Shown in pieces: positions 1 to 64,000 of a DNA stretch of 64,000 nucleotides. Origin of the DNA: Sedimentitalea arenosa (lineage in GTDB: Bacteria; Pseudomonadota; Alphaproteobacteria; Rhodobacterales; Rhodobacteraceae); assembly GCF_016428585.1 (NCBI RefSeq), contig NZ_JAELVR010000001.1, forward strand, positions 310,001 to 374,000, written 5' to 3'. The notes under the pieces are model-generated. The model saw only the letters and a program-made list of their open reading frames with translations. It was not told the DNA's origin and did no database searches. Position 1 is the stretch's first letter, and each line of letters begins with the position of its first letter. A program made the position numbers and the translations under genes.

Positions 1-1109
1 CCATGGGCAGCAGCAACGAGACCAGCACCTATGGCAACGCGATCAGCCCGTGGCGGCGTGGAAATGATGATGCGGCGCTGACGCCGGGCGGCTCCTCCGG
101 TGGCTCCGCCGCAGCCGTGGCGGCCGATCTCTGCCTTGCGGCGACCGGCACCGACACTGGCGGCTCGATCCGTCAGCCCGCCGCCTTTACGGGCACAGTC
201 GGGATCAAGCCCACCTATGGGCGCTGCTCGCGCTGGGGCATCGTGGCCTTTGCCAGTTCTCTCGATCAGGCCGGGCCGATGACCAAGTCTGTGCGCGACG
301 CGGCGATCATGCTGGAAGCGATGTGTGGGCATGATCCCAAGGACAGCACCAGCGCCGATCTGCCGGTGCCGGATTTCGAAGCGATGCTGAGCGGTGACAT
401 CAAGGGCAAGACCATCGGCATTCCGCGCGAGTACCGCATGGACGGCATGCCGGGTGAGATTGAAACGCTATGGTCTCAGGGTACGGACATGCTGCGCGAT
501 GCCGGTGCCAAGATCGTCGATATCAGCCTGCCACACACGAAATATGCGCTGCCGGCCTACTACGTCATCGCGCCTGCCGAAGCGTCGAGCAACCTCGCCC
601 GCTATGACGGGGTGCGCTATGGCCACCGCGCCAAGCTCGCGCAGGGCGACGGCATCACCGAGATGTATGAAAAGACCCGCGCCGAAGGCTTCGGCCACGA
701 GGTGCAGCGTCGGATCATGGTGGGCACCTACGTTCTGTCCGCAGGGTTCTACGACGCCTACTACAACCGTGCGCGCAAGGTCCGTACGCTGATCAAGAGG
801 GACTTCGAGAACGTCTTCGCCGAGGGGGTCGACGCGATCCTGACCCCGGCTACCCCGTCTGCGGCCTTTGGTCTGGGCGAGATGACGGATGCGGATCCGG
901 TACAGATGTATCTCAACGATGTCTTCACCGTGACGGTCAACCTGGCCGGCCTGCCGGGGATCTCGGTGCCCACGGGACTGGACAGCCAGGGCCTTCCACT
1001 TGGCCTGCAACTGATCGGCCGTCCATGGGAAGAGGGCGATCTGCTGAACACGGCCTATGCGCTGGAGTCCGCCGCGGGCTTTGTGGCCAAGCCCGGGAAA
1101 TGGTGGTAA
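1..1109 (+). CDS. gatA: Asp-tRNA(Asn)/Glu-tRNA(Gln) amidotransferase subunit A, 3' part
   Basis: GatA is the amidase subunit of GatCAB, which converts Glu-tRNA(Gln) and Asp-tRNA(Asn) to the amidated forms in the cytoplasm. The visible 368 residues carry the amidase signature: a glycine/serine stretch [14 protein letters not shown] (about residues 29-42 of the visible part) followed by [14 protein letters not shown], whose serine is the acyl-enzyme nucleophile of the Ser-Ser-Lys triad. GatA is usually about 490 residues, so roughly 125 N-terminal residues, including the catalytic lysine, lie left of the window; the reading frame is open to base 3 and the gene is not broken. It ends in TAA. The next gene starts 41 bases downstream on the same strand. 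Confidence 0.96.
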
Positions 1110-1150
1110 TCATCTCGCCATCCGTAATCAGCATCCGCAAGGCAGGAGAC

Positions 1151-1921
1151 ATGCGCAATTTCGTCCGACCCGTCCTGATGGCAGGGGCTTTCGCGGCCTC
1201 TCTCGCCGCTTGTGCGCCACAGGTGCCTGACAGCGGCGCAGGTATCGGTTTCGGCAGCGAGGCCGAGGCGATGCAGGCGCGCGAGCGCGAACTTGCCGGG
1301 GTACCGGCGACTGCCGACAGACTGGCGCCACCGCAGGCCTTGTCGAGCGAAACCCTGCCGCCCGCGGATCCAATGATGCAGCCCGCGCCACGCTCGCCAG
1401 GCTCGGTCTCTGCGGCACAGAGCGGATCGGCGGACGACATTGCCGCGCAAACCGCCGCCGTCCTCGCCTCGACCGCGCCGGCGACCGGTGGCGGCACCCT
1501 CGGCTCGCCCGAGGTGGTCACGACCGAAAGCGGCCTGTCAGCCGAGAACGATTTTTCAGCGGTGGCGGAAACCCGCACCATCGAATCCGACGCGGCCCTG
1601 ATCGCGACCAATCGCGCGCAATACGAGGTCGTGCAGCCGACCGCCGTGCCCGATCGCGACGGTGCGACACAGCCCAATATCGTCAGCTATGCGTTGTCGA
1701 CCTCGCATCCGGTCGGTACGCGCGTCTACAGCCGAAGCGGCATCAACCTGGAGGGGCGTGCCGAGCGGGCGTGCCGCAATTTCTCGTCCGCCGACCTTGC
1801 GCAGATCGAGTTCCTGTCGCGCGGGGGGCCAGAGCGGGACCGTGCGGGGCTGGACCCGGATGGCGACGGTTATGCCTGCAACTGGGATCCGTCGCGCTTC
1901 CGCAAAGCGGTGCAGAACTGA
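1151..1921 (+). CDS. lipoprotein with C-terminal Excalibur-type calcium-binding domain
   Basis: Predicted lipoprotein of 256 residues. The ATG at 1151 was chosen because it follows a purine-rich GCAGGAGAC ribosome site and begins a textbook lipoprotein signal peptide with lipobox LAAC (Cys21); the frame is open further upstream but that would bury the signal. The middle part is low-complexity, rich in Ala, Ser, Thr and Pro. The last 50 residues resemble an Excalibur domain: a Cys in ERACRNFS, then LDPDGDGYACNWDP, which has the DxDxDG calcium loop followed by the second Cys. Related proteins are widespread in Rhodobacteraceae, but their role in the envelope is unknown to me. Confidence 0.85.
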   Translation: MRNFVRPVLMAGAFAASLAACAPQVPDSGAGIGFGSEAEAMQARERELAGVPATADRLAPPQALSSETLPPADPMMQPAPRSPGSVSAAQSGSADDIAAQTAAVLASTAPATGGGTLGSPEVVTTESGLSAENDFSAVAETRTIESDAALIATNRAQYEVVQPTAVPDRDGATQPNIVSYALSTSHPVGTRVYSRSGINLEGRAERACRNFSSADLAQIEFLSRGGPERDRAGLDPDGDGYACNWDPSRFRKAVQN

Positions 1922-1928
1922 CCCCGCG

Positions 1929-2615
1929 ATGGGGGACGCGATCCGCTGGCAGCCTTCGCCGAATTTCGGGCCACGGCGCGACGGGCTGACGCCTGAACTG
2001 ATCGTCATACACTATACCGCCATGAGCAGCGCCGAGGCGGCGCTGGCACGCCTGTGCGACCCGGCGGCCGAAGTCTCGGCCCATTACCTCATCGCCGGTG
2101 ATGGCCGGGTCTGGCAGATGGTCGAGGAAATGCAGCGCGCCTGGCATGCCGGGGCGGGACGCTGGGGCGGGCAGGGGGATGTGAACTCGCGCTCGGTCGG
2201 GATTGAACTCGACAATGACGGCACGTATCCGTTTTCAGATCCGCAGATGCGCGCGCTCGAAGGTTTGCTCGCCGGGATCATGGATCGGTGGCGGATTGGA
2301 CCGGCGGGCTTGATCGGCCATTCCGACATGGCGCCGGATCGCAAGTTCGACCCTGGTCCACGGTTCGACTGGGTGCGGCTGGCGCGGCAGGGATTGGCGG
2401 TCTGGCCCGGTCAGGACGCGTGCGGGGAGGGCGATTTCATCGCCGACGCTGCCCGCTTCGGCTATGACCCGGAATACGGGGCCGACGCGGTGCTCGCCGC
2501 CTTTCGCGCCCGCTTTCGTCCCTTTGCGACCGGCCCGCTTTGTGCGGCGGACACGGCGGCGATGCAGGACCTCGCCCACCGCTTTGGCGTTGACCGGATC
2601 GGCAATAGCGCCTAA
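1929..2615 (+). CDS. N-acetylmuramoyl-L-alanine amidase (Amidase_2 / AmpD-AmiD type)
   Basis: Zinc amidase of 228 residues that would cleave the amide bond between MurNAc and L-Ala in peptidoglycan or its recycling products. The Amidase_2 fold is recognisable from IHYTAM (His28), GHSDMAP (His131) and KFDPG (Asp141), the three expected zinc ligands, with GIELDNDG (Glu93) as a further conserved acidic position. No signal peptide is seen, which favours a cytosolic AmpD-like recycling role over an exported AmiD role. The start at ATG 1929 lies 7 bases after the preceding stop without a clear ribosome site, so translation may be coupled to the upstream lipoprotein gene. The C-terminal 70 residues contain the peptidoglycan-binding-like helices seen in longer family members. 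Confidence 0.9.
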   Translation: MGDAIRWQPSPNFGPRRDGLTPELIVIHYTAMSSAEAALARLCDPAAEVSAHYLIAGDGRVWQMVEEMQRAWHAGAGRWGGQGDVNSRSVGIELDNDGTYPFSDPQMRALEGLLAGIMDRWRIGPAGLIGHSDMAPDRKFDPGPRFDWVRLARQGLAVWPGQDACGEGDFIADAARFGYDPEYGADAVLAAFRARFRPFATGPLCAADTAAMQDLAHRFGVDRIGNSA

Positions 2616-2620
2616 GTCGC

Positions 2621-3048
2621 GAGCGCGCGGAGAGCCGGATGGCCGCTGGCGCCGAAAGGTGCGAGAGGAAAGTCCGGACTCCCCATGACAACGGTGCCGG
2701 GTAACGCCCGGGCAGGGCAACCTGACGGACAGCGCCACAGAAAACAAACCGCCCGCCGCACCCGAGGTTCGCCGAGGGAGATTGCGCACGGGTCAGGATG
2801 AAACGGTGGGGTAAGAGCCCACCGCGCCGCTGGCAACAGGGGTGGCACGGCAAGCCCCACCGGGAGCAATGCCAAATAGGACCTCCGCGCGGGCTGGTCC
2901 CCTCGGGGATACCGCCGCTAGGCCGGTCATGGCCAAGAGAGGTCGGGTTGGCAGCTGGACGCGCGTGGCGACACGCGCGCTAGAGGAATGGTCATCGACG
3001 GGGCCACGCCCCCGAACAGAATCCGGCTTACAGGCTCTCCGCGCATAC
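2621..3048 (+). ncRNA. rnpB: RNase P RNA, bacterial class A
   Basis: RNA component of RNase P, which matures the 5' ends of tRNAs. The conserved CR-I block GAGGAAAGTCCGGACTCC is present near 2661-2680, with ACAGAAA and GTAAGAGCCCACC blocks in the middle and AGAGGAATGGTCATCGAC towards the 3' end. GAACAGAATCCGGCTTACAG lies near the 3' terminus. The terminal helix P1 is clear: 2625-2636 (GCGCGGAGAGCC) pairs perfectly with 3033-3044 (GGCTCTCCGCGC). The exact ends are set by P1 and are good to a few bases. It starts right after the amidase stop codon. Confidence 0.97.
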
Positions 3049-3325
3049 CATCATTCATCGAACGGGCATGTCGAACCGGCCTGTCAATACTCCGTGGCGT
3101 CTTGCGTCAGGTCAGAACCTGGGCCGCGGCGACGAGGACTCCGCAAAGGATGACGCCAAGGGCGAAGGAGGGAATACGCATGTCTAAATCCAATCGTGAA
3201 ACACCGAAACAGTTCGGGACAGTCAAATAATGCAGCAAGGGTAGCTCGCCAGCCGTTTCCTGAAAATGTCGCGTGTATGGATCACCATGATGCTGCAGCA
3301 AAAACGCTGCAGTCTCGTTTGCCTG
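3049..3325. other. gene-poor interval between rnpB and rpmG
   Basis: No gene of normal size is convincing here. Two very small frames meet head to head at 3180. On the plus strand a 16-codon frame (3180-3230) follows AAGGAGG at 3165-3171 with 8 bases spacing, a near-ideal ribosome site. On the minus strand a 24-codon frame (3181-3107) encodes a hydrophobic peptide, MRIPSFALGVILCG then VLVAAAQVLT, but has only a weak ribosome site. A perfect 7-bp inverted repeat with an A-rich loop lies at 3293-3312 (CTGCAGC / GCTGCAG). I cannot tell whether either peptide is made. Confidence 0.4.
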
Positions 3326-3353
3326 TTGACTCCGGCCCGCGCCTGAGTACAAG
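3326..3353 (+). promoter_or_regulatory. candidate sigma70 promoter of rpmG
   Basis: TTGACT at 3326-3331 and TACAAG at 3348-3353 with a 16-base spacer, 69 bases before the rpmG start. Both hexamers are fair matches; no other candidate is as close to rpmG. Confidence 0.4.
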
Positions 3354-3421
3354 CGCAGCTTCATGTGAATTCGTCGAAGGGCCCCGCCATCGGGTGATCC
3401 TTTCGTTGCAGGAGAGAGACC

Positions 3422-3589
3422 ATGGCGAAGCCGACCACAATCAAAATCCGCCTGAACTCGACCGCAGGCACCGGTCATTTCTATGTGACCAAGAAAAATG
3501 CGCGCACCATGACCGAGAAGATGGTCGTCCGCAAATACGATCCGGTGGTCCGCAAGCATGTCGAGTACAAGGAAGGCAAGATCAAGTAA
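3422..3589 (+). CDS. rpmG: 50S ribosomal protein L33
   Basis: Complete 55-residue L33, a small large-subunit protein. The sequence begins [20 protein letters not shown] and ends [11 protein letters not shown], with the family core [15 protein letters not shown] in between. There are no cysteines, so this is the zinc-independent (C-minus) form of L33. The ATG at 3422 follows GCAGGAGAGAGACC. A strong hairpin terminator lies 26 bases past the stop, so the gene is probably a single transcription unit. Confidence 0.97.
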
Positions 3590-3615
3590 CCGCATGACGG
3601 TTGCGTGAAACTGCC

Positions 3616-3643
3616 AAGGCCACGCCGCGCGCGTGGCCTTTTT
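3616..3643 (+). terminator. rho-independent terminator of rpmG
   Basis: Perfect 10-bp stem AAGGCCACGC (3616-3625) / GCGTGGCCTT (3631-3640) with a 5-base loop, running into TTT. It directly follows rpmG. Confidence 0.85.
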
Positions 3644-3681
3644 CGTCGCGCCATGCGCACGCCCTGCAAGGGAACGGACGG

Positions 3682-4371
3682 ATGCCCAAGGACGGACATT
3701 TCAACACGCGTACCGGTTGGCTGCGGGCGGCGATCCTGGGCGCGAATGACGGGTTGGTTTCCACCGCCAGCCTGTTGGTCGGGATGATTTCGGCCGGCGC
3801 GGGACATGGCGGCGTGTTGCTCGCCGGACTTGCGGGTCTGACCGCCGGAGCGTTCTCAATGGCTGCAGGCGAATACGTTTCTGTTTCGGCGCAGGCTGAC
3901 AGCGAGGCGGCAGACCTTGCCCGTGAACGGCAGGCGTTGCGGGACGACCCCGACTATGAACTGGAAGAACTGGCGGAGGGGCTGCAATCGCGCGGGGTAT
4001 CACCCGGTCTGGCGCGGCAGGTGGCGCATGAGATGACCGAGCATGACGCCTTGGACGCCCATGCGCGCGAGGAACTCGGCTTTACCGAGACCAGCGCCAG
4101 CGATCCGTTGCAGGCCGCCTGGACCTCGGCCGTGAGCTTTGCCATCGGCGGGGGACTGCCGGTGCTGGCCGTGCTGGGCGCGCCTGACGGTGCGGGAATT
4201 GCCTCCGTGGCGGCGATGTCGCTAGCGGCGCTGATGCTGCTGGGAGCTGTCGGCGCCTGGCTGGGCGGGGCCCCTATCCGCGCCGCCGTTTTGCGTGTCC
4301 TGTTCTGGGGCACGTTCGCCATGGCCGTGACGGCTGGCGTTGGGCGCGTTCTTGGTGTCGCAATCGTCTAG
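3682..4371 (+). CDS. VIT1/CCC1-family membrane transporter
   Basis: Protein of 229 residues in the VIT/CCC1 (DUF125) family, whose characterised eukaryotic members move Fe2+ or Mn2+ into vacuoles; bacterial substrates are mostly inferred. The N-terminal membrane helix contains the family motif GANDGLVSTASLLVG, followed by a second helix with GAFSMAAGEYVSVSAQ. A charged cytosolic segment rich in Glu, His and Asp (about residues 75-140) is the part that binds metal in plant VIT1. Three further hydrophobic helices fill the C-terminus. The ATG at 3682 fits the family N-terminus; the frame is open upstream only through the rpmG terminator. Confidence 0.88.
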   Translation: MPKDGHFNTRTGWLRAAILGANDGLVSTASLLVGMISAGAGHGGVLLAGLAGLTAGAFSMAAGEYVSVSAQADSEAADLARERQALRDDPDYELEELAEGLQSRGVSPGLARQVAHEMTEHDALDAHAREELGFTETSASDPLQAAWTSAVSFAIGGGLPVLAVLGAPDGAGIASVAAMSLAALMLLGAVGAWLGGAPIRAAVLRVLFWGTFAMAVTAGVGRVLGVAIV

Positions 4372-4383
4372 TGCGGCGCAACG

Positions 4384-4411
4384 AAAAAGGGCCGGTCGTT
4401 TCGACCGGCCC
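4384..4411 (-). terminator. terminator of the Bax-inhibitor-1 family gene
   Basis: Perfect 10-bp stem GGGCCGGTCG (4389-4398) / CGACCGGCCC (4402-4411) with a TTT loop. Read on the minus strand it is followed by TTTTT, so it is an efficient terminator for the gene ending at 4435; it may also stop reads from the convergent VIT gene. Confidence 0.85.
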
Positions 4412-4434
4412 ATTCCTCTTGATCGTTGCCGAGC

Positions 4435-5184
4435 TTATTCGCGATTGCCGAACAGCTGCAGCAGGAACATGAACATGTTGATGAAGTCGAGATAGAGCGT
4501 CAATGCGCCCATGATCGCGGACTTCGCCAGCCACTCGCTGTCGCCATGTGCGGCATGCTGGATGTACTCGGTCTTGATCTTCTGCGTGTCATAGGCGGTC
4601 AGACCCGCGAAGATCAGAACGCCAAGGATCGAAATCGCGAACATGATTGCCGGCGACTGCAGGAAGATGTTGACGATCATCGCCACCAGAAGGCCGATCA
4701 CGCCCATGATCAGGAACGATCCCCAGGCCGAGATGTCTTTTTTGGTGGTATAACCCCAGAGGGACAGCCCCGCAAAGGCGATCGACGTGATCAGGAAGAC
4801 CTGAGCGATCGAATAGCCGGTGAAGGCGACGAAGATCCACGCCATCGACAAGCCCATGACGGCCGAGAAGGCGTAGAAGAACAGTTGAGCCCCTGCTGCG
4901 GACAGCCTGTTGATCGCAGCACCAAAGGCAAACACCATGATCAGCGGCGCGAACATCAGAATCCAGCCCAGAATGTTCGGCGACAGCGTGACCGGGTCGC
5001 GGAAGATGCCCAGAAGGGCAGGGCTGGTGCCGACGGCCCAGGCGACGAGGAAGGTCAGCAGCGTGCCCACGGACATGGTGCCGTAGACCTTGTTCATGTG
5101 GGCGCGAAGGCCCTCGTCGAACGCGGCTGTGCGCGTTCCGGCCGCGGTCCGGCCCGTCATGTGAGTCGTGTCGAATTCAGCCAT
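4435..5184 (-). CDS. Bax inhibitor-1 / TMBIM (YbhL/YccA) family membrane protein
   Basis: Integral membrane protein of 249 residues with seven hydrophobic segments from about residue 35 to the end, ending LLQLFGNRE. The BI-1 family signature is the C-terminal stretch AGLTAYDTQKIK followed by ALTLYLDFINMF. Characterised relatives are pH-sensitive calcium leak channels (BsYetJ) or FtsH partners (YccA); which role applies here cannot be read from the sequence. The ATG at 5184 follows GGAGACCTTGA. The N-terminal 25 residues are polar, as in other alphaproteobacterial members. Confidence 0.92.
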   Translation of the reverse strand: MAEFDTTHMTGRTAAGTRTAAFDEGLRAHMNKVYGTMSVGTLLTFLVAWAVGTSPALLGIFRDPVTLSPNILGWILMFAPLIMVFAFGAAINRLSAAGAQLFFYAFSAVMGLSMAWIFVAFTGYSIAQVFLITSIAFAGLSLWGYTTKKDISAWGSFLIMGVIGLLVAMIVNIFLQSPAIMFAISILGVLIFAGLTAYDTQKIKTEYIQHAAHGDSEWLAKSAIMGALTLYLDFINMFMFLLQLFGNRE

Positions 5185-5371
5185 TCAAGGTCTCCGTTCA
5201 AGACTGTTGAACTGCCGGACAAACTCCGGCAGCGATTGTGCCAAATATCGGAGGCCGAAGCCGTAATTTCAAGTATTTCCGTCAGGATTCTTGGTGACAA
5301 TTCGGTCAGAATCCGCGCGGCCACTACAAGATGCAGCGGCCGTCCCGATCCCGAGCCCCGTTTCAGCTGAT

Positions 5372-5572
5372 TCAGTAGAGTGGTTTGTCCCAGACCGGGC
5401 GCCTTGCCTCGGCTTCCGCTTGGGCACGGCTGACGCCAATGTCCCGCAGCGCCGCATCGTCCAGCCTGCGCAGCGCCTGGCGTTGATGCCACAGACCATA
5501 GGCCTGGCTGAGCCGCTGCAGAAGCGACGGATTGGACCGTGGGGTGGCGATGGTTTGTGAGATATAGGTCAT
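5372..5572 (-). CDS. DUF1127 small basic protein
   Basis: Protein of 66 residues with the arginine-rich DUF1127 motif at its C-terminal half: RQALRRLDDAALRDIGVSRA. DUF1127 proteins are abundant in alphaproteobacteria; some bind RNA and affect small RNA or phosphate metabolism, but most are uncharacterised. The start is placed at ATG 5572 (MTYISQTIATPR) because AAGGA lies 8 bases before it; an upstream ATG in the same frame lacks a ribosome site. The gene is divergent from the LysR gene at 5697, the usual arrangement when a LysR protein controls its neighbour. Confidence 0.88.
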   Translation of the reverse strand: MTYISQTIATPRSNPSLLQRLSQAYGLWHQRQALRRLDDAALRDIGVSRAQAEAEARRPVWDKPLY

Positions 5573-5602
5573 GTCAGGTGTCCTTACGGCGAATCGTGAT
5601 GC

Positions 5603-5617
5603 TTGATCTCGCTTCAA
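5603..5617. promoter_or_regulatory. candidate LysR-type binding site
   Basis: Interrupted palindrome TTGA-N7-TCAA (TTGATCTCGCTTCAA), which contains the T-N11-A core of LysR-family operators. It sits in the 124-base gap between the divergent DUF1127 and LysR genes, 31 bases from the DUF1127 start. The match is by pattern only. Confidence 0.4.
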
Positions 5618-5696
5618 TCATTTTCCTTGATCTACTTGGGGTGTCGTGCTTCATATGAAAAGTGAATGTTTGTGAGAACTGATATCAAGGATCGTG

Positions 5697-6578
5697 ATGA
5701 TGCGGAATTTGGACATTACGACATTGCGTTCCTTCGTAGCCGTGGCCGACTCCGGTGGCGTGACCCGAGCTGCGGGCTTCCTGCATTTGACGCAATCCGC
5801 GGTCTCGATGCAGCTCAAGCGACTCGAGGAGGTGCTTGGTCTGCAGCTGCTCGACAGGTCGGGCAGGACCATCGCGCTCACCGCCTCTGGTGAGCAGCTC
5901 TTGGCCTATGCCCGGCGCATGGTCGCGCTGAACGACGAGGTGATCGGGCGTCTTACGGATCAGGCCTTCGAGGGCGAGATCGTGCTGGGCGTGCCCCATG
6001 ACATCGTTTACCCGGCGATTCCGCGGGTACTGCAACGGTTCAACGCCTCTTTCCCGCGGGTCAGGGTGCAATTGGTGACGTCCTACACGCGCACGCTCAA
6101 GGCGCAGTATGCCCGCGGCGAATGCGATCTCATCCTGACAACCGAGGTCGAGCGCACCACGGACAGCGAAACCTTGGCTGAACGCCCGCTCTGCTGGATC
6201 GGGGCGCCGGACGGCTCGGCCTGGCGGCAGCGGCCCCTGCGCCTGGCCTTTGGTCGCTTCTGCACCTTCCGGCCGCGGGTCATCGCGGCGCTCGATTCAG
6301 TGGGCATCCCCTGGGACATGGTCGTCGAAACCGAGTCTGACCGCACCATAGAAGCAACGGTGAGCGCTGATCTGGCCGTCAACGCGATGATCGAAGGGAC
6401 CGAACCCGTCCATCTGCGCCAGATCGACCATGGTGGCACGCTACCCAATCTGGGCGCGCAGATGATCAACCTGTACGGCGCGGACAAGGCCCGCAGTCAG
6501 ATCGTCGAAAATCTCGCCGGGCTGGTCCGGAAATCCTTCAGCAGCATTGCGGTGCCGAGCCTTCAGGCAGCGGGCTAG
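5697..6578 (+). CDS. LysR-family transcriptional regulator
   Basis: LysR-type regulator of 293 residues. The N-terminal winged helix-turn-helix is clear (LDITTLRSFVAVADSGGVTR, then LHLTQSAVSMQLKRLEEVLG), followed by a two-lobe effector domain. Three start codons follow each other (GTG 5694, ATG 5697, ATG 5700) after AAGGA at 5687-5691; 5697 or 5700 is most likely. The effector is unknown. The divergent DUF1127 gene is the likely target. Its TAG stop overlaps the stop of the convergent quinone oxidoreductase gene in the palindrome CTAG, so no terminator fits between them. Confidence 0.93.
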   Translation: MMRNLDITTLRSFVAVADSGGVTRAAGFLHLTQSAVSMQLKRLEEVLGLQLLDRSGRTIALTASGEQLLAYARRMVALNDEVIGRLTDQAFEGEIVLGVPHDIVYPAIPRVLQRFNASFPRVRVQLVTSYTRTLKAQYARGECDLILTTEVERTTDSETLAERPLCWIGAPDGSAWRQRPLRLAFGRFCTFRPRVIAALDSVGIPWDMVVETESDRTIEATVSADLAVNAMIEGTEPVHLRQIDHGGTLPNLGAQMINLYGADKARSQIVENLAGLVRKSFSSIAVPSLQAAG

Positions 6579-7537
6579 TCGCCTGTCCGGATCACGACCT
6601 TGCCGGTCGATTTGCGGCTGCGCAGCAACTCCATGCCCTCGGCCACATCGGTGAGGGGCAGGATGTGGCTGACATGCGGAGATAGAAGACCGTTGGAATA
6701 CCAGTCGATGAGTTGGGCGAGACTGCGTCGGACCAGATCCGGCCGGAACTTCATGTAGCCGCCTATATAGTAGCCGATTACCGTCAGGTTCTTGACCAAC
6801 AAGTGGTTCGCCGGGATCTGCGGCACCTCGCCGCTGGCGAACCCGATCGGCAACAGCCGGGCTTCTGGGTTGCAGGCGCGGAAGGCGGCCTTGAAGGCCG
6901 GCCCGCCGACCGCGTCATAGACGACATCCGCACCGCCCAACTCCTTCACACGCGTCCGCAGGTCCTCGGAGTCATCAATCAGGTGGTCCGCCCCCGCAGC
7001 GCGGGCGACCTCGAGCTTGTCGCGCCCGCGCGCATGGGCGATCACGGTGGCGCCCATCAACTTGCCGATCTCGACCGCCGTCAGCCCGACGCCTCCCGCG
7101 GCTCCGGTCACCAGCAGCGTTTCTCCGGGCTGCATGCGGGCGCGGTAGTCCAGCGCCATGTGACTCGTGACATAGGCGATCTGCAGGGCCGCAGCGTCTT
7201 CGAAGCTCATCGCGTCGGGAATGCGGATCGCGCGATCAGCCTCGAACACGCCGAATTCGGCCAGCCCGCCCTGGCCCGAGAAGACGGCGACGCGGTCCCC
7301 CGGCTTCAGATTGTTGACCGAATCGCCGGTAGTGGTGACGATTCCCGACAATTCCATGCCCATCGTGAACGGTGTTTGGGGGATGTCCTGGTAGGTGCCT
7401 TTTTGTGTCAGCAGGTCTGCGAAGTTCAACCCGCAGGCTTTGATCTCGACCCCGATTTGCGTCGGACCCGGCTCGGAAATGTCGATCCGGCACAGGTGCG
7501 GCGCTGCACCCTCGGTTGTTATTCGGTAGGCGAGCAC
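6575..7537 (-). CDS. NADPH:quinone oxidoreductase-like MDR dehydrogenase
   Basis: Zinc-independent medium-chain dehydrogenase/reductase of 320 residues, close to quinone oxidoreductases. The N-terminal GroES-like domain has CGLNFADLLTQKGTYQ and lacks the zinc-binding cysteine set. The nucleotide-binding domain carries VTGAAGGVGLTAVEIGKLMG (about residues 144-163) and the SDR-like ARGRDKLEVARAAGADH stretch expected for NADPH use. It would reduce quinones or enoyl-type substrates with NADPH in the cytosol; the true substrate cannot be fixed. The start codon is GTG at 7537, 7 bases after AAGGA. Confidence 0.92.
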   Translation of the reverse strand: MLAYRITTEGAAPHLCRIDISEPGPTQIGVEIKACGLNFADLLTQKGTYQDIPQTPFTMGMELSGIVTTTGDSVNNLKPGDRVAVFSGQGGLAEFGVFEADRAIRIPDAMSFEDAAALQIAYVTSHMALDYRARMQPGETLLVTGAAGGVGLTAVEIGKLMGATVIAHARGRDKLEVARAAGADHLIDDSEDLRTRVKELGGADVVYDAVGGPAFKAAFRACNPEARLLPIGFASGEVPQIPANHLLVKNLTVIGYYIGGYMKFRPDLVRRSLAQLIDWYSNGLLSPHVSHILPLTDVAEGMELLRSRKSTGKVVIRTGD

Positions 7538-7725
7538 ATCAAAATCCTTGTATTTTTAACGATTTGCGGACAGTCTGACTGTCAAGTCGCGCAGCGAATC
7601 CTTCCAAGCCAGCCGGAGCTTGTAAAGGGGAGTTCGACGTATGGAGCTGCAGAATTTCGTTTTGAATCAGCCCCGAACCTCCCGCCCCCGGCAGCATGCC
7701 TCCCGTTTACCGGGAATCCCTTGAC

Positions 7726-7753
7726 TTGAATTCAACTGAAAAGCCCGTAGTAT
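7726..7753 (+). promoter_or_regulatory. candidate promoter with embedded palindrome before the XRE gene
   Basis: TTGAAT (7726-7731) and TAGTAT (7748-7753) with 16 bases between them form a plausible sigma70 promoter. The -35 region is part of a perfect 10-bp palindrome TTGAATTCAA (7726-7735), a natural position for autoregulation by the XRE protein encoded downstream. A second inverted repeat, ACCTTG (7821-7826) / CAAGGT (7835-7840), lies in the presumed leader. The 338-base gap 7538-7875 holds no gene that I can see. Confidence 0.4.
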
Positions 7754-7875
7754 CTGTGGCACGGTGTGGACCGGGTTGTTTAGAATGGCTTGGTAGGAGC
7801 GGAGATCGGAAGTCTGTCGCACCTTGCCCGCTAACAAGGTCTGAACGGTAATTGGTTTGGTAAAGGAGAAAACGT

Positions 7876-8247
7876 ATGACTCACCCTGTAGATGTGCATG
7901 TCGGCAAAAGGGTGCGGCACCGCCGATGGTTGATTGGAATGACCCAGCAGCAATTGGCTGAACAGGTGGGGATCAAGTTCCAGCAGATCCAGAAATACGA
8001 GACCGGCGCGAACCGGGTCAGTGCATCGCGGCTCTGGGACATCGCCGACGCGCTCGACGTTCCGGTGAGCTTTTTCTTCGAGGGTCTTGAAGATGCCGAA
8101 CGCCAGGGCGACGAGAAGTCGATGGTTCCGACCGATCTGATGGGCGACAAGGAAGCGCTCGATCTGGTGCGCTCCTACTACGCGATCCCCGAGAACCAGC
8201 GCCGCCGCCTTTTCGAACTGGCCCGTGTTCTGAGCGACGTGGCCTGA
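7876..8247 (+). CDS. XRE-family transcriptional regulator
   Basis: DNA-binding protein of 123 residues with an HTH_3 domain at about residues 10-66: VGKRVRHRRWLIGMTQQQLA, then KFQQIQKYETGANRVSASRL. The C-terminal part (about 70-123) is helical and acidic-basic mixed and contains SYYAIPENQRRRLFELARVL, a tail shared by many alphaproteobacterial one-domain XRE regulators. The start at 7876 follows AAAGGAG. It stands alone, with its own promoter candidate and a hisN-like gene 60 bases downstream on the same strand. Targets cannot be named. Confidence 0.93.
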   Translation: MTHPVDVHVGKRVRHRRWLIGMTQQQLAEQVGIKFQQIQKYETGANRVSASRLWDIADALDVPVSFFFEGLEDAERQGDEKSMVPTDLMGDKEALDLVRSYYAIPENQRRRLFELARVLSDVA

Positions 8248-8307
8248 GTCAGACGCGCCGATCCGTGCCGCTTGCGGCCGGTCGTCGCGAATGTCATGTG
8301 AGCGGTC

Positions 8308-9117
8308 ATGACAGAAGACCTTTCCGCTCGCCTGAGCGACCTCGACCTGAGCAACAGGCTGGCAGACGCTGCGCGTGATGCCATCCTGCCGTATTTTCGA
8401 CAAGCAGGCCTCCCCTCCCAGAACAAGGACAACAGCGGGTTCGACCCGGTGACAGCAGCGGATCGCGCGGCCGAACTGGCCATGCGCAATCTGCTGTCGC
8501 AACATCGGCCCGAGGACGGCATCTGGGGCGAGGAGTTCGGCAGAACGCCGGGCGAGTCGGGGCGGGAATGGGTGATCGACCCGATCGATGGCACACGCGC
8601 CTTCATCTGCGGAGCGCCGACCTGGGGGGTTTTGATCGCACTCTCGGATGCAAGCGGCCCGATCCTCGGTGTGATCGACCAGCCCTATACCCGCGAACGG
8701 TTCATCGGTGGACCCGGGGTCGCGGAAATGACAGGGCCGGCAGGGCGGATCACCCTGGCCACGCGCCGCGTGACAGACCTGTCGGAGGCAGTCCTCTTCT
8801 CGACCTTTCCCGAAGTCGGCAGCACCGAGGAACTCGCGGGATTTGAGGCCGTGTCCAAGGCCGTCCGCCTGACACGTTTCGGCATGGATTGCTACGCTTA
8901 CGCCCTGCTTGCCGCAGGGCATGTGGACTTGGTGATCGAAGCCGGTCTGAACGCCTATGACATTCAGGCCCCGATCGCCGTGATCGAGGCCGCCGGTGGC
9001 ATCGTGACCGACTGGCGTGGTCGGCCTGCGCATATGGGGGGGCGTGTGCTGGCCGCATCCAATGCGGACCTTCACCAGGCCGCGCTGACCTTGCTTGGAA
9101 ACACGCCCGACACTTGA
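8308..9117 (+). CDS. hisN: inositol-monophosphatase family protein, histidinol-phosphatase type
   Basis: Mg2+-dependent phosphatase of 269 residues. The family metal site is seen as GEEFG (Glu75/Glu76) and WVIDPIDGTRAF (Asp91, Asp94), and the second signature as LNAYDIQAPIAVIEAAGG near residue 215. The short loop and the DPIDGTRAFICG variant match the HisN-type histidinol-phosphate phosphatases that do step eight of histidine synthesis in alphaproteobacteria, which lack a HisB phosphatase domain; inositol or other phosphate monoesters remain possible. The ATG at 8308 gives the usual family length. No other his gene is nearby. Confidence 0.85.
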   Translation: MTEDLSARLSDLDLSNRLADAARDAILPYFRQAGLPSQNKDNSGFDPVTAADRAAELAMRNLLSQHRPEDGIWGEEFGRTPGESGREWVIDPIDGTRAFICGAPTWGVLIALSDASGPILGVIDQPYTRERFIGGPGVAEMTGPAGRITLATRRVTDLSEAVLFSTFPEVGSTEELAGFEAVSKAVRLTRFGMDCYAYALLAAGHVDLVIEAGLNAYDIQAPIAVIEAAGGIVTDWRGRPAHMGGRVLAASNADLHQAALTLLGNTPDT

Positions 9118-9231
9118 ACCCGGCGGACGGGCTCGTTATCCATGATCCGCGCCGAGTCCTTTGCCCGCAGTCTGTCGGTGCGTGTTCTCGCTTCGCACCG
9201 ACTCGGGCCGACACAGAGTGTGGGGCCTGAC

Positions 9232-10572
9232 ATGACCGAACTCCTGATCAAATCCGCTGAATTCGTCCTGACGATGGATGACGACCGGCGTGAACTTGCC
9301 GACACCGATATCCTCGTGCGCGACGGCGTCATTGCCGCGATCGGCCCAGACCTTGAGACCGAGGGCGAGACGCTGTCGGGCCGCGGCTGCGTCGTGACAC
9401 CCGGACTGGTCAACACGCATCACCATCTCTACCAGACGCTGACACGGGCGGTACCGGGCGCGCAGGACTCGTTGCTCTTCGGGTGGTTGCAGACGCTCTA
9501 TCCGATCTGGGCGCGCTTCACGCCGGATCACATGCATGTCTCGGCGCAGGTCGGACTGGCCGAGCTTGCGCTCTCCGGCTGTTCGCTCAGTTCGGACCAT
9601 CTCTACCTATATCCCAACGGTACGCGACTCGAAGACACGATCGCCGCTGCCGCCGAGATCGGCTTGCGCTTCCATCCCACTCGCGGCGCGATGAGCATCG
9701 GGGAAAGCGACGGAGGGCTGCCGCCGGATTCGCTGGTCGAACGCGAGTCCGCCATTCTGGAAGATTGCATCCGCGTGATCGATGCGTTTCACGATCCCCG
9801 CGAGGGGTCGATGTGCCGGGTCGGGATCGCGCCCTGTTCGCCGTTTTCCGTCAGCCGCGACCTGATGCGCGATGCCGCCGTGCTGGCGCGCGACAAGGGC
9901 GTGATGTTGCACACCCATCTGGCAGAGAACGACGAGGATATCGCTTACAGCCAGGACAGGTTCGGATGCCGTCCGGGACAGTACGCCGAGGACCTGGGCT
10001 GGACCGGCCCGGATGTCTGGCATGCCCATTGCGTCAAGCTCGATGCCAGCGAGATCGGCCTTTTCGCGCGCACCCGCACCGGGGTTGCGCATTGCCCCTG
10101 TTCAAATTGCCGCCTTGGCAGTGGGATTGCCCCGGTTCGCCAGATACGCGATGCCGGCGTGCCGGTTGGCCTGGGGGTCGATGGGTCGGCCAGCAACGAC
10201 ACGGGCAACCTGATGGCCGAAGCGCGCATGTCCATGCTTTTGCAGCGTGTCGCCCGTGGCGCGGACGCGATGAGCGCGCGCGAGGCGCTCGAAATCGCGA
10301 CCCGCGGCGGTGCGGACGTTCTTGGCCGCCCGGACTGTGGGCGCATTCAGGTCGGTGCCCGCGCCGATGTGGCGTTGTGGGACGTGACGGGTATCGACGG
10401 CGCCGGCAGTTGGGACAAGGCCGCATTGCTGCTGGCAGGTCCGACCCGCGTGCGCCACCTGCTGGTGGAGGGGCGCCTGGTTGTCTGCAATGGCAGCCTC
10501 GTCACGGTCGATCTCGACAGGCTGATCGAGAAACAGAATCGCCTGGCTGCCGATCTCGCCGCCGCGCTCTGA
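9232..10572 (+). CDS. 8-oxoguanine deaminase-like amidohydrolase
   Basis: Metal-dependent hydrolase of 446 residues from the AtzB/TrzN/cytosine-deaminase group of the amidohydrolase superfamily. Metal ligands are visible in NTHHHLYQTLTRA (His63, His65), in MLHTHLAEND near residue 228, in WHAHCVKL, and in GVDGSASND. The stretch from HHHLYQ to QDSLLFGWLQTLYPIW is typical of the group that deaminates 8-oxoguanine to urate in Pseudomonas and many marine alphaproteobacteria; such enzymes are often mis-named hydroxydechloroatrazine hydrolases. The ATG at 9232 fits the family N-terminus; the frame is open 90 bases further upstream. Confidence 0.87.
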   Translation: MTELLIKSAEFVLTMDDDRRELADTDILVRDGVIAAIGPDLETEGETLSGRGCVVTPGLVNTHHHLYQTLTRAVPGAQDSLLFGWLQTLYPIWARFTPDHMHVSAQVGLAELALSGCSLSSDHLYLYPNGTRLEDTIAAAAEIGLRFHPTRGAMSIGESDGGLPPDSLVERESAILEDCIRVIDAFHDPREGSMCRVGIAPCSPFSVSRDLMRDAAVLARDKGVMLHTHLAENDEDIAYSQDRFGCRPGQYAEDLGWTGPDVWHAHCVKLDASEIGLFARTRTGVAHCPCSNCRLGSGIAPVRQIRDAGVPVGLGVDGSASNDTGNLMAEARMSMLLQRVARGADAMSAREALEIATRGGADVLGRPDCGRIQVGARADVALWDVTGIDGAGSWDKAALLLAGPTRVRHLLVEGRLVVCNGSLVTVDLDRLIEKQNRLAADLAAAL

Positions 10573-10686
10573 TGCAGTGAAAACTGACCCGAAACGGCCC
10601 GTGGCACAAATCTCTTGGCCAGGGTCGCTTGCCGGTGTTCATTGCCCGGCGCTTCTTCTATTTTGTGCGCAAGCAGGGGGCAGAGC

Positions 10687-12078
10687 ATGAACACAGGCAC
10701 AGATCAGGACGTGACGGACCCGACGCGTGAGGACGATGCCTATACGCTCGACCGCAAGTCCGTGGCGGCGATCCTCGAGGCCGTAGAAAACACCGACTCG
10801 GTGCTCTTGACCGAGCTGATGGAACCCCTTCATGCCGCTGATATCGCCGACCTGCTCGAACAGATCAGCCGGTCCGAGCGTGAACGGCTGATCCGGCTCT
10901 ATGACCGGGAATTCGACGGCGAGATCCTGTCAGAACTCGATGACAGCATCCGCGAGGAGGTGATCGCCCAGCTCGAACCGCAGATCCTCGCGGACGCGGT
11001 GCGCGATCTCGACAGCGACGACGTGGTCGACCTGATCGAATATCTCGAAGAGCCCCAGCAGGAGGCCATTCTCGGCGCGCTCGAGGATGCCGACCGGATC
11101 GCCGTGCAGCAGGCGATGTCCTATCCCGAGGGCTCGGCCGGCCGCCTGATGCAGCGCGAGGTCGTCATGGCGCCGGAACACTGGACCGTCGGCCAGGCCA
11201 TCGATCATCTGCGCGGCAGCGAACACCTGCCTGACCAGTTCTATCACATCGTCCTGGTCGATCCGCGCCTGCACCCGATCGGCAATGTGACGCTGGGCAA
11301 GCTCATGGGCGCACGGCGCGAGGTTCTGCTGAGCGAGCTGACCGAAGACATGTTCCGCGTCATCCCGGCGACCCAGGACGAGGAAGATGTCGCCTATGCC
11401 TTCAACCAGTATCACCTGATCTCGGCACCCGTGGTCGACGAGGAGGGGAGACTTGCGGGGGTCATCACCATCGACGACGCCATGGCGGTCCTGGACGAGG
11501 AACACGAAGAAGATATCCTGCGCCTCGCCGGGGTCGGAGAAAGCTCCCTTTCCGACAGCGTCTCGGACACTGCAAAGCGCCGACTTCCCTGGCTCGGCGT
11601 GAATCTCGCGACGGCGATCCTCGCATCGCTGGTGATCGCGCTGTTCGAGGACACGATCGCGCAGTTCGTGGCGCTGGCGGTGCTGATGCCGATCGTCGCC
11701 TCGATGGGCGGCAATGCCGGCACGCAATCCTTGACCGTGGCGGTACGGGCGCTGGCGACGAGGGACCTCACCGGCTCCAACGTATGGCGGGTCATCCGCC
11801 GCGAGCTTTTCGTCGGAGCATTGAACGGTATCGTCTTCGCCGTGGTCATGGGTGTTGTCGGGCTCTACTGGTTCGGCTCGCCTGCGATCGGATACGTGAT
11901 CGCCGCGGCGATGGTGATCAACCTCACCGTAGCGGGGCTCGCCGGCACCATCATTCCCATCGCGATGGACAAGTTCGGCGTCGACCCGGCGCTGGCCTCC
12001 GGCACATTCGTCACCACGGTGACCGACGTGGTCGGCTTCTTCGCCTTTCTCGGTCTCGCCGGTATCGTTCTACTATGA
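10687..12078 (+). CDS. mgtE: magnesium transporter MgtE
   Basis: Mg2+ channel of 463 residues in the inner membrane. Domain order is an N-terminal acidic superhelical MgtE_N domain (about 30-145), a CBS pair (about 145-275, with NVTLGKLMGARR and SAPVVDEEGRLAGVITIDDA) and a five-helix pore domain (about 295-463) with LMPIVASMGGNAGTQSL, the selectivity region. In characterised MgtE the cytosolic domains sense Mg2+ and close the pore. The ATG at 10687 follows GCAGGGGGCAGAGC. I saw no convincing Mg2+ riboswitch in the 114 bases upstream. Its stop overlaps the next start (ATGA). Confidence 0.97.
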   Translation: MNTGTDQDVTDPTREDDAYTLDRKSVAAILEAVENTDSVLLTELMEPLHAADIADLLEQISRSERERLIRLYDREFDGEILSELDDSIREEVIAQLEPQILADAVRDLDSDDVVDLIEYLEEPQQEAILGALEDADRIAVQQAMSYPEGSAGRLMQREVVMAPEHWTVGQAIDHLRGSEHLPDQFYHIVLVDPRLHPIGNVTLGKLMGARREVLLSELTEDMFRVIPATQDEEDVAYAFNQYHLISAPVVDEEGRLAGVITIDDAMAVLDEEHEEDILRLAGVGESSLSDSVSDTAKRRLPWLGVNLATAILASLVIALFEDTIAQFVALAVLMPIVASMGGNAGTQSLTVAVRALATRDLTGSNVWRVIRRELFVGALNGIVFAVVMGVVGLYWFGSPAIGYVIAAAMVINLTVAGLAGTIIPIAMDKFGVDPALASGTFVTTVTDVVGFFAFLGLAGIVLL

Positions 12079-12632
12079 CCGATCTCGCGGTGCTGAAGGC
12101 CGAGACGCGCAAGGCCGCCCTGGCGCGCCGCGCAACCGCCCATGCGGCCGCCCCGGGCGCAGATGCCGGGCTGTTGTCGGAGGTGCTGGCGGGATATCGG
12201 GGCGCTCCGATGTCGGGCTACCTGCCGATCCGCACCGAGATCGACCCCTTGCCGGCGATGGCCGAAGCTGCGGCGCATGGGCCTGTGACGATCCCGGTCA
12301 TCGTCCGCGCGAAGGAACCGCTGCTCTTCAGCCGCTGGACCCCCGACATCGCCCTGCGGGACGGCCCCTTCGGCACCTCCGTCCCCGAGTTCGACGATTT
12401 CATCGAACCGGAGATCCTGATCGTGCCGCTCGTTGCCTTCGACCGCCGTGGCGGACGGCTGGGCTATGGCGGTGGCTTCTATGACCGGACCTTGCAAAAA
12501 CTGCGCGCCCGGCGCGCGACCCTTGCCATCGGCTTTGCTTACGATGCGCAAGAGGCAGAGGCGATCCCGCTCGAGGCGACCGACCAGCCGCTGGACATGA
12601 TCGTGACCGAGAGGCGGGTGCTGGCATTTTGA
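12075..12632 (+). CDS. 5-formyltetrahydrofolate cyclo-ligase
   Basis: Enzyme of 185 residues that uses ATP to turn 5-formyl-THF into 5,10-methenyl-THF, returning stored folate to one-carbon metabolism. The family signature is complete at residues 116-139: LIVPLVAFDRRGGRLGYGGG followed by FYDRTL. The N-terminus is shorter in conserved features but has the expected basic KAETRKAALARR stretch for substrate phosphate binding. The start overlaps the mgtE stop by four bases (ATGA), so translation is probably coupled. Confidence 0.95.
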   Translation: MTDLAVLKAETRKAALARRATAHAAAPGADAGLLSEVLAGYRGAPMSGYLPIRTEIDPLPAMAEAAAHGPVTIPVIVRAKEPLLFSRWTPDIALRDGPFGTSVPEFDDFIEPEILIVPLVAFDRRGGRLGYGGGFYDRTLQKLRARRATLAIGFAYDAQEAEAIPLEATDQPLDMIVTERRVLAF

Positions 12633-12821
12633 CCATGAATGTTCCTGCGGAACTTGCCCGTTCCGATAGTCGCGCCCGTGGTCGTTGCAACGATCCCTTC
12701 AGGATCACGGGAAAGAGCGCGAAACGGCCTGAAATCTCGCCCGTCTCGACGCGCCGGACTACGATATCCGACGTCAATGCGGCGCTTGCCCTTGACCCGT
12801 GCAATCTCTAACACCGCTGGA

Positions 12822-13634
12822 ATGAAGATACTGTTTCTGGGCGATGTGATGGGGCGTGCCGGGCGCGCCGCGGTCAGCGAAAATCTTCCGCGCTTGCGGG
12901 AGGAGTGGCGGCTCGATTTCGTCGTGGTCAATGGCGAGAACGCGACCAACGGGATGGGTCTGTCCGGGGCGCATGCCAAGTCACTGCTCGACGCCGGGGC
13001 CGATTGCCTGACGCTTGGCGATCATGCCTTCGACCAAAAGGACATGCTGCAGTTCATCGAGGGCGAACCGCGCATCCTGAGGCCGTTGAATTTCGCAAAG
13101 GACGCACCAGGCAAGGGCCACCGGCTGTTCACCACGCGAACCGGCCGCAAGGTGTTGGTCGCGCAGGCGCTGGGGCAGGTCTTCATGAAGCGTCCCTTCG
13201 ACGATCCGTTCTCGGCCATCGAACCGGTGCTGAAATCGCATCCCATGGGTGGTCTGGCGCAAGCGGTGATCGTCGACATGCATTGCGAGGCAACTTCGGA
13301 GAAAATGGCGATGGGGCACTACTGCGACGGGCGCGCCAGCCTTGTCGTCGGCACCCACACCCATGTTCCGACAGCCGACGCGCAGGTTCTGCCCGGCGGT
13401 ACGGGATACCTGTCCGATGCCGGCATGTGCGGTGACTACAACTCGATCATCGGAATGGACAAGGCCGAACCCATGCGCCGCTTCATCACCGGGATGCCGA
13501 AGGCGCGTTTCAGTCCGGCCACCGGCGAGGCGACCTTGAGCGGCATTTTCGTCGAGACCGACGACCGCAACGGAAAGGCGCGCGCGGTTCGCATGGTGCG
13601 GGTCGGCGGACGGTTGGAACAGGCGGCGCCGTGA
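12822..13634 (+). CDS. YmdB-family metallophosphoesterase (TIGR00282)
   Basis: Calcineurin-like phosphoesterase of 270 residues. Metal ligands are visible in FLGDVMG (Asp8), VVNGENATNG (Glu39/Asn40), TLGDHAFD and GTHTHVPTAD. Bacillus YmdB hydrolyses 2',3'-cyclic nucleotides and influences biofilm and sporulation decisions; the role in alphaproteobacteria is not established. The ATG at 12822 matches the family start MKILFLGDVMGRAGR. The 189 bases before it hold no clear gene. Its stop overlaps the next gene (GTGA), and it is commonly found next to the cyclo-ligase gene in this lineage. Confidence 0.93.
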   Translation: MKILFLGDVMGRAGRAAVSENLPRLREEWRLDFVVVNGENATNGMGLSGAHAKSLLDAGADCLTLGDHAFDQKDMLQFIEGEPRILRPLNFAKDAPGKGHRLFTTRTGRKVLVAQALGQVFMKRPFDDPFSAIEPVLKSHPMGGLAQAVIVDMHCEATSEKMAMGHYCDGRASLVVGTHTHVPTADAQVLPGGTGYLSDAGMCGDYNSIIGMDKAEPMRRFITGMPKARFSPATGEATLSGIFVETDDRNGKARAVRMVRVGGRLEQAAP

Positions 13635-14560
13635 CCCGGCGCGAGACCGCGTTCTACACCCTTCTTCTGCTGTTGCTCGGTGCGGGCTGGGGGCTGACGT
13701 TCCCGCTGAGCAAGATCGCCGTCAGCACCGGCCACAGGCATTTCGGCCTGATCTTCTGGGACGTCATGATCGGGGCGGTCTTTCTTGGGCTTGTGCTGTT
13801 CTTGCGGGGTGGGCGGTTGCCGATGTCTCCGAGACATCTCCGGCTCTACGCGATCATCGCGCTGCTCGGGACATTGGTACCCAACTCTGCGTCCTACCAG
13901 GCGATCACCCATCTGCCCGCGGGGGTGGTGGCCATCGTCGTGTCGCTGGTGCCGATGCTGGCCTTCCCGATCGCGCTCGGCCTCGGGCTGGACCGGTTCA
14001 GCCCGCGCCGCCTGTTGGGCCTGAGCGCCGGCTTGTCGGGTGTTCTGCTCCTGGTGCTGCCCGACGCAAGCCTGCCTGATCCGGCTATGCTGGTCTGGGT
14101 GCCGCTCGCGCTGATCGCTCCGCTCTGCTACGCGTTCGAGGGCAACTTCGTCGCGCGATGGGGGACGGCCGGACTGGACGCGGTGCAAGTGCTTCTTGGC
14201 GCGTCATTGATGGCCGCCGCCGCCAGTCTTCCTCTCGCGATCGGCACCGGCCAGTTCATCTCGCCGTTTCGCGTCTACGGACCGCCCGAGTGGGCCTTGA
14301 TCGCCAGTGCGATCATTCACGCGATAACCTACGCCGGCTATGTCTGGCTGGTCGGCCGCGCTGGATCGGTTTTCGCGGCGCAGGTCAGCTATCTGGTCAC
14401 GGGTTTCGGGATATTGACGTCGCTCATTGTGCTGCGGGAAGCCTATTCGCCCTACATTTGGGCAGCGCTGGGGCTGGTGTTGGCCGGCGTCTTCCTCGTT
14501 CAGCCGCGTCGGCAGGAGTCGCTTGCCCCGGACGCGCCAATCAGTGAAACTGCGCGCTAG
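13631..14560 (+). CDS. EamA/DMT-superfamily permease
   Basis: Integral membrane protein of 309 residues with ten hydrophobic helices arranged as two five-helix EamA repeats; the first repeat starts LLLLLGAGWGLTFPLSKIAV and the second contains LIAPLCYAFEGNFVARWG. DMT permeases export metabolites or take up nucleotide sugars and amino acids; the substrate here cannot be assigned. It starts with GTG at 13631, overlapping the ymdB-like stop by four bases, which indicates co-translation. Confidence 0.9.
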   Translation: MTRRETAFYTLLLLLLGAGWGLTFPLSKIAVSTGHRHFGLIFWDVMIGAVFLGLVLFLRGGRLPMSPRHLRLYAIIALLGTLVPNSASYQAITHLPAGVVAIVVSLVPMLAFPIALGLGLDRFSPRRLLGLSAGLSGVLLLVLPDASLPDPAMLVWVPLALIAPLCYAFEGNFVARWGTAGLDAVQVLLGASLMAAAASLPLAIGTGQFISPFRVYGPPEWALIASAIIHAITYAGYVWLVGRAGSVFAAQVSYLVTGFGILTSLIVLREAYSPYIWAALGLVLAGVFLVQPRRQESLAPDAPISETAR

Positions 14561-14594
14561 CCAGTTTCGCTGCGCCCGGGACCGAAGAATCATC

Positions 14595-16373
14595 ATGAAC
14601 CTGTTCCAGCTTTCCGAGACCGGCAGCGCCGTGCTGTCGCTGCTGATCGTCGGCGCGATGTTCGTGCTGTTCCTGCGCGAGATCTTCCCCACCGAGGTCG
14701 TCGCCATCGCTGGCGTCGCGGCGATGCTGGTGACCGGGGTGCTGCCCTACCAGGATGCGCTGCCGGTGCTGGCAAACCCCGCACCCTGGACCATTGCGGC
14801 GATGTTCATCATCATGGGGGCGCTCGTGCGGACCGGAGCGCTCGATGCGTTCACATCGCTGGCGCAGAAACAGGCCAGCACCAACCCGAGGTTCGCAATT
14901 GCAATGCTGATGGGGTTCGTGGTGCTGGCGTCGGCCTTCGTGTCCAACACGCCGGTCGTGGTGGTGATGATCCCGGTTTTCATCCAGCTGGCCCGCACGC
15001 TTGATGTGTCCGCCAGCAAGCTTCTGATTCCGCTCAGCTATGCGGCGGTCATGGGGGGCACGCTGACCCTGATCGGCACCTCGACCAACCTGCTGGTGGA
15101 CGGCGTGGCGCGCAGCAATGGCCTGCCGGCCTTCACGATCTTCGAGATCACGCCGCTCGGGCTTGCCGTCGTGGCCTGGGGGATGATCTACTTGCGCATC
15201 TTTGGCCCACGCCTGCTGCCGGACCGGGCCAGTATGGCGACCATGCTGAGCGACCGCTCGCGGATGAAATTCTTCACCGAGGCGATCATCCCTCCGGAAA
15301 GCAACCTGATCGGGCGCGAGGTGACCGGCGTGCAGCTGTTCAAGCGCGAAGGGGTGCGGCTGGTCGACGTGATCCGGGGCGACGTGTCGCTCCGACGCAA
15401 CCTCAAGGGTGTGCAGTTGCAGGTCGGCGACCGGGTCGTACTGCGCACCCAGATGACCGAACTGCTGAGTCTGCAGGCCAACAAGGAGCTGAAACGCGTC
15501 GACCAGGTTTCGGCGGTCGAGACCTCGACCGTGGAGGTGCTGATCACGCCGGGTTGCAAGATGGTCGGACGGTCTCTCGGCACGCTGCGCCTGCGGCGGC
15601 GCTATGGCGTCTATGTTCTGGCGGTTCATCGGCGCAACCAGAATATCGGCCGGCAACTGGACGACCTCGTGGTGCGGGTGGGTGACACGCTGCTGCTGGA
15701 AGGTGCCCCGGCGGATATCCAGAGACTCGCCGCGGACATGGACATGGTCGATGTCAGCCACCCCTCGGCCCGCGCCTTTCGGCGCAGCCACGCGCCGATC
15801 GCCATTTTGTCGCTCTTGGGCATCGTGGTGCTGGCGGCCCTTGGCGTCGCCCCGATCCTCTTCCTGTCGATCGTCGCGGTGGCGCTCGTGCTGGTGACCA
15901 AGTGCATCGACGCGGACGAAGCGTTTTCCTTCATCGACGGACGATTGCTGGCGCTGATCTTTTCGATGCTGGCGATCGGTGCGGCGCTTGAAAGCTCGGG
16001 CGCGGTGCAGTTGATCGTGACTGCGATCGCCCCGAGCCTGAGCGCGCTGCCGCCGTTCTTTGTGGTCTGGGCGATCTATTTGCTGACCTCGATCCTGACA
16101 GAACTGGTCTCCAACAACGCGGTGGCGGTGGTGGTCACTCCGATCGCCATTGGCCTCGCGACGGCGATGGGGTTCGATCCGCGCCCCTTGGTCGTGGCGG
16201 TCATGATCGCGGCCTCGGCCTCTTTCGCGACGCCGATCGGCTATCAGACGAACATGCTGGTCTATGGGCCAGGAGGATATCGCTTCACCGACTTCATGAA
16301 GGTCGGCATCCCTCTGAACCTGTTGATCGGCCTTCTGGCCTCGGCCCTGATCCCGATCATTTGGCCACTCTGA
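14595..16373 (+). CDS. SLC13-family permease with two TrkA-C domains
   Basis: Membrane transporter of 592 residues. Hydrophobic helices occupy about residues 10-205 and 400-592, separated by two RCK_C/TrkA-C domains (about 215-380) that begin with SNLIGREVTGVQLF and CKMVGRSLGTLRLR. The transport halves show the DASS hairpin motifs FVSNTPVVVVMIP and LVSNNAVAVVVTP, plus IGTSTN after the first. Relatives carry dicarboxylates, sulfate or other anions with Na+; the TrkA-C pair suggests ligand gating. The ATG at 14595 fits the first helix. A diverged paralogue lies at 18963-20735 on the other strand. Confidence 0.92.
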   Translation: MNLFQLSETGSAVLSLLIVGAMFVLFLREIFPTEVVAIAGVAAMLVTGVLPYQDALPVLANPAPWTIAAMFIIMGALVRTGALDAFTSLAQKQASTNPRFAIAMLMGFVVLASAFVSNTPVVVVMIPVFIQLARTLDVSASKLLIPLSYAAVMGGTLTLIGTSTNLLVDGVARSNGLPAFTIFEITPLGLAVVAWGMIYLRIFGPRLLPDRASMATMLSDRSRMKFFTEAIIPPESNLIGREVTGVQLFKREGVRLVDVIRGDVSLRRNLKGVQLQVGDRVVLRTQMTELLSLQANKELKRVDQVSAVETSTVEVLITPGCKMVGRSLGTLRLRRRYGVYVLAVHRRNQNIGRQLDDLVVRVGDTLLLEGAPADIQRLAADMDMVDVSHPSARAFRRSHAPIAILSLLGIVVLAALGVAPILFLSIVAVALVLVTKCIDADEAFSFIDGRLLALIFSMLAIGAALESSGAVQLIVTAIAPSLSALPPFFVVWAIYLLTSILTELVSNNAVAVVVTPIAIGLATAMGFDPRPLVVAVMIAASASFATPIGYQTNMLVYGPGGYRFTDFMKVGIPLNLLIGLLASALIPIIWPL

Positions 16374-16380
16374 CGTTTCC

Positions 16381-16400
16381 AAAAAGCGCGCCTGCGGCGC
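16381..16400 (-). terminator. possible terminator of the FAD-dehydrogenase gene
   Basis: On the minus strand, a 5-bp GC stem (GCGCC, loop GCA, GGCGC) is followed after two bases by TTTTT. The stem is short, so this is a weak candidate, placed 74 bases past the stop codon at 16474. Confidence 0.4.
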
Positions 16401-16473
16401 ATTCGATGTTTTCGCGTTCAGGCCACGCGGGCCTGGCTGGCGTTTGTGTCCTTGCCGACGTCGGGGAGTTGGA

Positions 16474-18132
16474 TCAGGCGATGGCGGCAGAGCGCCCGGC
16501 GTTGCGGCCCGAGAAGATGCAGCCCCCGAGGAACGTGCCTTCGAGCGCATTGTATCCGTGGTAGCCGCCGCCGCCGAAGCCCGCCACTTCGCCCGCGGCG
16601 AAGAGACCGGGGATCTCCGTTCCGTCCGCCGCGATCATCTGGCTGTCGAGATTGGTCTGCAATCCACCCAGAGTCTTGCGCGTGAGCACGTTCAGCCGCA
16701 CGGCGATCAACGGCCCGTTGGCCCGATCGAGGATCCTGTGCGGCTTGGCGACCCGGATCAGGCGATCGCCGCGATAGTTGCGCGCCGCATGAATCGCCAT
16801 CAACTGCGCATCCTTGGTAAAGGCGTTGTCGACTTGTGCATCGCGCGCCTCGATCTGGGCGCGCAGGGCGGGTTCCAGGATCAGGTCGTTGCCCGCGACC
16901 CGGTTCATGCCGGCGACCAGGTCGGTGAGTGTCTTGGCGACGACGAAATCCTCGCCGTGGCGCTTGAAGGCTTCAACCGGTCCTGGGGCGCCCTTGCCGG
17001 ACAGGAGGCGTGCTTTCAGCACCTCGCCCCATCGACCCGAGGTGAGGTCGGGGTTCTGTTCCGATCCCGAGAGCGCGAATTCCTTTTCGATGATCTTCTG
17101 GCTCAGGACGAACCAGCTGTAGTCGTATCCCGTTTTCAGGATCTCGCGCAGGGTCGAGAGCGTGTCGAACCCCGGCAGGCAGGGTGGGAGGAGGCGACTG
17201 CCCTTCGCGTCGAACCATAGCGAGGATGGACCGGGCAGAATGCGAATGCCGTGGTCCGGCCAGATCGGATCCCAGTTGCGCACGCCCTCGGTGTAGTGCC
17301 ACATCCGGTCGCCGTTGATCACATGGCCGCCGGCGCTTTCGCTGATCGCGATCATCCGGCCATCGACATGCGCGGGCACACCGGCCACCATCCGGGCGGG
17401 TGGCTCGCCCAGCCGGTCCTGCGGCCAGGCGCGACGAACGAGGTCGAAATTCCCGCCGATGCCGCCCGAGGCGACCAGCACCGACGCCGCGCGATATTCG
17501 AAGCTGCCGGCGGGATCTCGGTTGGTCCGTTGCCCGCGCGGTGCGCTATCCGGAGCCAGATGCGTTCCGGCGACCCCTTTGGCGGCGCCGTTCTCGACCA
17601 GGATGGAATCGACCTGGTGGCGGAACTTCATCGTGACGCGCCCGGCCTCGACATGGGCGCGGACACGGCGTTCGAACGGCGCCATCGCGCCCGGACCTGT
17701 GCCCCAGGTCAGGTGGAACCGCGGTACCGAGTTGCCGTGGCCGGTGGCGAAGCCTCCGCCGCGCTCGGCCCAGCCGACGATGGGGAACCAGCGCATTCCC
17801 ATCGCGTGCAGCCAGGGGCGCATCTCGCCTGCGGCGAAGTCGACATAGGCTTCGGCCCACTTGCGCGGCCAGTCGTCCTCGGGGCGGTCGAACTGCGCGC
17901 TGCCCATCCAGTCGCGCAACGCAAGGTCGCGGCAGTCGCGGATGCCCATGCGGCGCTGTTCGGGCGTGTCGACCATGAAGAGCCCGCCGAGCGACCAGAA
18001 AGCCTGGCCACCAAGAAACCTTTCGGGCTCCTGGTCAAGCAGCAGCACGCGCTTGCCCCGGTCGCCCAGTTCCGCTGCCGCCACGAGCCCGGCCAGCCCG
18101 CCGCCCACGATGATCACGTCCGCATCGTCCAT
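16474..18132 (-). CDS. FAD-binding dehydrogenase (fumarate reductase / ketosteroid dehydrogenase type)
   Basis: Flavoprotein of 552 residues. The N-terminal dinucleotide fold has DVIIVGGGLAGLVAAAELGD (residues 5-24) and an acidic residue closing strand two (LLLDQE). The C-terminal FAD contact is seen as GLFAAGEVAGFGGGGYHGYN. The overall layout, including the GGQAFWSLGGLF and FGGGGYHGYNALEGTFLGG blocks, matches the COG3573 group that is related to succinate dehydrogenase/fumarate reductase flavoproteins and 3-ketosteroid delta1-dehydrogenases. The substrate is unknown. It is the last gene of a minus-strand run behind an SLC13 permease and a glutamine amidotransferase. Confidence 0.88.
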   Translation of the reverse strand: MDDADVIIVGGGLAGLVAAAELGDRGKRVLLLDQEPERFLGGQAFWSLGGLFMVDTPEQRRMGIRDCRDLALRDWMGSAQFDRPEDDWPRKWAEAYVDFAAGEMRPWLHAMGMRWFPIVGWAERGGGFATGHGNSVPRFHLTWGTGPGAMAPFERRVRAHVEAGRVTMKFRHQVDSILVENGAAKGVAGTHLAPDSAPRGQRTNRDPAGSFEYRAASVLVASGGIGGNFDLVRRAWPQDRLGEPPARMVAGVPAHVDGRMIAISESAGGHVINGDRMWHYTEGVRNWDPIWPDHGIRILPGPSSLWFDAKGSRLLPPCLPGFDTLSTLREILKTGYDYSWFVLSQKIIEKEFALSGSEQNPDLTSGRWGEVLKARLLSGKGAPGPVEAFKRHGEDFVVAKTLTDLVAGMNRVAGNDLILEPALRAQIEARDAQVDNAFTKDAQLMAIHAARNYRGDRLIRVAKPHRILDRANGPLIAVRLNVLTRKTLGGLQTNLDSQMIAADGTEIPGLFAAGEVAGFGGGGYHGYNALEGTFLGGCIFSGRNAGRSAAIA

Positions 18133-18212
18133 GCGCCCCTCCCGGTCTTGCGCTCAAGCCTAGGACCGATGGTGTGGATCAGGCAATGACAAAGGCCGGA
18201 CCTGTCGCCGCG

Positions 18213-18947
18213 TCATCCATAGCGCTGCGCGAAGCGGCGCAGGATCTCGGCCGGCTCGGTCACTGTCGCCGCGTGGCAGATACCGATCAGCGTGTCGGCC
18301 TGGTCGGGAGGGAAATAGCCGTGATTGCGATAGATGCGGATGCGGCGTTCGAAGTCCCGCGAGTCGGCCTCGGGATGGAACTGGGTCGCATAGACGTTCT
18401 GGCCGAACCGCAGCATCTGGATCGGGCAGGCCTCGGAATGCACCAGCTTGACGCAGCCAGCCGGCAGCGACTGGACCGCTTCCTTGTGGCCGACGAAAGC
18501 CTGGAATGCGGGTTTCAGACCGGCGGTCAGCGGATCAGTTTCGCCTTCGGACGTGAGCCTGCAATCGGAAGGTCCGACTGGTTCCGCGAACCGGTCCTTG
18601 CTGACCTCGGCTCCCAGGTGATGGGCCAGGACGCCCAGCCCGTAGCAACACCCCATGAAGGGATGATCATTCGCGGTGATCTGAGGCATCAGGCTCATGA
18701 TCTGCGCTTCGATCCGGGCTTCGGTCGGTGTCTTCCGGTCCGGCGCATCGCTGACGCACCCCGGGCCGCCGCCGACGATCAGTCCGGCATAATCGCGAAC
18801 ATCGAGGCCCTCGGGCAGGGACTCGCGGTCGAGCCGGATGCGGTGGGCGCGCTCGGGACCGATCCCGCATTTGCCGAGGATCGCCGCGAACTCGTCATCC
18901 GACGCGTCGGTTTCGGGCCGCAGTTGCAAGATCAGGAAACGTTTCAT
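18213..18947 (-). CDS. class I glutamine amidotransferase (GMP-synthase-like)
   Basis: Protein of 244 residues with the class I amidotransferase triad: nucleophile in FMGCCYGLGVLAHH (Cys101) and the His-Glu pair in YATQFHPEAD. Stand-alone proteins of this type hydrolyse glutamine or gamma-glutamyl compounds, or donate ammonia to a partner; no synthetase partner is encoded here. The ATG at 18947 follows GAGGAGACCCGG. It starts 15 bases after the stop of the SLC13 permease and probably shares its transcript. The substrate cannot be assigned from sequence. Confidence 0.88.
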   Translation of the reverse strand: MKRFLILQLRPETDASDDEFAAILGKCGIGPERAHRIRLDRESLPEGLDVRDYAGLIVGGGPGCVSDAPDRKTPTEARIEAQIMSLMPQITANDHPFMGCCYGLGVLAHHLGAEVSKDRFAEPVGPSDCRLTSEGETDPLTAGLKPAFQAFVGHKEAVQSLPAGCVKLVHSEACPIQMLRFGQNVYATQFHPEADSRDFERRIRIYRNHGYFPPDQADTLIGICHAATVTEPAEILRRFAQRYG

Positions 18948-18962
18948 CCGGGTCTCCTCGCG

Positions 18963-20735
18963 TCAGAGCGGCCAGAATACGAGAATGGCGGGGATCGAGA
19001 CGGCGACGACGATGATTTCGAGCGGCAGGCCCATGCGCCAGTAGTCGCCGAACTTGTACCCGCCGGGGCCGAGGATCAGCGTATTGTTCTTGTGGCCGAT
19101 CGGGGTCAGAAAGGCCGACGAGGCCGCCACTGCGACCGCCATCAGGAACGGGTCGGGCGAGACCTGGAGCGTCTGGGCCATCTCGATGCCGACCGGCGCG
19201 GCGACGATGGTGGTGGCCGTGTTGTTCAGCAGGTCCGAAAGGGTCATGGTGACGACCATCAGCATGGTCAGGATGGCCCAGGCCGGCATGCCGTCGGTCA
19301 GCGTCACCAGCGCGCCGGCGATCAATTCGGTTCCGCCCGAGGTTTCGAGCGCGGCGCCGAGCGGGATCATCGAGCCGAGCAGCACCACCACCGGCCATTC
19401 GATATGGGTGTAGATTTCTGTGATCGGCAGGACGCGGGCCAGAACGTATGCGACGACCACCAATCCCAGCGCGATCGGCAGGTAGAGCAGTCCGATACTT
19501 GCCGCGGCCACGGCGGCCGCAAAGATTCCGATTGCCAGCCAGACTTTCTCGTTCGCGGTGACGTTCAGCCCGCGCTGCGCCAGTGGCAGACAGCCCAGCC
19601 ACTCGGTCACATCGGACCCGCGGTCGCGCGGGCAGAGCAGCAGCAGGATGTCGCCGGGCTGGATCTCGGTCTGGCGCATGTGCTTGGTGATGCGCTGGCC
19701 CTGGCGCGAAATGCCCATCAGGATCGTGTTTTGCCGCCAGGCGAGCCCCACGCCCTGCGCCGTCTTGCCCGCGATCCGGGCGGCTTCGGGTACCACGACC
19801 TCGATCACCTCCAGCCCGTCACCCGCTGCGGTCAACAATTCCTGCCGCTTGCTGTCGGAAAAGTCGAGTTTCAGTGCCGAGCGGAATTCGTCGAGCGCGT
19901 CGGGGCGGGCCTCCAGCACCAGAGTATCTCCGGCCTTGAGCACCGAGTTGGCGGCGCGCCCGTAGCGTCGCTTGCCATCGCGGATCAATCCGATGATCGC
20001 CACGTCGGTCTTCTCCGCATCGCCGTCCAACTCGGCGAGTCGCTTGCCGATATGGTCGGACTCCTCTGGCACCGTCAGTTCGGCGACATATTCGGCGAGA
20101 TCGGTGGCGCCGGCGGTCTCGCCGTCGCGCTGCGGAATCAGCCGCCAGCCGATCAGCGCCACGAAGGCCAGACCCGCCAAGGCCGCGATGCCGCCGACCG
20201 GGGCGAAATCGAACATCTGGTAGGCCTCGCCCAAGGCGTCCTCGCGGATGCCTGCGATGATGATGTTGGGCGGGGTCCCGATCAGCGTGACCATGCCGCC
20301 GAGGATGGTGGCAAATCCCAACGGCATCAGCGACAGGCCCGGATTGCGTCCTGCCTTGCGCGCAGTCTGGATGTCGACGGGCATGAGCAACGCCAGAGCG
20401 GCGACATTGTTCATGAAGGCCGACAGGATCGCGCCGATTCCGCCCATCAGGGCGATGTGGCTGGCGAGAGGGCGGGTGCTGTCGACCAGTGTCCGGGTGA
20501 TCAGGAACACCGCGCCCGACCGTACCAATCCGGCCGACACGATCAGCACCAGCGCCACCACCAGAGTCGCGGGATGGCCAAAGCCGGTGAAGGCGTCCTC
20601 GGTCGGAACGACGCCCAGAACCACCCCGATCATGAGCGCCGAGAAGGCCACGAGGTCATAGCGGAACCGTCCCCAGAGAAGCATGGCGAAAACGGCGGCG
20701 AAAAGCGTGAACAGGATGATCTGGTCGGTTGTCAT
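18963..20735 (-). CDS. SLC13-family permease with two TrkA-C domains (second copy)
   Basis: Transporter of 590 residues with the same architecture as the gene at 14595: membrane helices at about 5-195 and 405-590, two TrkA-C domains between them (near VPEESDHIGKRLAELDGD and VVVPEAARIAGKTAQGVG). DASS motifs are FMNNVAALALLMP with LIGTPPN, and LLNNTATTIVAAP with LTPIGHKNN. Many positions differ from the other copy, so it is an old paralogue and not a recent duplication. The substrate is unknown; sulfate, dicarboxylates and other anions are carried by relatives. It heads a run of three minus-strand genes. Confidence 0.91.
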   Translation of the reverse strand: MTTDQIILFTLFAAVFAMLLWGRFRYDLVAFSALMIGVVLGVVPTEDAFTGFGHPATLVVALVLIVSAGLVRSGAVFLITRTLVDSTRPLASHIALMGGIGAILSAFMNNVAALALLMPVDIQTARKAGRNPGLSLMPLGFATILGGMVTLIGTPPNIIIAGIREDALGEAYQMFDFAPVGGIAALAGLAFVALIGWRLIPQRDGETAGATDLAEYVAELTVPEESDHIGKRLAELDGDAEKTDVAIIGLIRDGKRRYGRAANSVLKAGDTLVLEARPDALDEFRSALKLDFSDSKRQELLTAAGDGLEVIEVVVPEAARIAGKTAQGVGLAWRQNTILMGISRQGQRITKHMRQTEIQPGDILLLLCPRDRGSDVTEWLGCLPLAQRGLNVTANEKVWLAIGIFAAAVAAASIGLLYLPIALGLVVVAYVLARVLPITEIYTHIEWPVVVLLGSMIPLGAALETSGGTELIAGALVTLTDGMPAWAILTMLMVVTMTLSDLLNNTATTIVAAPVGIEMAQTLQVSPDPFLMAVAVAASSAFLTPIGHKNNTLILGPGGYKFGDYWRMGLPLEIIVVAVSIPAILVFWPL

Positions 20736-20865
20736 GGCCGGACACTAGGGCCAAGTCCGTGCCTTGACCAGATGGCATCACACCACCACTGACGGCTTGC
20801 CCTCGCCCCGCGCTCTGCCCTATAGAACCGCGCAGACCAGCGCATGCATACTGACGGAGAATTCC

Positions 20866-21606
20866 ATGGCCGGCCATTCCAAATGGGCAAACATCCAGCA
20901 CCGCAAGGGACGCCAGGACGCCGCGCGCTCCAAGCTGTTTTCCAAGCTGTCCAAAGAGATAACGGTTGCCGCCAAGATGGGCGACCCGGATCCCGACAAG
21001 AACCCGCGCCTGCGTCTCGCGGTGAAGGAAGCCAAGTCAAACTCCGTTCCCAAGGACGTGATCGACCGTGCGATCAAGAAATCGCAGGCGGGCGACGGAG
21101 AGGATTACGAGGAAATCCGCTATGAGGGCTATGGTCCCAATGGCGTTGCGGTGATCGTCGAAGCGATGACCGACAACCGCAACCGCACCGCCTCGACCGT
21201 GCGGTCGACCTTTACCAAGAACGGCGGCAATCTGGGTGAAACGGGCAGTGTCGGCTTCATGTTCGATCGCAAGGGCGAGGTGACCTATCCGGCCGAGGTC
21301 GGCGATGCAGATACGGTAATGATGGCCGCCATCGAAGCTGGCGCCGAGGACGTGGAAAGCACCGAGGACGGCCACGTGATCTGGTGCGCGGACACCGACC
21401 TTAACGAGGTCGCCACCGCGCTCGAGTCCGCGTTGGGCGAGAGCGAGAGCACCAAGCTGGTCTGGCGGCCCACCACGACCACCGAGATGGACCTCGAGGG
21501 CATGCAGAAGCTGATGAAGTTGATCGACGCGCTCGAAGATGACGACGACGTTCAGCGCGTCACCACCAACTTCGAAGCGCCCGACGAGGTGATGGAGCAG
21601 CTCTGA
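20866..21606 (+). CDS. YebC/PmpR-family transcriptional regulator or translation factor
   Basis: Complete 246-residue YebC (TACO1) family protein. It begins [20 protein letters not shown], the invariant family start, and contains the conserved [19 protein letters not shown] and [20 protein letters not shown] blocks. Members were first described as DNA-binding regulators (PmpR); YebC2-type proteins also help ribosomes through proline stretches. The ATG at 20866 follows ACGGAGAATTCC. The stop abuts, with no gap, the stop of the minus-strand 87-residue gene. Confidence 0.95.
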
Positions 21607-21870
21607 TCAGCCGCTGACGTAGGGCGCGGGCGAAGCGCGCCCCGGGCGGAAGAAGACCTTCTGGTTGTGCAACCGGCCAAGCAGCTTGTGAATGTCGGCC
21701 AGCGTTTCGTCAAGCGCGGCGAGTTCGGTCGTCGCCTCCGGTCGCGCCGGCGTTTCTGCGAGCAGGGCAAGCCTTTCAAGCGAGAGCTTTTTCTTGCGTT
21801 GTTGCAGCGCGGTTTCGATCAGCTCGATGTCGCGGACATCCAATTCGAACCTGGTGTTGAATTTCGGCAT
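21607..21870 (-). CDS. conserved hypothetical protein, 87 residues
   Basis: I do not recognise a named family. The protein is 87 residues, soluble, and strongly helical: residues 8-35 form a charged amphipathic segment (RFELDVRDIELIETALQQRK, followed by KKLSLERL), then an Ala/Glu-rich region, then HKLLGRLHNQKVFFRPGR. The start at 21870 (MPKFNTRFEL) follows GGAATCCGGGAA. The frame is open upstream into the nitroreductase gene region, but that part is not protein-like. A perfect 13-base inverted repeat lies 26-38 bases before the start. It converges tail to tail with yebC. Confidence 0.65.
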   Translation of the reverse strand: MPKFNTRFELDVRDIELIETALQQRKKKLSLERLALLAETPARPEATTELAALDETLADIHKLLGRLHNQKVFFRPGRASPAPYVSG

Positions 21871-21895
21871 TTCCCGGATTCCTGCTATTGACTGG

Positions 21896-21908
21896 GTAAC
21901 AATGTTAC
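21896..21908. promoter_or_regulatory. 13-base perfect inverted repeat, possible operator
   Basis: GTAACA-A-TGTTAC lies 26 bases before the start of the 87-residue gene and 40 bases after the nitroreductase stop, in a 77-base gap. The position suits a repressor site, but no protein is known to me for it. Confidence 0.35.
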
Positions 21909-21947
21909 GTGCGCAGTCGCATTTCGGATCGTTCGTGTCTCTTCGAG

Positions 21948-22637
21948 CTACAGGAAGGTCGAAATTTCTTCCAGCGGTTTCTTGATCTTCGCGACACTTG
22001 GTACCACCGCGTCCGGGGCCGGATGTCCCGCAGCGATGATCATCGTTGGTTTCTCGGACGCAGGCCGCCCAAGCGCCGCGTTCAGGAATTTCATCGGGTT
22101 CGGCGTGTGGGTCAGGGTGCAGAGGCCCGACAGGTGCAGGGCGGTCAACAGGAAGCCGGTGGCGATGTTGACGCTTTCGGGCACGTAGTAGTTCTTGTAG
22201 CGGGTGCCATCGTCGAACTCGCCCCACCGTTGGGCGAAGACCACGATCAGCCAAGGGGCGATGGTCAGGTGCGGCTTGTCGGCTGTCGTTCCGATCGGTT
22301 CCAGCGCCCTGATCCATTCGTCGCCGCCGCCGCCGGCATAGAACTTGCGCTCTTCCTCTTCGGCTTCCTCGCGGATTCGCTGCTTGATCGCGGGGTTACT
22401 GATGGCGACGAAGTGCCAGGGCTGGTGGTTGGCGCCCGATGGCGCCGATCCGGCGGTGCGCAGGCAGGTTTCGATGATCTCGCGCGGCACCGGGCGGTCG
22501 ACATAGTCGCGCACCGAGTGCCGGGTGCGCATGCGGTCCAGGAACGAGGTCGACTCCGCTTGCATCTGGACGTCGCTCATGTCGGCGCGGTCGGGCAGGG
22601 GAATGGTTGTGTAGGTCAGCTTGTCCTTCGCGAACAT
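21948..22637 (-). CDS. nitroreductase-family flavoprotein
   Basis: FMN-dependent NAD(P)H oxidoreductase of 229 residues. Family features are [20 protein letters not shown] (FMN phosphate contact near residue 30), the [14 protein letters not shown] block, and the C-terminal [20 protein letters not shown]. Members reduce nitro groups, quinones or flavins, and one branch dehalogenates iodotyrosine; the exact substrate is open. The ATG at 22637 (MFAKDKLTY) has GGAG 7 bases upstream; a TTG 12 bases earlier is less likely. It lies 52 bases after argP on the same strand. Confidence 0.9.
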
Positions 22638-22689
22638 GGGGCGCTCCAATCTCAGTGTTGCGCCGTTATGGCCGCCCGGGACGGTCGCA

Positions 22690-23580
22690 TCAAGCGCCCG
22701 GTGCGACGAGTTCCTTGCGCGCAGCCATGCGCACCGAGTCGGTGACGGGCTTGAGTGCCTGGGCCATCACCCGGCTGACCTGCCATGTCAGCGCAACATC
22801 CAGATGGGTTCCGCGCTGCAACGGCACAAGCAGACTGTCGCGGATCGGTTCGCGCACCAGCGCCTCTGGGTTCATGCCCCAACCGACGCCGCGCCGCGCC
22901 GCCTCCACGAAGGCGTGGGTGGAGGGCAGGAAATGGGTCGGTGGCGACAGCTTCAGCCCCAGTGTCTCGGCGATCCAGCGGCGTTGCAGCATGTCCTTGG
23001 CGTTGAAGGTCAGGCAGGGCGCGCGTGACAGGGTTTCGGCGGTCAGGCCGTCGGCGAACCAGCGCCGCATGAACGCGGGACTGGCTGTCGCCACGTAGCG
23101 AAGTGACCCGAGCGGTATCGCGTCACAGCCCGGTGCGGGTTTTTCCTGTGCCGAGATTGCAGCGCTCACGGCGCCACGCTTCAGCCAGTCGGAACTGTGG
23201 TCCTGGTCGTCGATCACCAGGTCGAACAGGACGTCCGGCACGGCGGCCATCGCCGCGACGAACCACGTGGCCAGGCTGTCGGCGTTCACCGCGACGCGCA
23301 GGGTCATCGCACCGCTTCCCCGCTTCAGGGCGAGGTCGCGGCTGACCTGCGCCTCCAGCAGCGCCACGTCCTCGGCGTGTTTGGCCAGCCGTTGCCCGGC
23401 CGGGGTGGCTGTGCAAGGTGCGCCACGCCGGATGAGAGCGCTGCCGACCCGGTCCTCCAATGCCTTGATCCGCTGTGATACAGCCGAGGCAGTGACCGAG
23501 AGGTCGGCGGCGGCCGCATCGAAGCTGCCGCGCCGCAGGACGGCCGCCAACGCGGCAAGTTGCTGGGGGTCGAATTGCAT
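22690..23580 (-). CDS. argP: LysR-family regulator ArgP
   Basis: Regulator of 296 residues with an N-terminal HTH (FDPQQLAALAAVLRRGSFDA, then SVTASAVSQRIKALEDRVGS). Sequence and context match ArgP (LysG/IciA): it is divergent from a LysE/ArgO exporter gene. In E. coli and Corynebacterium such proteins switch on the exporter when lysine or arginine accumulates, with the amino acid as co-effector bound in the C-terminal domain. The gene is complete, with an ATG at 23580; its stop is 52 bases before the nitroreductase start. Confidence 0.92.
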   Translation of the reverse strand: MQFDPQQLAALAAVLRRGSFDAAAADLSVTASAVSQRIKALEDRVGSALIRRGAPCTATPAGQRLAKHAEDVALLEAQVSRDLALKRGSGAMTLRVAVNADSLATWFVAAMAAVPDVLFDLVIDDQDHSSDWLKRGAVSAAISAQEKPAPGCDAIPLGSLRYVATASPAFMRRWFADGLTAETLSRAPCLTFNAKDMLQRRWIAETLGLKLSPPTHFLPSTHAFVEAARRGVGWGMNPEALVREPIRDSLLVPLQRGTHLDVALTWQVSRVMAQALKPVTDSVRMAARKELVAPGA

Positions 23581-23589
23581 TAGCGTGTC

Positions 23590-23612
23590 TTAATCAAGGC
23601 AACAGGATTTAA
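23590..23612. promoter_or_regulatory. candidate ArgP operator in the argP/argO gap
   Basis: The 90-base gap contains an AT-rich near-palindrome, TTAATC (23590-23595) and GATTTAA (23606-23612), ten bases apart. This is unusual base composition for the window and is where ArgP would be expected to act. ArgP sites have no strict consensus, so this rests on position. Confidence 0.35.
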
Positions 23613-23670
23613 TTCGACTACGGCAGATCGACGGGCTAGTCAAACCCGTGAGCAAACAGAGGTCCGCCTG

Positions 23671-24270
23671 ATGACATCGGCCGTTCTGCCCGGATTCGCC
23701 CTGGGCTTCAGTCTGATCCTTGCGATCGGCGCGCAAAACGCCTTCGTTCTGCGCCAGGGGTTGCGGCGCGAGCATGTCTTCGCGACGTGCCTGACCTGCG
23801 CAGTGTCCGATGCGTTGCTGATCACTGCGGGCGTCGCGGGCTTCGGCTCGCTCGCCACCGTGGTGCCATGGTTTGAACCGGTGATGCGCTATGGCGGCGC
23901 GGCCTTCCTGCTGGCCTATGGCGCGCTGAGCCTGCGCAGCGCGTGGAACGGCGGCGCGGTGCTGGTCGCGGAGGGCGGGCCGGGGGCAAGCCTGTGCCGG
24001 ACGCTGGCGACGGTGCTGGCCTTCACCTGGCTCAACCCGCATGTCTATCTCGACACGGTCGTTCTGATCGGCTCGATCTCGGCGCAGTATGACGACCGGC
24101 TGCAGTTCGGTCTCGGCGCGGTTGCGGCAAGTTTCTTTTTCTTCTTCACCCTCGGCTACGGGGCGCGGCTGCTTGCGCCCGTCTTTGCGCGCCCAGGCGC
24201 CTGGCGCGCGCTCGATCTCGGGATCGGGCTGGTCATGTGGGCCATCGCGGCCAAACTGGTTATCATGTGA
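23671..24270 (+). CDS. argO: LysE/ArgO-family basic amino acid exporter
   Basis: Inner-membrane exporter of 199 residues with six hydrophobic helices. The family signature is at the start: GFSLILAIGAQNAFVLRQGL, followed by CLTCAVSDALLI. ArgO and LysE pump out arginine, lysine or toxic analogues such as canavanine. The ATG at 23671 has AGAGG 8 bases upstream. Divergence from argP supports regulation by that protein and the basic amino acid substrate. Confidence 0.93.
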   Translation: MTSAVLPGFALGFSLILAIGAQNAFVLRQGLRREHVFATCLTCAVSDALLITAGVAGFGSLATVVPWFEPVMRYGGAAFLLAYGALSLRSAWNGGAVLVAEGGPGASLCRTLATVLAFTWLNPHVYLDTVVLIGSISAQYDDRLQFGLGAVAASFFFFFTLGYGARLLAPVFARPGAWRALDLGIGLVMWAIAAKLVIM

Positions 24271-24309
24271 AGGGTTGAACCCGCCGGTCATTGCGTGTTC
24301 AACGACAGC

Positions 24310-25215
24310 ATGGAGACAGCACGCACAGCCCGGCCAATGGTCGGAATATTCTGGATGCTGGTGACGGGGCTGTGCTTCGTTGCGGTAACGGCCATCGTCA
24401 AGTTTCTCGGCCCGCGCATTCCTCCGGCCGAGCAGGCCTTTCTGCGCTACTTCCTCGGGCTTGCCTTCCTGTTGCCGATGTTGCGTCCGATGCTGCGAAC
24501 GCGGCTGAGTGGCCGGATGTGGGGCATGTTCGCGGCGCGGGGCGTGTTTCATGCAATGGGCGTGATGCTGTGGTTCTACGCGATGACCCGGATCCCGCTG
24601 GCAGAAGTCACAGCGATCAATTACCTCGCGCCGGTTTATGTCACGCTCGGCGCAGCACTGTTCCTTGGTGAAAAGCTGGCCCTGCGCCGCATCGTGGCGG
24701 TTTTGGTCGCGTTGCTGGGCGCCGCGGTGATCCTGCGTCCGGGGTTTCGCGTCGTCGAACCGGGACATATGGCGATGCTTCTGGCGGCAGTGGTGTTCGG
24801 CGGATCCTACCTGTTGGCCAAGGTGATGGCCGACCGGGTCAGCGCACCGGTCGTGGTCGGCATGCTGTCGATCTGGGTGACCGCGGCGCTTGCTCCTTTC
24901 GCTTATGCGGTCTGGGTCACGCCGACCCTGACCGAACTGGCAATCCTGTTCGGCGTCGCCTGTTTCGCGACTGCCGGGCATTACACGATGACGCTGGCCT
25001 TCGCCGCTGCGCCGGTGGCGGTCACGCAGCCGGTGACGTTCCTGCAGCTGGTCTGGGCCACGGCGCTGGGTGCCGTGGTCTTTGCCGAGCCGGTGGATAT
25101 CTGGGTCGTGCTCGGCGGCGGGTTGATCCTGGGATCGGTCACTTTCATCACGTGGCGGGAAGCGATGTTGAACCGCCAGCCGATCACGCCGCCGACCCCG
25201 GCGACCAAGGTCTGA
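24310..25215 (+). CDS. EamA/DMT-superfamily permease
   Basis: Membrane protein of 301 residues with ten helices in two EamA repeats (first from about residue 11 to 135, second from 145 to 285). It contains RGVFHAMGVMLWFYAMTRIP and the second-repeat AVVFGGSYLLAKVMADRV. The profile resembles S-adenosylmethionine/carnitine-type DMT carriers, but substrate prediction inside this family is unreliable. Start is uncertain: ATG 24310 was chosen, and GTG 24295 in frame is an alternative; neither has a strong ribosome site. It follows argO by 39 bases and may share its transcript. Confidence 0.88.
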   Translation: METARTARPMVGIFWMLVTGLCFVAVTAIVKFLGPRIPPAEQAFLRYFLGLAFLLPMLRPMLRTRLSGRMWGMFAARGVFHAMGVMLWFYAMTRIPLAEVTAINYLAPVYVTLGAALFLGEKLALRRIVAVLVALLGAAVILRPGFRVVEPGHMAMLLAAVVFGGSYLLAKVMADRVSAPVVVGMLSIWVTAALAPFAYAVWVTPTLTELAILFGVACFATAGHYTMTLAFAAAPVAVTQPVTFLQLVWATALGAVVFAEPVDIWVVLGGGLILGSVTFITWREAMLNRQPITPPTPATKV

Positions 25216-25280
25216 CCCGGCCCTTGCCAGCACGTATGCCTCGGGCCTAGGCTGAGGGCCCCTGCAATAAGGAGACCGTG

Positions 25281-25808
25281 ATGCGCGGCCCAATGCGTTT
25301 CGTCCTGCCGATCGTGTTCCTGATCTCGACGATCGGGGCAGGGGCCGCACCTGCGGTCGTCATCGACACGCCGAAAGCCAGCGGTGACGGGGTGCCACGG
25401 GCTTGGCCGGATTCCCGGCGTACCGTCATCGTCGAACTCGCCTCCGGCGGGGGGCAGGACGTCATTGCGATGTCGGATGTTTCCCGTCCGAAGCCGCCCT
25501 CCGACGATGAAGCCGGCATCCTGGCGCAATTGCAGGGCGATTGGGTGTCGTCCGAAGACACGTCTGCGCGGATGCGCATCGACGGCACCACGCGCACGCT
25601 GACTTATGACGGTGCGGAAATGGAGTCGGAACAGATAGAGGTCGCGACCGAGTGCGGCGGAAATGATGGCGCTGGCCCCTACCTGAGCAGCCGCGAAGAA
25701 ACTTCCGGCGACGTGACCTGCTATGCGATCGAGACCCTTGGGCCCTCGGAGTTGGTTCTGATGCATCTGCCGCGCGGCAACCTCCTGATCTATGAACGGG
25801 CAGAATAG
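25281..25808 (+). CDS. exported protein of unknown function, 175 residues
   Basis: The N-terminal 23 residues form a signal peptide (MRGPMRFVLPIVFLISTIGAG, cut before or after APA), so the protein is sent to the periplasm. The mature part has a QLQGDWVSSEDTSARMRIDG stretch, followed by a Cys in ATECGG and another in DVTCYAIETLG that could form a disulfide, and looks like a small beta-rich lipocalin-type or META-like fold. I cannot name a family. The ATG at 25281 follows AAGGAG with 6 bases spacing, a strong ribosome site; the GTG just before it is less likely. Confidence 0.75.
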   Translation: MRGPMRFVLPIVFLISTIGAGAAPAVVIDTPKASGDGVPRAWPDSRRTVIVELASGGGQDVIAMSDVSRPKPPSDDEAGILAQLQGDWVSSEDTSARMRIDGTTRTLTYDGAEMESEQIEVATECGGNDGAGPYLSSREETSGDVTCYAIETLGPSELVLMHLPRGNLLIYERAE

Positions 25809-25821
25809 ATCACGCTGCGTT

Positions 25822-25858
25822 TTTATTGATTGACGAGTCAATAAACACTTCCTACCGT
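25822..25858 (+). promoter_or_regulatory. betI promoter with overlapping BetI-type operator
   Basis: Inverted repeat TTTATTGA (25822-25829) / TCAATAAA (25838-25845), 8 bases apart, overlapping a -35 box TTGACG (25830-25835) that has TACCGT 17 bases further on (25853-25858). BetI repressors in proteobacteria bind TTGA/TCAA-type dyads over their own promoter and release with choline. The overlap of dyad and -35 box supports autoregulation of betI-betC-betA. Confidence 0.6.
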
Positions 25859-25889
25859 CCTGCGGACCAACTGGGACGGGGCGGAAAAC

Positions 25890-26456
25890 ATGCCGAAAAT
25901 CGGAATGGAACCGATCAGGCGCGAGGCGCTGGTCAAGGCGACGATCGCCGAGATCGGAACCGCCGGATCGCTCGACGTGACGGTCAGTCAGATCGCGCGC
26001 CGCGCCGGCATGTCGAGTGCTTTGGCGCATCACTATTTCGGCGGCAAGGAGCAGATCTTTCTTGCGGCGATGCGCCGGATCCTCGCGGATTTCGGAGCCG
26101 AGGCGCGCCGTGAACTGCGTGCAGCGCCGCCGGAAGAGCGGGCCGGCGCCATCATCCGCGCTTCCTTCGCGCCTTCCTGTTTCACGCCGCAGGCGATCAG
26201 TGCCTGGCTGACTTTCTATGTCATGGCGCAGACCAATGACGACGCGTTGCGGCTCTGGCAAATCTACCAGCGGCGTTTGCGCACGAACCTGTCTCATGCG
26301 CTGCGCGGTCAGTGCAACGATCCTCGCGGCGCGGCGGATGCGTTGGCCGCGTTGATCGACGGGCTCTACATCCGCGCCGCGCTGAGCGAGGCGGACACGC
26401 CCGCCATCGCGACCCACCGTGCGCTTGCGCTGCTCGACATGCTGAGGGGACGTTGA
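25890..26456 (+). CDS. betI: TetR-family choline-responsive repressor BetI
   Basis: Repressor of 188 residues. The TetR HTH is at about 28-52 (VTVSQIARRAGMSSALAHHY then FGGKEQIF), preceded by RREALVKATIAEIG. The overall length and the C-terminal AISAWLTFYVMAQTND block match BetI, which senses choline and derepresses glycine betaine synthesis. The context supports this: betC starts 2 bases after the stop and betA follows. A dyad typical of BetI lies over the promoter upstream. Confidence 0.93.
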   Translation: MPKIGMEPIRREALVKATIAEIGTAGSLDVTVSQIARRAGMSSALAHHYFGGKEQIFLAAMRRILADFGAEARRELRAAPPEERAGAIIRASFAPSCFTPQAISAWLTFYVMAQTNDDALRLWQIYQRRLRTNLSHALRGQCNDPRGAADALAALIDGLYIRAALSEADTPAIATHRALALLDMLRGR

Positions 26457-26458
26457 TC

Positions 26459-27967
26459 ATGGCCCGGCCGAACATCCTCATCCTGATGGTGGACCAGCTC
26501 AACGGCACGCTGTTTCCCGACGGACCGGCCGAATGGCTGCATGCGCCCAACCTCAAGCGGCTGGCGGCCCGGTCCGCGCGCTTCGCCAATGCCTATACCG
26601 CCAGCCCGCTTTGTGCGCCGGGGCGGGCCAGCTTCATGTCTGGCCAGTTGCCCTCGCGAACGGGCGTGTATGACAATGCGGCCGAGTTCCGCAGCGATAT
26701 CCCGACCTTCGCCCACCACCTTCGCCGCGCCGGCTATCAGACCTGCCTGTCGGGCAAGATGCATTTCGTCGGTCCGGACCAGTTGCACGGGTTTGAAAGC
26801 CGTCTCACCACCGACATCTATCCGGCCGATTTCGGTTGGACTCCGGACTACCGCAAGCCTGGAGAACGGATCGACTGGTGGTATCACAACATGGGTTCGG
26901 TCACCGGAGCTGGCGTTGCCGAGATATCCAACCAGATGGAATACGACGACGAGGTGGCCCATCACGCGATCGCCAAGCTGTATGACCTCGCGCGCGGGCA
27001 CGACACGCGGCCGTGGTGCCTGACCGCCAGCTTCACCCATCCGCATGATCCCTATGTGGCGCGCCGGAAATACTGGGATCTCTACGCCGATTGCACCCAT
27101 CTGGCCCCCGACGTGCCGGCGATCCCCTACGAGGCACAGGACAAGCATTCAAAGCGCCTGTTCGATGCCAACGACTGGCGCAGTTTCGACATCACGGACA
27201 CCGACGTGGCCCGTGCGCGGCGCGCCTATTTCGCCAACATCTCCTATCTCGACGACAAGATCGGCGCGATCCTTCAGGTGCTGGAGGATACGCGGCAGGA
27301 GGCAATCATTGTGTTCGCTTCCGATCACGGCGACATGCTGGGCGAGCGCGGGTTGTGGTTCAAGATGTCCTTTTATGAAGGCTCGAGCCGTGTTCCGCTG
27401 ATGATCGCGTCTGCGCAGCTGGATCCCGGACGGATCGATACGCCGGTCTCGACGCTGGATGTCACGCCAACGCTGGGAGAACTGGCCGGGGTCGACATGG
27501 CCGAGATCGCGCCCTGGACCGATGGCGAAAGCCTTGTGTCGCTGGCGCAGGGCGGGGCGCGCACAGCTCCTGTCCTCATGGAATATGCCGCCGAGGGATC
27601 GGACGCGCCGTTGGTCTGCATGCGCGAAGGACGGTGGAAATACACGCGGTGCGTGCTCGACCCGGAACAGCTTTTCGATCTGAAGGCCGACCCGCATGAA
27701 AACACGAACCTCGCCGAAGATCCGGCACATGCGGAGGTTTTGGAAAAGTTTCGCGCGCAATCGGACGCGCGCTGGGATCTCGCCCGTTTCGATGCGGATG
27801 TGCGCGCCAGCCAGGCCCGGCGTTGGATCGTTTACGAGGCGCTCCGGCAGGGCGGCTACTATCCGTGGGACTATCAACCACTTCAGAAAGCGTCGGAACG
27901 CTACATGCGCAACCACATGGACCTGAACGTGCTAGAAGAGAACCAGCGCTTTCCCAGGGGCGAATGA
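26459..27967 (+). CDS. betC: choline-sulfatase
   Basis: Type I sulfatase of 502 residues that hydrolyses choline-O-sulfate to choline and sulfate. The formylglycine motif CxPxR is present as LCAPGRAS (Cys52 to be oxidised), with the metal aspartates in ILMVDQLNG and FASDHGDMLGERGLW. The C-terminal region HMDLNVLEENQRFP is typical of choline-sulfatases as opposed to other sulfatases. There is no signal peptide, in line with the cytoplasmic Sinorhizobium BetC. It starts 2 bases after the betI stop. The gene supplies choline for BetA and also free sulfate. Confidence 0.95.
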   Translation: MARPNILILMVDQLNGTLFPDGPAEWLHAPNLKRLAARSARFANAYTASPLCAPGRASFMSGQLPSRTGVYDNAAEFRSDIPTFAHHLRRAGYQTCLSGKMHFVGPDQLHGFESRLTTDIYPADFGWTPDYRKPGERIDWWYHNMGSVTGAGVAEISNQMEYDDEVAHHAIAKLYDLARGHDTRPWCLTASFTHPHDPYVARRKYWDLYADCTHLAPDVPAIPYEAQDKHSKRLFDANDWRSFDITDTDVARARRAYFANISYLDDKIGAILQVLEDTRQEAIIVFASDHGDMLGERGLWFKMSFYEGSSRVPLMIASAQLDPGRIDTPVSTLDVTPTLGELAGVDMAEIAPWTDGESLVSLAQGGARTAPVLMEYAAEGSDAPLVCMREGRWKYTRCVLDPEQLFDLKADPHENTNLAEDPAHAEVLEKFRAQSDARWDLARFDADVRASQARRWIVYEALRQGGYYPWDYQPLQKASERYMRNHMDLNVLEENQRFPRGE

Positions 27968-28015
27968 TGGGTCCTGGTCCTATCCGAAAGGCCCGTGGCG
28001 GGCGCGGAACCGACC

Positions 28016-29683
28016 ATGTCTGACATGGAGGCGGATTTTGTCGTCGTCGGGGCCGGCAGTGCCGGTTGCGCCATCGCCTATCGCCTGTCCGAAGCCGGGG
28101 CGTCGGTCCTGGTGATCGAACATGGCGGCACAGATGCCGGACCGTTCATACAGATGCCGGCGGCCCTCAGCTATCCGATGAACATGGCTCGCTACGACTG
28201 GGGCTATGTTTCGCAGCCCGAACCGCATCTGAACAACCGACGCCTCGCCTGTCCGCGCGGCAAGGTGATCGGCGGCTCCTCCAGCATCAACGGCATGGTC
28301 TATGTCCGTGGGCACGCGATGGATTTCGACCATTGGGCCGAGTCCGGGGCGACAGGCTGGGGCTTTGCCGATGTGCTGCCTTATTTCAAGCGGATGGAGC
28401 ATTGGCATGACAGTGGTCATGGCGGCGATCCGACGTGGAGGGGCAACGACGGTCCCCTGCATGTGACGCGAGGCCCCCGAAGCAATCCGCTGTTTCAGGC
28501 CTTCGTCGCAGCAGGCCAGCAGGCGGGCTACGAGACGACCGACGACTACAACGGCGAGAAGCAGGAAGGCTTTGGTCCGATGGATCAGACCGTCTGGCGG
28601 GGGCGGCGTTGGTCGGCGGCCAACGCCTACTTGCGTCCCGCGCTGAAACGTCCAAGCTGTTCGCTGATCCGCGCCTTCGCGCGGCGTGTCGTGATGCAGA
28701 ACGGGCGCGCCGTCGGAGTTGAGGTCGACAGGGGCCGCACGCGCCAGATCATCCGCGCCCGGCGCGAGGTGGTGCTTGCGGCATCCTCGATCAATTCGCC
28801 GAAACTGCTGATGTTGTCGGGGATCGGACCGGGCCAGCATCTCGCCGAACGCGGCATCGAGGTGATCGCGGACCGGCCCGGTGTTGGGGCCAATTTGCAA
28901 GATCACCTCGAGCTTTACATCCAGATGGCGGCAAGCCAGCCGATCACGCTGTTCAAACACTGGAACCTCTTCGGCAAGGCGCGGATCGGGGCGCAGTGGC
29001 TGTTTGCCAAGCGCGGTCTGGGTGCGTCCAACCAGTTCGAGAGCGCAGCCTTCATCCGCAGTGGCGCGGGTGTCCCCTATCCCGACATCCAGTATCATTT
29101 CCTGCCGATCGCCGTGCGTTATGACGGGCGGGCCGCGGCCGAGGGGCACGGGTTCCAGGCCCATGTCGGTCCGATGCGGTCGCTCAGCCGGGGTCACGTG
29201 AGCCTTGCCTCGCCCGATCCGCGCGATGCTCCCGAAATCCGGTTCAACTACATGTCGCACCCGCAGGATTGGCGCGATTTCCGCACCTGTATCCGGCTGA
29301 CCCGCGAGCTGTTCGCACAGCCCGCTTTCGCGCCCTTCGTCAAGCACGAGATCCAGCCCGGCGACGCGGTGCAGAGCGATGATGCGCTGAACGATTTCAT
29401 CGCGGATCACGTGGAGAGCGCCTATCACCCCTGCGGCACCTGCCGGTTGGGTCGGGCCGACGATCCCGACGCCGTGGTCGATCCCGAGGGACGGGTCATC
29501 GGGGTGGACGGTCTGCGCGTTGCGGACAGCAGCATTTTCCCCCGTATCACCAACGGAAATCTCAACGCCCCCTCGATCATGGTGGGCGAGAAAATCTCCG
29601 ATCACATCCTGGGGCGCGATCCGCTGCCGCCCTCCAACGAGACCCCGTGGATTCATCCCGATTGGCGCGAGTCACAGCGCTGA
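28016..29683 (+). CDS. betA: choline dehydrogenase
   Basis: GMC-family flavoprotein of 555 residues that oxidises choline to betaine aldehyde and can go on to glycine betaine. FAD-binding motif is [20 protein letters not shown] near the N-terminus; GMC signatures are [20 protein letters not shown] and [20 protein letters not shown]. The active-site histidine is in [10 protein letters not shown], and the C-terminal FAD contact in [17 protein letters not shown]. The ATG at 28016 gives the usual length. No betB lies between betC and betA or elsewhere in the window. Confidence 0.95.
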
Positions 29684-29747
29684 GGCGTGTTAACCTTTCT
29701 TAACGTCACCGCTTGAACGCTGCGCGGTGTCCGCGCATACCAAGCGA

Positions 29748-30407
29748 ATGTTAAGGTTTTGTACAGCATTCGTTCTTGCTCTCTGCCTGCCTGTCGCAGG
29801 CGTCGCCGGTCCCGAGGGGCCGGTCCGGGTGATCGATGGCGATACGCTCGACGTGGGGGATACGCGAGTGCGCCTACATGGCATTGATGCGCCCGAGCGC
29901 GACCAGACCTGCCAGAGACATGCGACGGGTGAGACCTGGGCGTGCGGGGACTGGGTCACGCGTGAAGCGCGCGCACGCTACGAAGGACGCATCGCCGATT
30001 GCGATACGATCGACACCGACCGCTATGGCAGGGTGGTGGCGCGTTGCGAAGTCGGAGGAGTCGACATCGGTCGGTCGCTCGTGTCGGATGGGCTGGCGTT
30101 CGCATATCGCCGCTACTCGATGGACTATGATCTCGAAGAGAAGGGTGCCGCGGTGAATGACCGGGGCCTGCACGCGAGCCGGGTCATGACCCCTTCGGAC
30201 TATCGCGCCGCACGCGCAGTCGTCCCGCAGCCCTCGCGCGCGGATTGCCCGATCAAGGGTAACATCTCATCCAAAGGCACCCGTATCTATCACATGCCGG
30301 GTCAGGAGCACTACGACAGGACGCGGATCAGCACCTCCAAGGGCGAACGGTGGTTCTGCTCGGAGGGGGAGGCGCGGGCCGCCGGGTGGCGGCGCGCCCG
30401 ACGCTAG
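29748..30407 (+). CDS. exported SNase-type thermonuclease with C-terminal extension
   Basis: Nuclease of 219 residues with a signal peptide (MLRFCTAFVLALCLPVAGVAG). The staphylococcal nuclease fold spans about residues 25-140: VRVIDGDTLDVGDTRVRLHG, IDAPERDQTC, and DRYGRVVARCEV with the catalytic Asp/Arg pattern. Four cysteines in the core suggest disulfides. About 55 further residues follow, with CPIKGNISSKGTRIYHMPGQ and then ERWFCSEGEARAAGWRRA, a Cys-pair module often found fused to such nucleases in alphaproteobacteria. It would degrade extracellular or periplasmic nucleic acid. The ATG at 29748 was preferred to an in-frame GTG 21 bases upstream because it opens the signal peptide directly. 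Confidence 0.88.
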   Translation: MLRFCTAFVLALCLPVAGVAGPEGPVRVIDGDTLDVGDTRVRLHGIDAPERDQTCQRHATGETWACGDWVTREARARYEGRIADCDTIDTDRYGRVVARCEVGGVDIGRSLVSDGLAFAYRRYSMDYDLEEKGAAVNDRGLHASRVMTPSDYRAARAVVPQPSRADCPIKGNISSKGTRIYHMPGQEHYDRTRISTSKGERWFCSEGEARAAGWRRARR

Positions 30408-30442
30408 ATTTTCGTCGCGTAAGGTATGTGTTTCGGTCCTTT

Positions 30443-30456
30443 TTGATCCGCATCAA
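30443..30456 (+). promoter_or_regulatory. perfect FNR/FnrL box
   Basis: TTGATCCGCATCAA is an exact match to TTGATNNNNATCAA, the consensus for FNR-type oxygen regulators (FnrL in Rhodobacteraceae). It lies 59 bases before the DUF465 gene, a distance that fits activation from near position -41 if the transcript starts about 20 bases before the gene. Confidence 0.75.
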
Positions 30457-30515
30457 GGCAGGCGCAGCGCCGGCGCGCCTAGTCTTTGGGCAATCGCAGA
30501 AGAAGGAGCGAACGG

Positions 30516-30755
30516 ATGTCCCACACCCCCCACGAACTGGTCGAAGAATTCCCCGACAAGGTCGAGTTGATGCGCCGGCTGAAACAGTCTGATGCGCATT
30601 TCGCGAATCTCGCGGATGAGTATCACGAGGTGAACCGCGCCGTGCATCGTGCGGAAACCAATGTCGAACCGATGGCGGAACTGGCCGAAGGCGAGCTGCG
30701 CAAGAAACGCGCGCTTCTGAAGGACCAGATCTGGAACATCCTGTCGACCGCCTGA
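30516..30755 (+). CDS. YdcH/DUF465 family small protein
   Basis: Protein of 79 residues with the DUF465 layout: two helices joined by a turn, FPDKVELMRRLKQSDAHFAN then LADEYHEVNRAVHRAETN, ending in KKRALLKDQIWNIL. The family forms an antiparallel helical hairpin; its function is not known. The ATG at 30516 follows AAGGAG with 7 bases spacing. A perfect FNR box upstream points to induction at low oxygen. Confidence 0.93.
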   Translation: MSHTPHELVEEFPDKVELMRRLKQSDAHFANLADEYHEVNRAVHRAETNVEPMAELAEGELRKKRALLKDQIWNILSTA

Positions 30756-30762
30756 TCTCCTG

Positions 30763-30791
30763 GCCCGGCGCGAGCGTTCCTCGGGCCGGGC
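30763..30791. terminator. hairpin between convergent DUF465 and pccR genes
   Basis: GCCCGG (30763-30768) pairs with CCGGGC (30786-30791), and inside it CGAG pairs with CTCG. It fills the 37-base gap between the two convergent stop codons; there is little T-richness on either side, so its strength is uncertain. Confidence 0.5.
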
Positions 30792-30792
30792 T

Positions 30793-32193
30793 TCAGCCCA
30801 CCTGGTAGGGCAGAACTCCCCTTTCGTTTTCGTCGATCGTCAAGCGCCGTTCGAGCGGTGGCACGGATCGTTGATGGCAGTTGGTGCGCTCGCAGATCCG
30901 GCAGGAAATCCCGATCGGCTCAAAGCCACCCGTCTTGGACACGTCCAGATCGTCCGCGTAGACGAGTGACCCCGCATGGGCGACCTCACACCCCAGCGCG
31001 ATGGCATAGCGCCGAACCGGTGCGCCGAACGAGCCACCTGGTTTCGAGACATCCCGCGCCAGCGAGATGTAGCGTACCCCGTCCGGGGTTTCCGCCAGTT
31101 GCCGCAGGAAGCGGCCCGGCGTTTCGAACGCCCGGTGCACGTTCCAGAGCGGGCAGGCGCCACCGAAGCGGGCGAACTGGAGCCGTGTGGCACTGTGCCG
31201 TTTCGTGATCGTGCCGGCCTGATCGACGCGCACAAAGAAGAAGGGAATGCCTTTGGCGCCGGGACGCTGGAGCGTCGACAGGCGGTGCGCCACCTGTTCG
31301 ATCGAAGCCCCGAAGCGCAGGCTCAGCTGTTCCAGATCGTGGCGGCACTCCTGCGCCGCCGCGAGAAACGCGCGGTAGGGCATCAGGGCCGCGCCCGCGA
31401 AATAGTTCGCCAGCCCGATCTTGGCGATACTGCGGGCCGCGTCGGAATGGAACCTCGCCAGGTCGAGTGTCGCTTCGATCAACTGTCCCTGCACGATCAG
31501 CGCCAATTGCAGCAGAAGCTGAAACACCTGCGTCTGGGGCGTCGCGCGCGAGGACAGACGCAGGATCTTGCGTTCGGCATCGAATTGGCGCAGCGAGTCC
31601 ATGTCGACCAGCGCCACGACGATCCCGCGCGCCGACATCTGCGCCATGGCGACCGAGCGGATATCCTGCGACGGGCCGACCTGGCTGGCGAAATTCTCCG
31701 CTGCCCTGTCCACCGCGTCGATGTAGTTGTCGCAATAGTGGAAGAAATCGCGCACCTCGTCCCATGGGCTGGCCTGGGTGCGCGCATCCTCGCGCCCCAG
31801 CGCCTCATCGAGCGAGGCGAGGCGTTCATGGGTCTGGCGATAGCTGCGGTGCAGTTCGATGAAGGCCCGCGCCAACGCCGGCGCGTTGGACGCCGTAAGG
31901 CGCAGATCGGCCAGCGGTGGCATCGTGTCGGCAAAGACCGGATCGGCCAACGCCTCTCGCATATCGCTGACCAGCCGCTCGCTGTCGCCGGTGCTGAGTT
32001 CGGTAACGTCGAGACCGAATTCCTGTGCCAGCGCCAGCACGACGGTGGTGCTGACCGGGCGATTGTTGTTCTCCATCTGGTTCAGATAGGGAAGGGATAC
32101 GCCCAGTTTTGCAGCGAATTCCTTTTGCGTCAGGCCAAGGCGGGTGCGCATTTCGCGCAGTTTGGCCCCGGCATAGAGTTTCTGGGTGGGCAT
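30793..32193 (-). CDS. pccR: ScfR-family regulator of propionyl-CoA carboxylase
   Basis: Regulator of 466 residues. An XRE-type HTH lies at about 8-62 (KLREMRTRLGLTQKEFAAKL, then GVSLPYLNQMENNNRPVS). The long C-terminal part is the short-chain fatty acyl-CoA sensing region, ending in a Cys cluster ISCRICERTNCHQR. In Rhodobacter sphaeroides PccR controls the methylmalonyl-CoA route through TTTGCAAA-type sites. Two perfect CTTTGCAAAG palindromes precede this gene, and pccB, pccA and mutase genes lie within 11 kb, which supports the name. The ATG at 32193 has AAAGG 6 bases upstream; that AAAGG overlaps the nearer palindrome. Confidence 0.88.
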   Translation of the reverse strand: MPTQKLYAGAKLREMRTRLGLTQKEFAAKLGVSLPYLNQMENNNRPVSTTVVLALAQEFGLDVTELSTGDSERLVSDMREALADPVFADTMPPLADLRLTASNAPALARAFIELHRSYRQTHERLASLDEALGREDARTQASPWDEVRDFFHYCDNYIDAVDRAAENFASQVGPSQDIRSVAMAQMSARGIVVALVDMDSLRQFDAERKILRLSSRATPQTQVFQLLLQLALIVQGQLIEATLDLARFHSDAARSIAKIGLANYFAGAALMPYRAFLAAAQECRHDLEQLSLRFGASIEQVAHRLSTLQRPGAKGIPFFFVRVDQAGTITKRHSATRLQFARFGGACPLWNVHRAFETPGRFLRQLAETPDGVRYISLARDVSKPGGSFGAPVRRYAIALGCEVAHAGSLVYADDLDVSKTGGFEPIGISCRICERTNCHQRSVPPLERRLTIDENERGVLPYQVG

Positions 32194-32200
32194 GGAGTGC

Positions 32201-32240
32201 CTTTGCAAAGCGACGTCAAGGGCACGCTAACTTTGCAAAG
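32201..32240 (-). promoter_or_regulatory. two CTTTGCAAAG palindromes, PccR autoregulation sites
   Basis: Identical 10-base palindromes at 32201-32210 and 32231-32240, exactly 30 bases apart (about three helical turns), between the MFS stop and the pccR start. The nearer copy shares bases with the pccR ribosome site. TTTGCAAA is the known core of PccR sites. Confidence 0.75.
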
Positions 32241-32256
32241 CCGCGCGCACAAGCGG

Positions 32257-33471
32257 CTAGAGGCCCAGCTGCTTCTGACGCCGAATCACCAGCAGGATCG
32301 CAGCCAGGCCGAGACTCGACGTGATGAACATCATCGCCATCAGGGTGAGCGCGCCGGTTTCTTCGGTCAGCAGGAAGCCCGCGAGCGCGCTGAGCGCGGC
32401 TCCGCCCGCAAGCATGATCGCGCCGCCGAAGCCCGACGCCGTGCCGGCGAGATGTGGGCGCACCGAGAGCATCCCGGCGGTCGCGTTGGGAATGGACATC
32501 CCGTTGCCGAGGCCGACGAAGGTCATGAAGCCGAAGAATGTGAGCGGTGTCGCGGTGCCGGCGAGTATGAACGTCAATGACAGCAGGATGCCGAGGCAGT
32601 TCATCAGGCAGCCCCAGAGGATCATCGAGTTGATGCCGAAGCGCGTGGCGAAGCGCCCGGTGACGAAATTGCCGAGAAAATAGCCGATGGCCGGTGCGCC
32701 AAAGAACAGGCCCAGCACCGCCGGATCCATGCCGAAGATCACCGTACCCACGAAGGGCGCGCCGCCCAGATAGGAAAAGAATGCTCCCGACGACAGCGCC
32801 GAGGCCATCGAGTAGCCCCAGAAGCGCGGACTTCGCAGAAGCTCGGGGTACTCGGCGAACTGGGCGGTCAGGGTCAGCCCGCTTTTGCTGCCGGTCTCGC
32901 CCAGATCGGCCCAGATCAGCGCCAGCATGGCGCCGCCCAGGAGGAACAGCAGCCAGAAATTCGCCTGCCAGCCGAAGACCTGGTCCAGCGCTCCGCCGAC
33001 CGCGGGGCCGACCATCGGCACCACCGCCATGCCCATGGTGACATAGCCGATCATGCTGGCCGCCTTGTCCTGCGGATACATGTCGCGCACGACGGCGCGG
33101 CCCAGAACCATGCAGACCGCGATGATGGCCTGGCACATCCGGAAGAACAGGAACATCGTGGCATTCGGAGCGAAGATGCAGCCGAGCGTTGCCAGCATGA
33201 ACAGAACCGTTCCCCAAAGCGTGACGGGGCGTCGTCCGAACTTGTCCGCGATGGGGCCGATCAGCGTCTGCAGCACCGCGCTGGTGCCCAGATAGAGCGC
33301 GACCGACAGTTGCATCACCTGGTAGTCGGTCTGGAAATGCACCGCCATGTTGGGAAGGCTGGGCAGGAAGATGTTCATCGTCAGCGCCGATAATCCCGTC
33401 ATCAGGATCAGCGTCGCGATATGGGGTGGCGTGCGGCGGTCCAGGAACCGCATTTGCTTGAAGTCGGCCAT
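32257..33471 (-). CDS. Bcr/CflA-type MFS drug efflux permease
   Basis: Twelve-helix MFS permease of 404 residues. The loop 2-3 motif is DKFGRRPVTLWGTVLFMLAT, and antiporter motif C-like sequence lies in helix five (GMAVVPMVGPAVGGALDQVF). This layout fits the DHA1 Bcr/CflA subfamily that expels bicyclomycin, chloramphenicol and similar compounds by proton antiport. It is encoded head to head with pccB across 175 bases, and pccR follows it 63 bases downstream on the same strand. Whether it belongs to the propionate regulon, exporting an acid, is an open question. Confidence 0.9.
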   Translation of the reverse strand: MADFKQMRFLDRRTPPHIATLILMTGLSALTMNIFLPSLPNMAVHFQTDYQVMQLSVALYLGTSAVLQTLIGPIADKFGRRPVTLWGTVLFMLATLGCIFAPNATMFLFFRMCQAIIAVCMVLGRAVVRDMYPQDKAASMIGYVTMGMAVVPMVGPAVGGALDQVFGWQANFWLLFLLGGAMLALIWADLGETGSKSGLTLTAQFAEYPELLRSPRFWGYSMASALSSGAFFSYLGGAPFVGTVIFGMDPAVLGLFFGAPAIGYFLGNFVTGRFATRFGINSMILWGCLMNCLGILLSLTFILAGTATPLTFFGFMTFVGLGNGMSIPNATAGMLSVRPHLAGTASGFGGAIMLAGGAALSALAGFLLTEETGALTLMAMMFITSSLGLAAILLVIRRQKQLGL

Positions 33472-33523
33472 GGTAAATGTTCCCTACCGCCGGAAGCGGG
33501 AGCGGTCTATGGGTTGATCTGTT

Positions 33524-33577
33524 AATTAGCATTTTTGCAATTAGCAAAACACTGGTTCTCTAAAATATGCAAATATT
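33524..33577 (+). promoter_or_regulatory. degenerate PccR-type sites before pccB
   Basis: An AT-rich island in the 175-base gap between the MFS gene and pccB. It holds two direct AATTAGCA repeats (33524-33531 and 33539-33546), a dyad TTTTGC-AATTA-GCAAAA (33533-33549) and a second dyad AATAT-GCAA-ATATT (33564-33577). Both dyads contain TGCAA/TTGCA cores close to TTTGCAAA. TAAAAT at 33561 may be the -10 box of pccB. Confidence 0.55.
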
Positions 33578-33646
33578 CCGAAATCCACTTTGGTCCGCTC
33601 CGCAGGTTCTGTAGGGTCCGGCAAAATCTGCAAGGGAACCCGAACC

Positions 33647-35179
33647 ATGAAAGATATCCTGACCGTGCTGAACGATCGCCGCGCCGCTGCCCGCCTCGGC
33701 GGAGGTCAGAAACGGATCGACGCCCAGCATGCGCGCGGCAAACTGACAGCGCGCGAGCGGATCGATCTGCTGCTGGACGAGGACAGCTTCGAGGAATTTG
33801 ACATGTTCGTCGGCCACCGCTGCACCGATTTCGGGATGGAGCAACAGCGCCCCTATGGCGATGGTGTGGTGACCGGTTGGGGCACGATAAATGGTCGCAT
33901 GGTCTATGTCTTCAGTCAGGATTTCACCGTTCTGGGCGGCTCGGTCAGCGAAACGCATGCGCGCAAGATCTGCAAGATCATGGACATGGCGGTCGAGAAT
34001 GGCGCGCCAATCATCGGCATCAACGACTCGGGCGGTGCGCGGATCCAGGAAGGTGTGGACAGTCTCGCGGGCTATGGGGAAGTCTTCCAGCGCAACATCA
34101 TGGCCTCGGGCGTGGTGCCGCAGATCAGCGTCATCATGGGGCCCTGCGCGGGCGGCGCGGTCTACTCGCCGGCGATGACCGACTTCATCTTCATGGTCAA
34201 GGACACTTCCTACATGTTCGTGACCGGCCCCGACGTGGTCAAGACCGTGACCAACGAGGTTGTGACCGCCGAGGAACTGGGCGGGGCCAGCACCCACACG
34301 CGCAAGTCCTCCGTCGCGGATGCGGCCTTCGAGAACGACGTCGAGGCCTTGGCAGAAGTGCGTCGCCTCGTCGACTTCCTGCCCCTGAACAACCAGGCGA
34401 AACCGCCCGTGCGCCCGTTCTTCGACGAGCCGGGCCGGGTCGAGACGTCGCTCGACACCTTGGTGCCGGAAAACGCCAACAGCCCCTATGATATGAAGGA
34501 ACTGATCCTCAAGATCGCGGACGAGGCGGATTTCTACGAGATCCAGGAAGATTTTGCCAAGAACATCATCACCGGCTTCATTCGCCTCGAGGGCCGCACC
34601 GTGGGGGTTGTCGCGAACCAGCCGATGGTGCTGGCCGGGTGTCTGGACATCGACAGTTCGCGCAAGGCTGCGCGGTTCGTCCGGTTCTGCGATGCGTTCG
34701 AGATTCCGATCCTGACGCTGGTCGACGTGCCGGGCTTCCTGCCGGGGACGGGCCAGGAGTATGGCGGCGTCATCAAGCACGGGGCCAAGCTGCTCTATGC
34801 CTATGGCGAAGCGACAGTGCCGAAGGTCACGGTGATCACGCGCAAGGCCTATGGCGGAGCGTACGTGGTGATGGCGTCCAAGCATCTGCGCAGCGATTTC
34901 AACTACGCCTGGCCGACGTCCGAGATCGCGGTGATGGGCGCCAAGGGCGCGACCGAGATCATCCACCGCGCAGACCTCGGTGACCCGGAAAAGATCGCCA
35001 AGCACACGGCGGATTACGAGGCGCGCTTCGCCAACCCGTTCGTGGCCGCCGAGCGTGGCTTCATCGACGAGGTGATCCAGCCGCGCAGCACAAGGATGCG
35101 CGTCAGCCGCGCCTTTGCGTCGCTGCGCAACAAATCGGTCAAGATGCCCTGGAAGAAGCACGACAACATTCCGCTCTGA
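33647..35179 (+). CDS. pccB: propionyl-CoA carboxylase beta chain
   Basis: Carboxyltransferase subunit of 510 residues, which moves the carboxyl group from biotin (on PccA) to propionyl-CoA, giving (S)-methylmalonyl-CoA. Two crotonase-like halves are visible; oxyanion-hole glycines sit in [20 protein letters not shown] and [20 protein letters not shown], and the acyl-CoA pocket in [17 protein letters not shown]. The C-terminal [19 protein letters not shown] is diagnostic for PccB. The ATG at 33647 follows CAAGGGAACC. PccR-type sites lie upstream. Confidence 0.97.
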
Positions 35180-35232
35180 GGCGAAAGGAACCGTCATGGC
35201 CCGCCCTGCGTTCACTCCGAAAGGAGATTGTT

Positions 35233-35493
35233 ATGCCAAACAAGGACATGTCCAGCATCAAGGACGAAGACACCTACGAAGCCCTGCGCGACAAGGGGTA
35301 TTCCAAGGAAAAATCCGCTCGAATTGCGAATGCGCAGGCGTCATCCGACCAATCCCCTTCGGAAAAGGGGGGCAAGGCGCCGCCCTACGAGGACTGGACG
35401 AAGGACGAACTCTACGATCGAGCTCAAGAGGTCGGCATCGACGGCCGTTCGGACATGACCAAGGACGAGTTGATCGAAGCGTTGCGCGGCTGA
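35233..35493 (+). CDS. small protein with Rho_N-like C-terminal domain
   Basis: Protein of 86 residues in two parts. Residues about 5-32 (DEDTYEALRDKGYSKEKSAR then IANA) resemble the DUF7218-type module; after a Ser/Gly-rich linker, residues 50-86 (YEDWTKDELYDRAQEVGIDG, then RSDMTKDELIEALRG) form the helix-extended-loop-helix seen in the N-terminal part of transcription terminator Rho. Such proteins are usually annotated as nucleic-acid-binding or stress proteins without proof. The ATG at 35233 has AAAGGAG upstream with 7 bases spacing. Confidence 0.85.
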   Translation: MPNKDMSSIKDEDTYEALRDKGYSKEKSARIANAQASSDQSPSEKGGKAPPYEDWTKDELYDRAQEVGIDGRSDMTKDELIEALRG

Positions 35494-35512
35494 CCGAAGC
35501 GGGGTCGTCGTG

Positions 35513-35911
35513 ATGTCTGGTTTGTGGAACAATCAGGCATTCGCGATCACCCATGCCGACGATGGCAAGTTCGTAGGCCAGGGTCTCAGAGCCTTTTTCG
35601 AGTACCGCGATCTCGGAATCCGTGATGCATCAGGCGGTAAATTCGGTGCGCATGTCATAAGAGCCGTCCCGGGAATGGAAAGCCCCGGCGCGTGGCACAG
35701 CCACGATCTGGATTTCCAGATGGTCTACGTCACCAAGGGCTGGGTGGTGTTCGAATACGAAGGGCAGGGCGAGCATATTCTCCGCGAGGGGTCGTGCGTG
35801 CTGCAGCCCCCCGGCATCAAGCACCGCGAATGCCGTCATTCCGACGATATGGAGCTGATCGAGATCGTTTCGCCTGCCGAGTTCGCCACGCGTGATGAGG
35901 ATGCGCCGTGA
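35513..35911 (+). CDS. cupin-domain protein
   Basis: Single-domain cupin of 132 residues. Metal-binding cupin motifs appear as GAWHSHDLDFQMVYVTKGWV (His, His and a downstream residue) and, weaker, GSCVLQPPGIKHRECRHSDD with His. Cupins of this size bind a divalent metal and act as isomerases, dioxygenases or sensors; no substrate can be named. ATG 35513 is preferred over the GTG three bases earlier. Its stop overlaps the next gene (GTGA). Confidence 0.88.
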   Translation: MSGLWNNQAFAITHADDGKFVGQGLRAFFEYRDLGIRDASGGKFGAHVIRAVPGMESPGAWHSHDLDFQMVYVTKGWVVFEYEGQGEHILREGSCVLQPPGIKHRECRHSDDMELIEIVSPAEFATRDEDAP

Positions 35912-36327
35912 AAATCGGACGTGGCACCAAGGCGGCGCGGGCGTTTCCGGTATTGCTTCTCCTCGGCTGGCCGTCATGGACTGCGGCTCAGCAGGTGGTG
36001 CCGGTGCCGTCCGGCCAGCACGTTGAACTGACCGAAGTGCTTCTGGATGACACGCCCGGAGAGACGTGGGCGCGGTTCCGATTCGTGGCGCCGCAGATCG
36101 CGCGCGACGGTGGCGACATCTCGTATGAGACCGCTATCGCGGACATGGATGCGCTGTGTCGAGGCCTGATTCTGCCTTATCTGGAAGAGTATGATCTTGA
36201 CCCGCGCCGCATCGTGATCTCGCTATCCGATCGCGATGTGCCGTTCGGGGCAGCAGATCCCGATGCGACACAGTTCTTCGAGGCGTACCGGCCGAATGCG
36301 GCCGACTGCATTTGGGAGGAATTTTGA
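35908..36327 (+). CDS. exported protein, DUF6497-like
   Basis: Protein of 139 residues with an N-terminal signal peptide (KAARAFPVLLLLGWPSWTAA, cut near AQQ). The mature part has ETWARFRFVAPQIARDGGDI, a Cys in MDALCRG and another in AADCIWEEF at the very end, probably a disulfide, and ISLSDRDVPFGAADPDATQF. It matches my memory of the DUF6497 group in Rhodobacterales; its role is unknown. The GTG start overlaps the cupin stop by four bases, so the two are co-translated. Confidence 0.8.
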   Translation: MKIGRGTKAARAFPVLLLLGWPSWTAAQQVVPVPSGQHVELTEVLLDDTPGETWARFRFVAPQIARDGGDISYETAIADMDALCRGLILPYLEEYDLDPRRIVISLSDRDVPFGAADPDATQFFEAYRPNAADCIWEEF

Positions 36328-36492
36328 TGTTTCCACAACATGTTGCGGTCGACGCTTCCCATCATCTTTCACCTGAGGTTTCGCTGCCACGCTGCCCCGG
36401 CGATCCGCAAAATTCGTATCAATCTGGCGTTGAATATCGTATGAATTTACCGAGCCGTGCAAACGCGGCCGGGGTCCGACAGAACGGGCCGG

Positions 36493-36514
36493 CCGGAGCG
36501 GGCGCTCCGGTTTC
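36493..36514 (+). terminator. possible terminator after the exported DUF6497-like gene
   Basis: Perfect 7-bp stem CCGGAGC (36493-36499) / GCTCCGG (36504-36510), loop GGGC, followed by TTTC. It lies 166 bases past the stop and 28 bases before the next small gene. Confidence 0.55.
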
Positions 36515-36541
36515 ATTCGGCAGAGCAGTCAGGAGACATCG

Positions 36542-36682
36542 ATGGGTCACTGCATCAGACTGTGCGCGGCAGCCTTCTTGGTTGCCACAACTGCTGCGTG
36601 CGAATTGCAGCCTCAGGAAGAGTTCGTCATCCGCGAGCCGGAGCCGATTTCCGTCGCCCGGACGGCCACCGGAAAGTACTAG
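36542..36682 (+). CDS. 46-residue lipoprotein
   Basis: A very small complete gene, easily missed. It encodes a lipoprotein signal peptide ending in a lipobox-like TAAC (Cys20), so the mature lipid-anchored peptide is only about 27 residues: CELQPQEEFVIREPEPISVA then RTATGKY. The ribosome site AGGAG lies 6 bases before the ATG. The mature part is acidic then basic, with no domain. Function unknown. It sits between pccB and pccA with three other genes for small exported proteins nearby. Confidence 0.75.
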   Translation: MGHCIRLCAAAFLVATTAACELQPQEEFVIREPEPISVARTATGKY

Positions 36683-36739
36683 CCGCAGACAGCATCCGAA
36701 GACACCGCGGCGGCTGACATTGGCTGGCGGGAGGCCACC

Positions 36740-37087
36740 ATGCTGAAGCATCGCGGCTTTCCCGGGCGTTTGCCGGGTACGGATTTCCAGTTCACGATCA
36801 GGCGGCCCAATCCAAAGGGGGCGACGCCGCTTGTGCGGCGCGAGCGCTATGCCGATCGCAGGCCCGCCGACCGGCGCGCAGACGCCGCGTTCATGGCGGC
36901 GCTCTGGACGCAATTCGGCGATCAACCATTCGAGCGTGGCAACCTGGATGCCGGGCGTCTCAGTTGGTTGTTCGAGCGCGAAGTGGTGCCCGCCGAAGAT
37001 CCGTTTGACCCCACCAGCTACGACGCGCTTCTGGTGATCGACGGCGCGGCGGCGCGCGCGGCCTTTCCCGAGGTGTTCACAGCGTGA
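36740..37087 (+). CDS. conserved hypothetical protein, 115 residues
   Basis: Soluble protein of 115 residues without signal peptide or membrane helix. The N-terminal half is very basic (FTIRRPNPKGATPLVRRERY, then ADRRPADRRADAAF) and the C-terminal half acidic (FEREVVPAEDPFDPTSYDAL). I know no named family. The ATG at 36740 follows GGGAGGCCACC. It is 57 bases after the small lipoprotein gene. A nucleic-acid or acidic-partner contact through the basic half is possible but unproven. Confidence 0.7.
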   Translation: MLKHRGFPGRLPGTDFQFTIRRPNPKGATPLVRRERYADRRPADRRADAAFMAALWTQFGDQPFERGNLDAGRLSWLFEREVVPAEDPFDPTSYDALLVIDGAAARAAFPEVFTA

Positions 37088-37415
37088 TCGGCAGGTTTCG
37101 GCATAACCCCTCGTCATTTCGGCAGAAAACGGCTCATTCGATGACAATCGAAAAAATGGGGTTGGATTCTTGCGCGAAATCTACAATCGTTATGGTTGTA
37201 GGCGGTGTTTCTATTCCCGCACCGTTTGCAGACTATCTATTCCGTACCCCTTCCCTGAGCGGGCAGGCATCCGTCGTTGACGAGTGCCTGCCCGTTTCAC
37301 GTTTTGGGCGGGAAAGCGCCGAACCCAAGGGGTGTGACACAATCTTCTTGAGGAACTTTATGGATGAGGCATGGGTTTTCTCATCGAGCGTTAAGAATCC
37401 AAAAGGATGTGTCCC
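37088..37415. other. 328-base interval without a gene, with one hairpin
   Basis: No protein gene is convincing. A 10-bp perfect stem CGGGCAGGCA (37260-37269) / TGCCTGCCCG (37285-37294) with a 15-base loop is followed by TTTCACGTTTT and could terminate a short transcript. Upstream, around 37140-37200, the sequence is AT-rich (for example TTGGAT and TACAAT spaced 14 bases), which could start one. A small RNA is therefore possible but not shown. Confidence 0.35.
37260..37297 (+). terminator. hairpin with short T-tract
   Basis: Stem CGGGCAGGCA / TGCCTGCCCG (10 bp, perfect) with a 15-base loop, then TTT. It is either a terminator for reads from the 115-residue gene or the end of a small RNA. Confidence 0.5.
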
Positions 37416-37625
37416 ATGCAAACTCTTCTCAAGACAGCGACCCTTGTCGGTCTTCTCGGCGGCCTCGCGGCTTGCGGTGAAACCACGACAGAGCAGGCGC
37501 TCTACGGCGGCGGTGCCGGTTTCCTCGGCGCAGCGGCGCTTGACACCAACGTGGTCGCGGGCGCGGCTGCCGGCGCTGCGGCCAACGTGCTGTACTGCGA
37601 CCAGAACCCGGGCAAGTGCAACTGA
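37416..37625 (+). CDS. small glycine/alanine-rich lipoprotein, 69 residues
   Basis: Lipoprotein of 69 residues: signal peptide MQTLLKTATLVGLLGGLAAC with lipobox LAAC (Cys20). The mature part is a glycine-zipper-like stretch (GGGAGFLGAAALDTNVVAGA followed by AAGAAANV), then YCDQNPGKCN with two cysteines at the end. Glycine-zipper lipoproteins of this size are often outer-membrane stress proteins. ATG 37416 has AAAGGA 8 bases upstream; ATG 37407 overlaps that site and is less likely. It precedes pccA by 168 bases. Confidence 0.82.
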   Translation: MQTLLKTATLVGLLGGLAACGETTTEQALYGGGAGFLGAAALDTNVVAGAAAGAAANVLYCDQNPGKCN

Positions 37626-37793
37626 CCGCTCCGGTCTCTCCGGTCAATCGTCGCGCACTGTACTGATCCGCGCCGTCCCGCCGCGGCGTGATGGCGACAC
37701 GTTCCTAACCACCATTCCGCATTTCACCGCCCTGGCCGCCCGCGCCAGCGGCGGTGTTCTGCGTTCCGCAACAACACACGTGAAGGACCCCAC

Positions 37794-39794
37794 ATGTTCA
37801 ACAAGATCCTGATTGCCAATCGGGGCGAAATTGCCTGCCGAGTCATCAAGTCTGCCCGCAAGATGGGAATTTCGACCGTCGCGATCTATTCGGATGCCGA
37901 TCGTCAGGCGCTGCATGTGCAGATGGCAGACGAGGCGATCCATATCGGGCCTTCGCCCGCGAACCAGTCCTATATCGTGATCGACAAGGTGATGGATGCG
38001 ATTCGCCAATCCGGTGCGCAGGCGGTGCATCCGGGGTATGGCTTCCTGTCGGAGAACAGCAAGTTCGCCGAGGCGTTGGAAGCCGAAGGCATCGCCTTTG
38101 TCGGCCCGCCCAAGGGCGCGATCGAGGCGATGGGCGACAAGATCACCTCCAAGAAGATCGCGCAGGAAGCCGGCGTGTCGACGGTGCCGGGCTACATGGG
38201 CCTGATCGCCGATGCGGACGAGGCGGTGAAGATTTCCGGAGAAATCGGCTATCCGGTGATGATCAAGGCCAGCGCCGGGGGCGGCGGCAAAGGCATGCGC
38301 ATCGCCTGGACCGACGAGGAAGCGCGCGAAGGTTTCCAGAGTTCCAAGAACGAGGCGGCCAGCAGCTTTGGGGATGACCGCATCTTCATCGAGAAGTTCG
38401 TAACCCAGCCGCGCCATATCGAGATTCAGGTGCTCTGCGACAGCCATGGCAACGGTGTGTACCTGGGGGAGCGGGAATGCTCGATCCAGCGCCGCAACCA
38501 GAAAGTCGTGGAAGAGGCACCAAGCCCGTTCCTCGACGAAACCACCCGCCGCGCGATGGGGGAGCAGGCCGTCGCGCTGGCGCAGGCTGTCGGATATACC
38601 AGCGCGGGCACAGTCGAATTCATCGTCGATGGCGACAAGAATTTCTATTTCCTCGAAATGAACACCCGCCTGCAGGTGGAGCATCCCGTTACGGAACTGA
38701 TCACCGGAATCGACCTTGTCGAACAGATGATCCGGGTCGCCAACGGCGAAAAGCTCCCTTTCAAGCAGGACGATATCAAGCTGAACGGCTGGGCCATCGA
38801 GAACCGGCTCTATGCCGAAGATCCTTACCGCGGGTTCCTGCCCTCGATCGGGCGCCTGACCCGTTATCGCCCGCCGGCCGAAGTGGCCGAGGACAGCCAT
38901 GTGGTCCGCAACGACACCGGCGTCTACGAGGGCGGCGAGATCAGCATGTACTACGACCCGATGATCGCCAAGCTCTGCACTTGGGCGCCCACCCGCGCCG
39001 AGGCCATCGAACGGATGCGTGTGGCGCTCGACAGTTTCGAGGTCGAGGGAATTGGTCACAATCTGCCGTTCCTGTCGGCGGTCATGGATCATCCGATCTT
39101 CGTCGCCGGTGACATGACCACCGCCTTCATCGAGGAGCAGTATCCCGAGGGCTTCGACGGGGTTGAGCTGCCCGAGCCCGAACTCCGCCGGATCGCCGCG
39201 GCCTGTGCCGCGATGCACCGGGTGGCCGAAATCCGGCGGACCCGCGTGTCCGGCCGGATGGACAACCACGAACGCAAGGTCGGAATTGACTGGATCGTCA
39301 GCTTGCAGGGTCAACGCTACGAGACGGCGATCGCCGCAGATCATGACGGCTCGACCGTCACCTTTGGCGATGGGCACGAGATGCGCGTTTCCAGCGATTG
39401 GACGCCCGGTGACCAGTTGGCCACGCTGACCGTCGAGGGCAGCCCCCTGGTTCTGAAGGTCGGCAAGATCAGCGGCGGCTTCCGAATCCGGTCGCGCGGT
39501 GCCGACATCAAGGTGCATGTTCGAACGCCGCGGCAGGCCGAACTGGCCGATCTGATGCCCGAGAAGGTCGCCCCTGACACGTCCAAGATGCTGCTCTGCC
39601 CGATGCCGGGGCTGATCGTGAAGGTTGATGTGGCGGTCGGCGACGAGGTTCAGGAAGGGCAGGCGCTGTGCACTGTCGAGGCGATGAAGATGGAGAACAT
39701 CCTGCGCGCCGAACGCAAGGGCATGGTTTCCAGGATCAATGCCGCCGCCGGAGACAGCCTGGCCGTCGACGACGTCATCATGGAGTTCGAGTGA
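37794..39794 (+). CDS. pccA: propionyl-CoA carboxylase alpha chain
   Basis: Biotin carboxylase subunit of 666 residues. Biotin carboxylase domain: MFNKILIANRGEIACRVIKS at the start, ATP-grasp loop MIKASAGGGGKGMRIAW, and EMNTRLQVEHPVTE with catalytic residues. A BT domain (about 510-590) contacts PccB. The C-terminal biotinyl domain has CTVEAMKMENIL with the biotinylated Lys632, 35 residues from the end as usual. It works with PccB in propionyl-CoA carboxylation. The ATG at 37794 follows GAAGGACCCCAC. Biotin ligase is not encoded here. Confidence 0.97.
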   Translation: MFNKILIANRGEIACRVIKSARKMGISTVAIYSDADRQALHVQMADEAIHIGPSPANQSYIVIDKVMDAIRQSGAQAVHPGYGFLSENSKFAEALEAEGIAFVGPPKGAIEAMGDKITSKKIAQEAGVSTVPGYMGLIADADEAVKISGEIGYPVMIKASAGGGGKGMRIAWTDEEAREGFQSSKNEAASSFGDDRIFIEKFVTQPRHIEIQVLCDSHGNGVYLGERECSIQRRNQKVVEEAPSPFLDETTRRAMGEQAVALAQAVGYTSAGTVEFIVDGDKNFYFLEMNTRLQVEHPVTELITGIDLVEQMIRVANGEKLPFKQDDIKLNGWAIENRLYAEDPYRGFLPSIGRLTRYRPPAEVAEDSHVVRNDTGVYEGGEISMYYDPMIAKLCTWAPTRAEAIERMRVALDSFEVEGIGHNLPFLSAVMDHPIFVAGDMTTAFIEEQYPEGFDGVELPEPELRRIAAACAAMHRVAEIRRTRVSGRMDNHERKVGIDWIVSLQGQRYETAIAADHDGSTVTFGDGHEMRVSSDWTPGDQLATLTVEGSPLVLKVGKISGGFRIRSRGADIKVHVRTPRQAELADLMPEKVAPDTSKMLLCPMPGLIVKVDVAVGDEVQEGQALCTVEAMKMENILRAERKGMVSRINAAAGDSLAVDDVIMEFE

Positions 39795-39845
39795 CCCCGT
39801 GAGCCAACGCCCGGCAAATAACGCGAGAGTGCAGCCAGACCGGGG

Positions 39846-40289
39846 TCAGAAGCCTCGGCGCTGGTTCACCTCGCGCTCGCGTTCGGGCATCTTGTCGATC
39901 GAGCGGGTGATCTCGCGCACGGTCCAGGGCAGGGGCTTGCGCAGCTTGACCCCGCCATCCTTGCCGATGATGACAAGCATGAAGCCCCGCGGGCGAAGCT
40001 TGGTGCGCAAGGGCGAGTTGGCGCTGGGATCGGTGTCGGTGAGCACCACCACGTCGCGCTCGAGCAGCATGTCCATGCCGTCGGTCAAACGCTCGACCTG
40101 TTCGGAAAAGCGCGGATCGGCAGGAGAGTCCGCGAAGACGACAACCGGGCGATTGACCCAGAGAAATTCGCTCAGGTCGCTTTCGCCCGCCGGCCGGATC
40201 AGCTCTTGCGGATCGGGGGGTGAACTGTCCTGTGCACCTGCCGGAACGGCGAATAGTGCAGCGAAAACAAGACTTAGTATTCGGTTCAT
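39846..40289 (-). CDS. exported DUF4174 protein
   Basis: Protein of 147 residues with a signal peptide (MNRILSLVFAALFAVPAGAQ, cut after GAQ). The mature part has a thioredoxin-like DUF4174 layout: VNRPVVVFADSPADPRFSEQ, then RDVVVLTDTDPSA and MLVIIGKDGGVKLRKPLPWT, but without the CxxC redox pair. DUF4174 function is unknown. The ATG at 40289 has AGGAG 5 bases upstream. It converges with pccA (51 bases between stops) and is divergent from the P-loop gene. Confidence 0.88.
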   Translation of the reverse strand: MNRILSLVFAALFAVPAGAQDSSPPDPQELIRPAGESDLSEFLWVNRPVVVFADSPADPRFSEQVERLTDGMDMLLERDVVVLTDTDPSANSPLRTKLRPRGFMLVIIGKDGGVKLRKPLPWTVREITRSIDKMPEREREVNQRRGF

Positions 40290-40466
40290 TCTGACTCCTG
40301 TGGTTTTGAATATAATGGCGATGCGTGCGAATGCGACTGCTGATTTGACCGAGGGGGCCAAAAACATCGACGTTAATCGCATGGTGAGGGGTTCCGGAGA
40401 ATGATGGCGGCAATTCCTGCAACCTGGCCGGGTGGGACGGCCCTGTCCCGAAGGATCGCCAAAGCG

Positions 40467-41399
40467 ATGGATGTCATTCTGCATGTCGGCGCGCATCGCT
40501 GCGCCACGACCACATTTCAGCACTACCTGCGCCGCAACTCCGAGCGGCTGAACACGGACGGCATCGGCGTCTGGGAACCACGCCGAACCCGCAACGGGTT
40601 GTTTCACGGCATTCTTCCGGGTCCGCAGGCAGACGTTCGCGGCAGCCTTTATCGCCGAGGTGTCGGGCGGGTGCGTGTCAATCTCGCTCTGGCGGCCGAG
40701 CGGTTCCGCAACCTGATCGTTTCAGACGAGAACATGCTCGGTACGATGGGGCAGAACCAACGCAGCGCATCGCTCTATGGCGCGGCGGGGGATCGCATGG
40801 CGCGCTTCTTTCCGGCCTTCGAGGGCCATGTGAGCGACGTAATCCTGAACATCCGCTCGCAGGAAACCTATTGGGCCTCTGTCTTCGGATACGGTTTGAT
40901 GCGCGGGCGCCCCATGCCCGAGCCCGAGATGCTGGAGCGGCTGTCGCACGACCAGCGAAGCTGGCGCGACGTGATCACCGACCTGGCCTGCGCCTTGCCC
41001 GGTGTGCGGCTTTGGGTCCTGCCTTTCGAGACGTTCGCCGGGCGCCCGGATGCGCAACTGGCGACACTGGTGCCGGGCAAGGCGCCAAGGCAGCATGCCC
41101 GCATCCGGGTCAACGCGACTGCGCGGCTGCAAGAGCTGCGTGCCGACATAGCGCCGCGCGAGGCGGCGCGATTGCCTGAGGGCGAGGGCCGCTTTCAGCC
41201 GTTCACACGAAGTCAGATCGTGCGGTTGCGCGAACGCTATGCCGACGACGTGATGTGGCTGATGTCCGGCGCGGACGGGCTGGCCTGGATGATGGACGAT
41301 CCTGAAAAGAGATGGACGGGGCTCAACCCGTCTTCGACCGACATGACAAGAGGAAGATCACATGACGAGCGACAAGGACGAATGGAAGGCACTGGCTGA
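40467..41399 (+). CDS. P-loop, sulfotransferase-like protein
   Basis: Protein of 310 residues. The N-terminus [20 protein letters not shown] resembles the 5'-PSB/P-loop of sulfotransferases (strand, then a GxHR-x-TT loop before a helix), and the later [11 protein letters not shown] and [20 protein letters not shown] fit the strand carrying the 3'-phosphate site. No acceptor can be predicted. ATG 40467 is chosen because the family starts there; in-frame ATGs at 40401/40404 are alternatives. The 3' end overlaps the mutase gene by 38 bases in another frame, so the two are probably co-transcribed. Confidence 0.7.
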
Positions 41400-43491
41400 G
41401 GCGGAGCTGCGCGGCCGGTCCCTGGATGATCTCACCTGGACGACGCTGGAGGGGATCGAGGTGCAGCCGCTCTACACGGCTGACGATCTCGCCGGGGTCA
41501 ACCATCTGGGGTCGATCCCCGGTGCCGCGCCCTTCACCCGCGGGGTCAAGGCGACGATGTATGCCGGGCGTCCCTGGACGATCCGGCAATATGCGGGCTT
41601 CTCGACCGCCGAGGAATCCAACGCCTTCTATCGCCGTGGCCTCGCCGCCGGGCAGCAGGGGGTCAGCGTCGCTTTCGATTTGGCCACGCATCGGGGCTAT
41701 GACAGCGACCATCCGCGCGTTGTCGGCGATGTGGGCAAGGCGGGCGTTGCGATCGATTCCGTCGAGGACATGAAAATCCTGTTCGATGGCATTCCGCTCG
41801 ACAAGGTCAGCGTCAGCATGACGATGAACGGCGCGGTGATCCCGATCCTCGCGAACTTCATCGTGACGGGCGAGGAGCAGGGCCATGACAGGTCAGTCCT
41901 GTCGGGCACCATCCAGAACGATATCCTCAAGGAGTTCATGGTCCGCAACACCTATGTCTATCCGCCGGAACCGAGCATGCGGATCGTGGCCGACATCATC
42001 GAATACACCGCGAACGAGATGCCCAGGTTCAACAGCATCTCGATCTCGGGCTACCATATGCAGGAAGCGGGCGCGAACCTCGTGCAGGAACTGGCCTATA
42101 CGCTGGCGGATGGGCGAGAATACGTGCGCACGGCGATCGCGCGCGGCATGGATGTCGACCGCTTCGCCGGGCGCTTGTCGTTCTTCTTCGCCATCGGCAT
42201 GAATTTCTTCATGGAGGCGGCCAAGCTGCGCGCCGCGCGGTTGCTCTGGCACCGCATCATGAGCGAGTTCGAACCCAAGAACCCCAAGTCGATGATGCTG
42301 CGCACCCATTGCCAGACCAGCGGTGTCAGCCTGCAGGAACAGGATCCCTACAACAACGTGGTGCGCACCGCCTACGAGGCGATGGCGGCAGCCTTGGGCG
42401 GCACCCAATCGCTGCACACCAACGCGCTGGACGAGGCGATTGCCCTGCCGACGGACTTCAGCGCCCGCATCGCGCGCAACACACAGCTGATCCTGCAGGA
42501 GGAAACCGGCATCACCAACGTGGTCGATCCGCTGGCCGGCTCCTACTACGTCGAGAAGCTGACCCATGACCTGGCCACCGAAGCGTGGAAGCTGATCGAG
42601 GAAGTGGAGGAGATGGGCGGGATGACCAAGGCGGTCGCCAGCGGCCTGCCGAAGCTGCGGATCGAGGAAAGTGCCGCGCGGCGCCAGGCGATGATCGACC
42701 GGGGCGAGGAAGTGATCGTCGGCGTGAACAAGTATCGCCTGCAGAAAGAGGACGAACTCGACATCCTCGACATCGACAACGCCAAGGTCCGCGAATCCCA
42801 GGTCGCGCGGCTCGAGCGGATCCGGTCCGAACGGGACCAGGCCGCCTGCGACGCGGCGCTCACCGAAATCACTCGCCGCGCAACCGAGGGCGGCAATCTT
42901 CTCGAAGCGGCCGTCGAGGCCGCGCGCGCTCGGGCCTCTGTCGGAGAAATCAGCATGGCAATGGAAAAGGCATTCGGACGTCACCGCGCGGAAGTAAAGA
43001 CGCTCGCGGGCGTCTATGGCGCGGCCTACGAGGGCGACGAAGGCTTCGCCGCGATCCAGAAATCGGTCGAAGAGTTCGCCGAGGCGGAGGGCCGCCGGCC
43101 GCGGATGCTCGTGGTCAAGATGGGCCAGGACGGACATGACCGGGGCGCCAAGGTGATCGCGACGGCCTTCGCGGATATCGGGTTCGATGTCGACGTGGGC
43201 CCGCTGTTCCAGACCCCGCAGGAGGCGGCGCAGGATGCGGTCGACAACGACGTGCACGTGATCGGGATCTCCTCGCAGGCGGCCGGTCACAAGACGCTGG
43301 CCCCGCAGCTGGTGGCCGCGCTCAAGGAGGCCGGGGCCGAGGACATCATCGTGATCTGCGGCGGTGTCATCCCGCAGCAGGACTACAAGTTCCTGCGGGA
43401 CAACGGGGTCAAGGCGATCTTCGGGCCGGGCACCAACATTCCCGAGGCGGCACAGGATATCCTCAGGCTGATCCGCGACGCGCGGGCCTGA
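41362..43491 (+). CDS. methylmalonyl-CoA mutase, B12-dependent, single chain
   Basis: Enzyme of 709 residues that rearranges (R)-methylmalonyl-CoA to succinyl-CoA using adenosylcobalamin. The catalytic TIM barrel fills about 1-560, with [20 protein letters not shown] and [20 protein letters not shown]. The cobalamin domain follows at about 570-709 with the base-off motif [18 protein letters not shown] (histidine that ligates cobalt), and [16 protein letters not shown] plus [10 protein letters not shown]. Single-chain form similar to the ScpA/MCM alpha chain. The ATG at 41362 follows AAGAGGAAGATCAC. The chaperone MeaB and the epimerase are not in the window. Confidence 0.97.
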
Positions 43492-43976
43492 TGCGAAAGC
43501 GCGCCCGCATCCTTGCGGGCATGGCGGCGGGTGCCCTGTGGGCGCTCGCCGTTGTCGGCGGGCCGCAACTGGCGGGTCTGCCCTACTTGCCGGCGCCCCT
43601 GTCCGTGCCCGGAGCCCTCGTTCCGCCGGGGATCGTTATGGCGGCGATGATCGGTCGCCTGGCGCAGCGACGCTTTTGGGATGATGCGCTCATCGACGGG
43701 CAGGACTTTCCATCCGGCAGCCCCGGCTGGGTCGATCAGCGCGTGCTGCACAACACGATCGAACAGGTGGTCCTGGCGCTCGTCACCTGGCCCTTCGTGG
43801 CACTGACCCTTGGTGGCGGCGTCGTCCTCGTGATGGGCGTGGCGTTCGCCCTCTCACGGCTTGCCTTCTGGATCGGGTATCACGCGGCTCCGCCACTGCG
43901 CGCCTTCGGCTTCGCCGCGACCTTCTACACAACGGTGTTGGCGGCATTCTGGGCGGTATTTGCCTGGGCGATCTGA
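43491..43976 (+). CDS. MAPEG-family membrane protein
   Basis: Membrane protein of 161 residues with four hydrophobic helices. The MAPEG pattern is seen as VLHNTIEQVVLALVTWPFVA (helix two) and FALSRLAFWIGYHAAPPLRA (helix three to four). MAPEG covers glutathione transferases and leukotriene C4 synthases in eukaryotes; bacterial members near acyl-CoA genes are uncharacterised. The ATG overlaps the mutase stop (TGATG), so it is translated from the same transcript. Confidence 0.85.
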   Translation: MRKRARILAGMAAGALWALAVVGGPQLAGLPYLPAPLSVPGALVPPGIVMAAMIGRLAQRRFWDDALIDGQDFPSGSPGWVDQRVLHNTIEQVVLALVTWPFVALTLGGGVVLVMGVAFALSRLAFWIGYHAAPPLRAFGFAATFYTTVLAAFWAVFAWAI

Positions 43977-43985
43977 TGGCGACCA

Positions 43986-44017
43986 AACCCGGGCAACCGT
44001 GATCGGTTACCCGGGTT
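43986..44017. terminator. hairpin between the convergent MAPEG and nhaA genes
   Basis: Long stem AACCCGGG-C-AACCG (43986-43999) / CGGTT-A-CCCGGGTT (44004-44017) with one mismatch and a TGAT loop, filling the 44-base gap between the two stop codons. It can stop transcription from both sides; T-tracts are short. Confidence 0.7.
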
Positions 44018-44020
44018 GAT

Positions 44021-45205
44021 TTACTGCGCCGGTGCCATGGCGTTCCGGGGCTCGAGGCGCGCGGCCAGCATGAGCGCGGAATAGCCCAGAAGCCCCGACA
44101 CGATGGATCCCGACAGAACCCCGGCGCGGACCTGGTTCATCATGGCCGCGTCGGAGAAGCTCAGCCCGCCAATGAAAAGCGACATGGTGAAACCCACGCC
44201 GGCGAGACAGGCGATCCCGTAGATGTGAAGGTAGTTGGCCCCAGCGGGAAGCCGCGCGAGACCGGTCTTGACCATCAACACGGTCAGGCCGAACACACCC
44301 ACCTGCTTGCCGATCAGCAGACCGAGCGCGATGCCCAGAGGCAGCGGCTGCATCAGCGAGTCGAGCGTCATTCCCTGCAGTACGACACCCGCGTTGGCGA
44401 AGGCGAAAATCGGAATGATCAGGTAGAGCACATAAGGCGCGAGGGCATGTTCCAGCGAATGCAGCGGTGACTTGCCCCACTTGTCCTTCAGCGGGATGCA
44501 GAACGCGGTGACCACACCGGCAAGCGTCGCGTGCACGCCGGATTTCAGCACGAAATACCACATGATCGTGCCCAGAAGGATGGCCGGGGCGATGCGGTGT
44601 GCGCCTTTGAGATTGAGCCAGATCAGGCCGGCAAGCGGCAGCAGCGCCAGCAGCAGGTAATCGACTTTCAGATTTGCGGTGTAGAACAGCGCGATGATGA
44701 TGATCGCGCCGAGGTCGTCGAGAATCGCGAGGGTCAGAAGAAAGACCTTGAGCGAGACCGGTGCCCGGTTCCCGACCAGCGCCAGTATGCCGAGCGCAAA
44801 GGCGATATCCGTCGCTGCCGGAATCGCCCAGCCATCGATGCTGGGCAGGCCCCAGTTGAAATAGGCGAAGACCAGCGCCGGCAGGGCCATACCGCCGATG
44901 GCGGCGACGCCGGGCAGCACGACGTCACGCGGGTTCTTCAGCTTGCCTTCCATCAGCTCGCGTTTCAGTTCGAGTCCGATCAGAAAGAAGAAGATCGCCA
45001 TCAACCCGTCGTTGATCCAGAGGATCAGCGGTTTTTCGAGCCCCTCGCCGTTCACCTGCACCGAAACGATGCTGCCGAGAACGTCCTGGTAGTAGACGGC
45101 AAGAGAGGAATTCGCGACGATCATCGCGGCCACGGCGGCGGCCATCAACAGGATGCCCCCGGAGGCTTCGTGGCTGAAAAACTTGTCAATCGCGCGAAGT
45201 AGCAT
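44021..45205 (-). CDS. nhaA: Na+/H+ antiporter NhaA
   Basis: Inner-membrane antiporter of 394 residues with twelve helices. The ion-binding aspartates of E. coli NhaA are conserved: Asp in AIPAATDIAFALGILAL and the pair in LAILDDLGAIIIIALFYT. It expels Na+ in exchange for protons and matters in a saline habitat and at alkaline pH. The ATG at 45205 follows AGAGGGATAGG. A hairpin lies directly past the stop codon. No nhaR-like regulator gene is adjacent. Confidence 0.97.
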   Translation of the reverse strand: MLLRAIDKFFSHEASGGILLMAAAVAAMIVANSSLAVYYQDVLGSIVSVQVNGEGLEKPLILWINDGLMAIFFFLIGLELKRELMEGKLKNPRDVVLPGVAAIGGMALPALVFAYFNWGLPSIDGWAIPAATDIAFALGILALVGNRAPVSLKVFLLTLAILDDLGAIIIIALFYTANLKVDYLLLALLPLAGLIWLNLKGAHRIAPAILLGTIMWYFVLKSGVHATLAGVVTAFCIPLKDKWGKSPLHSLEHALAPYVLYLIIPIFAFANAGVVLQGMTLDSLMQPLPLGIALGLLIGKQVGVFGLTVLMVKTGLARLPAGANYLHIYGIACLAGVGFTMSLFIGGLSFSDAAMMNQVRAGVLSGSIVSGLLGYSALMLAARLEPRNAMAPAQ

Positions 45206-45343
45206 CCTATCCCTCTGATTTTGTCAGGTATTCGGGCAAAGATGGGTCGGTCCGCCGTGAAAACAATAGTCTTGCGTGGGTTTCGGGTCGATTTGCGTGT
45301 TTTTTGCCTTTCGTCGGCGGCGCTCGCACGTCACTGTCCGGTC

Positions 45344-45955
45344 ATGATCCGTCTTGACCATATCGCGGTGGCCGGCACCACTCTGGAGGACGCGGCCGCG
45401 GCCGTGGAGGTCGCGCTTGGCGTGCGGTTGCATCCGGGTGGCACGCACGATCTCTTCGGAACTCACAACCGCTTGCTCGGGCTCGCCGATGGGCTCTATG
45501 TCGAAGCCATCGCCCAAGACCCTGATGCGGCGGCGCCGGCGATCCCGCGCTGGTTCGATCTTGATCGGTTCTCGGGGCCAGCGCGTCTGTCCAACTGGAT
45601 CTGCGCCACCGACTGCTTGAGTGACGCGTTGGAACACCTTCCCGAGGCGGGACGCGCGGTGGCCCTGCGCCGCGGAGACCTGCGCTGGCAGATGGCGGTG
45701 CCCGATGACGGACGGCTGAGCTTTGACAACCTGCACCCGGCGCTGATCTGCTGGCAGAGTCCCGTCCACCCGAGCGCCCTGCTGCCCGCCTCGGGCTGCT
45801 CTCTGCGCCGTCTGGTCGTGTCTCACCCGGAGGCCAGGGCGTTGCAGGATCTCGTCGCGTCTGTTTTGCAGGATGAACGCGTCGTCTTCGATCCGGGCCC
45901 GGCGGGGTTGATCGCCGAAATCCAAACACCGCACGGGATGAGGACGCTGGCATGA
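45344..45955 (+). CDS. VOC-superfamily (glyoxalase-like) protein
   Basis: Protein of 203 residues beginning MIRLDHIAVAGTTLEDAAAA, the typical first strand and helix of glyoxalase-like domains with a metal-ligand histidine (His6). The motif HPGGTHDLFGTHNRLLGLAD and later GLYVEAIAQDP contain further ligand candidates. It belongs with Glyoxalase_3-type proteins of unknown substrate. It is not the short methylmalonyl-CoA epimerase despite lying near the mutase gene, being longer and of a different layout. The ATG at 45344 fits the domain start. The stop overlaps the next start (ATGA). Confidence 0.85.
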   Translation: MIRLDHIAVAGTTLEDAAAAVEVALGVRLHPGGTHDLFGTHNRLLGLADGLYVEAIAQDPDAAAPAIPRWFDLDRFSGPARLSNWICATDCLSDALEHLPEAGRAVALRRGDLRWQMAVPDDGRLSFDNLHPALICWQSPVHPSALLPASGCSLRRLVVSHPEARALQDLVASVLQDERVVFDPGPAGLIAEIQTPHGMRTLA

Positions 45956-46476
45956 TCCTGCGCCCCGCGCGGCCGGAGGACGCCACCGCGATCTGTGCCA
46001 TCCTCAATCCGATCATCCGCGATACGCTCGTGACCTTTGCACAGGAATCGCGCAGCGCCGCATCGGTCGCGGAGGATATCGCGCGTCGCGCGCCGGCCTA
46101 TATCGTCGCAGAACGCGCTGACCGCATTGTGGGCTTTTCGACCTATGGCCCGTTCCGCTCTGGGGTGGGCTATGCGCGGACATGCGAGCACACCACCTAT
46201 CTTGCGCCGGATGCGCGCGGGCAGGGGATCGGACGGAAACTCCTGCACCACCTTGAAACGGTTGCGCACGCGCAGTCGGTTCATGTTCTGGTCGCCGCGA
46301 TCAGCGCCGCCAATCCCGGCGCGATCGCGTTCCATGAGCGGCTCGGCTTTGCCCATGTCGGGCGTATGCCCGAAGTCGGCTTCAAGCAGGGGCGGTGGCT
46401 GGATCTCGTCCTGATGCAGAAGGGTCTGGACCAGGGACAAGATGGCGCGCCTGACTCCGGCGCGGCGGCGCTATAG
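45952..46476 (+). CDS. GNAT N-acetyltransferase, phosphinothricin-acetyltransferase type
   Basis: Acetyltransferase of 174 residues. It begins MILRPARPEDATAICAILNP and carries the acetyl-CoA loop in LAPDARGQGIGRKLLHHLET (R/QxxGxG/A) and the C-terminal NPGAIAFHERLGFAHVGRMP. This is the PAT/YncA subgroup, which acetylates phosphinothricin, methionine sulfone/sulfoximine or small amines. Start overlaps the VOC stop (ATGA), indicating translational coupling. The resistance role named by homology need not be the natural one. Confidence 0.92.
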   Translation: MILRPARPEDATAICAILNPIIRDTLVTFAQESRSAASVAEDIARRAPAYIVAERADRIVGFSTYGPFRSGVGYARTCEHTTYLAPDARGQGIGRKLLHHLETVAHAQSVHVLVAAISAANPGAIAFHERLGFAHVGRMPEVGFKQGRWLDLVLMQKGLDQGQDGAPDSGAAAL

Positions 46477-46485
46477 ACTGCCCTC

Positions 46486-47166
46486 ATGTCGCTCTGGACC
46501 CGCATATCGGACGCGCTCGCCGCGCTGGCGCAAGGTGAAAGCCTTGCCGAAGTGTTCGAGCGCCTGCGCACGCCGCCCGAACGCCGCGTCGCCTTTGCCA
46601 TCGCAGTCATTGCGTTGGGGGCGAAGATGGCCAAGGCCGATGGCCACGTCACTCGCGACGAGGTCGCGGCCTTTCGCGAGGTGTTCCAGATCGCCCGTGC
46701 CGACGAGGCAGGCGCGGCGAAGGTCTTCAACCTGGCGCGCACCGACATCGCCGGATACCAGGAATATGCGCAGCGCATCCGCGCGATGTTCAGCGAAGAC
46801 CCCAAGACGCTCTGCGATCTCATGGAAGGCCTGTTTCACATCGCCATGGCGGATGGGTTCTATCATCCGGGAGAAAACAGGTTTCTCGAGGATGTGGCCG
46901 AGATTTTCGGTGTACCCGAACCCGATTTCCGCGCCCTGCGTGCCCGGTTCGTGCCCGATGCAAAGCCTGATCCCTACACGGTCCTCGGAGTGACGCCGCA
47001 GACCCCGATGCCGGAGATCCGGAGAGCCTGGCGCAGGTTGGTTCAGGAAACCCATCCGGACAGCATGATGGCGCGGGGTGTGCCACCCGAGGCGATCAAG
47101 CTGGCGGAAAAACGGATGGTGGACATCAATCGCGCCTGGGAAGACATCAACGACGCGGCCGCCTGA
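46486..47166 (+). CDS. TerB-DnaJ protein, DjlA-like co-chaperone
   Basis: Protein of 226 residues: a TerB domain at about 30-150 (FAIAVIALGAKMAKADGHVT, later FHIAMADGFYHPGENRFLED) and a C-terminal J domain at about 163-226 (PYTVLGVTPQTPMPEIRRAW) with the HPD motif intact in ETHPDSMM. The J domain would stimulate a DnaK ATPase. Unlike E. coli DjlA there is no N-terminal membrane helix, so it is probably cytosolic. It begins 9 bases after the acetyltransferase stop and its own stop overlaps the next start. Confidence 0.92.
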   Translation: MSLWTRISDALAALAQGESLAEVFERLRTPPERRVAFAIAVIALGAKMAKADGHVTRDEVAAFREVFQIARADEAGAAKVFNLARTDIAGYQEYAQRIRAMFSEDPKTLCDLMEGLFHIAMADGFYHPGENRFLEDVAEIFGVPEPDFRALRARFVPDAKPDPYTVLGVTPQTPMPEIRRAWRRLVQETHPDSMMARGVPPEAIKLAEKRMVDINRAWEDINDAAA

Positions 47167-48167
47167 TGCGCCTTGCCACCTATAACGTCGAATGGTTCGC
47201 CAACCTCTTTGACGATCAGGACAAGCTGATACTCGATGACGGATGGTCCGGCCGTCGTGACGTGACCCGTGCCCAGCAGATCGAGGCGTTGGCGATGGTC
47301 TTCACGGCATTGGACGCCGACGCGGTGATGATCATCGAAGCGCCCAACACGGGGCGACGGCAGAACACCGTGCGCGCGCTCGAACATTTCGCCGAGGCGT
47401 TCGACCTCAGATCCAACCGCGCTGTGATCGGCTTCGCCAACGCCACCCATCAGGAAATCGCGTTGCTCTATGATCCGGCCGCTCTCGATGCGCGTCACGA
47501 TCCGCGCGGGCAGAAGGAGGCGCAGCACGCCCCGCGGTTCGATACCGTTTTCCGCATCGATCTCGACATCGATGCCACCGAAGACAAGGTCGAGTTCTCC
47601 AAGCCGCCGCTGGAACTGGAGGTGACGACCCGCCGAGGCACGGTTCTGCGCCTGATCGGGGCGCATCTGAAGTCCAAGGCGCCGCACAGTGCGACCACCC
47701 GCGATGCCGTGATGCGCCTGTCGATCGCCAACCGGCGCAAACAGCTGGCGCAGGCGGTCTGGCTGAGGCGGCGGATCGACCGACATCTCAAAGAGGGCAC
47801 CCCGGTGATCCTGATGGGCGATCTGAACGACGGCCCCGGGCTCGACGAATTCGAGCACCTGTTCGGGCGGTCCTCGGTCGAGATCCTGTTGGGAGAGGAC
47901 CTGCACGATCCGAACGCCCGCGAGGCATTGTCGCCGAGGCACGGCCTCGCCCCGACCAGCGCGCGCTTCCACCTGCCGGATCAGGGCCGCTATCTGAGCG
48001 CGCTGCTGGACTATGTGATGATCTCGAGCGACCTGATGAGCCGCACGCCGGTTTGGCGCATCTGGCATCCGCTGGAGGATGCGAAATGCTGGGCCAACGT
48101 GGACCTGCGCGAGGCGTTGTTGACCGCGTCCGATCATTTTCCGGTATCGCTGGACCTCGCAATCTGA
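47166..48167 (+). CDS. endonuclease/exonuclease/phosphatase family protein
   Basis: Cytosolic protein of 333 residues with the EEP fold: MRLATYNVEWFANLFDD (Asn and Glu metal residues), LIGAHLKSKAPH, VILMGDLNDGPG (catalytic Asp-Asn) and the final SDHFPVSLDLAI (Asp-His pair). Substrates in the superfamily range from DNA to phosphoinositides and sphingomyelin; none can be chosen here. The ATG overlaps the DjlA-like stop (TGATG), the last link in a VOC-GNAT-DjlA-EEP chain with gaps of 9 bases or less. Confidence 0.9.
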   Translation: MRLATYNVEWFANLFDDQDKLILDDGWSGRRDVTRAQQIEALAMVFTALDADAVMIIEAPNTGRRQNTVRALEHFAEAFDLRSNRAVIGFANATHQEIALLYDPAALDARHDPRGQKEAQHAPRFDTVFRIDLDIDATEDKVEFSKPPLELEVTTRRGTVLRLIGAHLKSKAPHSATTRDAVMRLSIANRRKQLAQAVWLRRRIDRHLKEGTPVILMGDLNDGPGLDEFEHLFGRSSVEILLGEDLHDPNAREALSPRHGLAPTSARFHLPDQGRYLSALLDYVMISSDLMSRTPVWRIWHPLEDAKCWANVDLREALLTASDHFPVSLDLAI

Positions 48168-48205
48168 GCTTTGAAAATTCGTGTCGCGGGACATATGATG
48201 AGTTC

Positions 48206-48577
48206 ATGAAACGCTCTCTCATCCTCGCCGTCATCCTGTCCGTCCACCTCACGCCGGTCGCGGCGCAGGAGAAGAGTGAGGGTGAAACCCTGATGGAACG
48301 TGGCCTCGAGCTGTTCTTCGAAGGGCTGCGCGACCAGATGTCCCCGGCGCTCGAGAGCATGCGCGAGCTGGCCGAGGAATACGGTCCGGCACTGTCGAGC
48401 TTCTTGGAAGAAATGGGACCGGCCTTCGGTCGGATGCTCGACCAGGTGCAGGATTGGTCGGCCTACGAACCGCCGGAAATCCTGCCCAACGGCGACATCA
48501 TCATTCGCAAGAAACCGCAACCCGAGACGCCTGTCGAGCCTGAAGACCCTCCGCCTGCCGGGCAGACCGATATCTGA
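48206..48577 (+). CDS. exported protein of unknown function, 123 residues
   Basis: Signal peptide MKRSLILAVILSVHLTPVAA, then a helical acidic region with a repeated look: GLELFFEGLRDQMSPALESM, RELAEEYGPALSSFLEEMGP. It ends with DWSAYEPPEILPNGDIIIRK and a Pro/Glu-rich tail. Relatives in Rhodobacteraceae are sometimes labelled AAA+ family ATPase, which is wrong for a 120-residue exported protein without P-loop. Function unknown. The ATG at 48206 opens the signal peptide; the frame is open upstream inside the EEP gene. Confidence 0.82.
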   Translation: MKRSLILAVILSVHLTPVAAQEKSEGETLMERGLELFFEGLRDQMSPALESMRELAEEYGPALSSFLEEMGPAFGRMLDQVQDWSAYEPPEILPNGDIIIRKKPQPETPVEPEDPPPAGQTDI

Positions 48578-48603
48578 CAAGAGCCTGTCAAGGTCCGAGG
48601 CGC

Positions 48604-50148
48604 TCAGCGCGCTTGTGTGACGGTGAGTTCAGCCTGAAGCGCGGATGCGAGAGACTGCAATCGTGCCTCTGCGACTTCGCCGAAAAGTGGTTCGGCCTCT
48701 GGTGACAGGCGGAACTGCAAATGGCGTTTCTTGGGCTGCCAGACCAACGTGCTGCGGTTCGTGTCCTTGCGCATCAGGAGCATCGCGCCGAAGCGCATTG
48801 CCTTGCCCAGAACCTCCGCCTCCTGCTGCCGTTTTTCGTCGAGGAGGGTGAACATGTCATCGAACCGCGTGCCTTCGCGTTTGTTGCGGTATCGGTGCAT
48901 CAGGGCGAGGCCCAGAAATACCCGCTCGGAATGCTTCAGCCCGCCGAGATTGGCGCGGGTCGCGTTGTCGAAACAGATTTCAGCACGATAGTCCGGATGG
49001 GCACGCCAACTGACGTCGTGCAAAAGGCAGGCCGCCTTGACCAGCCGCTTCTGGGCGGCGGGGGCCGATTTGAACAACGGCATCACGAAATCGAACAGGG
49101 TTTTGCCGAAGCCCGGAAACCGCGCGTCCTTGGACTCGGCAAAGCGGCAAGCCTCGATCAGAGGATCGCGATCGCGCAAGCGTTGGGGCATCTGTTCATA
49201 CAGCAGGCCCTCGCGGATGCCATAGCTCGACACCGCGATATCCTTGGGTTTGAAGGTGCGCACGAGGCGGGCGAGCACGTCGCAGGCCATCGGCACCAGC
49301 GCCATCCGCGCGGCGGATACGCCGGCATCGTTTCGGATCTGCTCGAAATCACTCTTCTCGATGAACTTGATGGTCGCACGCACGTCGCTCGGCGTCATGC
49401 GATATTCATGCAGCACGTGCAGCGGATAGGCGCGTCGCAGCATGTCGATCCGGGCGATCGCCCGCCAACTGCCGCCGACAAGGAACAGGCGGTCACGTTG
49501 CGCGCCCATCGTTTCGCTCAGGCGTGCCATCGTGTCTTGGATATGCGCCTTGCGCGCCTTGCGCCCGCCCGTGATCCCCGCCAGCTTGAGCGGACCGAGA
49601 GCCGATGTCACGCGCTTGCCGACCCGTCCGTCCTTGATTTCCGCCAGTTCCATGCTGGAGCCGCCGATGTCGCAGACCAGGCCGTACGAGCCCGGCCAGC
49701 CCAGCAGAACCCCTTGAGCCGACAGGCGGGCCTCTTCCTCGCCGTCGATCACCCAGAGCCTGAGACCGGTTTCGCGCAGCACCTCCTCGCGGAAGGCCGG
49801 TCCGTCCTTGGCGTCGCGCACGGCGGCGGTGGCGACCACCGACAGCGGTGGAAGCTCCATCCCCTCGGCGAGGTGCTGGAAGCGGCGCAACGCCGCCAGC
49901 GCGCGCACGCGGCCCTCGGGGTTCAGCTGTCCCGTTTCGGACAGACCAGCGCCCAAGCCGCACATGATCTTTTCGTTGTAGAAATAGGCCGGGCTGCGCG
50001 CCGCACCGTCAAACACCACCAGACGGACGGAGTTCGATCCAACGTCCACGACGCCGACGCGCGACAGGGCGCGGGCACTCGGGCTGTCAAACAGGGCGCG
50101 GCCGAACGGGCCCCAGTCCGGATTGGCAGAGTCAGTTTGCAGGTTCAT
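48604..50148 (-). CDS. ppx: exopolyphosphatase / Ppx-GppA family
   Basis: Phosphatase of 514 residues. N-terminal ASKHA fold: VGVVDVGSNSVRLVVFDG with the phosphate loop, VATAAVRDAKDG, and VCDIGGSSMELAEI. The C-terminal half (about 315-514) has an HD-like helical region with LLHDVSWRAHPDYRAE. It removes terminal phosphate from polyphosphate and may also act on pppGpp. It lies 49 bases downstream of ppk1 on the same strand, so polyphosphate synthesis and breakdown are encoded together. ATG 50148 was chosen; an in-frame ATG at 50217 lies inside ppk1. Confidence 0.94.
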   Translation of the reverse strand: MNLQTDSANPDWGPFGRALFDSPSARALSRVGVVDVGSNSVRLVVFDGAARSPAYFYNEKIMCGLGAGLSETGQLNPEGRVRALAALRRFQHLAEGMELPPLSVVATAAVRDAKDGPAFREEVLRETGLRLWVIDGEEEARLSAQGVLLGWPGSYGLVCDIGGSSMELAEIKDGRVGKRVTSALGPLKLAGITGGRKARKAHIQDTMARLSETMGAQRDRLFLVGGSWRAIARIDMLRRAYPLHVLHEYRMTPSDVRATIKFIEKSDFEQIRNDAGVSAARMALVPMACDVLARLVRTFKPKDIAVSSYGIREGLLYEQMPQRLRDRDPLIEACRFAESKDARFPGFGKTLFDFVMPLFKSAPAAQKRLVKAACLLHDVSWRAHPDYRAEICFDNATRANLGGLKHSERVFLGLALMHRYRNKREGTRFDDMFTLLDEKRQQEAEVLGKAMRFGAMLLMRKDTNRSTLVWQPKKRHLQFRLSPEAEPLFGEVAEARLQSLASALQAELTVTQAR

Positions 50149-50197
50149 GTCGCCCCCGGATCGTTCCGGCCCAAAATGCGCCAAGCGGCGGCACGGG

Positions 50198-52396
50198 TCA
50201 ATTGCTGCCCAAGTCATCCGTATGGGTCAGTTTCGGCACATCCGACGCCCCGGCAGAGCCGCGCCCGGACAGCGACGGGTTCTCCATGAAGAACCGGTGG
50301 CAGTTGAAGGCGAACTCGCCCTCGGGCAGGGGCGCGCGGATGAAGGCTCCGTCCGGGCCCATCACCCAGCTTTGCGCGACATCGGCGAGGTTGGCGGCCA
50401 TGACCTGGCTGACGATCTGGGCTTTCACGGTGGCGTTGTTGATCTCGACCAGGGTTTCCACGCGCCGGTTCAGGTTGCGCCCCATCCAGTCGGCCGAGGA
50501 GATGAAGACCCGCGCCTTCTTGCCCGGCAGTCCGACGCCATTGCCGAAACAGACGATGCGGGAGTGCTCAAGGAACCGTCCGACGATCGACTTGACGCGG
50601 ATGTTCTCGCTCAGCCCCTTGATACCGGGGCGTAGGCCGCAGATGCCACGGATCACCAGGCTGATCTTCACGCCGCCCTGGCTTGCCGCATAGAGCGCGT
50701 CGATCACCTCGCTGTCGATCAGCGAGTTCATCTTGGCCCAGATCTCGGCAGGTCGCCCGGCCTTGGCATGGTCGATCTCGGCCTCGATCATCTCGAGCAG
50801 GCGTTGTTTCAGGCTGATCGGCGAGATCGCGAGGTTTTCGAGCGCATCGGGCTGCGCGTAGCCCGACAGGAAATTGAACACCTTGGTCGCGTCGCGCCCC
50901 AGTGCGGTGTCACAGGTGAACAGCGACAGGTCGGTGTAGATGCGCGCCGTGATCGGGTGATAGTTGCCGGTCCCGTAGTGCGTATAGGTCACGAGGTTGT
51001 CGCCTTCGCGGCGCACCACGGTGCTGATCTTGGCGTGCGTCTTGAGGTCGAGAAAGCCATAGACCACATGCGCGCCCGCCCGTTCCAGCCGCCGCGACTG
51101 GCGGATATTGGCAGCCTCGTCGAACCGCGCCTTCAGTTCGACCAATGCCGTGACCGACTTGCCGTCCTCCGCCGCTTCGCAGAGTGCTTCGACAATGGGC
51201 GAGTTCTTGGACGTGCGATACAGCGTCTGCTTGATCGCAACCACGTCCGGATCACGCGCCGCCTGAGTCAGGAAGCGCACCACCATGTCGAAGGTCTCGT
51301 AGGGGTGGTGCAGCAGCATGTCCTTTTGCCGGATCGCGGCGAACATGTCGCCTTCGTGGTCGGTGACCCGTTCCGGTATCCGCGGCGTGAAGGACGGCCA
51401 GAGCAGGTCGGGTCGGGTGTCGAGCACCAGTTCGCTGACATCGGCCACACCGATCATGCCATCGATTTCCACCACCTCGGCGGTTTCGACGTTCAATTCC
51501 TGCATGATCGTCGCCATCAGCTTGGCGGGCGCTCCGGCCGAATGGGTCAGGCGGACGACCTCGCCTCGGCGGCGGCGTTTCAGCGCGACTTCGAATTCGC
51601 GCACCAGGTCTTCGGCTTCTTCTTCGACTTCCAGATCGCTGTCGCGCAGCACGCGGAACTCGAAATGCGCCTTGAGCTTGTAGCCGGGGAACAGGCTGCC
51701 GATCTGCTCGAGCAGCAGTTCCTCGAGCGGCAGGAACCGATGCGTTCCCGGTTCGGATGGCAGCGCGGCGAAGCGGTCGATCTGGTGCGGGATCGGCAGC
51801 AGCGCCTGCAGGGTGCTCTTGTCGCGGCTACGCTCGAGCTGAAGTGCGAGAGAGAAGCCGGTATTGGGGATGAACGGAAAGGGATGCGCCGGGTCGATCG
51901 CCAGGGGCGAGAGGACCGGAAACACCTTGTTCAGGAACACGTCGTCCAGGTGCTTCTTGTCGTCGGCCGTCAATTCGTCCCGCGTCAGGACCGATATCCC
52001 GGCCTCTTCCATCTCGTCCTGCAAGGAGGTCAGAACTTCCTGTTGGGACTGCATCAGCCTGCGGGCATTCTCGTTGATCAGCACGAGTTGCTCCGCCGGT
52101 GTCAGCCCGTCGTCTGCGGGTGTCACGTTGCCCGCATGGGCCAGTTCGCGCAGCCCTGCAACGCGCACAGTGTAGAACTCGTCCAGATTGGCCGCCGAGA
52201 TGGACAGGAACCGCAGCCGCTCCAACAGTGGAACGCGGGGATTCTCGGCCTCTTCCAGCACCCGCCAGTTGAACCCCAGCCAGCTCAGTTCTCGGTTGTA
52301 GAACCGTCCCGGCCCGGTGATGTCGAGCTCGGGCATGTCGACCGGGGCGGCGAAGGGCGAGGCGAGGAAATCTGCGTGTGTCATCTTGCTGCCCAT
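50198..52396 (-). CDS. ppk1: polyphosphate kinase 1
   Basis: Enzyme of 732 residues that polymerises the terminal phosphate of ATP into polyphosphate. Domain order: N domain (FYNRELSWLGFNWRVLEEAE), head domain, and two phospholipase-D-like C domains. The autophosphorylated histidine lies in YTHYGTGNYHPITAR, with the second catalytic His in DLKTHAKISTVVRR. ATG 52396 and ATG 52384 are both possible starts; neither has a strong ribosome site. It follows hda by 31 bases and precedes ppx on the minus strand. Confidence 0.96.
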   Translation of the reverse strand: MGSKMTHADFLASPFAAPVDMPELDITGPGRFYNRELSWLGFNWRVLEEAENPRVPLLERLRFLSISAANLDEFYTVRVAGLRELAHAGNVTPADDGLTPAEQLVLINENARRLMQSQQEVLTSLQDEMEEAGISVLTRDELTADDKKHLDDVFLNKVFPVLSPLAIDPAHPFPFIPNTGFSLALQLERSRDKSTLQALLPIPHQIDRFAALPSEPGTHRFLPLEELLLEQIGSLFPGYKLKAHFEFRVLRDSDLEVEEEAEDLVREFEVALKRRRRGEVVRLTHSAGAPAKLMATIMQELNVETAEVVEIDGMIGVADVSELVLDTRPDLLWPSFTPRIPERVTDHEGDMFAAIRQKDMLLHHPYETFDMVVRFLTQAARDPDVVAIKQTLYRTSKNSPIVEALCEAAEDGKSVTALVELKARFDEAANIRQSRRLERAGAHVVYGFLDLKTHAKISTVVRREGDNLVTYTHYGTGNYHPITARIYTDLSLFTCDTALGRDATKVFNFLSGYAQPDALENLAISPISLKQRLLEMIEAEIDHAKAGRPAEIWAKMNSLIDSEVIDALYAASQGGVKISLVIRGICGLRPGIKGLSENIRVKSIVGRFLEHSRIVCFGNGVGLPGKKARVFISSADWMGRNLNRRVETLVEINNATVKAQIVSQVMAANLADVAQSWVMGPDGAFIRAPLPEGEFAFNCHRFFMENPSLSGRGSAGASDVPKLTHTDDLGSN

Positions 52397-52427
52397 AATG
52401 TGGATATGTAACGCGTTAGTGTCGAGT

Positions 52428-53108
52428 CTAGGGGGTCTTGTCCCGCCCGCCAAGCAGATCGACCGCAAGCCGTCGCGACAGTTTGCGCCCCTGGTCCAGC
52501 GCGGCGCGGTCCAGTTGATCGACCACGCGGGCCGCGGCCTGGAAGGAACGGTCGATATGCGTCACGAGAAACGGGATCACGTCGGGCTTCGGCGTAATCT
52601 GTCGATCCGCGAACAGCTTGGCCAGAACCGCCGACAACAGCGCATCGTCCGGTGGTTGCAAGGCGACGTGGGTGGCCCCCTGCACGCGGCTCTGCAGATC
52701 GGGAAGCGACAGGTTCCAGAGATTGGGAGATGCCTCGCCGGTCAGGAGCAGACGGTGGCCTTGTGCCAGCGCAAGGTTGTGCAGGTGAAACAGAGCTTTC
52801 TGGGCGTCGGCATTCTCGGCGATGTCAGGCACGTCTTCCACAGCCACGCAGCCGCCGGCATGGTCGGGGATGGCGATTTCGGTCAGGTCGCGTGCGGACA
52901 CGATGCGCGCGCCGGTCCGATCGGCCCAGACATGGGTCAGGTGGGTCTTGCCCGATCCGCGCGGCCCTGTAAGCACCAGCTTGCCACCGGGCCAGGTGTC
53001 GGGATGGTCGATCATCGCCACGGCCAGTGCATTGCCGGGCGAGACGAAGAAATCCTCGCGGCCCAGGACCGGCCGGGCGGGCAGGTCGAAACTCAACTGA
53101 CGCGCCAT
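52428..53108 (-). CDS. hda: DnaA-related protein Hda (HdaA)
   Basis: AAA+ protein of 226 residues that, with the DNA polymerase sliding clamp, promotes hydrolysis of DnaA-bound ATP and so prevents over-initiation of replication. The N-terminal clamp-binding motif is present (MARQLSFDLPARP). Walker A is LTGPRGSGKTHL, Walker B-like VAVEDVPDI, and the C-terminal helical part LLSAVLAKLFADRQITPKPD. The start at 53108 lies one base after the stop of the AI-2E family gene, so the two are translationally coupled. Confidence 0.95.
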   Translation of the reverse strand: MARQLSFDLPARPVLGREDFFVSPGNALAVAMIDHPDTWPGGKLVLTGPRGSGKTHLTHVWADRTGARIVSARDLTEIAIPDHAGGCVAVEDVPDIAENADAQKALFHLHNLALAQGHRLLLTGEASPNLWNLSLPDLQSRVQGATHVALQPPDDALLSAVLAKLFADRQITPKPDVIPFLVTHIDRSFQAAARVVDQLDRAALDQGRKLSRRLAVDLLGGRDKTP

Positions 53109-53109
53109 G

Positions 53110-54183
53110 TCAGGAGGCGTCCTGATCCCGGTTTTCCGTGCCACGATAGAGCCGACTGTCCAGGTACTGGTTGACTGCAAAGCGCGCGATCACTCCGAGT
53201 GCGGCGGCCACCGGCACGGCCACCAGCATCCCGACGAAACCGAACAACGCCCCAAAAACGGACAGCGCCAGAAGCAGCCAGACCGGGTGCAGTCCGACCG
53301 AGTCGCCGACGAGCTTCGGGGTCAGAAAGTTGCCTTCGACGATCTGGCCGATCACGAATATCAGGGCCACCAGACCGATCGATGCCCATTCTCCCCAGAA
53401 TTGGAACAGGGCCAGCCCGATGGCGAGCGATCCCCCGATCATCGCGCCCAGATAGGGAATGAAGGTCACAAGCCCGGCGATGAAGCCGACGACCAGGCCG
53501 AACTGCAGACCCACCAGCATCAGCGCGACGGCGTAATATGTCCCCAGGATCAGGCTGACGGTGCCCATTCCACGAATGAAGCTGGCCAGCGTCTTGTCGA
53601 TGTCACCGGCGAGGCGACGGATCACCGGCGCATGTTCGCGCGGCAGAAGCTCGTCGATGCGGGCGACCATGCGGTCCCAATCAAGCAGCATGTAGACCGA
53701 GACGACCGGCACGATCACCAGCAGGACCACGATGTTCACGAATGATCCCAGAGACCCCAGCACGCCTTCGATGACCTGCGGGCCGCGCTCCTTGATCGCG
53801 GCGCCGATGGTGCTCAGCGTTTCTCGGGCGGTCGATCCTTCGACCAGGATCGAGGGGAACTGCTTGGTGATGAAGGCCTGCAGGTCGCGCATCAGTTGCG
53901 GCGCGATGTTCACGAGGTCGATCAACTGCGAAATCAGGGTCGGAATGACCAGCAGCAGCATGATGACCGAGGCCAGAATCGCGATGATCGTGATCACGGC
54001 TGTGGCCGCGACGCGCGACAGGCCGGCCTGCTCCAGCCGATCCGCGACCGGATCGATGAAATAGGCGATCGCGCTTCCCAGCACGAACGGCAGCAGCACG
54101 TCGCCGAGGAACCATAGAACCACGGCAAAGGCGATCGCGGCGACGCCCCAGTATCTGAGCTGATCCTTGACGGGAAGTGACAT
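53110..54183 (-). CDS. AI-2E/PurM-type family permease
   Basis: Membrane protein of 357 residues in the AI-2E transporter (UPF0118/PerM) family. Eight hydrophobic segments are seen; the family signature is in the C-terminal half, with FIAGLVTFIPYLGAMIGGSL and GQIVEGNFLTPKLVGDSVGL. Members include Na+/H+ antiporters and exporters of small molecules; the autoinducer-2 label is not a safe prediction. ATG 54183 (MSLPVKDQLRYWG) was chosen over ATG 54222. In many alphaproteobacteria this gene stands just before hda, as here. Confidence 0.92.
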   Translation of the reverse strand: MSLPVKDQLRYWGVAAIAFAVVLWFLGDVLLPFVLGSAIAYFIDPVADRLEQAGLSRVAATAVITIIAILASVIMLLLVIPTLISQLIDLVNIAPQLMRDLQAFITKQFPSILVEGSTARETLSTIGAAIKERGPQVIEGVLGSLGSFVNIVVLLVIVPVVSVYMLLDWDRMVARIDELLPREHAPVIRRLAGDIDKTLASFIRGMGTVSLILGTYYAVALMLVGLQFGLVVGFIAGLVTFIPYLGAMIGGSLAIGLALFQFWGEWASIGLVALIFVIGQIVEGNFLTPKLVGDSVGLHPVWLLLALSVFGALFGFVGMLVAVPVAAALGVIARFAVNQYLDSRLYRGTENRDQDAS

Positions 54184-54350
54184 GTCGGGTCCGGTCCGGT
54201 TTGCCTGTCCGACATCGCCCATAGGGCCCCGAGTTTCAAGGGCGATCGACAAGCCATGCTCTTCGCACCCGCGGGGACCATTGCCCGATTGCCTGCGGCT
54301 TCGGTTTCGCATAGACCGCGACGGACCACCTTTCACCAAAGAGTCCCGCC

Positions 54351-55691
54351 ATGCGCCTGTCCCGCTATTTCCTGCCTGTTCTGAAAGAAAATCCCGCAGA
54401 GGCACAGATCGTCAGCCATCGGCTGATGCTGCGCGCCGGGATGATCAAGCAGGCGCAGGCCGGTATCTATTCCTGGCTGCCGCTGGGCTACAAGGTGCTC
54501 AGGAATATCGAGACCATCGTTCACGAGGAGCAGGTCAGGGCAGGGCATATCCCGATGCTGATGCCGACGCTGCAATCGGCGGACCTGTGGCGCGAAAGCG
54601 GGCGCTATGACGATTACGGCGAAGAAATGCTGCGGATCACCGACCGGCACGGCCGCGACATGCTCTATGGTCCCACGAACGAGGAACTGATCACCGACAT
54701 TTTCCGCAGCCATGTCAGCAGCTACCGGGACCTGCCGCTGACTCTCTATCATATCCAGTGGAAATTCCGCGACGAGATCCGCCCCCGGTTCGGCGTGATG
54801 CGCGGTCGCGAGTTCCTGATGAAGGACGGCTACAACTTCGACGTCGACAAGGACTCGGCGCTGCACGCCTACAACCGTCACATGGTCAGTTACTTGCGCA
54901 CCTACGAGCGGATGGGTCTGCAGGCGATCCCGATGCGCGCGGATTCAGGCCCGATCGGCGGCGACAACACGCACGAGTTCCTCGTGCTCGCCGAGACCGG
55001 CGAAAGCGAAGTGTTCTATGACAGCGCCATTCTCGATCTGAAATTCGGCGACCGGGTCGTCGCCTACGACAGCCGAGAGGAATGCGCCGAAATCGTGCGG
55101 GAATGGACCACACCCTATGCCCGCACCGACGAGACCCACGACCCGGCGCTGTTTGACGCGATCCCCGAGGAGCGGCGCAAGACCAGCCGCGGCATCGAGG
55201 TGGGGCAGATCTTCTACTTCGGCACCAAGTATTCCGAGCCCCTTGGCGCGACCGTGCAGAATGCCGAGGGCAAGGCCGTGCCGGTCCACATGGGCAGCCA
55301 CGGTATCGGTGTCTCGCGTCTACTTGGTGCGATCATCGAGGCCAGCCATGACGACAAGGGGATCATCTGGCCCGAAGGCGTGACACCGTTCCATTGCGGC
55401 ATCGTCAACCTGAAACAGGGCGACGCCGAGGCCGACACCGCCTGCGAAACGCTCTATGCGGCGCTGACCGCCATCGGGCTCGAACCGCTCTATGACGACC
55501 GGAATGAACGCGCCGGCGGCAAGTTCGCGACGATGGACCTGATCGGCCTGCCTTGGCGCATCACCGTCGGGCCGCGCGGACTGAAGAACGGTGTCGTCGA
55601 ACTTACCAGCCGCCGCACCGGCGAGAGTGAGGAACTGACGTCCGAACTCGCGGTTCGCAAGGTGGCCGAGATCTACGGCAAGACCGGGTGA
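54351..55691 (+). CDS. proS: prolyl-tRNA synthetase, short bacterial type
   Basis: Class II synthetase of 446 residues. Motif 2 is seen in [20 protein letters not shown], motif 3 in [20 protein letters not shown], and motif 1 around [20 protein letters not shown]. The large INS editing domain (about 180 residues between motifs 2 and 3) found in E. coli ProS is missing, as is normal for alphaproteobacteria, which use a separate ProXp-type deacylase for Ala-tRNA(Pro). The ATG at 54351 starts the family [16 protein letters not shown] glycosyltransferase gene starts 4 bases after its stop. Confidence 0.97.
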
Positions 55692-55695
55692 ACAA

Positions 55696-56571
55696 ATGCA
55701 GTCCCCGCCGGCGATCTCTGTCATCACCGTCACGTACAACCTGATTGATGCGGGCCGGCGCGATAGTTTCGAGCGTGTGGTGGATTGTGTTCGAAAACAG
55801 ACCTGTCCCAACCTCGAACATGTGATCCAGGACGGCGGATCGACGGACGGAACACAGGCTTTCATCGAAGAGGTCGTCACGGGCGATCCAGCGATCCGGT
55901 TTGAAAGCGAGCCCGATTCAGGCCTCTATGATGGGATGAACAGGGCGGTCGAGCGGGCCACCGGCGATTACGTCCTGTTTCTCAATTCCGATGATTCCCT
56001 GGCGTCAGACGACATCCTGTCCCACGTTCAGGCGCAGCTTGAAAAGCACAGGCCCGATTTCGCTTATGGCGCCACGGCCTCGCAGGATGCCGATGGGCGT
56101 GCACAGGTCTCGCGGCGCATGTCGCTCAAGGCGGTGCTGCAACGGATGCCGTTCTGTCACAACTCGGTCCTGATCCGGCGCGATGTGTTTCGCGCACTCG
56201 GCGGGCACGACACTTCTTATCGTGTTGCGGCCGACTACGATCTTGTGCTGCGCATGGTGGCGGCAGGATATCGTGGTCTGCGCATAGAGCAGCCGATCTC
56301 GTTGTTCTGGACACGTGGCGTATCGGCGGATGACGACAAGGTCGCGACGGATTATGCCCGCGTCTGGCAACACTTCTTTCGCGATCATGCTGCGGCGCAA
56401 ACGCTTGTGCTGGAGGATTTCAAGCAATTCTATCACCAGGGACATATGCCGCTTGGGCTGCTGCTCGAAACCTTGCGCCGCCGCGACGTGCCTGCGCCGA
56501 TCCGAAGGGCCGCGCGACATGGGGCTGCGAAATCGTTCCGACGCAAACTGCAACCCTGGCGCAGGTATTGA
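55696..56571 (+). CDS. family 2 glycosyltransferase
   Basis: GT-A enzyme of 291 residues. Nucleotide-sugar site: ISVITVTYNLIDAG at the start, HVIQDGGSTDGTQAF, SEPDSGLYDGMNRAVERATG, and a DxD-like metal motif in LFLNSDDSLAS. The C-terminal half has DYDLVLRMVAAGYRG and a basic end (FRRKLQPWRRY) suited to membrane association. It would add a sugar to a surface glycan or lipid; donor and acceptor are unknown. It begins 4 bases after proS and is followed by two further glycan genes. Confidence 0.92.
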   Translation: MQSPPAISVITVTYNLIDAGRRDSFERVVDCVRKQTCPNLEHVIQDGGSTDGTQAFIEEVVTGDPAIRFESEPDSGLYDGMNRAVERATGDYVLFLNSDDSLASDDILSHVQAQLEKHRPDFAYGATASQDADGRAQVSRRMSLKAVLQRMPFCHNSVLIRRDVFRALGGHDTSYRVAADYDLVLRMVAAGYRGLRIEQPISLFWTRGVSADDDKVATDYARVWQHFFRDHAAAQTLVLEDFKQFYHQGHMPLGLLLETLRRRDVPAPIRRAARHGAAKSFRRKLQPWRRY

Positions 56572-56581
56572 GGATCAACAC

Positions 56582-57427
56582 ATGGTCCCGATCCATGTCA
56601 TAAACCTCGACCGCGTGCCAAGGCGCTGGACATTCGTGCACGACCAGTTCGTGGCGGCAGGGCTCGGCCAGGCGGTGCATCGGTTCTCGGCGGTCGACGC
56701 GCGCGCGCCGGACTTCGTCGCACCTGGTTATGCCCCGCACAGCTGGGGCGACCGGTGGGAGCTGGAACTGGGTGAACAGGCGATCTTCGAAAGCCACAGG
56801 GCCGCCTGGCACCTCGTGCGTGACCAAGCCCCGCACGGTGCCGTGATCTGCGAGGATGATATCCTCGTGTCGGGCGAGTTCGCCAAGGTGCTGGAGGCGT
56901 TGCCGGATGCAGACCTTGGCCTTGTCAAGCTCGATGGATTCAACTCGGTGCGCCGCTATGGTCCTCTGGAGAAAATTGGATCGCTCTGCGTCCGTCAAAT
57001 CCTCGAACCGGTGCCAAGCGCTGCCTGTTATTTCGTCAACCGCAGCTCCGCCGACAGGCTGATCGAGGAGTCCCGCGCCTATTGCGCGACTCTCGACGAC
57101 TATCTTTTTGCGCCGCGCGCAGGGCTGCCTCCGGTGCAGCTGTTTCCCGCCGTTGCGGTGCAGGGTATGTGCTGTGCCTCGCTTGAGGGCGCTGGCCTGC
57201 CCGACTGGATCGGGCAGAGCGAGCGTGCCGATGCGCACAGCGCGCGTCGTGCGGGGAAGGGGCCAACTGCCTATCGCGCCGGCAAGGAACTGTCTCGACT
57301 TGCCCGTCGCATGGGCCGCGCGGCGGGGGCTGACCGCCGCTTGCTGGATCGCGGAGGACTGATCGATTGCCCTCATCTTGCGCCCGATCTGCCGCCTTAC
57401 CGCGTCGGCGAGGGCGCGCCTGAATGA
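56582..57427 (+). CDS. family 25 glycosyltransferase (LPS biosynthesis type)
   Basis: Protein of 281 residues with the GT25 signature: MVPIHVINLDRVPRRWTFVH at the start, AIFESHRAAWHLVRDQAPHG, then VICEDDILVSGEF with the acidic metal motif. GT25 enzymes often add galactose to lipooligosaccharide. The ATG at 56582 follows the GT2 stop by 10 bases. Its last codons overlap the next gene (ATGA). The C-terminal 60 residues are very basic. Confidence 0.9.
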   Translation: MVPIHVINLDRVPRRWTFVHDQFVAAGLGQAVHRFSAVDARAPDFVAPGYAPHSWGDRWELELGEQAIFESHRAAWHLVRDQAPHGAVICEDDILVSGEFAKVLEALPDADLGLVKLDGFNSVRRYGPLEKIGSLCVRQILEPVPSAACYFVNRSSADRLIEESRAYCATLDDYLFAPRAGLPPVQLFPAVAVQGMCCASLEGAGLPDWIGQSERADAHSARRAGKGPTAYRAGKELSRLARRMGRAAGADRRLLDRGGLIDCPHLAPDLPPYRVGEGAPE

Positions 57428-58440
57428 ACGCGCCTGATCGCTATCCTGATACCAAGGACGAGCCGGTCACCTTTGTCACGATCGCATTTTCAGGTGACCT
57501 GGCGCTGATCCGGTTGCAAGCGCGGTCCATGGCGCGGTTTCTCAGGCCTGAGGAGGTCGGGGAGATTCTTCTGGTCATGAACGAGGCGGACGAAACCGCA
57601 TTGCGCCGTGCTCTCACGTCGCTTGCGGCCGACTACGGTCCGCATCGCGAAAAGCTGCGCATCTTGACCGGCGACGAGGTTCTGATGGGTCGGGAGCGCA
57701 CGCGCCAACCCACTTTGTTCGAGCGGGTTTATGTCGAAAACCGGTTCCGCCTTCCTTTCCTGCGACGCGGCGGGTGGCGGGGGGGCAACGGATACCGGAT
57801 GCAGCAGGCGCTGAAGCTTGCGTCGGCCCGGGCCGCACGTTTTCGGCGCATGGTGATACTCGATGGCAAGAACATCTTCCTGCGTGCGCCCCGTCCGAAT
57901 GAATGGTTCGCCGCGGACGGTCGGGCGCGTCTCGCCTATGAAACGGTCGGCCCCGCCTTTCATCGAAACTGGCTGCGCGAGAGCCTTGATATGTTGGACG
58001 TGCGCGTTCCGCCCGAGAAGGTGCAAGAAACCTCTGGATATACCACGCCCTATCCGGTCAGCCGTAGGCTTGTTCTGGACGTTTTGGACGCTCTTGAGTC
58101 GCGCCACGGTTCGGTTCAGTCGGTATTCGCAGGAAAACGCCGACCGTCCGAGTTCATGCTGATATTTGCGTTTTGCCTCAAGCATTTCGGCGGACCGCAC
58201 GCGGTCTTCGAGAATGTGGAGAAGGAGCAGGTCGGCCTGTGGGACAGCTTCGATGCGCAGGCGCGGGACAAGGCTCTGACCGCGGCTGAAACCGACACTC
58301 CGCTCACCTTCGGTTTGCATCGCAACACGGTTTCGCAGCTTGACGCGGTGGGCCGCCGCCGTATCGTCACGCTCTTCGCGGAGCGGGGAATCGACATTTC
58401 CACAGTGGTGCCGGATGCTTCGCCCGCGCAGGACGACTGA
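57424..58440 (+). CDS. DUF6492-like putative glycosyltransferase
   Basis: Protein of 338 residues without signal peptide or membrane helix. It begins with a GT-A-like strand (PVTFVTIAFSGDLALIRLQA) and includes NGYRMQQALKLASARAARFR followed by MVILDGKNIFLRAP, where DGKN takes the place of the usual DxD motif. This resembles the DUF6492 group found in bacterial polysaccharide loci. The start overlaps the GT25 stop (ATGA). Function is inferred from fold pattern and context only. Confidence 0.75.
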   Translation: MNAPDRYPDTKDEPVTFVTIAFSGDLALIRLQARSMARFLRPEEVGEILLVMNEADETALRRALTSLAADYGPHREKLRILTGDEVLMGRERTRQPTLFERVYVENRFRLPFLRRGGWRGGNGYRMQQALKLASARAARFRRMVILDGKNIFLRAPRPNEWFAADGRARLAYETVGPAFHRNWLRESLDMLDVRVPPEKVQETSGYTTPYPVSRRLVLDVLDALESRHGSVQSVFAGKRRPSEFMLIFAFCLKHFGGPHAVFENVEKEQVGLWDSFDAQARDKALTAAETDTPLTFGLHRNTVSQLDAVGRRRIVTLFAERGIDISTVVPDASPAQDD

Positions 58441-58478
58441 CACACACCCGCGCGCAATCACAGAACCCAGGAGACCGC

Positions 58479-59765
58479 ATGGTCAGGAGCCCAGCCCCCT
58501 TCGCCGCCTTCGAATGGACCATCGCATGGCGTTACTTGCGGGCCCGCCGGGCCGAAGGCGGTGTCAGCGTGATGACCTGGATCAGCCTGATCGGGATTAC
58601 GCTGGCTGTCTTCGCCTTGATCGCGACCCTCGCGGTGCGCTCGGGGTTCCGGACCGAATTCGTCGGCACCATCCTCGGGGCGAACGCCCATGTGACCGTG
58701 TACAACGCGGCGGAGGTCGATGCACAAGGCCGCCTGAGTCGCACCATTGCGGACTACGAGGCCATGGCCGAGCGAGTCGCGCAAGTGCCCGGCGTCATTC
58801 GGGTGGCACCGCTGGTCAAGGGACAGGTGATGGCCAGCCTGCAAGGCAGCAATGCCGGGGTCGAGGTCTTTGGGATCGCGCCGGTCGATCTGCAGGGTCT
58901 GCCTGGTATCGCCGAGGCCGAGCAGGCGTTCGGGGATCTGTCGCGCTTTCCTGAAGGCGTCGCCATCGGCGCGGGCGTCGCGCGGGCTTTGGGCGCGGGC
59001 GTCGGCGACCGAATCAAGCTGATTTCTCCCGACGGGGTGCGCACTGCCTTCGGCACCAGCCCGCGCGTGAATGCCTATGAGATCGTCTATGTCTTTTCGG
59101 CCGGGCGCTACGACATCGACCGCACCCGGCTCTATATGCCGTTCGCCGAGGCACAGAGCTATTTCAACCGCGAGGGGGTGGCGGACGAGCTCGAGGTGAT
59201 GGTGAGCGACCCGGAAGACGTCAATCCGATCGCCTTGAACATCCTGCGCGCGGCGGGCGAGCGGGCGCAGGTCTGGACCTGGCGCGACGCGTCGGGTGGG
59301 TTCCTGCGGGCGCTTGAAGTCGAGGACAACGTCATGTTCATCATCCTGTCTATCCTCGTGCTGATTGCCACGATGAACATCGTCTCGGGCCTGATCATGC
59401 TGGTCAAGAACAAGGGGCGTGATATCGGCATCCTGCGCACCATCGGATTGAGCGAAGGCTCGGTCATGCGCATCTTCTTCATCTGCGGCGCGTTTACGGG
59501 AGTGCTTGGGACCATGTTCGGGGTTATCCTTGGATGTCTCTTCGCGCTCTACATCGATCCGATCTTCTCGTTGGTGAATTACGTGATGGGCGGTGGAGTC
59601 TGGGATCCGTCGATCCGGGGGATCTATGCCCTGCCGGCGGAGTTGCGTCTGACCGATGTGCTGTCGGCGGTCTCCTTGTCGCTCGGCCTCTCGTTTCTGG
59701 TCACTCTGTTCCCGGCCCGGCGCGCGGCGCGGATGAACCCGGTGGAGGCGTTGCGCTATGAATGA
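58479..59765 (+). CDS. lolC: lipoprotein-releasing ABC transporter, permease LolC/E
   Basis: Inner-membrane permease of 428 residues with the MacB/LolC layout: N-terminal [20 protein letters not shown], one helix at about 28-52, a large periplasmic domain (about 53-270) and three C-terminal helices (about 278-420) with [20 protein letters not shown], then [16 protein letters not shown]. With LolD it lifts outer-membrane lipoproteins from the inner membrane to LolA. One permease gene is seen, as in alphaproteobacteria with a LolF-type homodimer. The ATG at 58479 follows CCCAGGAGACC. Confidence 0.94.
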
Positions 59766-60462
59766 ACCGGTCTTGTCGCTGTCCGGAATCTCGAAATCCT
59801 ACAATCGCGGAACGCCCGGCGAGGTCGAGGTGCTGCGCGGGCTCGATCTGGACCTGCACGCCGGCGAAATCGTGGCGCTGGTCGCGCCCTCGGGCGCCGG
59901 CAAGTCGACCCTTCTGCATATCGCCGGGCTACTCGATACGCCGGACACGGGACAGGTCAGGATCTGCGGTGAGGATGCCGGCACGCGCAGCGACCGGGGT
60001 CGCACCGCCGTGCGCCGGCGCGACGTGGGCTTCGTCTACCAGTTCCACCACCTTCTGCCGGAATTCTCTGCGCGCGAGAACATCATGCTGCCGCAACGGG
60101 CCAACGGCACCTCTGCCGATGCGGCCCGGGCCCGGGCTGATCTCCTGCTCGACCGTGTCGGCATCGCCGCGCGCGCGGATCATCGCCCGGCGGCCCTGTC
60201 CGGCGGTGAACAGCAGCGCGTGGCGTTCTGCCGGGCGTTGGCGAATGAACCCCGTTTGCTACTGGCGGACGAACCGACAGGCAATCTCGACCCGGCGACA
60301 TCGGGCCAGGTTTTCGATGTGCTGATGGAGCTTGTCGCGCAGACCGGTCTTGCGGCCCTGATCGCGACCCACAACATCGAACTGGCCGCGCGCATGGATC
60401 GGGTTCTGCGCTTGGACAACGGACGGCTGGTCGACGTTGCCGGGCCTGTGCACTTGGCCTGA
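59758..60462 (+). CDS. lolD: lipoprotein-releasing ABC transporter, ATPase LolD
   Basis: ABC ATPase of 234 residues: Walker [11 protein letters not shown]-loop in [14 protein letters not shown], signature [10 protein letters not shown], Walker [13 protein letters not shown] and the switch histidine in LIATHNIE. It powers the LolC/E permease and overlaps its gene by 8 bases. LolD-type proteins have the LLPEF element after the Q-loop, present here. The lipoprotein genes in this window are among the possible clients. No clear terminator follows the gene. Confidence 0.95.
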
Positions 60463-60496
60463 GCCGAAGGCCCGCCCGCAGGCGTCACTTGTCCTG

Positions 60497-60510
60497 TTGA
60501 TCTGAATCAT
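60497..60510 (+). promoter_or_regulatory. FNR/FnrL-type box before the cytochrome genes
   Basis: TTGATCTGAATCAT matches TTGATNNNNATCAA at nine of ten fixed positions. It lies 87 bases before the first cytochrome c gene, a suitable place for oxygen-dependent control. Confidence 0.6.
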
Positions 60511-60597
60511 GGCCGCGCTGGCCGCGATGACCCACCGTGAGACCGACGCGGATCGTAGCGTGCACGACCCGCGCAGAACAATCGAGGAGACCGAGAG

Positions 60598-61002
60598 ATG
60601 CGTATCCCTTGCATGTCATTTGTCGCCATCCTGACCCTGTCGGCGCTGCCGGTGGCGGCGCAGGACGCCGAGGCGGGCCAGGATCACTACCGCACCCATT
60701 GCGCCACATGCCACGGGATCGAGGCGCGCGGGCAGGGGCCGATGGCGGGTGTGCTGCTGATCAAGCCCAGCGACCTGACCGCCCTTGCGCGTGACAATGG
60801 CGGCGTGTTTCCGACCGAGCGCGTGGTGATGCGGATCGACGGGCGCGACCCGCTGGTCAGTCATGGCAGCCCGATGCCGGTTTACGGGGACTTCTTCGAA
60901 GGCGAGGACACGGCGGTCAAGGCGCCGAACGGGCAGCCGATCCTGACCAGCAAACCGATTGTGGACCTCCTGGGATATTTGCAGTCTATTCAGAACGAAT
61001 GA
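60598..61002 (+). CDS. c-type cytochrome, periplasmic
   Basis: Monohaem cytochrome of 134 residues. A signal peptide (MRIPCMSFVAILTLSALPVA, cut after AQ) precedes the haem motif CATCH (Cys35-Cys38-His39). The axial methionine is probably in GSPMPVYGDFFEG. It resembles class I cytochromes of about 110 mature residues that shuttle electrons in the periplasm. The ATG at 60598 follows GAGGAGACCGAGAG. It and the next gene look like a tandem duplication with different anchoring. Partner unknown. Confidence 0.9.
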   Translation: MRIPCMSFVAILTLSALPVAAQDAEAGQDHYRTHCATCHGIEARGQGPMAGVLLIKPSDLTALARDNGGVFPTERVVMRIDGRDPLVSHGSPMPVYGDFFEGEDTAVKAPNGQPILTSKPIVDLLGYLQSIQNE

Positions 61003-61016
61003 CAAAGGACCACGAC

Positions 61017-61418
61017 ATGACCCGATTGCAGCTCTCCGCACTGACACTCCTGATCGGCCTTGCGGGCTGCACCCAGTCCGAAATGCCCGGCCCCGGCGAG
61101 GGTGAGACCTTGTTCGTGGAGAATTGCGCCGCCTGTCACGGGCTGCGGGGCGAGGGCGGCGACAGCCTCGTCGGGGGGCAGGTTGCGCCCGACCTGACGA
61201 TGATCGCCGCGCGCAATGGAGGGACCTTCCCGCGCGCCGAGGTCCTGTCGCAGATCGATGGCTACGCGCGCGGCAGCCTGCCTGCGGACGTCATGCCGGA
61301 ATTCGGTGATCTGCTGAAGGGCGAAACGGTCCCTGTCGAAATCGATGGCACCATGACGCCCACGCCACGCCCGCTGGCGGCGCTCCTGGCCTATCTGGAA
61401 AGCATCCAGGCGCCCTGA
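61017..61418 (+). CDS. c-type cytochrome, lipid-anchored
   Basis: Monohaem cytochrome of 133 residues with a lipoprotein signal (MTRLQLSALTLLIGLAGC, Cys18) and haem motif CAACH (Cys37-Cys40-His41). The axial methionine is likely in ADVMPEFGDLLKG, the same MPxxGD pattern as in the gene before, and both end in a helix LLxYLxSIQ. So the two are paralogues, one soluble and one membrane-bound. ATG 61017 has AAGGA 8 bases upstream; ATG 60999, overlapping the first stop, is an alternative. Confidence 0.9.
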   Translation: MTRLQLSALTLLIGLAGCTQSEMPGPGEGETLFVENCAACHGLRGEGGDSLVGGQVAPDLTMIAARNGGTFPRAEVLSQIDGYARGSLPADVMPEFGDLLKGETVPVEIDGTMTPTPRPLAALLAYLESIQAP

Positions 61419-61427
61419 CCGGAAAAC

Positions 61428-62111
61428 CTAGTTGCAGATCCCGTCGAGTTCCGCGCCGCGCCACGGCAGGTAAACATCGCTTTCCCGCCTGGCTCCGGGC
61501 AGGTCGGTGACCGGGAAGGCATCCTTGAGCATCCTGTGCAGGCGCTTCGTGCGGGCAGCATCGGGCGCGAGTGCGCGGCAGCAGACATATTCCTCGACGA
61601 TCGCGCCCTGTTGCTCGAAGCCGTAGTTCAGGAAATCGGGCGAACTGTCGAGGTCAAACAGGTAGGGATCGTCGATCCGCCCGTGCTCCGCCGCCGCGCG
61701 CCATGGGCTGTATCCGGTCCGTGCACGGTTCTGCCACTGCCAGACATGGGTCAGCTCATGCGCCAGCAGCATCGATTGCACGAGGTTCAGTCGTTCGGGA
61801 TAGTCCTGCAGATAGTCGTCCAGATACCATTTGCGCGCGAAATAGACCCGGTTGAACAGGGTCACGGCGGCGGGGGTGCTGGTGACGATCTCTTCCTTGA
61901 CCGGCGGCAGGATGCGTTCGCGGCAGGCCAGGCGCGGCCGGGCCTTGCGCTGAAACGTCACTGCGGAAACGGGTGCGCCTTCGACCAGCCGCACTCTTGA
62001 AGTGTTCAGCTGCTCACCCTTCAGCGTGCGGGCGAACGTCGCCTCCGACTCGGTCAAAGGCCGGCCGCAACCGGACAGCAGGACGAGGATGAGGAACAGC
62101 CGCAACATCAT
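61428..62111 (-). CDS. lipoprotein with HExxH metallopeptidase-like motif
   Basis: Lipoprotein of 227 residues with signal peptide and lipobox LSGC (Cys15). It contains MLLAHELTHVWQW, a zincin HExxH motif (His118, Glu119, His122), followed at about residue 158 by DLDSSPDFLNYGFEQQGAIV EEY, where the glutamates could be the third zinc ligand. The layout recalls DUF4157-type peptidase-like proteins. Two later cysteines form CC in EEYVCCRA. Whether it cuts proteins is unproven. ATG 62111 or 62108 starts the signal peptide. It converges with the cytochrome gene (9 bases). Confidence 0.8.
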   Translation of the reverse strand: MMLRLFLILVLLSGCGRPLTESEATFARTLKGEQLNTSRVRLVEGAPVSAVTFQRKARPRLACRERILPPVKEEIVTSTPAAVTLFNRVYFARKWYLDDYLQDYPERLNLVQSMLLAHELTHVWQWQNRARTGYSPWRAAAEHGRIDDPYLFDLDSSPDFLNYGFEQQGAIVEEYVCCRALAPDAARTKRLHRMLKDAFPVTDLPGARRESDVYLPWRGAELDGICN

Positions 62112-62203
62112 GGGCGGGAAACTAGCCCGACGGGACACGTGCGGATAGGTTGAAATCCGCTTCTGAGAGGTTTTTCAGAAAGCTGGCGCGTGAGCTTGAC
62201 AGA

Positions 62204-62632
62204 TCAGGGCGCGAAGAAGGTGGCGGTGGCTGTCGCGACGATCTTGCCACTGTCCTCCTCGGTCATTTCGGCACGGGCAAAGACAAGCGCGCGCCCGGCG
62301 CGCACGACGTGGGCCCGGCACAGGATCGCCGTTCCGACACCAGGGCGCAGGAATTGCGTGTGCAGGTCCGTGGTGGCGAAGGGGACGAACGCGCCCTTGT
62401 GGGCGATGGCGGCAAGGACCATCGACGTGTCGGCCAGCGCGGCCAGCGCCTGGCCCGAGACGATTCCGCCGACCCGTGCCAGATGCGAACCCAAGGGCAT
62501 CCGGATCAGAGCATGGTCGCGATCGATATGAGACACTTCTAGGTCGAGCGCCTGAACCCAGCTGGCGAAATTGTCCCGCAGGATCTCTTGCGCCAAGTCG
62601 GGCGTGACGGGTATCGCAGTGCCTGTTTCCAT
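62204..62632 (-). CDS. PaaI-family hotdog thioesterase
   Basis: Acyl-CoA thioesterase-like protein of 142 residues with one hotdog domain: HLARVGGIVSGQALAALADT is the central helix with the catalytic Asp or its neighbour, followed by TTDLHTQFLRPGVGTAILCR, the typical strand with a His-turn. Such enzymes hydrolyse phenylacetyl-CoA-type or other aromatic and short acyl-CoAs. The ATG at 62632 gives the usual length. The gene stands alone between the HExxH lipoprotein and katG, all on the minus strand. Confidence 0.9.
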   Translation of the reverse strand: METGTAIPVTPDLAQEILRDNFASWVQALDLEVSHIDRDHALIRMPLGSHLARVGGIVSGQALAALADTSMVLAAIAHKGAFVPFATTDLHTQFLRPGVGTAILCRAHVVRAGRALVFARAEMTEEDSGKIVATATATFFAP

Positions 62633-62683
62633 GCACCCAGCCTATGAGCGCAGCGCGAGCGTGTCGAGCGTCGCATGACCATG

Positions 62684-62716
62684 AAAAAGGGCGCGGTGGC
62701 TATTGCCGCCGCGCCC
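62684..62716 (-). terminator. rho-independent terminator of katG
   Basis: On the minus strand a stem GGGCGCGG-C-GGC / GCC-A-CCGCGCCC with an AATA loop (plus-strand 62689-62716) runs into TTTTT (62684-62688). It lies 36 bases past the katG stop. Confidence 0.9.
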
Positions 62717-62751
62717 CGTGGCAATGGGCCTCAAGGCCCGCAGCGCGCTGT

Positions 62752-64000
<1,249 letters not shown>

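Follow-up and report, generated by a model that had tools for sequence, protein, structure and literature searches.

Between pccB and pccA, the Sedimentitalea arenosa DNA analysed here (64,000 nucleotides, referred to as the window) carries two long reading frames that are kept free of stop codons across relatives and show no codon-level constraint. The first, bridge ORF 1 (36327..36746, + strand), runs from a TGATG overlap at the stop of a gene for a DUF6497 protein to a TGA at +4 of the gene for a 115-residue protein, p115; the second, bridge ORF 2 (37084..37812, +), runs from a GTGA at the p115 stop to a TGA at +16 of pccA. We consider it probable that the interval acts as a translational relay, operating by termination and reinitiation through these bridges. 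Specifically, ribosomes finishing the DUF6497 gene would reinitiate at the start codon overlapping its stop and translate the roughly 140 codons of bridge 1, which here overlaps a lipoprotein gene (lip46) and ends a few bases from the p115 start. Ribosomes ending bridge 1 would then reinitiate on p115, and reinitiation at the p115 stop would carry translation along bridge 2, through a terminator hairpin and over a second lipoprotein gene (lip69), to the pccA start. Selection would keep the bridges mainly stop-free while their amino-acid sequence drifts, and translation of bridge 2 would keep the terminator from firing. In other words, we infer translation of both bridges, a dependence of PccA synthesis on it and an effect of it that holds the terminator off.

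With respect to gene content, the interval is bordered upstream by pccB (propionyl-CoA carboxylase beta, 33647..35179, +; PF01039, E 2.4e-200) and downstream by pccA (propionyl-CoA carboxylase alpha, 37794..39794, +; PF18140 and biotin carboxylase domains), the proposed receiver of the relay; pccB lies upstream of pccA in all 140 relatives fetched. The earlier note on this DNA had described six small genes between them, and all six frames were found at or very near where it had put them, with orthologues in relatives. Two are accessory, namely a small protein with DUF7218 and Rho_N domains (35233..35493, +; DUF7218, PF23855, 80.6 bits against a gathering cut-off of 27; Rho_N, PF07498, 26.3 against 24.9) and a cupin (35513..35911, +; Cupin_2, PF07883, 34.3 bits against 27.2), with a 4-nt overlap between its stop and the DUF6497 start. 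The DUF6497 protein (35908..36327, +; PF20107, 145.2 bits against 24.3), encoded by the first gene of the proposed relay, is probably exported, as read from its N-terminus. The gene lip46 (36542..36682, +), for a 46-residue lipoprotein, lies inside bridge 1 in another frame; p115 (36740..37087, +) follows as the core gene of the interval, and lip69 (37416..37625, +), for a glycine-rich lipoprotein of 69 residues, lies inside bridge 2, likewise in another frame. By tblastn (E ≤ 1e-3), orthologues between pccB and pccA occur in 7 (Rho_N protein), 22 (cupin), 112 (DUF6497), 65 (lip46), 139 (p115, median identity 77%) and 84 (lip69) of the 140 relatives, and because these sit in the same interval the six genes cannot be put down to open frames arising by chance. 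Counting those of the window, 66/66 lip46 and 84/85 lip69 copies have a lipobox-like motif.

All six genes occur together in a single relative of the 140. The interval is a layered block, not one module: p115 is near-universal, DUF6497 common, the lipoproteins present in about half of the loci, and the cupin and Rho_N protein occasional. The loci were taken best-first from the listed PccA places, with congeners added, leaving aside some listed and all weaker unlisted places, so these presence counts hold for PccA identities of at least 76%. The earlier proposal of a landing site for accessory genes is right in part, as a porin-like minus-strand gene (identity read from translations) also sits in the interval at five loci. 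Random content in close relatives, which the earlier note had named as a refutation, is seen for the cupin (1/4 congeners) and the Rho_N protein (0/4) but not for p115, DUF6497 and both lipoproteins, each in 4/4. The overlapping frames at 36327-36746 and 37084-37812 and the terminator hairpin at 37257-37297 did not appear in the earlier note.

The conservation of an open frame is clearest between p115 and pccA. Across 122 spacers of 200-1200 nt (the window included; 18 of the 140 fall outside that length), stops in frames 0, 1 and 2 number 582, 542 and 85 in 26,747 codons per frame, and the loci fully open in each frame number 3, 6 and 77, against 1.3 in mononucleotide shuffles. Depletion in the bridge frame amounts to 0.05x for TAA, 0.11x for TGA and 0.18x for TAG, the next codon standing at 0.60x; strong depletion is confined to stop codons. 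Of the 130 spacers measuring 200 nt or more, 114 keep frame 2 open as far as 45 nt from pccA; of the others, seven have a different frame open (in five of them the p115 stop coincides, as judged by eye, with a start codon of the open frame), one is open after one early stop, and eight have none open. Ten further loci have a p115-to-pccA spacer below 200 nt. Spacer length is 1 mod 3 in 81/122. All 102 open loci examined for starts carry a start codon in the bridge frame between -12 and +11 of the p115 stop, mostly as NTGA, compared with 16 and 17 for the other frames (start-based analyses exclude five p115 copies that lack an exact HxGFP motif, at L013, L074, L093, L107 and L136). These 102 start codons also lead us to favour reinitiation over a -1 frameshift extending p115.

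The stop constraint continues almost to pccA. More than 63 nt from that gene, and setting aside eight loci that have at least three stops in frame 2, this frame contains 7 stops in 22,383 codons, whereas the other frames average about 0.023 stops per codon; with all 122 loci included, the figure is 47 stops in 24,039 codons versus 541 and 514. Closer than 24 nt, 29 stops in 912 codons are normal or above, and the constraint fades at about 25-60 nt, with a gradient over 24-63 nt that is not sharp. Bridges of more than 100 codons do not end before -60 nt of pccA in 105/122 loci; the end falls at +16 in 57, and the latest at +254. The CTG at pccA codon 6 is found in 73/74 loci and also in at least 23/28 and in 30/38 where the frame relation differs, so the +16 end follows from conserved pccA codons and is weak evidence as an end point. 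Bridge 2 is mostly 100-340 codons long and reaches 756 where genes are inserted: seven of eight spacers longer than 1.2 kb are open for 406-756 codons, with 0 stops versus 13-35 (the exception is L136), and five of these seven cross a minus-strand frame of 384-417 residues. Four named Rhodobacterales plasmid records, examined after the discovery and with no match above 83% to the discovery loci, are likewise open to +16 of pccA; they represent two lineages, since identity among the three from Paracoccus is 93-94%.

Bridge 1 shows the same pattern. The DUF6497-to-p115 spacers of 98 loci contain 356, 400 and 10 stops in the three frames, and with the last 20 nt ignored the bridge frame is open in 95/98, compared with 1 and 4 for the others. 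Spacer length is 1 mod 3 in 97/107, the frame closes at position +4, +1 or -2 relative to p115 in 93/107, and a start codon in the bridge frame lies between -12 and +11 of the DUF6497 stop in 90/91, against 17 and 6 in the other frames. For stops in bridge 1 we rely on the 98-locus spacer count. A separate class of DUF6497 spacers of 500-1500 nt, drawn with a simple gene caller, has 206/223/83 stops and frame 2 open in 10/34, and it includes spacers running past p115 because the caller missed p115 in part of the loci (called in 108).

In terms of controls, spacers elsewhere show no overall frame-specific stop depletion. Stops by frame are 913/946/873 from pccB to p115, 1032/868/1150 from pccA to mcm (methylmalonyl-CoA mutase, 41362..43491, +, a control without a bridge, named from its position and because two plasmid records annotate scpA there) and 594/559/511 in 130 other same-strand spacers of 240-1500 nt; start codons at the pccB stop number 52/35/68 (n = 141). 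Other same-strand spacers of 250 nt or more (n = 141) include 13 that are open in frame 2 alone, against 11 in frame 1 and 4 in frame 0, so that single open spacers do occur elsewhere. Where p115 stands without pcc the frame is closed: the first frame-2 stop lies at 59, 143 and 8 nt in three genomes with no adjacent pcc, and at 158, 17, 26 and 71 nt downstream of four Rhizobiaceae copies. In the parted locus L178, frame 1 is open for 469 nt. That the pattern is an artefact of base composition, antisense coding or annotation can be practically dismissed; high-GC genomes do have long chance frames, but the other two frames of the same DNA have normal stop numbers, the control spacers are flat, and TCA, which reads as a stop on the opposite strand, is enriched 1.75x in the frame and not depleted. 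This TCA enrichment, together with the lack of a general minus-strand frame, also led us to reject the idea that antisense coding keeps the frame open.

The bridges could instead encode real, fast-evolving proteins, as the coupled starts and the length of the open frames (about 140-240 codons) might suggest and as peptides from poorly conserved Roseobacter operon proteins of Ruegeria pomeroyi might indicate (available portion of PMC3305630). We judge this very unlikely. Outside the two lipoprotein genes, GC content by codon position and substitution are flat, the former at 0.61/0.56/0.60 in the first part of bridge 2 and the latter at 0.258/0.250/0.263 among congeners over its first 300 nt, and no protein therefore appears to be conserved in the bridges; the corresponding values for p115 are 0.72/0.49/0.73 and 0.150/0.096/0.496. 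Substitution over the whole of bridge 1 is not flat (0.271/0.340/0.265), as it should be if lip46 evolves under constraint in the frame that it uses. Neither bridge translation has a Pfam match, residue conservation in bridge 2 is low except in a C-rich stretch and in the parts overlapping lip69 and pccA, and whole antisense genes can occupy the frame. A leader peptide or stalling upstream ORF was sought in bridge 2 with no conserved peptide or stall motif found; the only recurring residues, R(Y/T)PS(P/L), coincide with a C-rich motif in the RNA, and in loci selected for that motif even its wobble bases hardly vary.

This motif, UACCCCUUCCCU (37245..37256, +), directly precedes an intrinsic-terminator-like hairpin with a T-rich tail (37257..37297, +), both inside bridge 2. 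The consensus is matched with at most one mismatch in 95/140 loci, nearly all matches falling in the expected stretch and mostly about 142-178 nt after the p115 stop, and was not found at that threshold in the remaining 45; since motif loci were chosen by motif match, base-by-base conservation there is partly built in. The hairpin fits an intrinsic terminator, with a covarying GC stem followed by a U-rich tract (covariation score 0.653 versus 0.246 in shuffles; 0/500 shuffles reach 0.653). A model of motif and terminator, R1, built from 70 of 94 motif sequences, finds one strong match in the genome from which the window comes, here between p115 and pccA (E 9.6e-12, the second-best match having 0.039). 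An Rfam scan of window positions 30000-45000 returned no match at the motif or hairpin and one weak match (E ≤ 1, below gathering score) at 38222-38281 inside pccA. Our first reading, a conserved small-RNA gene after p115, was abandoned, as mod-3 spacing in 87/95 loci reveals a reading frame and the hairpin reads as a terminator; a stable small RNA may be made as well.

The motif and hairpin could form a regulated terminator, with the rate of ribosomes over bridge 2 setting pccA transcription. The covarying hairpin after the motif, the similar distance from p115 in most loci that have the motif and the single strong model match at the pcc locus are consistent with such a ribosome-gated attenuator, which we regard as possible, if somewhat unlikely. 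They persist after p115 in G077 (L175), however, where no pccA lies downstream and frame 2 is closed, and so may be the ordinary 3' end of the p115 RNA; moreover, the open-bridge plasmid records of Paracoccus and Paroceanicella yielded neither of them, and 45 of the 140 loci have no motif within one mismatch, as noted above. An attenuator of this kind would be compatible with the relay.

A related explanation is that translation serves as cover only: ribosomes crossing the spacers would prevent termination by Rho or at the hairpin, and pccA and p115 would each be initiated independently from a Shine-Dalgarno site. According to the accessible part of a review on Rho polarity and translation effects (PMC12548453), polarity results from Rho loading on untranslated RNA, and upstream translation can influence Rho-independent termination as well. 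In line with this, the terminator-like hairpin covaries, and a Shine-Dalgarno-like 4-mer precedes pccA in 131/141 loci, making its own initiation possible, and p115 in 84/135. Nonetheless, the constraint reaches to about 25-60 nt of pccA and to a few nt of p115, closer than Rho protection is expected to demand, and the second codon of p115, Leu2, is CTG (which makes the +4 TGA) in 56/64 loci with bridge 1 versus 394/780 other Leu codons. We consider cover alone unlikely.

The earlier note had also raised the idea that the block, if conserved, is an envelope module under joint selection with the use of propionyl-CoA. The interval does commonly contain two lipoproteins and a protein that is probably exported; even so, the lipoproteins are limited to 65/140 and 84/140 loci, and the best-conserved gene, p115, has no export signal visible by eye and is also found away from pcc in several lineages. 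This idea is not borne out, and we hold it to be highly improbable. Without adjacent pcc, p115 occurs in G077, G127, G150 and Rhizobiaceae plasmids, and pcc loci L179-L186, L193 and L139 are without adjacent p115. A third subunit of the carboxylase was ruled out by this co-occurrence, each being found without the other, and p115 is a separate conserved protein. In a class sample it was matched in 4/289 genomes, all four from the family; the 285 genomes lacking a match comprise 20 listed ones, which belong to other families, and 265 unlisted ones. A restriction to Rhodobacteraceae, suggested by this sample, was refuted by 34 plasmid records, Rhizobiaceae among them, at about 60% identity. The window's copy has no Pfam or NCBIfam match, and its AlphaFold model is confident (pLDDT 91.5). 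Fold searches gave no clear relative, which is not a demonstration of a new fold; comparison with MarR-like winged helices gave at best a VIA Z of 3.3 over 75 residues, and Foldseek weak matches (best E 2.1). Our literature search returned nothing on the function of the interval genes.

As for the relay itself, long junk polypeptides should be costly, and the eight of 130 loci with no open frame also stand against it. If it operates as proposed, long operon spacers would be selected for translation alone, with protein and most nucleotide sequence unconserved. Conservation-based gene finders and intergenic surveys would miss such bridges, which could explain odd unconserved peptides within Roseobacter operons and offer a simple test of ribosome hand-over, in which one base change creates a stop, or none, in one of three frames. 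More tentatively, and with the balance against it, bridge ORFs may be a general Rhodobacterales device, a single stop-free and otherwise meaningless frame kept across genes or terminators that intrude into a coupled operon. Ribosomes would then run through the intrusion, keep the terminator from acting and start again on the gene that follows; the poorly conserved proteins of the sucCD and sdh operons in Roseobacter would belong to the same class, and PccA output at pcc would be tied to p115 translation.

The closest known systems are termination-reinitiation pairs (ATGA or TGATG), described in the available text of PMC10666635, in which a start lies at or a few nt from the upstream stop. The interval resembles them in that a start lies within about 10 nt of the upstream stop and the downstream gene begins where the upstream frame ends. 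In such pairs two genes are joined directly, whereas here a long stop-free and sequence-free frame stands between them, twice running. According to the same partial source, coupling in E. coli reporters needs overlaps or very short gaps, and a gap of +38 nt (almost) abolishes it; bridged spacers are mostly 300-1,000 nt and reach 2,300. Short upstream ORFs that deliver a ribosome (PMC12548453) and the 8-residue intergenic mgtQ of Salmonella (PMC8092293) are alike in that translation, not product, is thought to matter, as far as the accessible sections of these papers go. The bridges differ in being 100-750 codons long, lying between operon genes, overlapping others and occurring family-wide. 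In Bordetella, the part of PMC9426467 at hand describes a CruR-type upstream ORF with Rho-dependent termination, where upstream translation similarly decides operon transcription; CruR is, however, a conserved sensor protein (DUF2946), whereas the bridges have no conserved protein.

Among related bacteria, peptide detection in Ruegeria pomeroyi has revealed poorly conserved proteins inside Roseobacter operons, including one next to pccB, and some of these coding sequences have RT-PCR support for co-transcription; at propionyl-CoA carboxylase it covers only SPO1094 (propionyl-CoA carboxylase)-PG022-SPO1095 (PMC3305630, in its available portion). The sucCD, sdh and pccB-side sequences are likewise little-conserved frames in conserved operons, but the same portion treats them as novel genes and describes no frame conservation without sequence conservation. 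A full-text search for long intergenic bridging ORFs, covering literature mostly outside subscription journals, returned related cases and none describing bridges. Taken together, the bridges differ from known coupling by a long interposed stop-free frame that is kept without sequence conservation.

The six small genes that the earlier note had described between pccB, which ends at 35179, and pccA, which starts at 37794, are all present where it had placed them. Its question of whether the block is conserved receives a divided answer. PccA was found in 181 of 198 family genomes (E <= 1e-250, about one genome per genus) and in 5/5 genomes of the genus; approximately 18 kb around pccA, shorter at contig ends, was taken for 140 places, best matches first, and presence between pccB and pccA was scored by tblastn (E <= 1e-3). 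The gene for the 115-residue protein, p115 (36740-37087), is retained in 139 of the 140 loci (median identity 77%), the DUF6497 gene in 112 (45%), and the 69- and 46-residue lipoprotein genes, lip69 and lip46, in 84 and 65 (50% each), whereas the cupin (22 loci, 82%) and Rho_N (7 loci, 73%) genes are occasional. A single relative among the 140 carries the full set of six; p115, DUF6497 and both lipoproteins occur in 4/4 congeners, the cupin in 1/4 and Rho_N in 0/4. The shortest interval measures 8 nt and the longest 4224 nt, with a median of 2174 nt (window included). The two lipoprotein genes look real from sequence, with a lipobox-like motif in 66/66 copies of lip46 and 84/85 copies of lip69.

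With respect to the surroundings, a minus-strand gene at 30793-32193 encodes an ScfR-type regulator (PF09856, the family to which PccR belongs), and mcm, named by position, lies at 41362-43491. The end of a 332-residue frame (40401-41399), which has no Pfam match and has homologues at the same position in many relatives, overlaps the mcm start (41362), and a frame at 43491-43976, which matches the MAPEG family over 43521-43973, starts on the mcm stop codon.

The central feature of the interval is a stop-free frame that links p115 to pccA (bridge 2, 37084-37812). A C-rich RNA motif (37245-37256) followed by a terminator-like hairpin (37257-37297) lies within it, and 95 of 140 loci carry the pair after p115. 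In 87 of these 95, the distance between the p115 stop and the motif is 1 mod 3, which revealed a reading frame running through the spacer. Specifically, in 122 spacers of 200-1200 nt (26,747 codons per frame), stops in plus-strand frames 0, 1 and 2 number 582/542/85, frame 2 being that of the bridge, and 3/6/77 spacers are fully open (1.3 in mononucleotide shuffles); with codons treated as independent, the log10 Poisson probability of this depletion is about -139. Stop codons are the only triplets strongly depleted. When the last 20 nt are ignored, frame 2 is open in 102 of the 122, comprising 66/80 spacers with lip69 and 36/42 without it. Among the 130 spacers measuring 200 nt or more, frame 2 stays open until 45 nt before pccA in 114; a further 7 are open in another frame, 1 is open after an early stop and 8 are open in none. 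Beyond 1.2 kb, 7 of 8 remain open over 406-756 codons (the exception is L136). Five of these seven (L011, L012, L031, L081 and L100) hold a minus-strand gene of 384-417 residues, porin-like as read from translations, that does not close the plus-strand frame. Frame-2 stops return to normal only near pccA: in 114 loci, with 8 set aside, there are 7 in 22,383 codons more than 63 nt from pccA and 29 in 912 codons within 24 nt, and in all 122 loci the more distant region holds 47 in 24,039 codons, where the remaining two frames have 541 and 514.

Control spacers were counted in the same manner. Stops by frame were 913/946/873 between pccB and p115, 1032/868/1150 between pccA and mcm, and 594/559/511 in 130 further spacers between same-strand genes (240-1500 nt) within the fetched loci. 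Of 141 other spacers of at least 250 nt in these loci, 13, 11 and 4 were open in frame 2, 1 or 0 alone, respectively. Following a DjlA-like gene (label read from the C-terminus), spacers of 461-1060 nt are open in frame 2 alone (L002 16404, L073 16458 and L104 10820, in oriented-locus coordinates); these possibly represent an uncalled gene or another bridge. Where p115 occurs without pcc (L175, L176 and L178), the first frame-2 stop falls at 59, 143 and 8 nt, with frame 1 of L178 open for 469 nt after p115, and on four Rhizobiaceae plasmids it falls at 158, 17, 26 and 71 nt. Four plasmid records examined after the discovery, three from Paracoccus and one from Paroceanicella, have the frame open exactly to +16 of pccA. 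These constitute a test on two further lineages, since identity among the three from Paracoccus is 93-94% and none of the four exceeds 83% identity to any discovery locus.

A second stop-free frame (bridge 1, 36327-36746) joins DUF6497 to p115. Stops per frame are 356/400/10, and 95 of 98 spacers are open with the last 20 nt ignored; among 96 of at least 200 nt, 93 are open in frame 2 and 2 more in another frame. The spacer length is 1 mod 3 in 97/107, and in 93/107 the stop that closes the frame falls at +4, +1 or -2 of p115. The Paroceanicella ORF immediately before p115 carries a hypothetical-protein annotation, and from its position we take it to correspond to DUF6497. It overlaps p115 directly by 7 nt, a hint that the two genes may originally have overlapped and been split by a spacer later. 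In the present genome the cupin stop and DUF6497 start share 4 nt (GTGA) at 35908, and the chain of coupled genes may therefore start before DUF6497.

One reading of the open frames is that they encode a real protein, which is disfavored by flat codon-position GC and flat substitution rates. GC by codon position is 0.61/0.56/0.60 from p115 to the motif and nearly flat in other parts of bridge 2 outside lip69, compared with 0.72/0.49/0.73 in p115 and 0.60/0.43/0.81 in pccA. Substitution was compared within bridge 2 (first 300 nt) and bridge 1 (first 180 nt). For 44 cross-genus pairs, whose alignments are only about 65% identical and make this test weak alone, the rates were 0.340/0.346/0.333 and 0.348/0.347/0.334, respectively; in congeners they were 0.258/0.250/0.263 and 0.317/0.297/0.297. 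p115 exhibits the normal third-position excess (0.165/0.137/0.419 cross-genus, 0.150/0.096/0.496 in congeners). Across the whole of bridge 1, lip46 included, substitution is not flat (0.271/0.340/0.265).

The ends of the open frames are more consistent with a role in translational coupling. Within -12 to +11 of the p115 stop, a bridge-frame start codon is present in 102/102 open loci, compared with 16 and 17 for the other frames. Around the DUF6497 stop the figures are 90/91 compared with 17 and 6; near the pccB stop, the comparison by frame is 52/35/68 of 141. Moreover, Leu2 of p115 is CTG, which provides the TGA that closes bridge 1, in 56/64 bridge-1 loci versus 394/780 other Leu codons, and in 6/12 loci without an upstream DUF6497 match; the matching pccA codon exhibits little such contrast. 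Ribosomes would thus reinitiate at the bridge start by the DUF6497 or p115 stop, translate the bridge and reach the next gene. According to Huber et al. (PMC10666635), coupling requires overlaps or very short gaps, and a bridge would therefore be needed.

As for p115 itself, 45 diverse members share 26 invariant columns and gave just two chance-level Pfam matches, one member each, and the predicted structure is confident (pLDDT 91.5, pTM 0.85), with no clear relative in fold searches of the model. It occurs in 101/101 genomes of an order-level sample, all from the window's family, and in 4/289 of a class-level sample, all four family members. It is also found on Rhizobiaceae plasmids, directly downstream of a yghU-like gene in three of four records (annotated in Shinella, judged from translations in Sinorhizobium and Ensifer). 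The homologue following this glutathione-dependent oxidoreductase gene (L197 4058-5360, also L198 and L200) is approximately 60% identical and has no adjacent pcc; R. tropici (L199) carries p115 in a different neighborhood.

The possibility that p115 is an obligate PCC subunit was rejected, because each is found without the other adjacent. A set of 31 family genomes was chosen for irregularities of PccA (absent, split, duplicated, weak, or not accompanied by p115), and 19 of them contain p115. G077, G127 and G150 have p115 without adjacent pcc genes; in G127 it sits between its usual MFS and DUF4174 neighbors (L176 5717-9735), with pccB, pccA and mcm absent there, and a separate compact, divergent pccBA-mcm set (L177, 64-75% identical) lies elsewhere. 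Conversely, p115 is missing beside pccA in one main-set locus (L139) and in nine further loci (L179-L186 and L193), of which L179, L180, L182, L185 and L186 have pccB close to pccA, L181, L184 and L193 have the two genes 1.1-2.4 kb apart, and L183 has no pccB match. A second pccBA-mcm cluster type with a pccB-pccA gap below 40 nt is seen in L185, L186, L139, L179 and L180, and coexists with the interrupted one in G198 and G139.

In 70 aligned sequences, pairing holds for 86.8% of hairpin stem cells. The covariation score reaches 0.653, versus 0.246 in shuffles (0/500 reach 0.653) and at most 0.202 when slid; 13/13 pairs have changed on both sides, a count that 19/500 shuffles also reach. A motif-plus-terminator model has one strong match in the genome of the window, at the pccB-pccA locus. 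Weaker second matches (E 4e-6 to 2e-4) occur elsewhere in relatives (G002:C4:213592, G005:C1:255605 and G198:C4:282255). Motif and hairpin are kept after p115 in G077, where frame 2 is closed; they thus seem to be part of the p115 transcript, and the open frame seems tied to the connection between p115 and pccA. The hairpin would terminate transcription in vivo, and ribosomes crossing bridge 2 would prevent this termination.

As for bridges beyond pcc, a published lead is provided by the Roseobacter study PMC3305630, which describes poorly conserved CDSs, detected by peptides, within the operons of sucCD and sdh and next to pccB.
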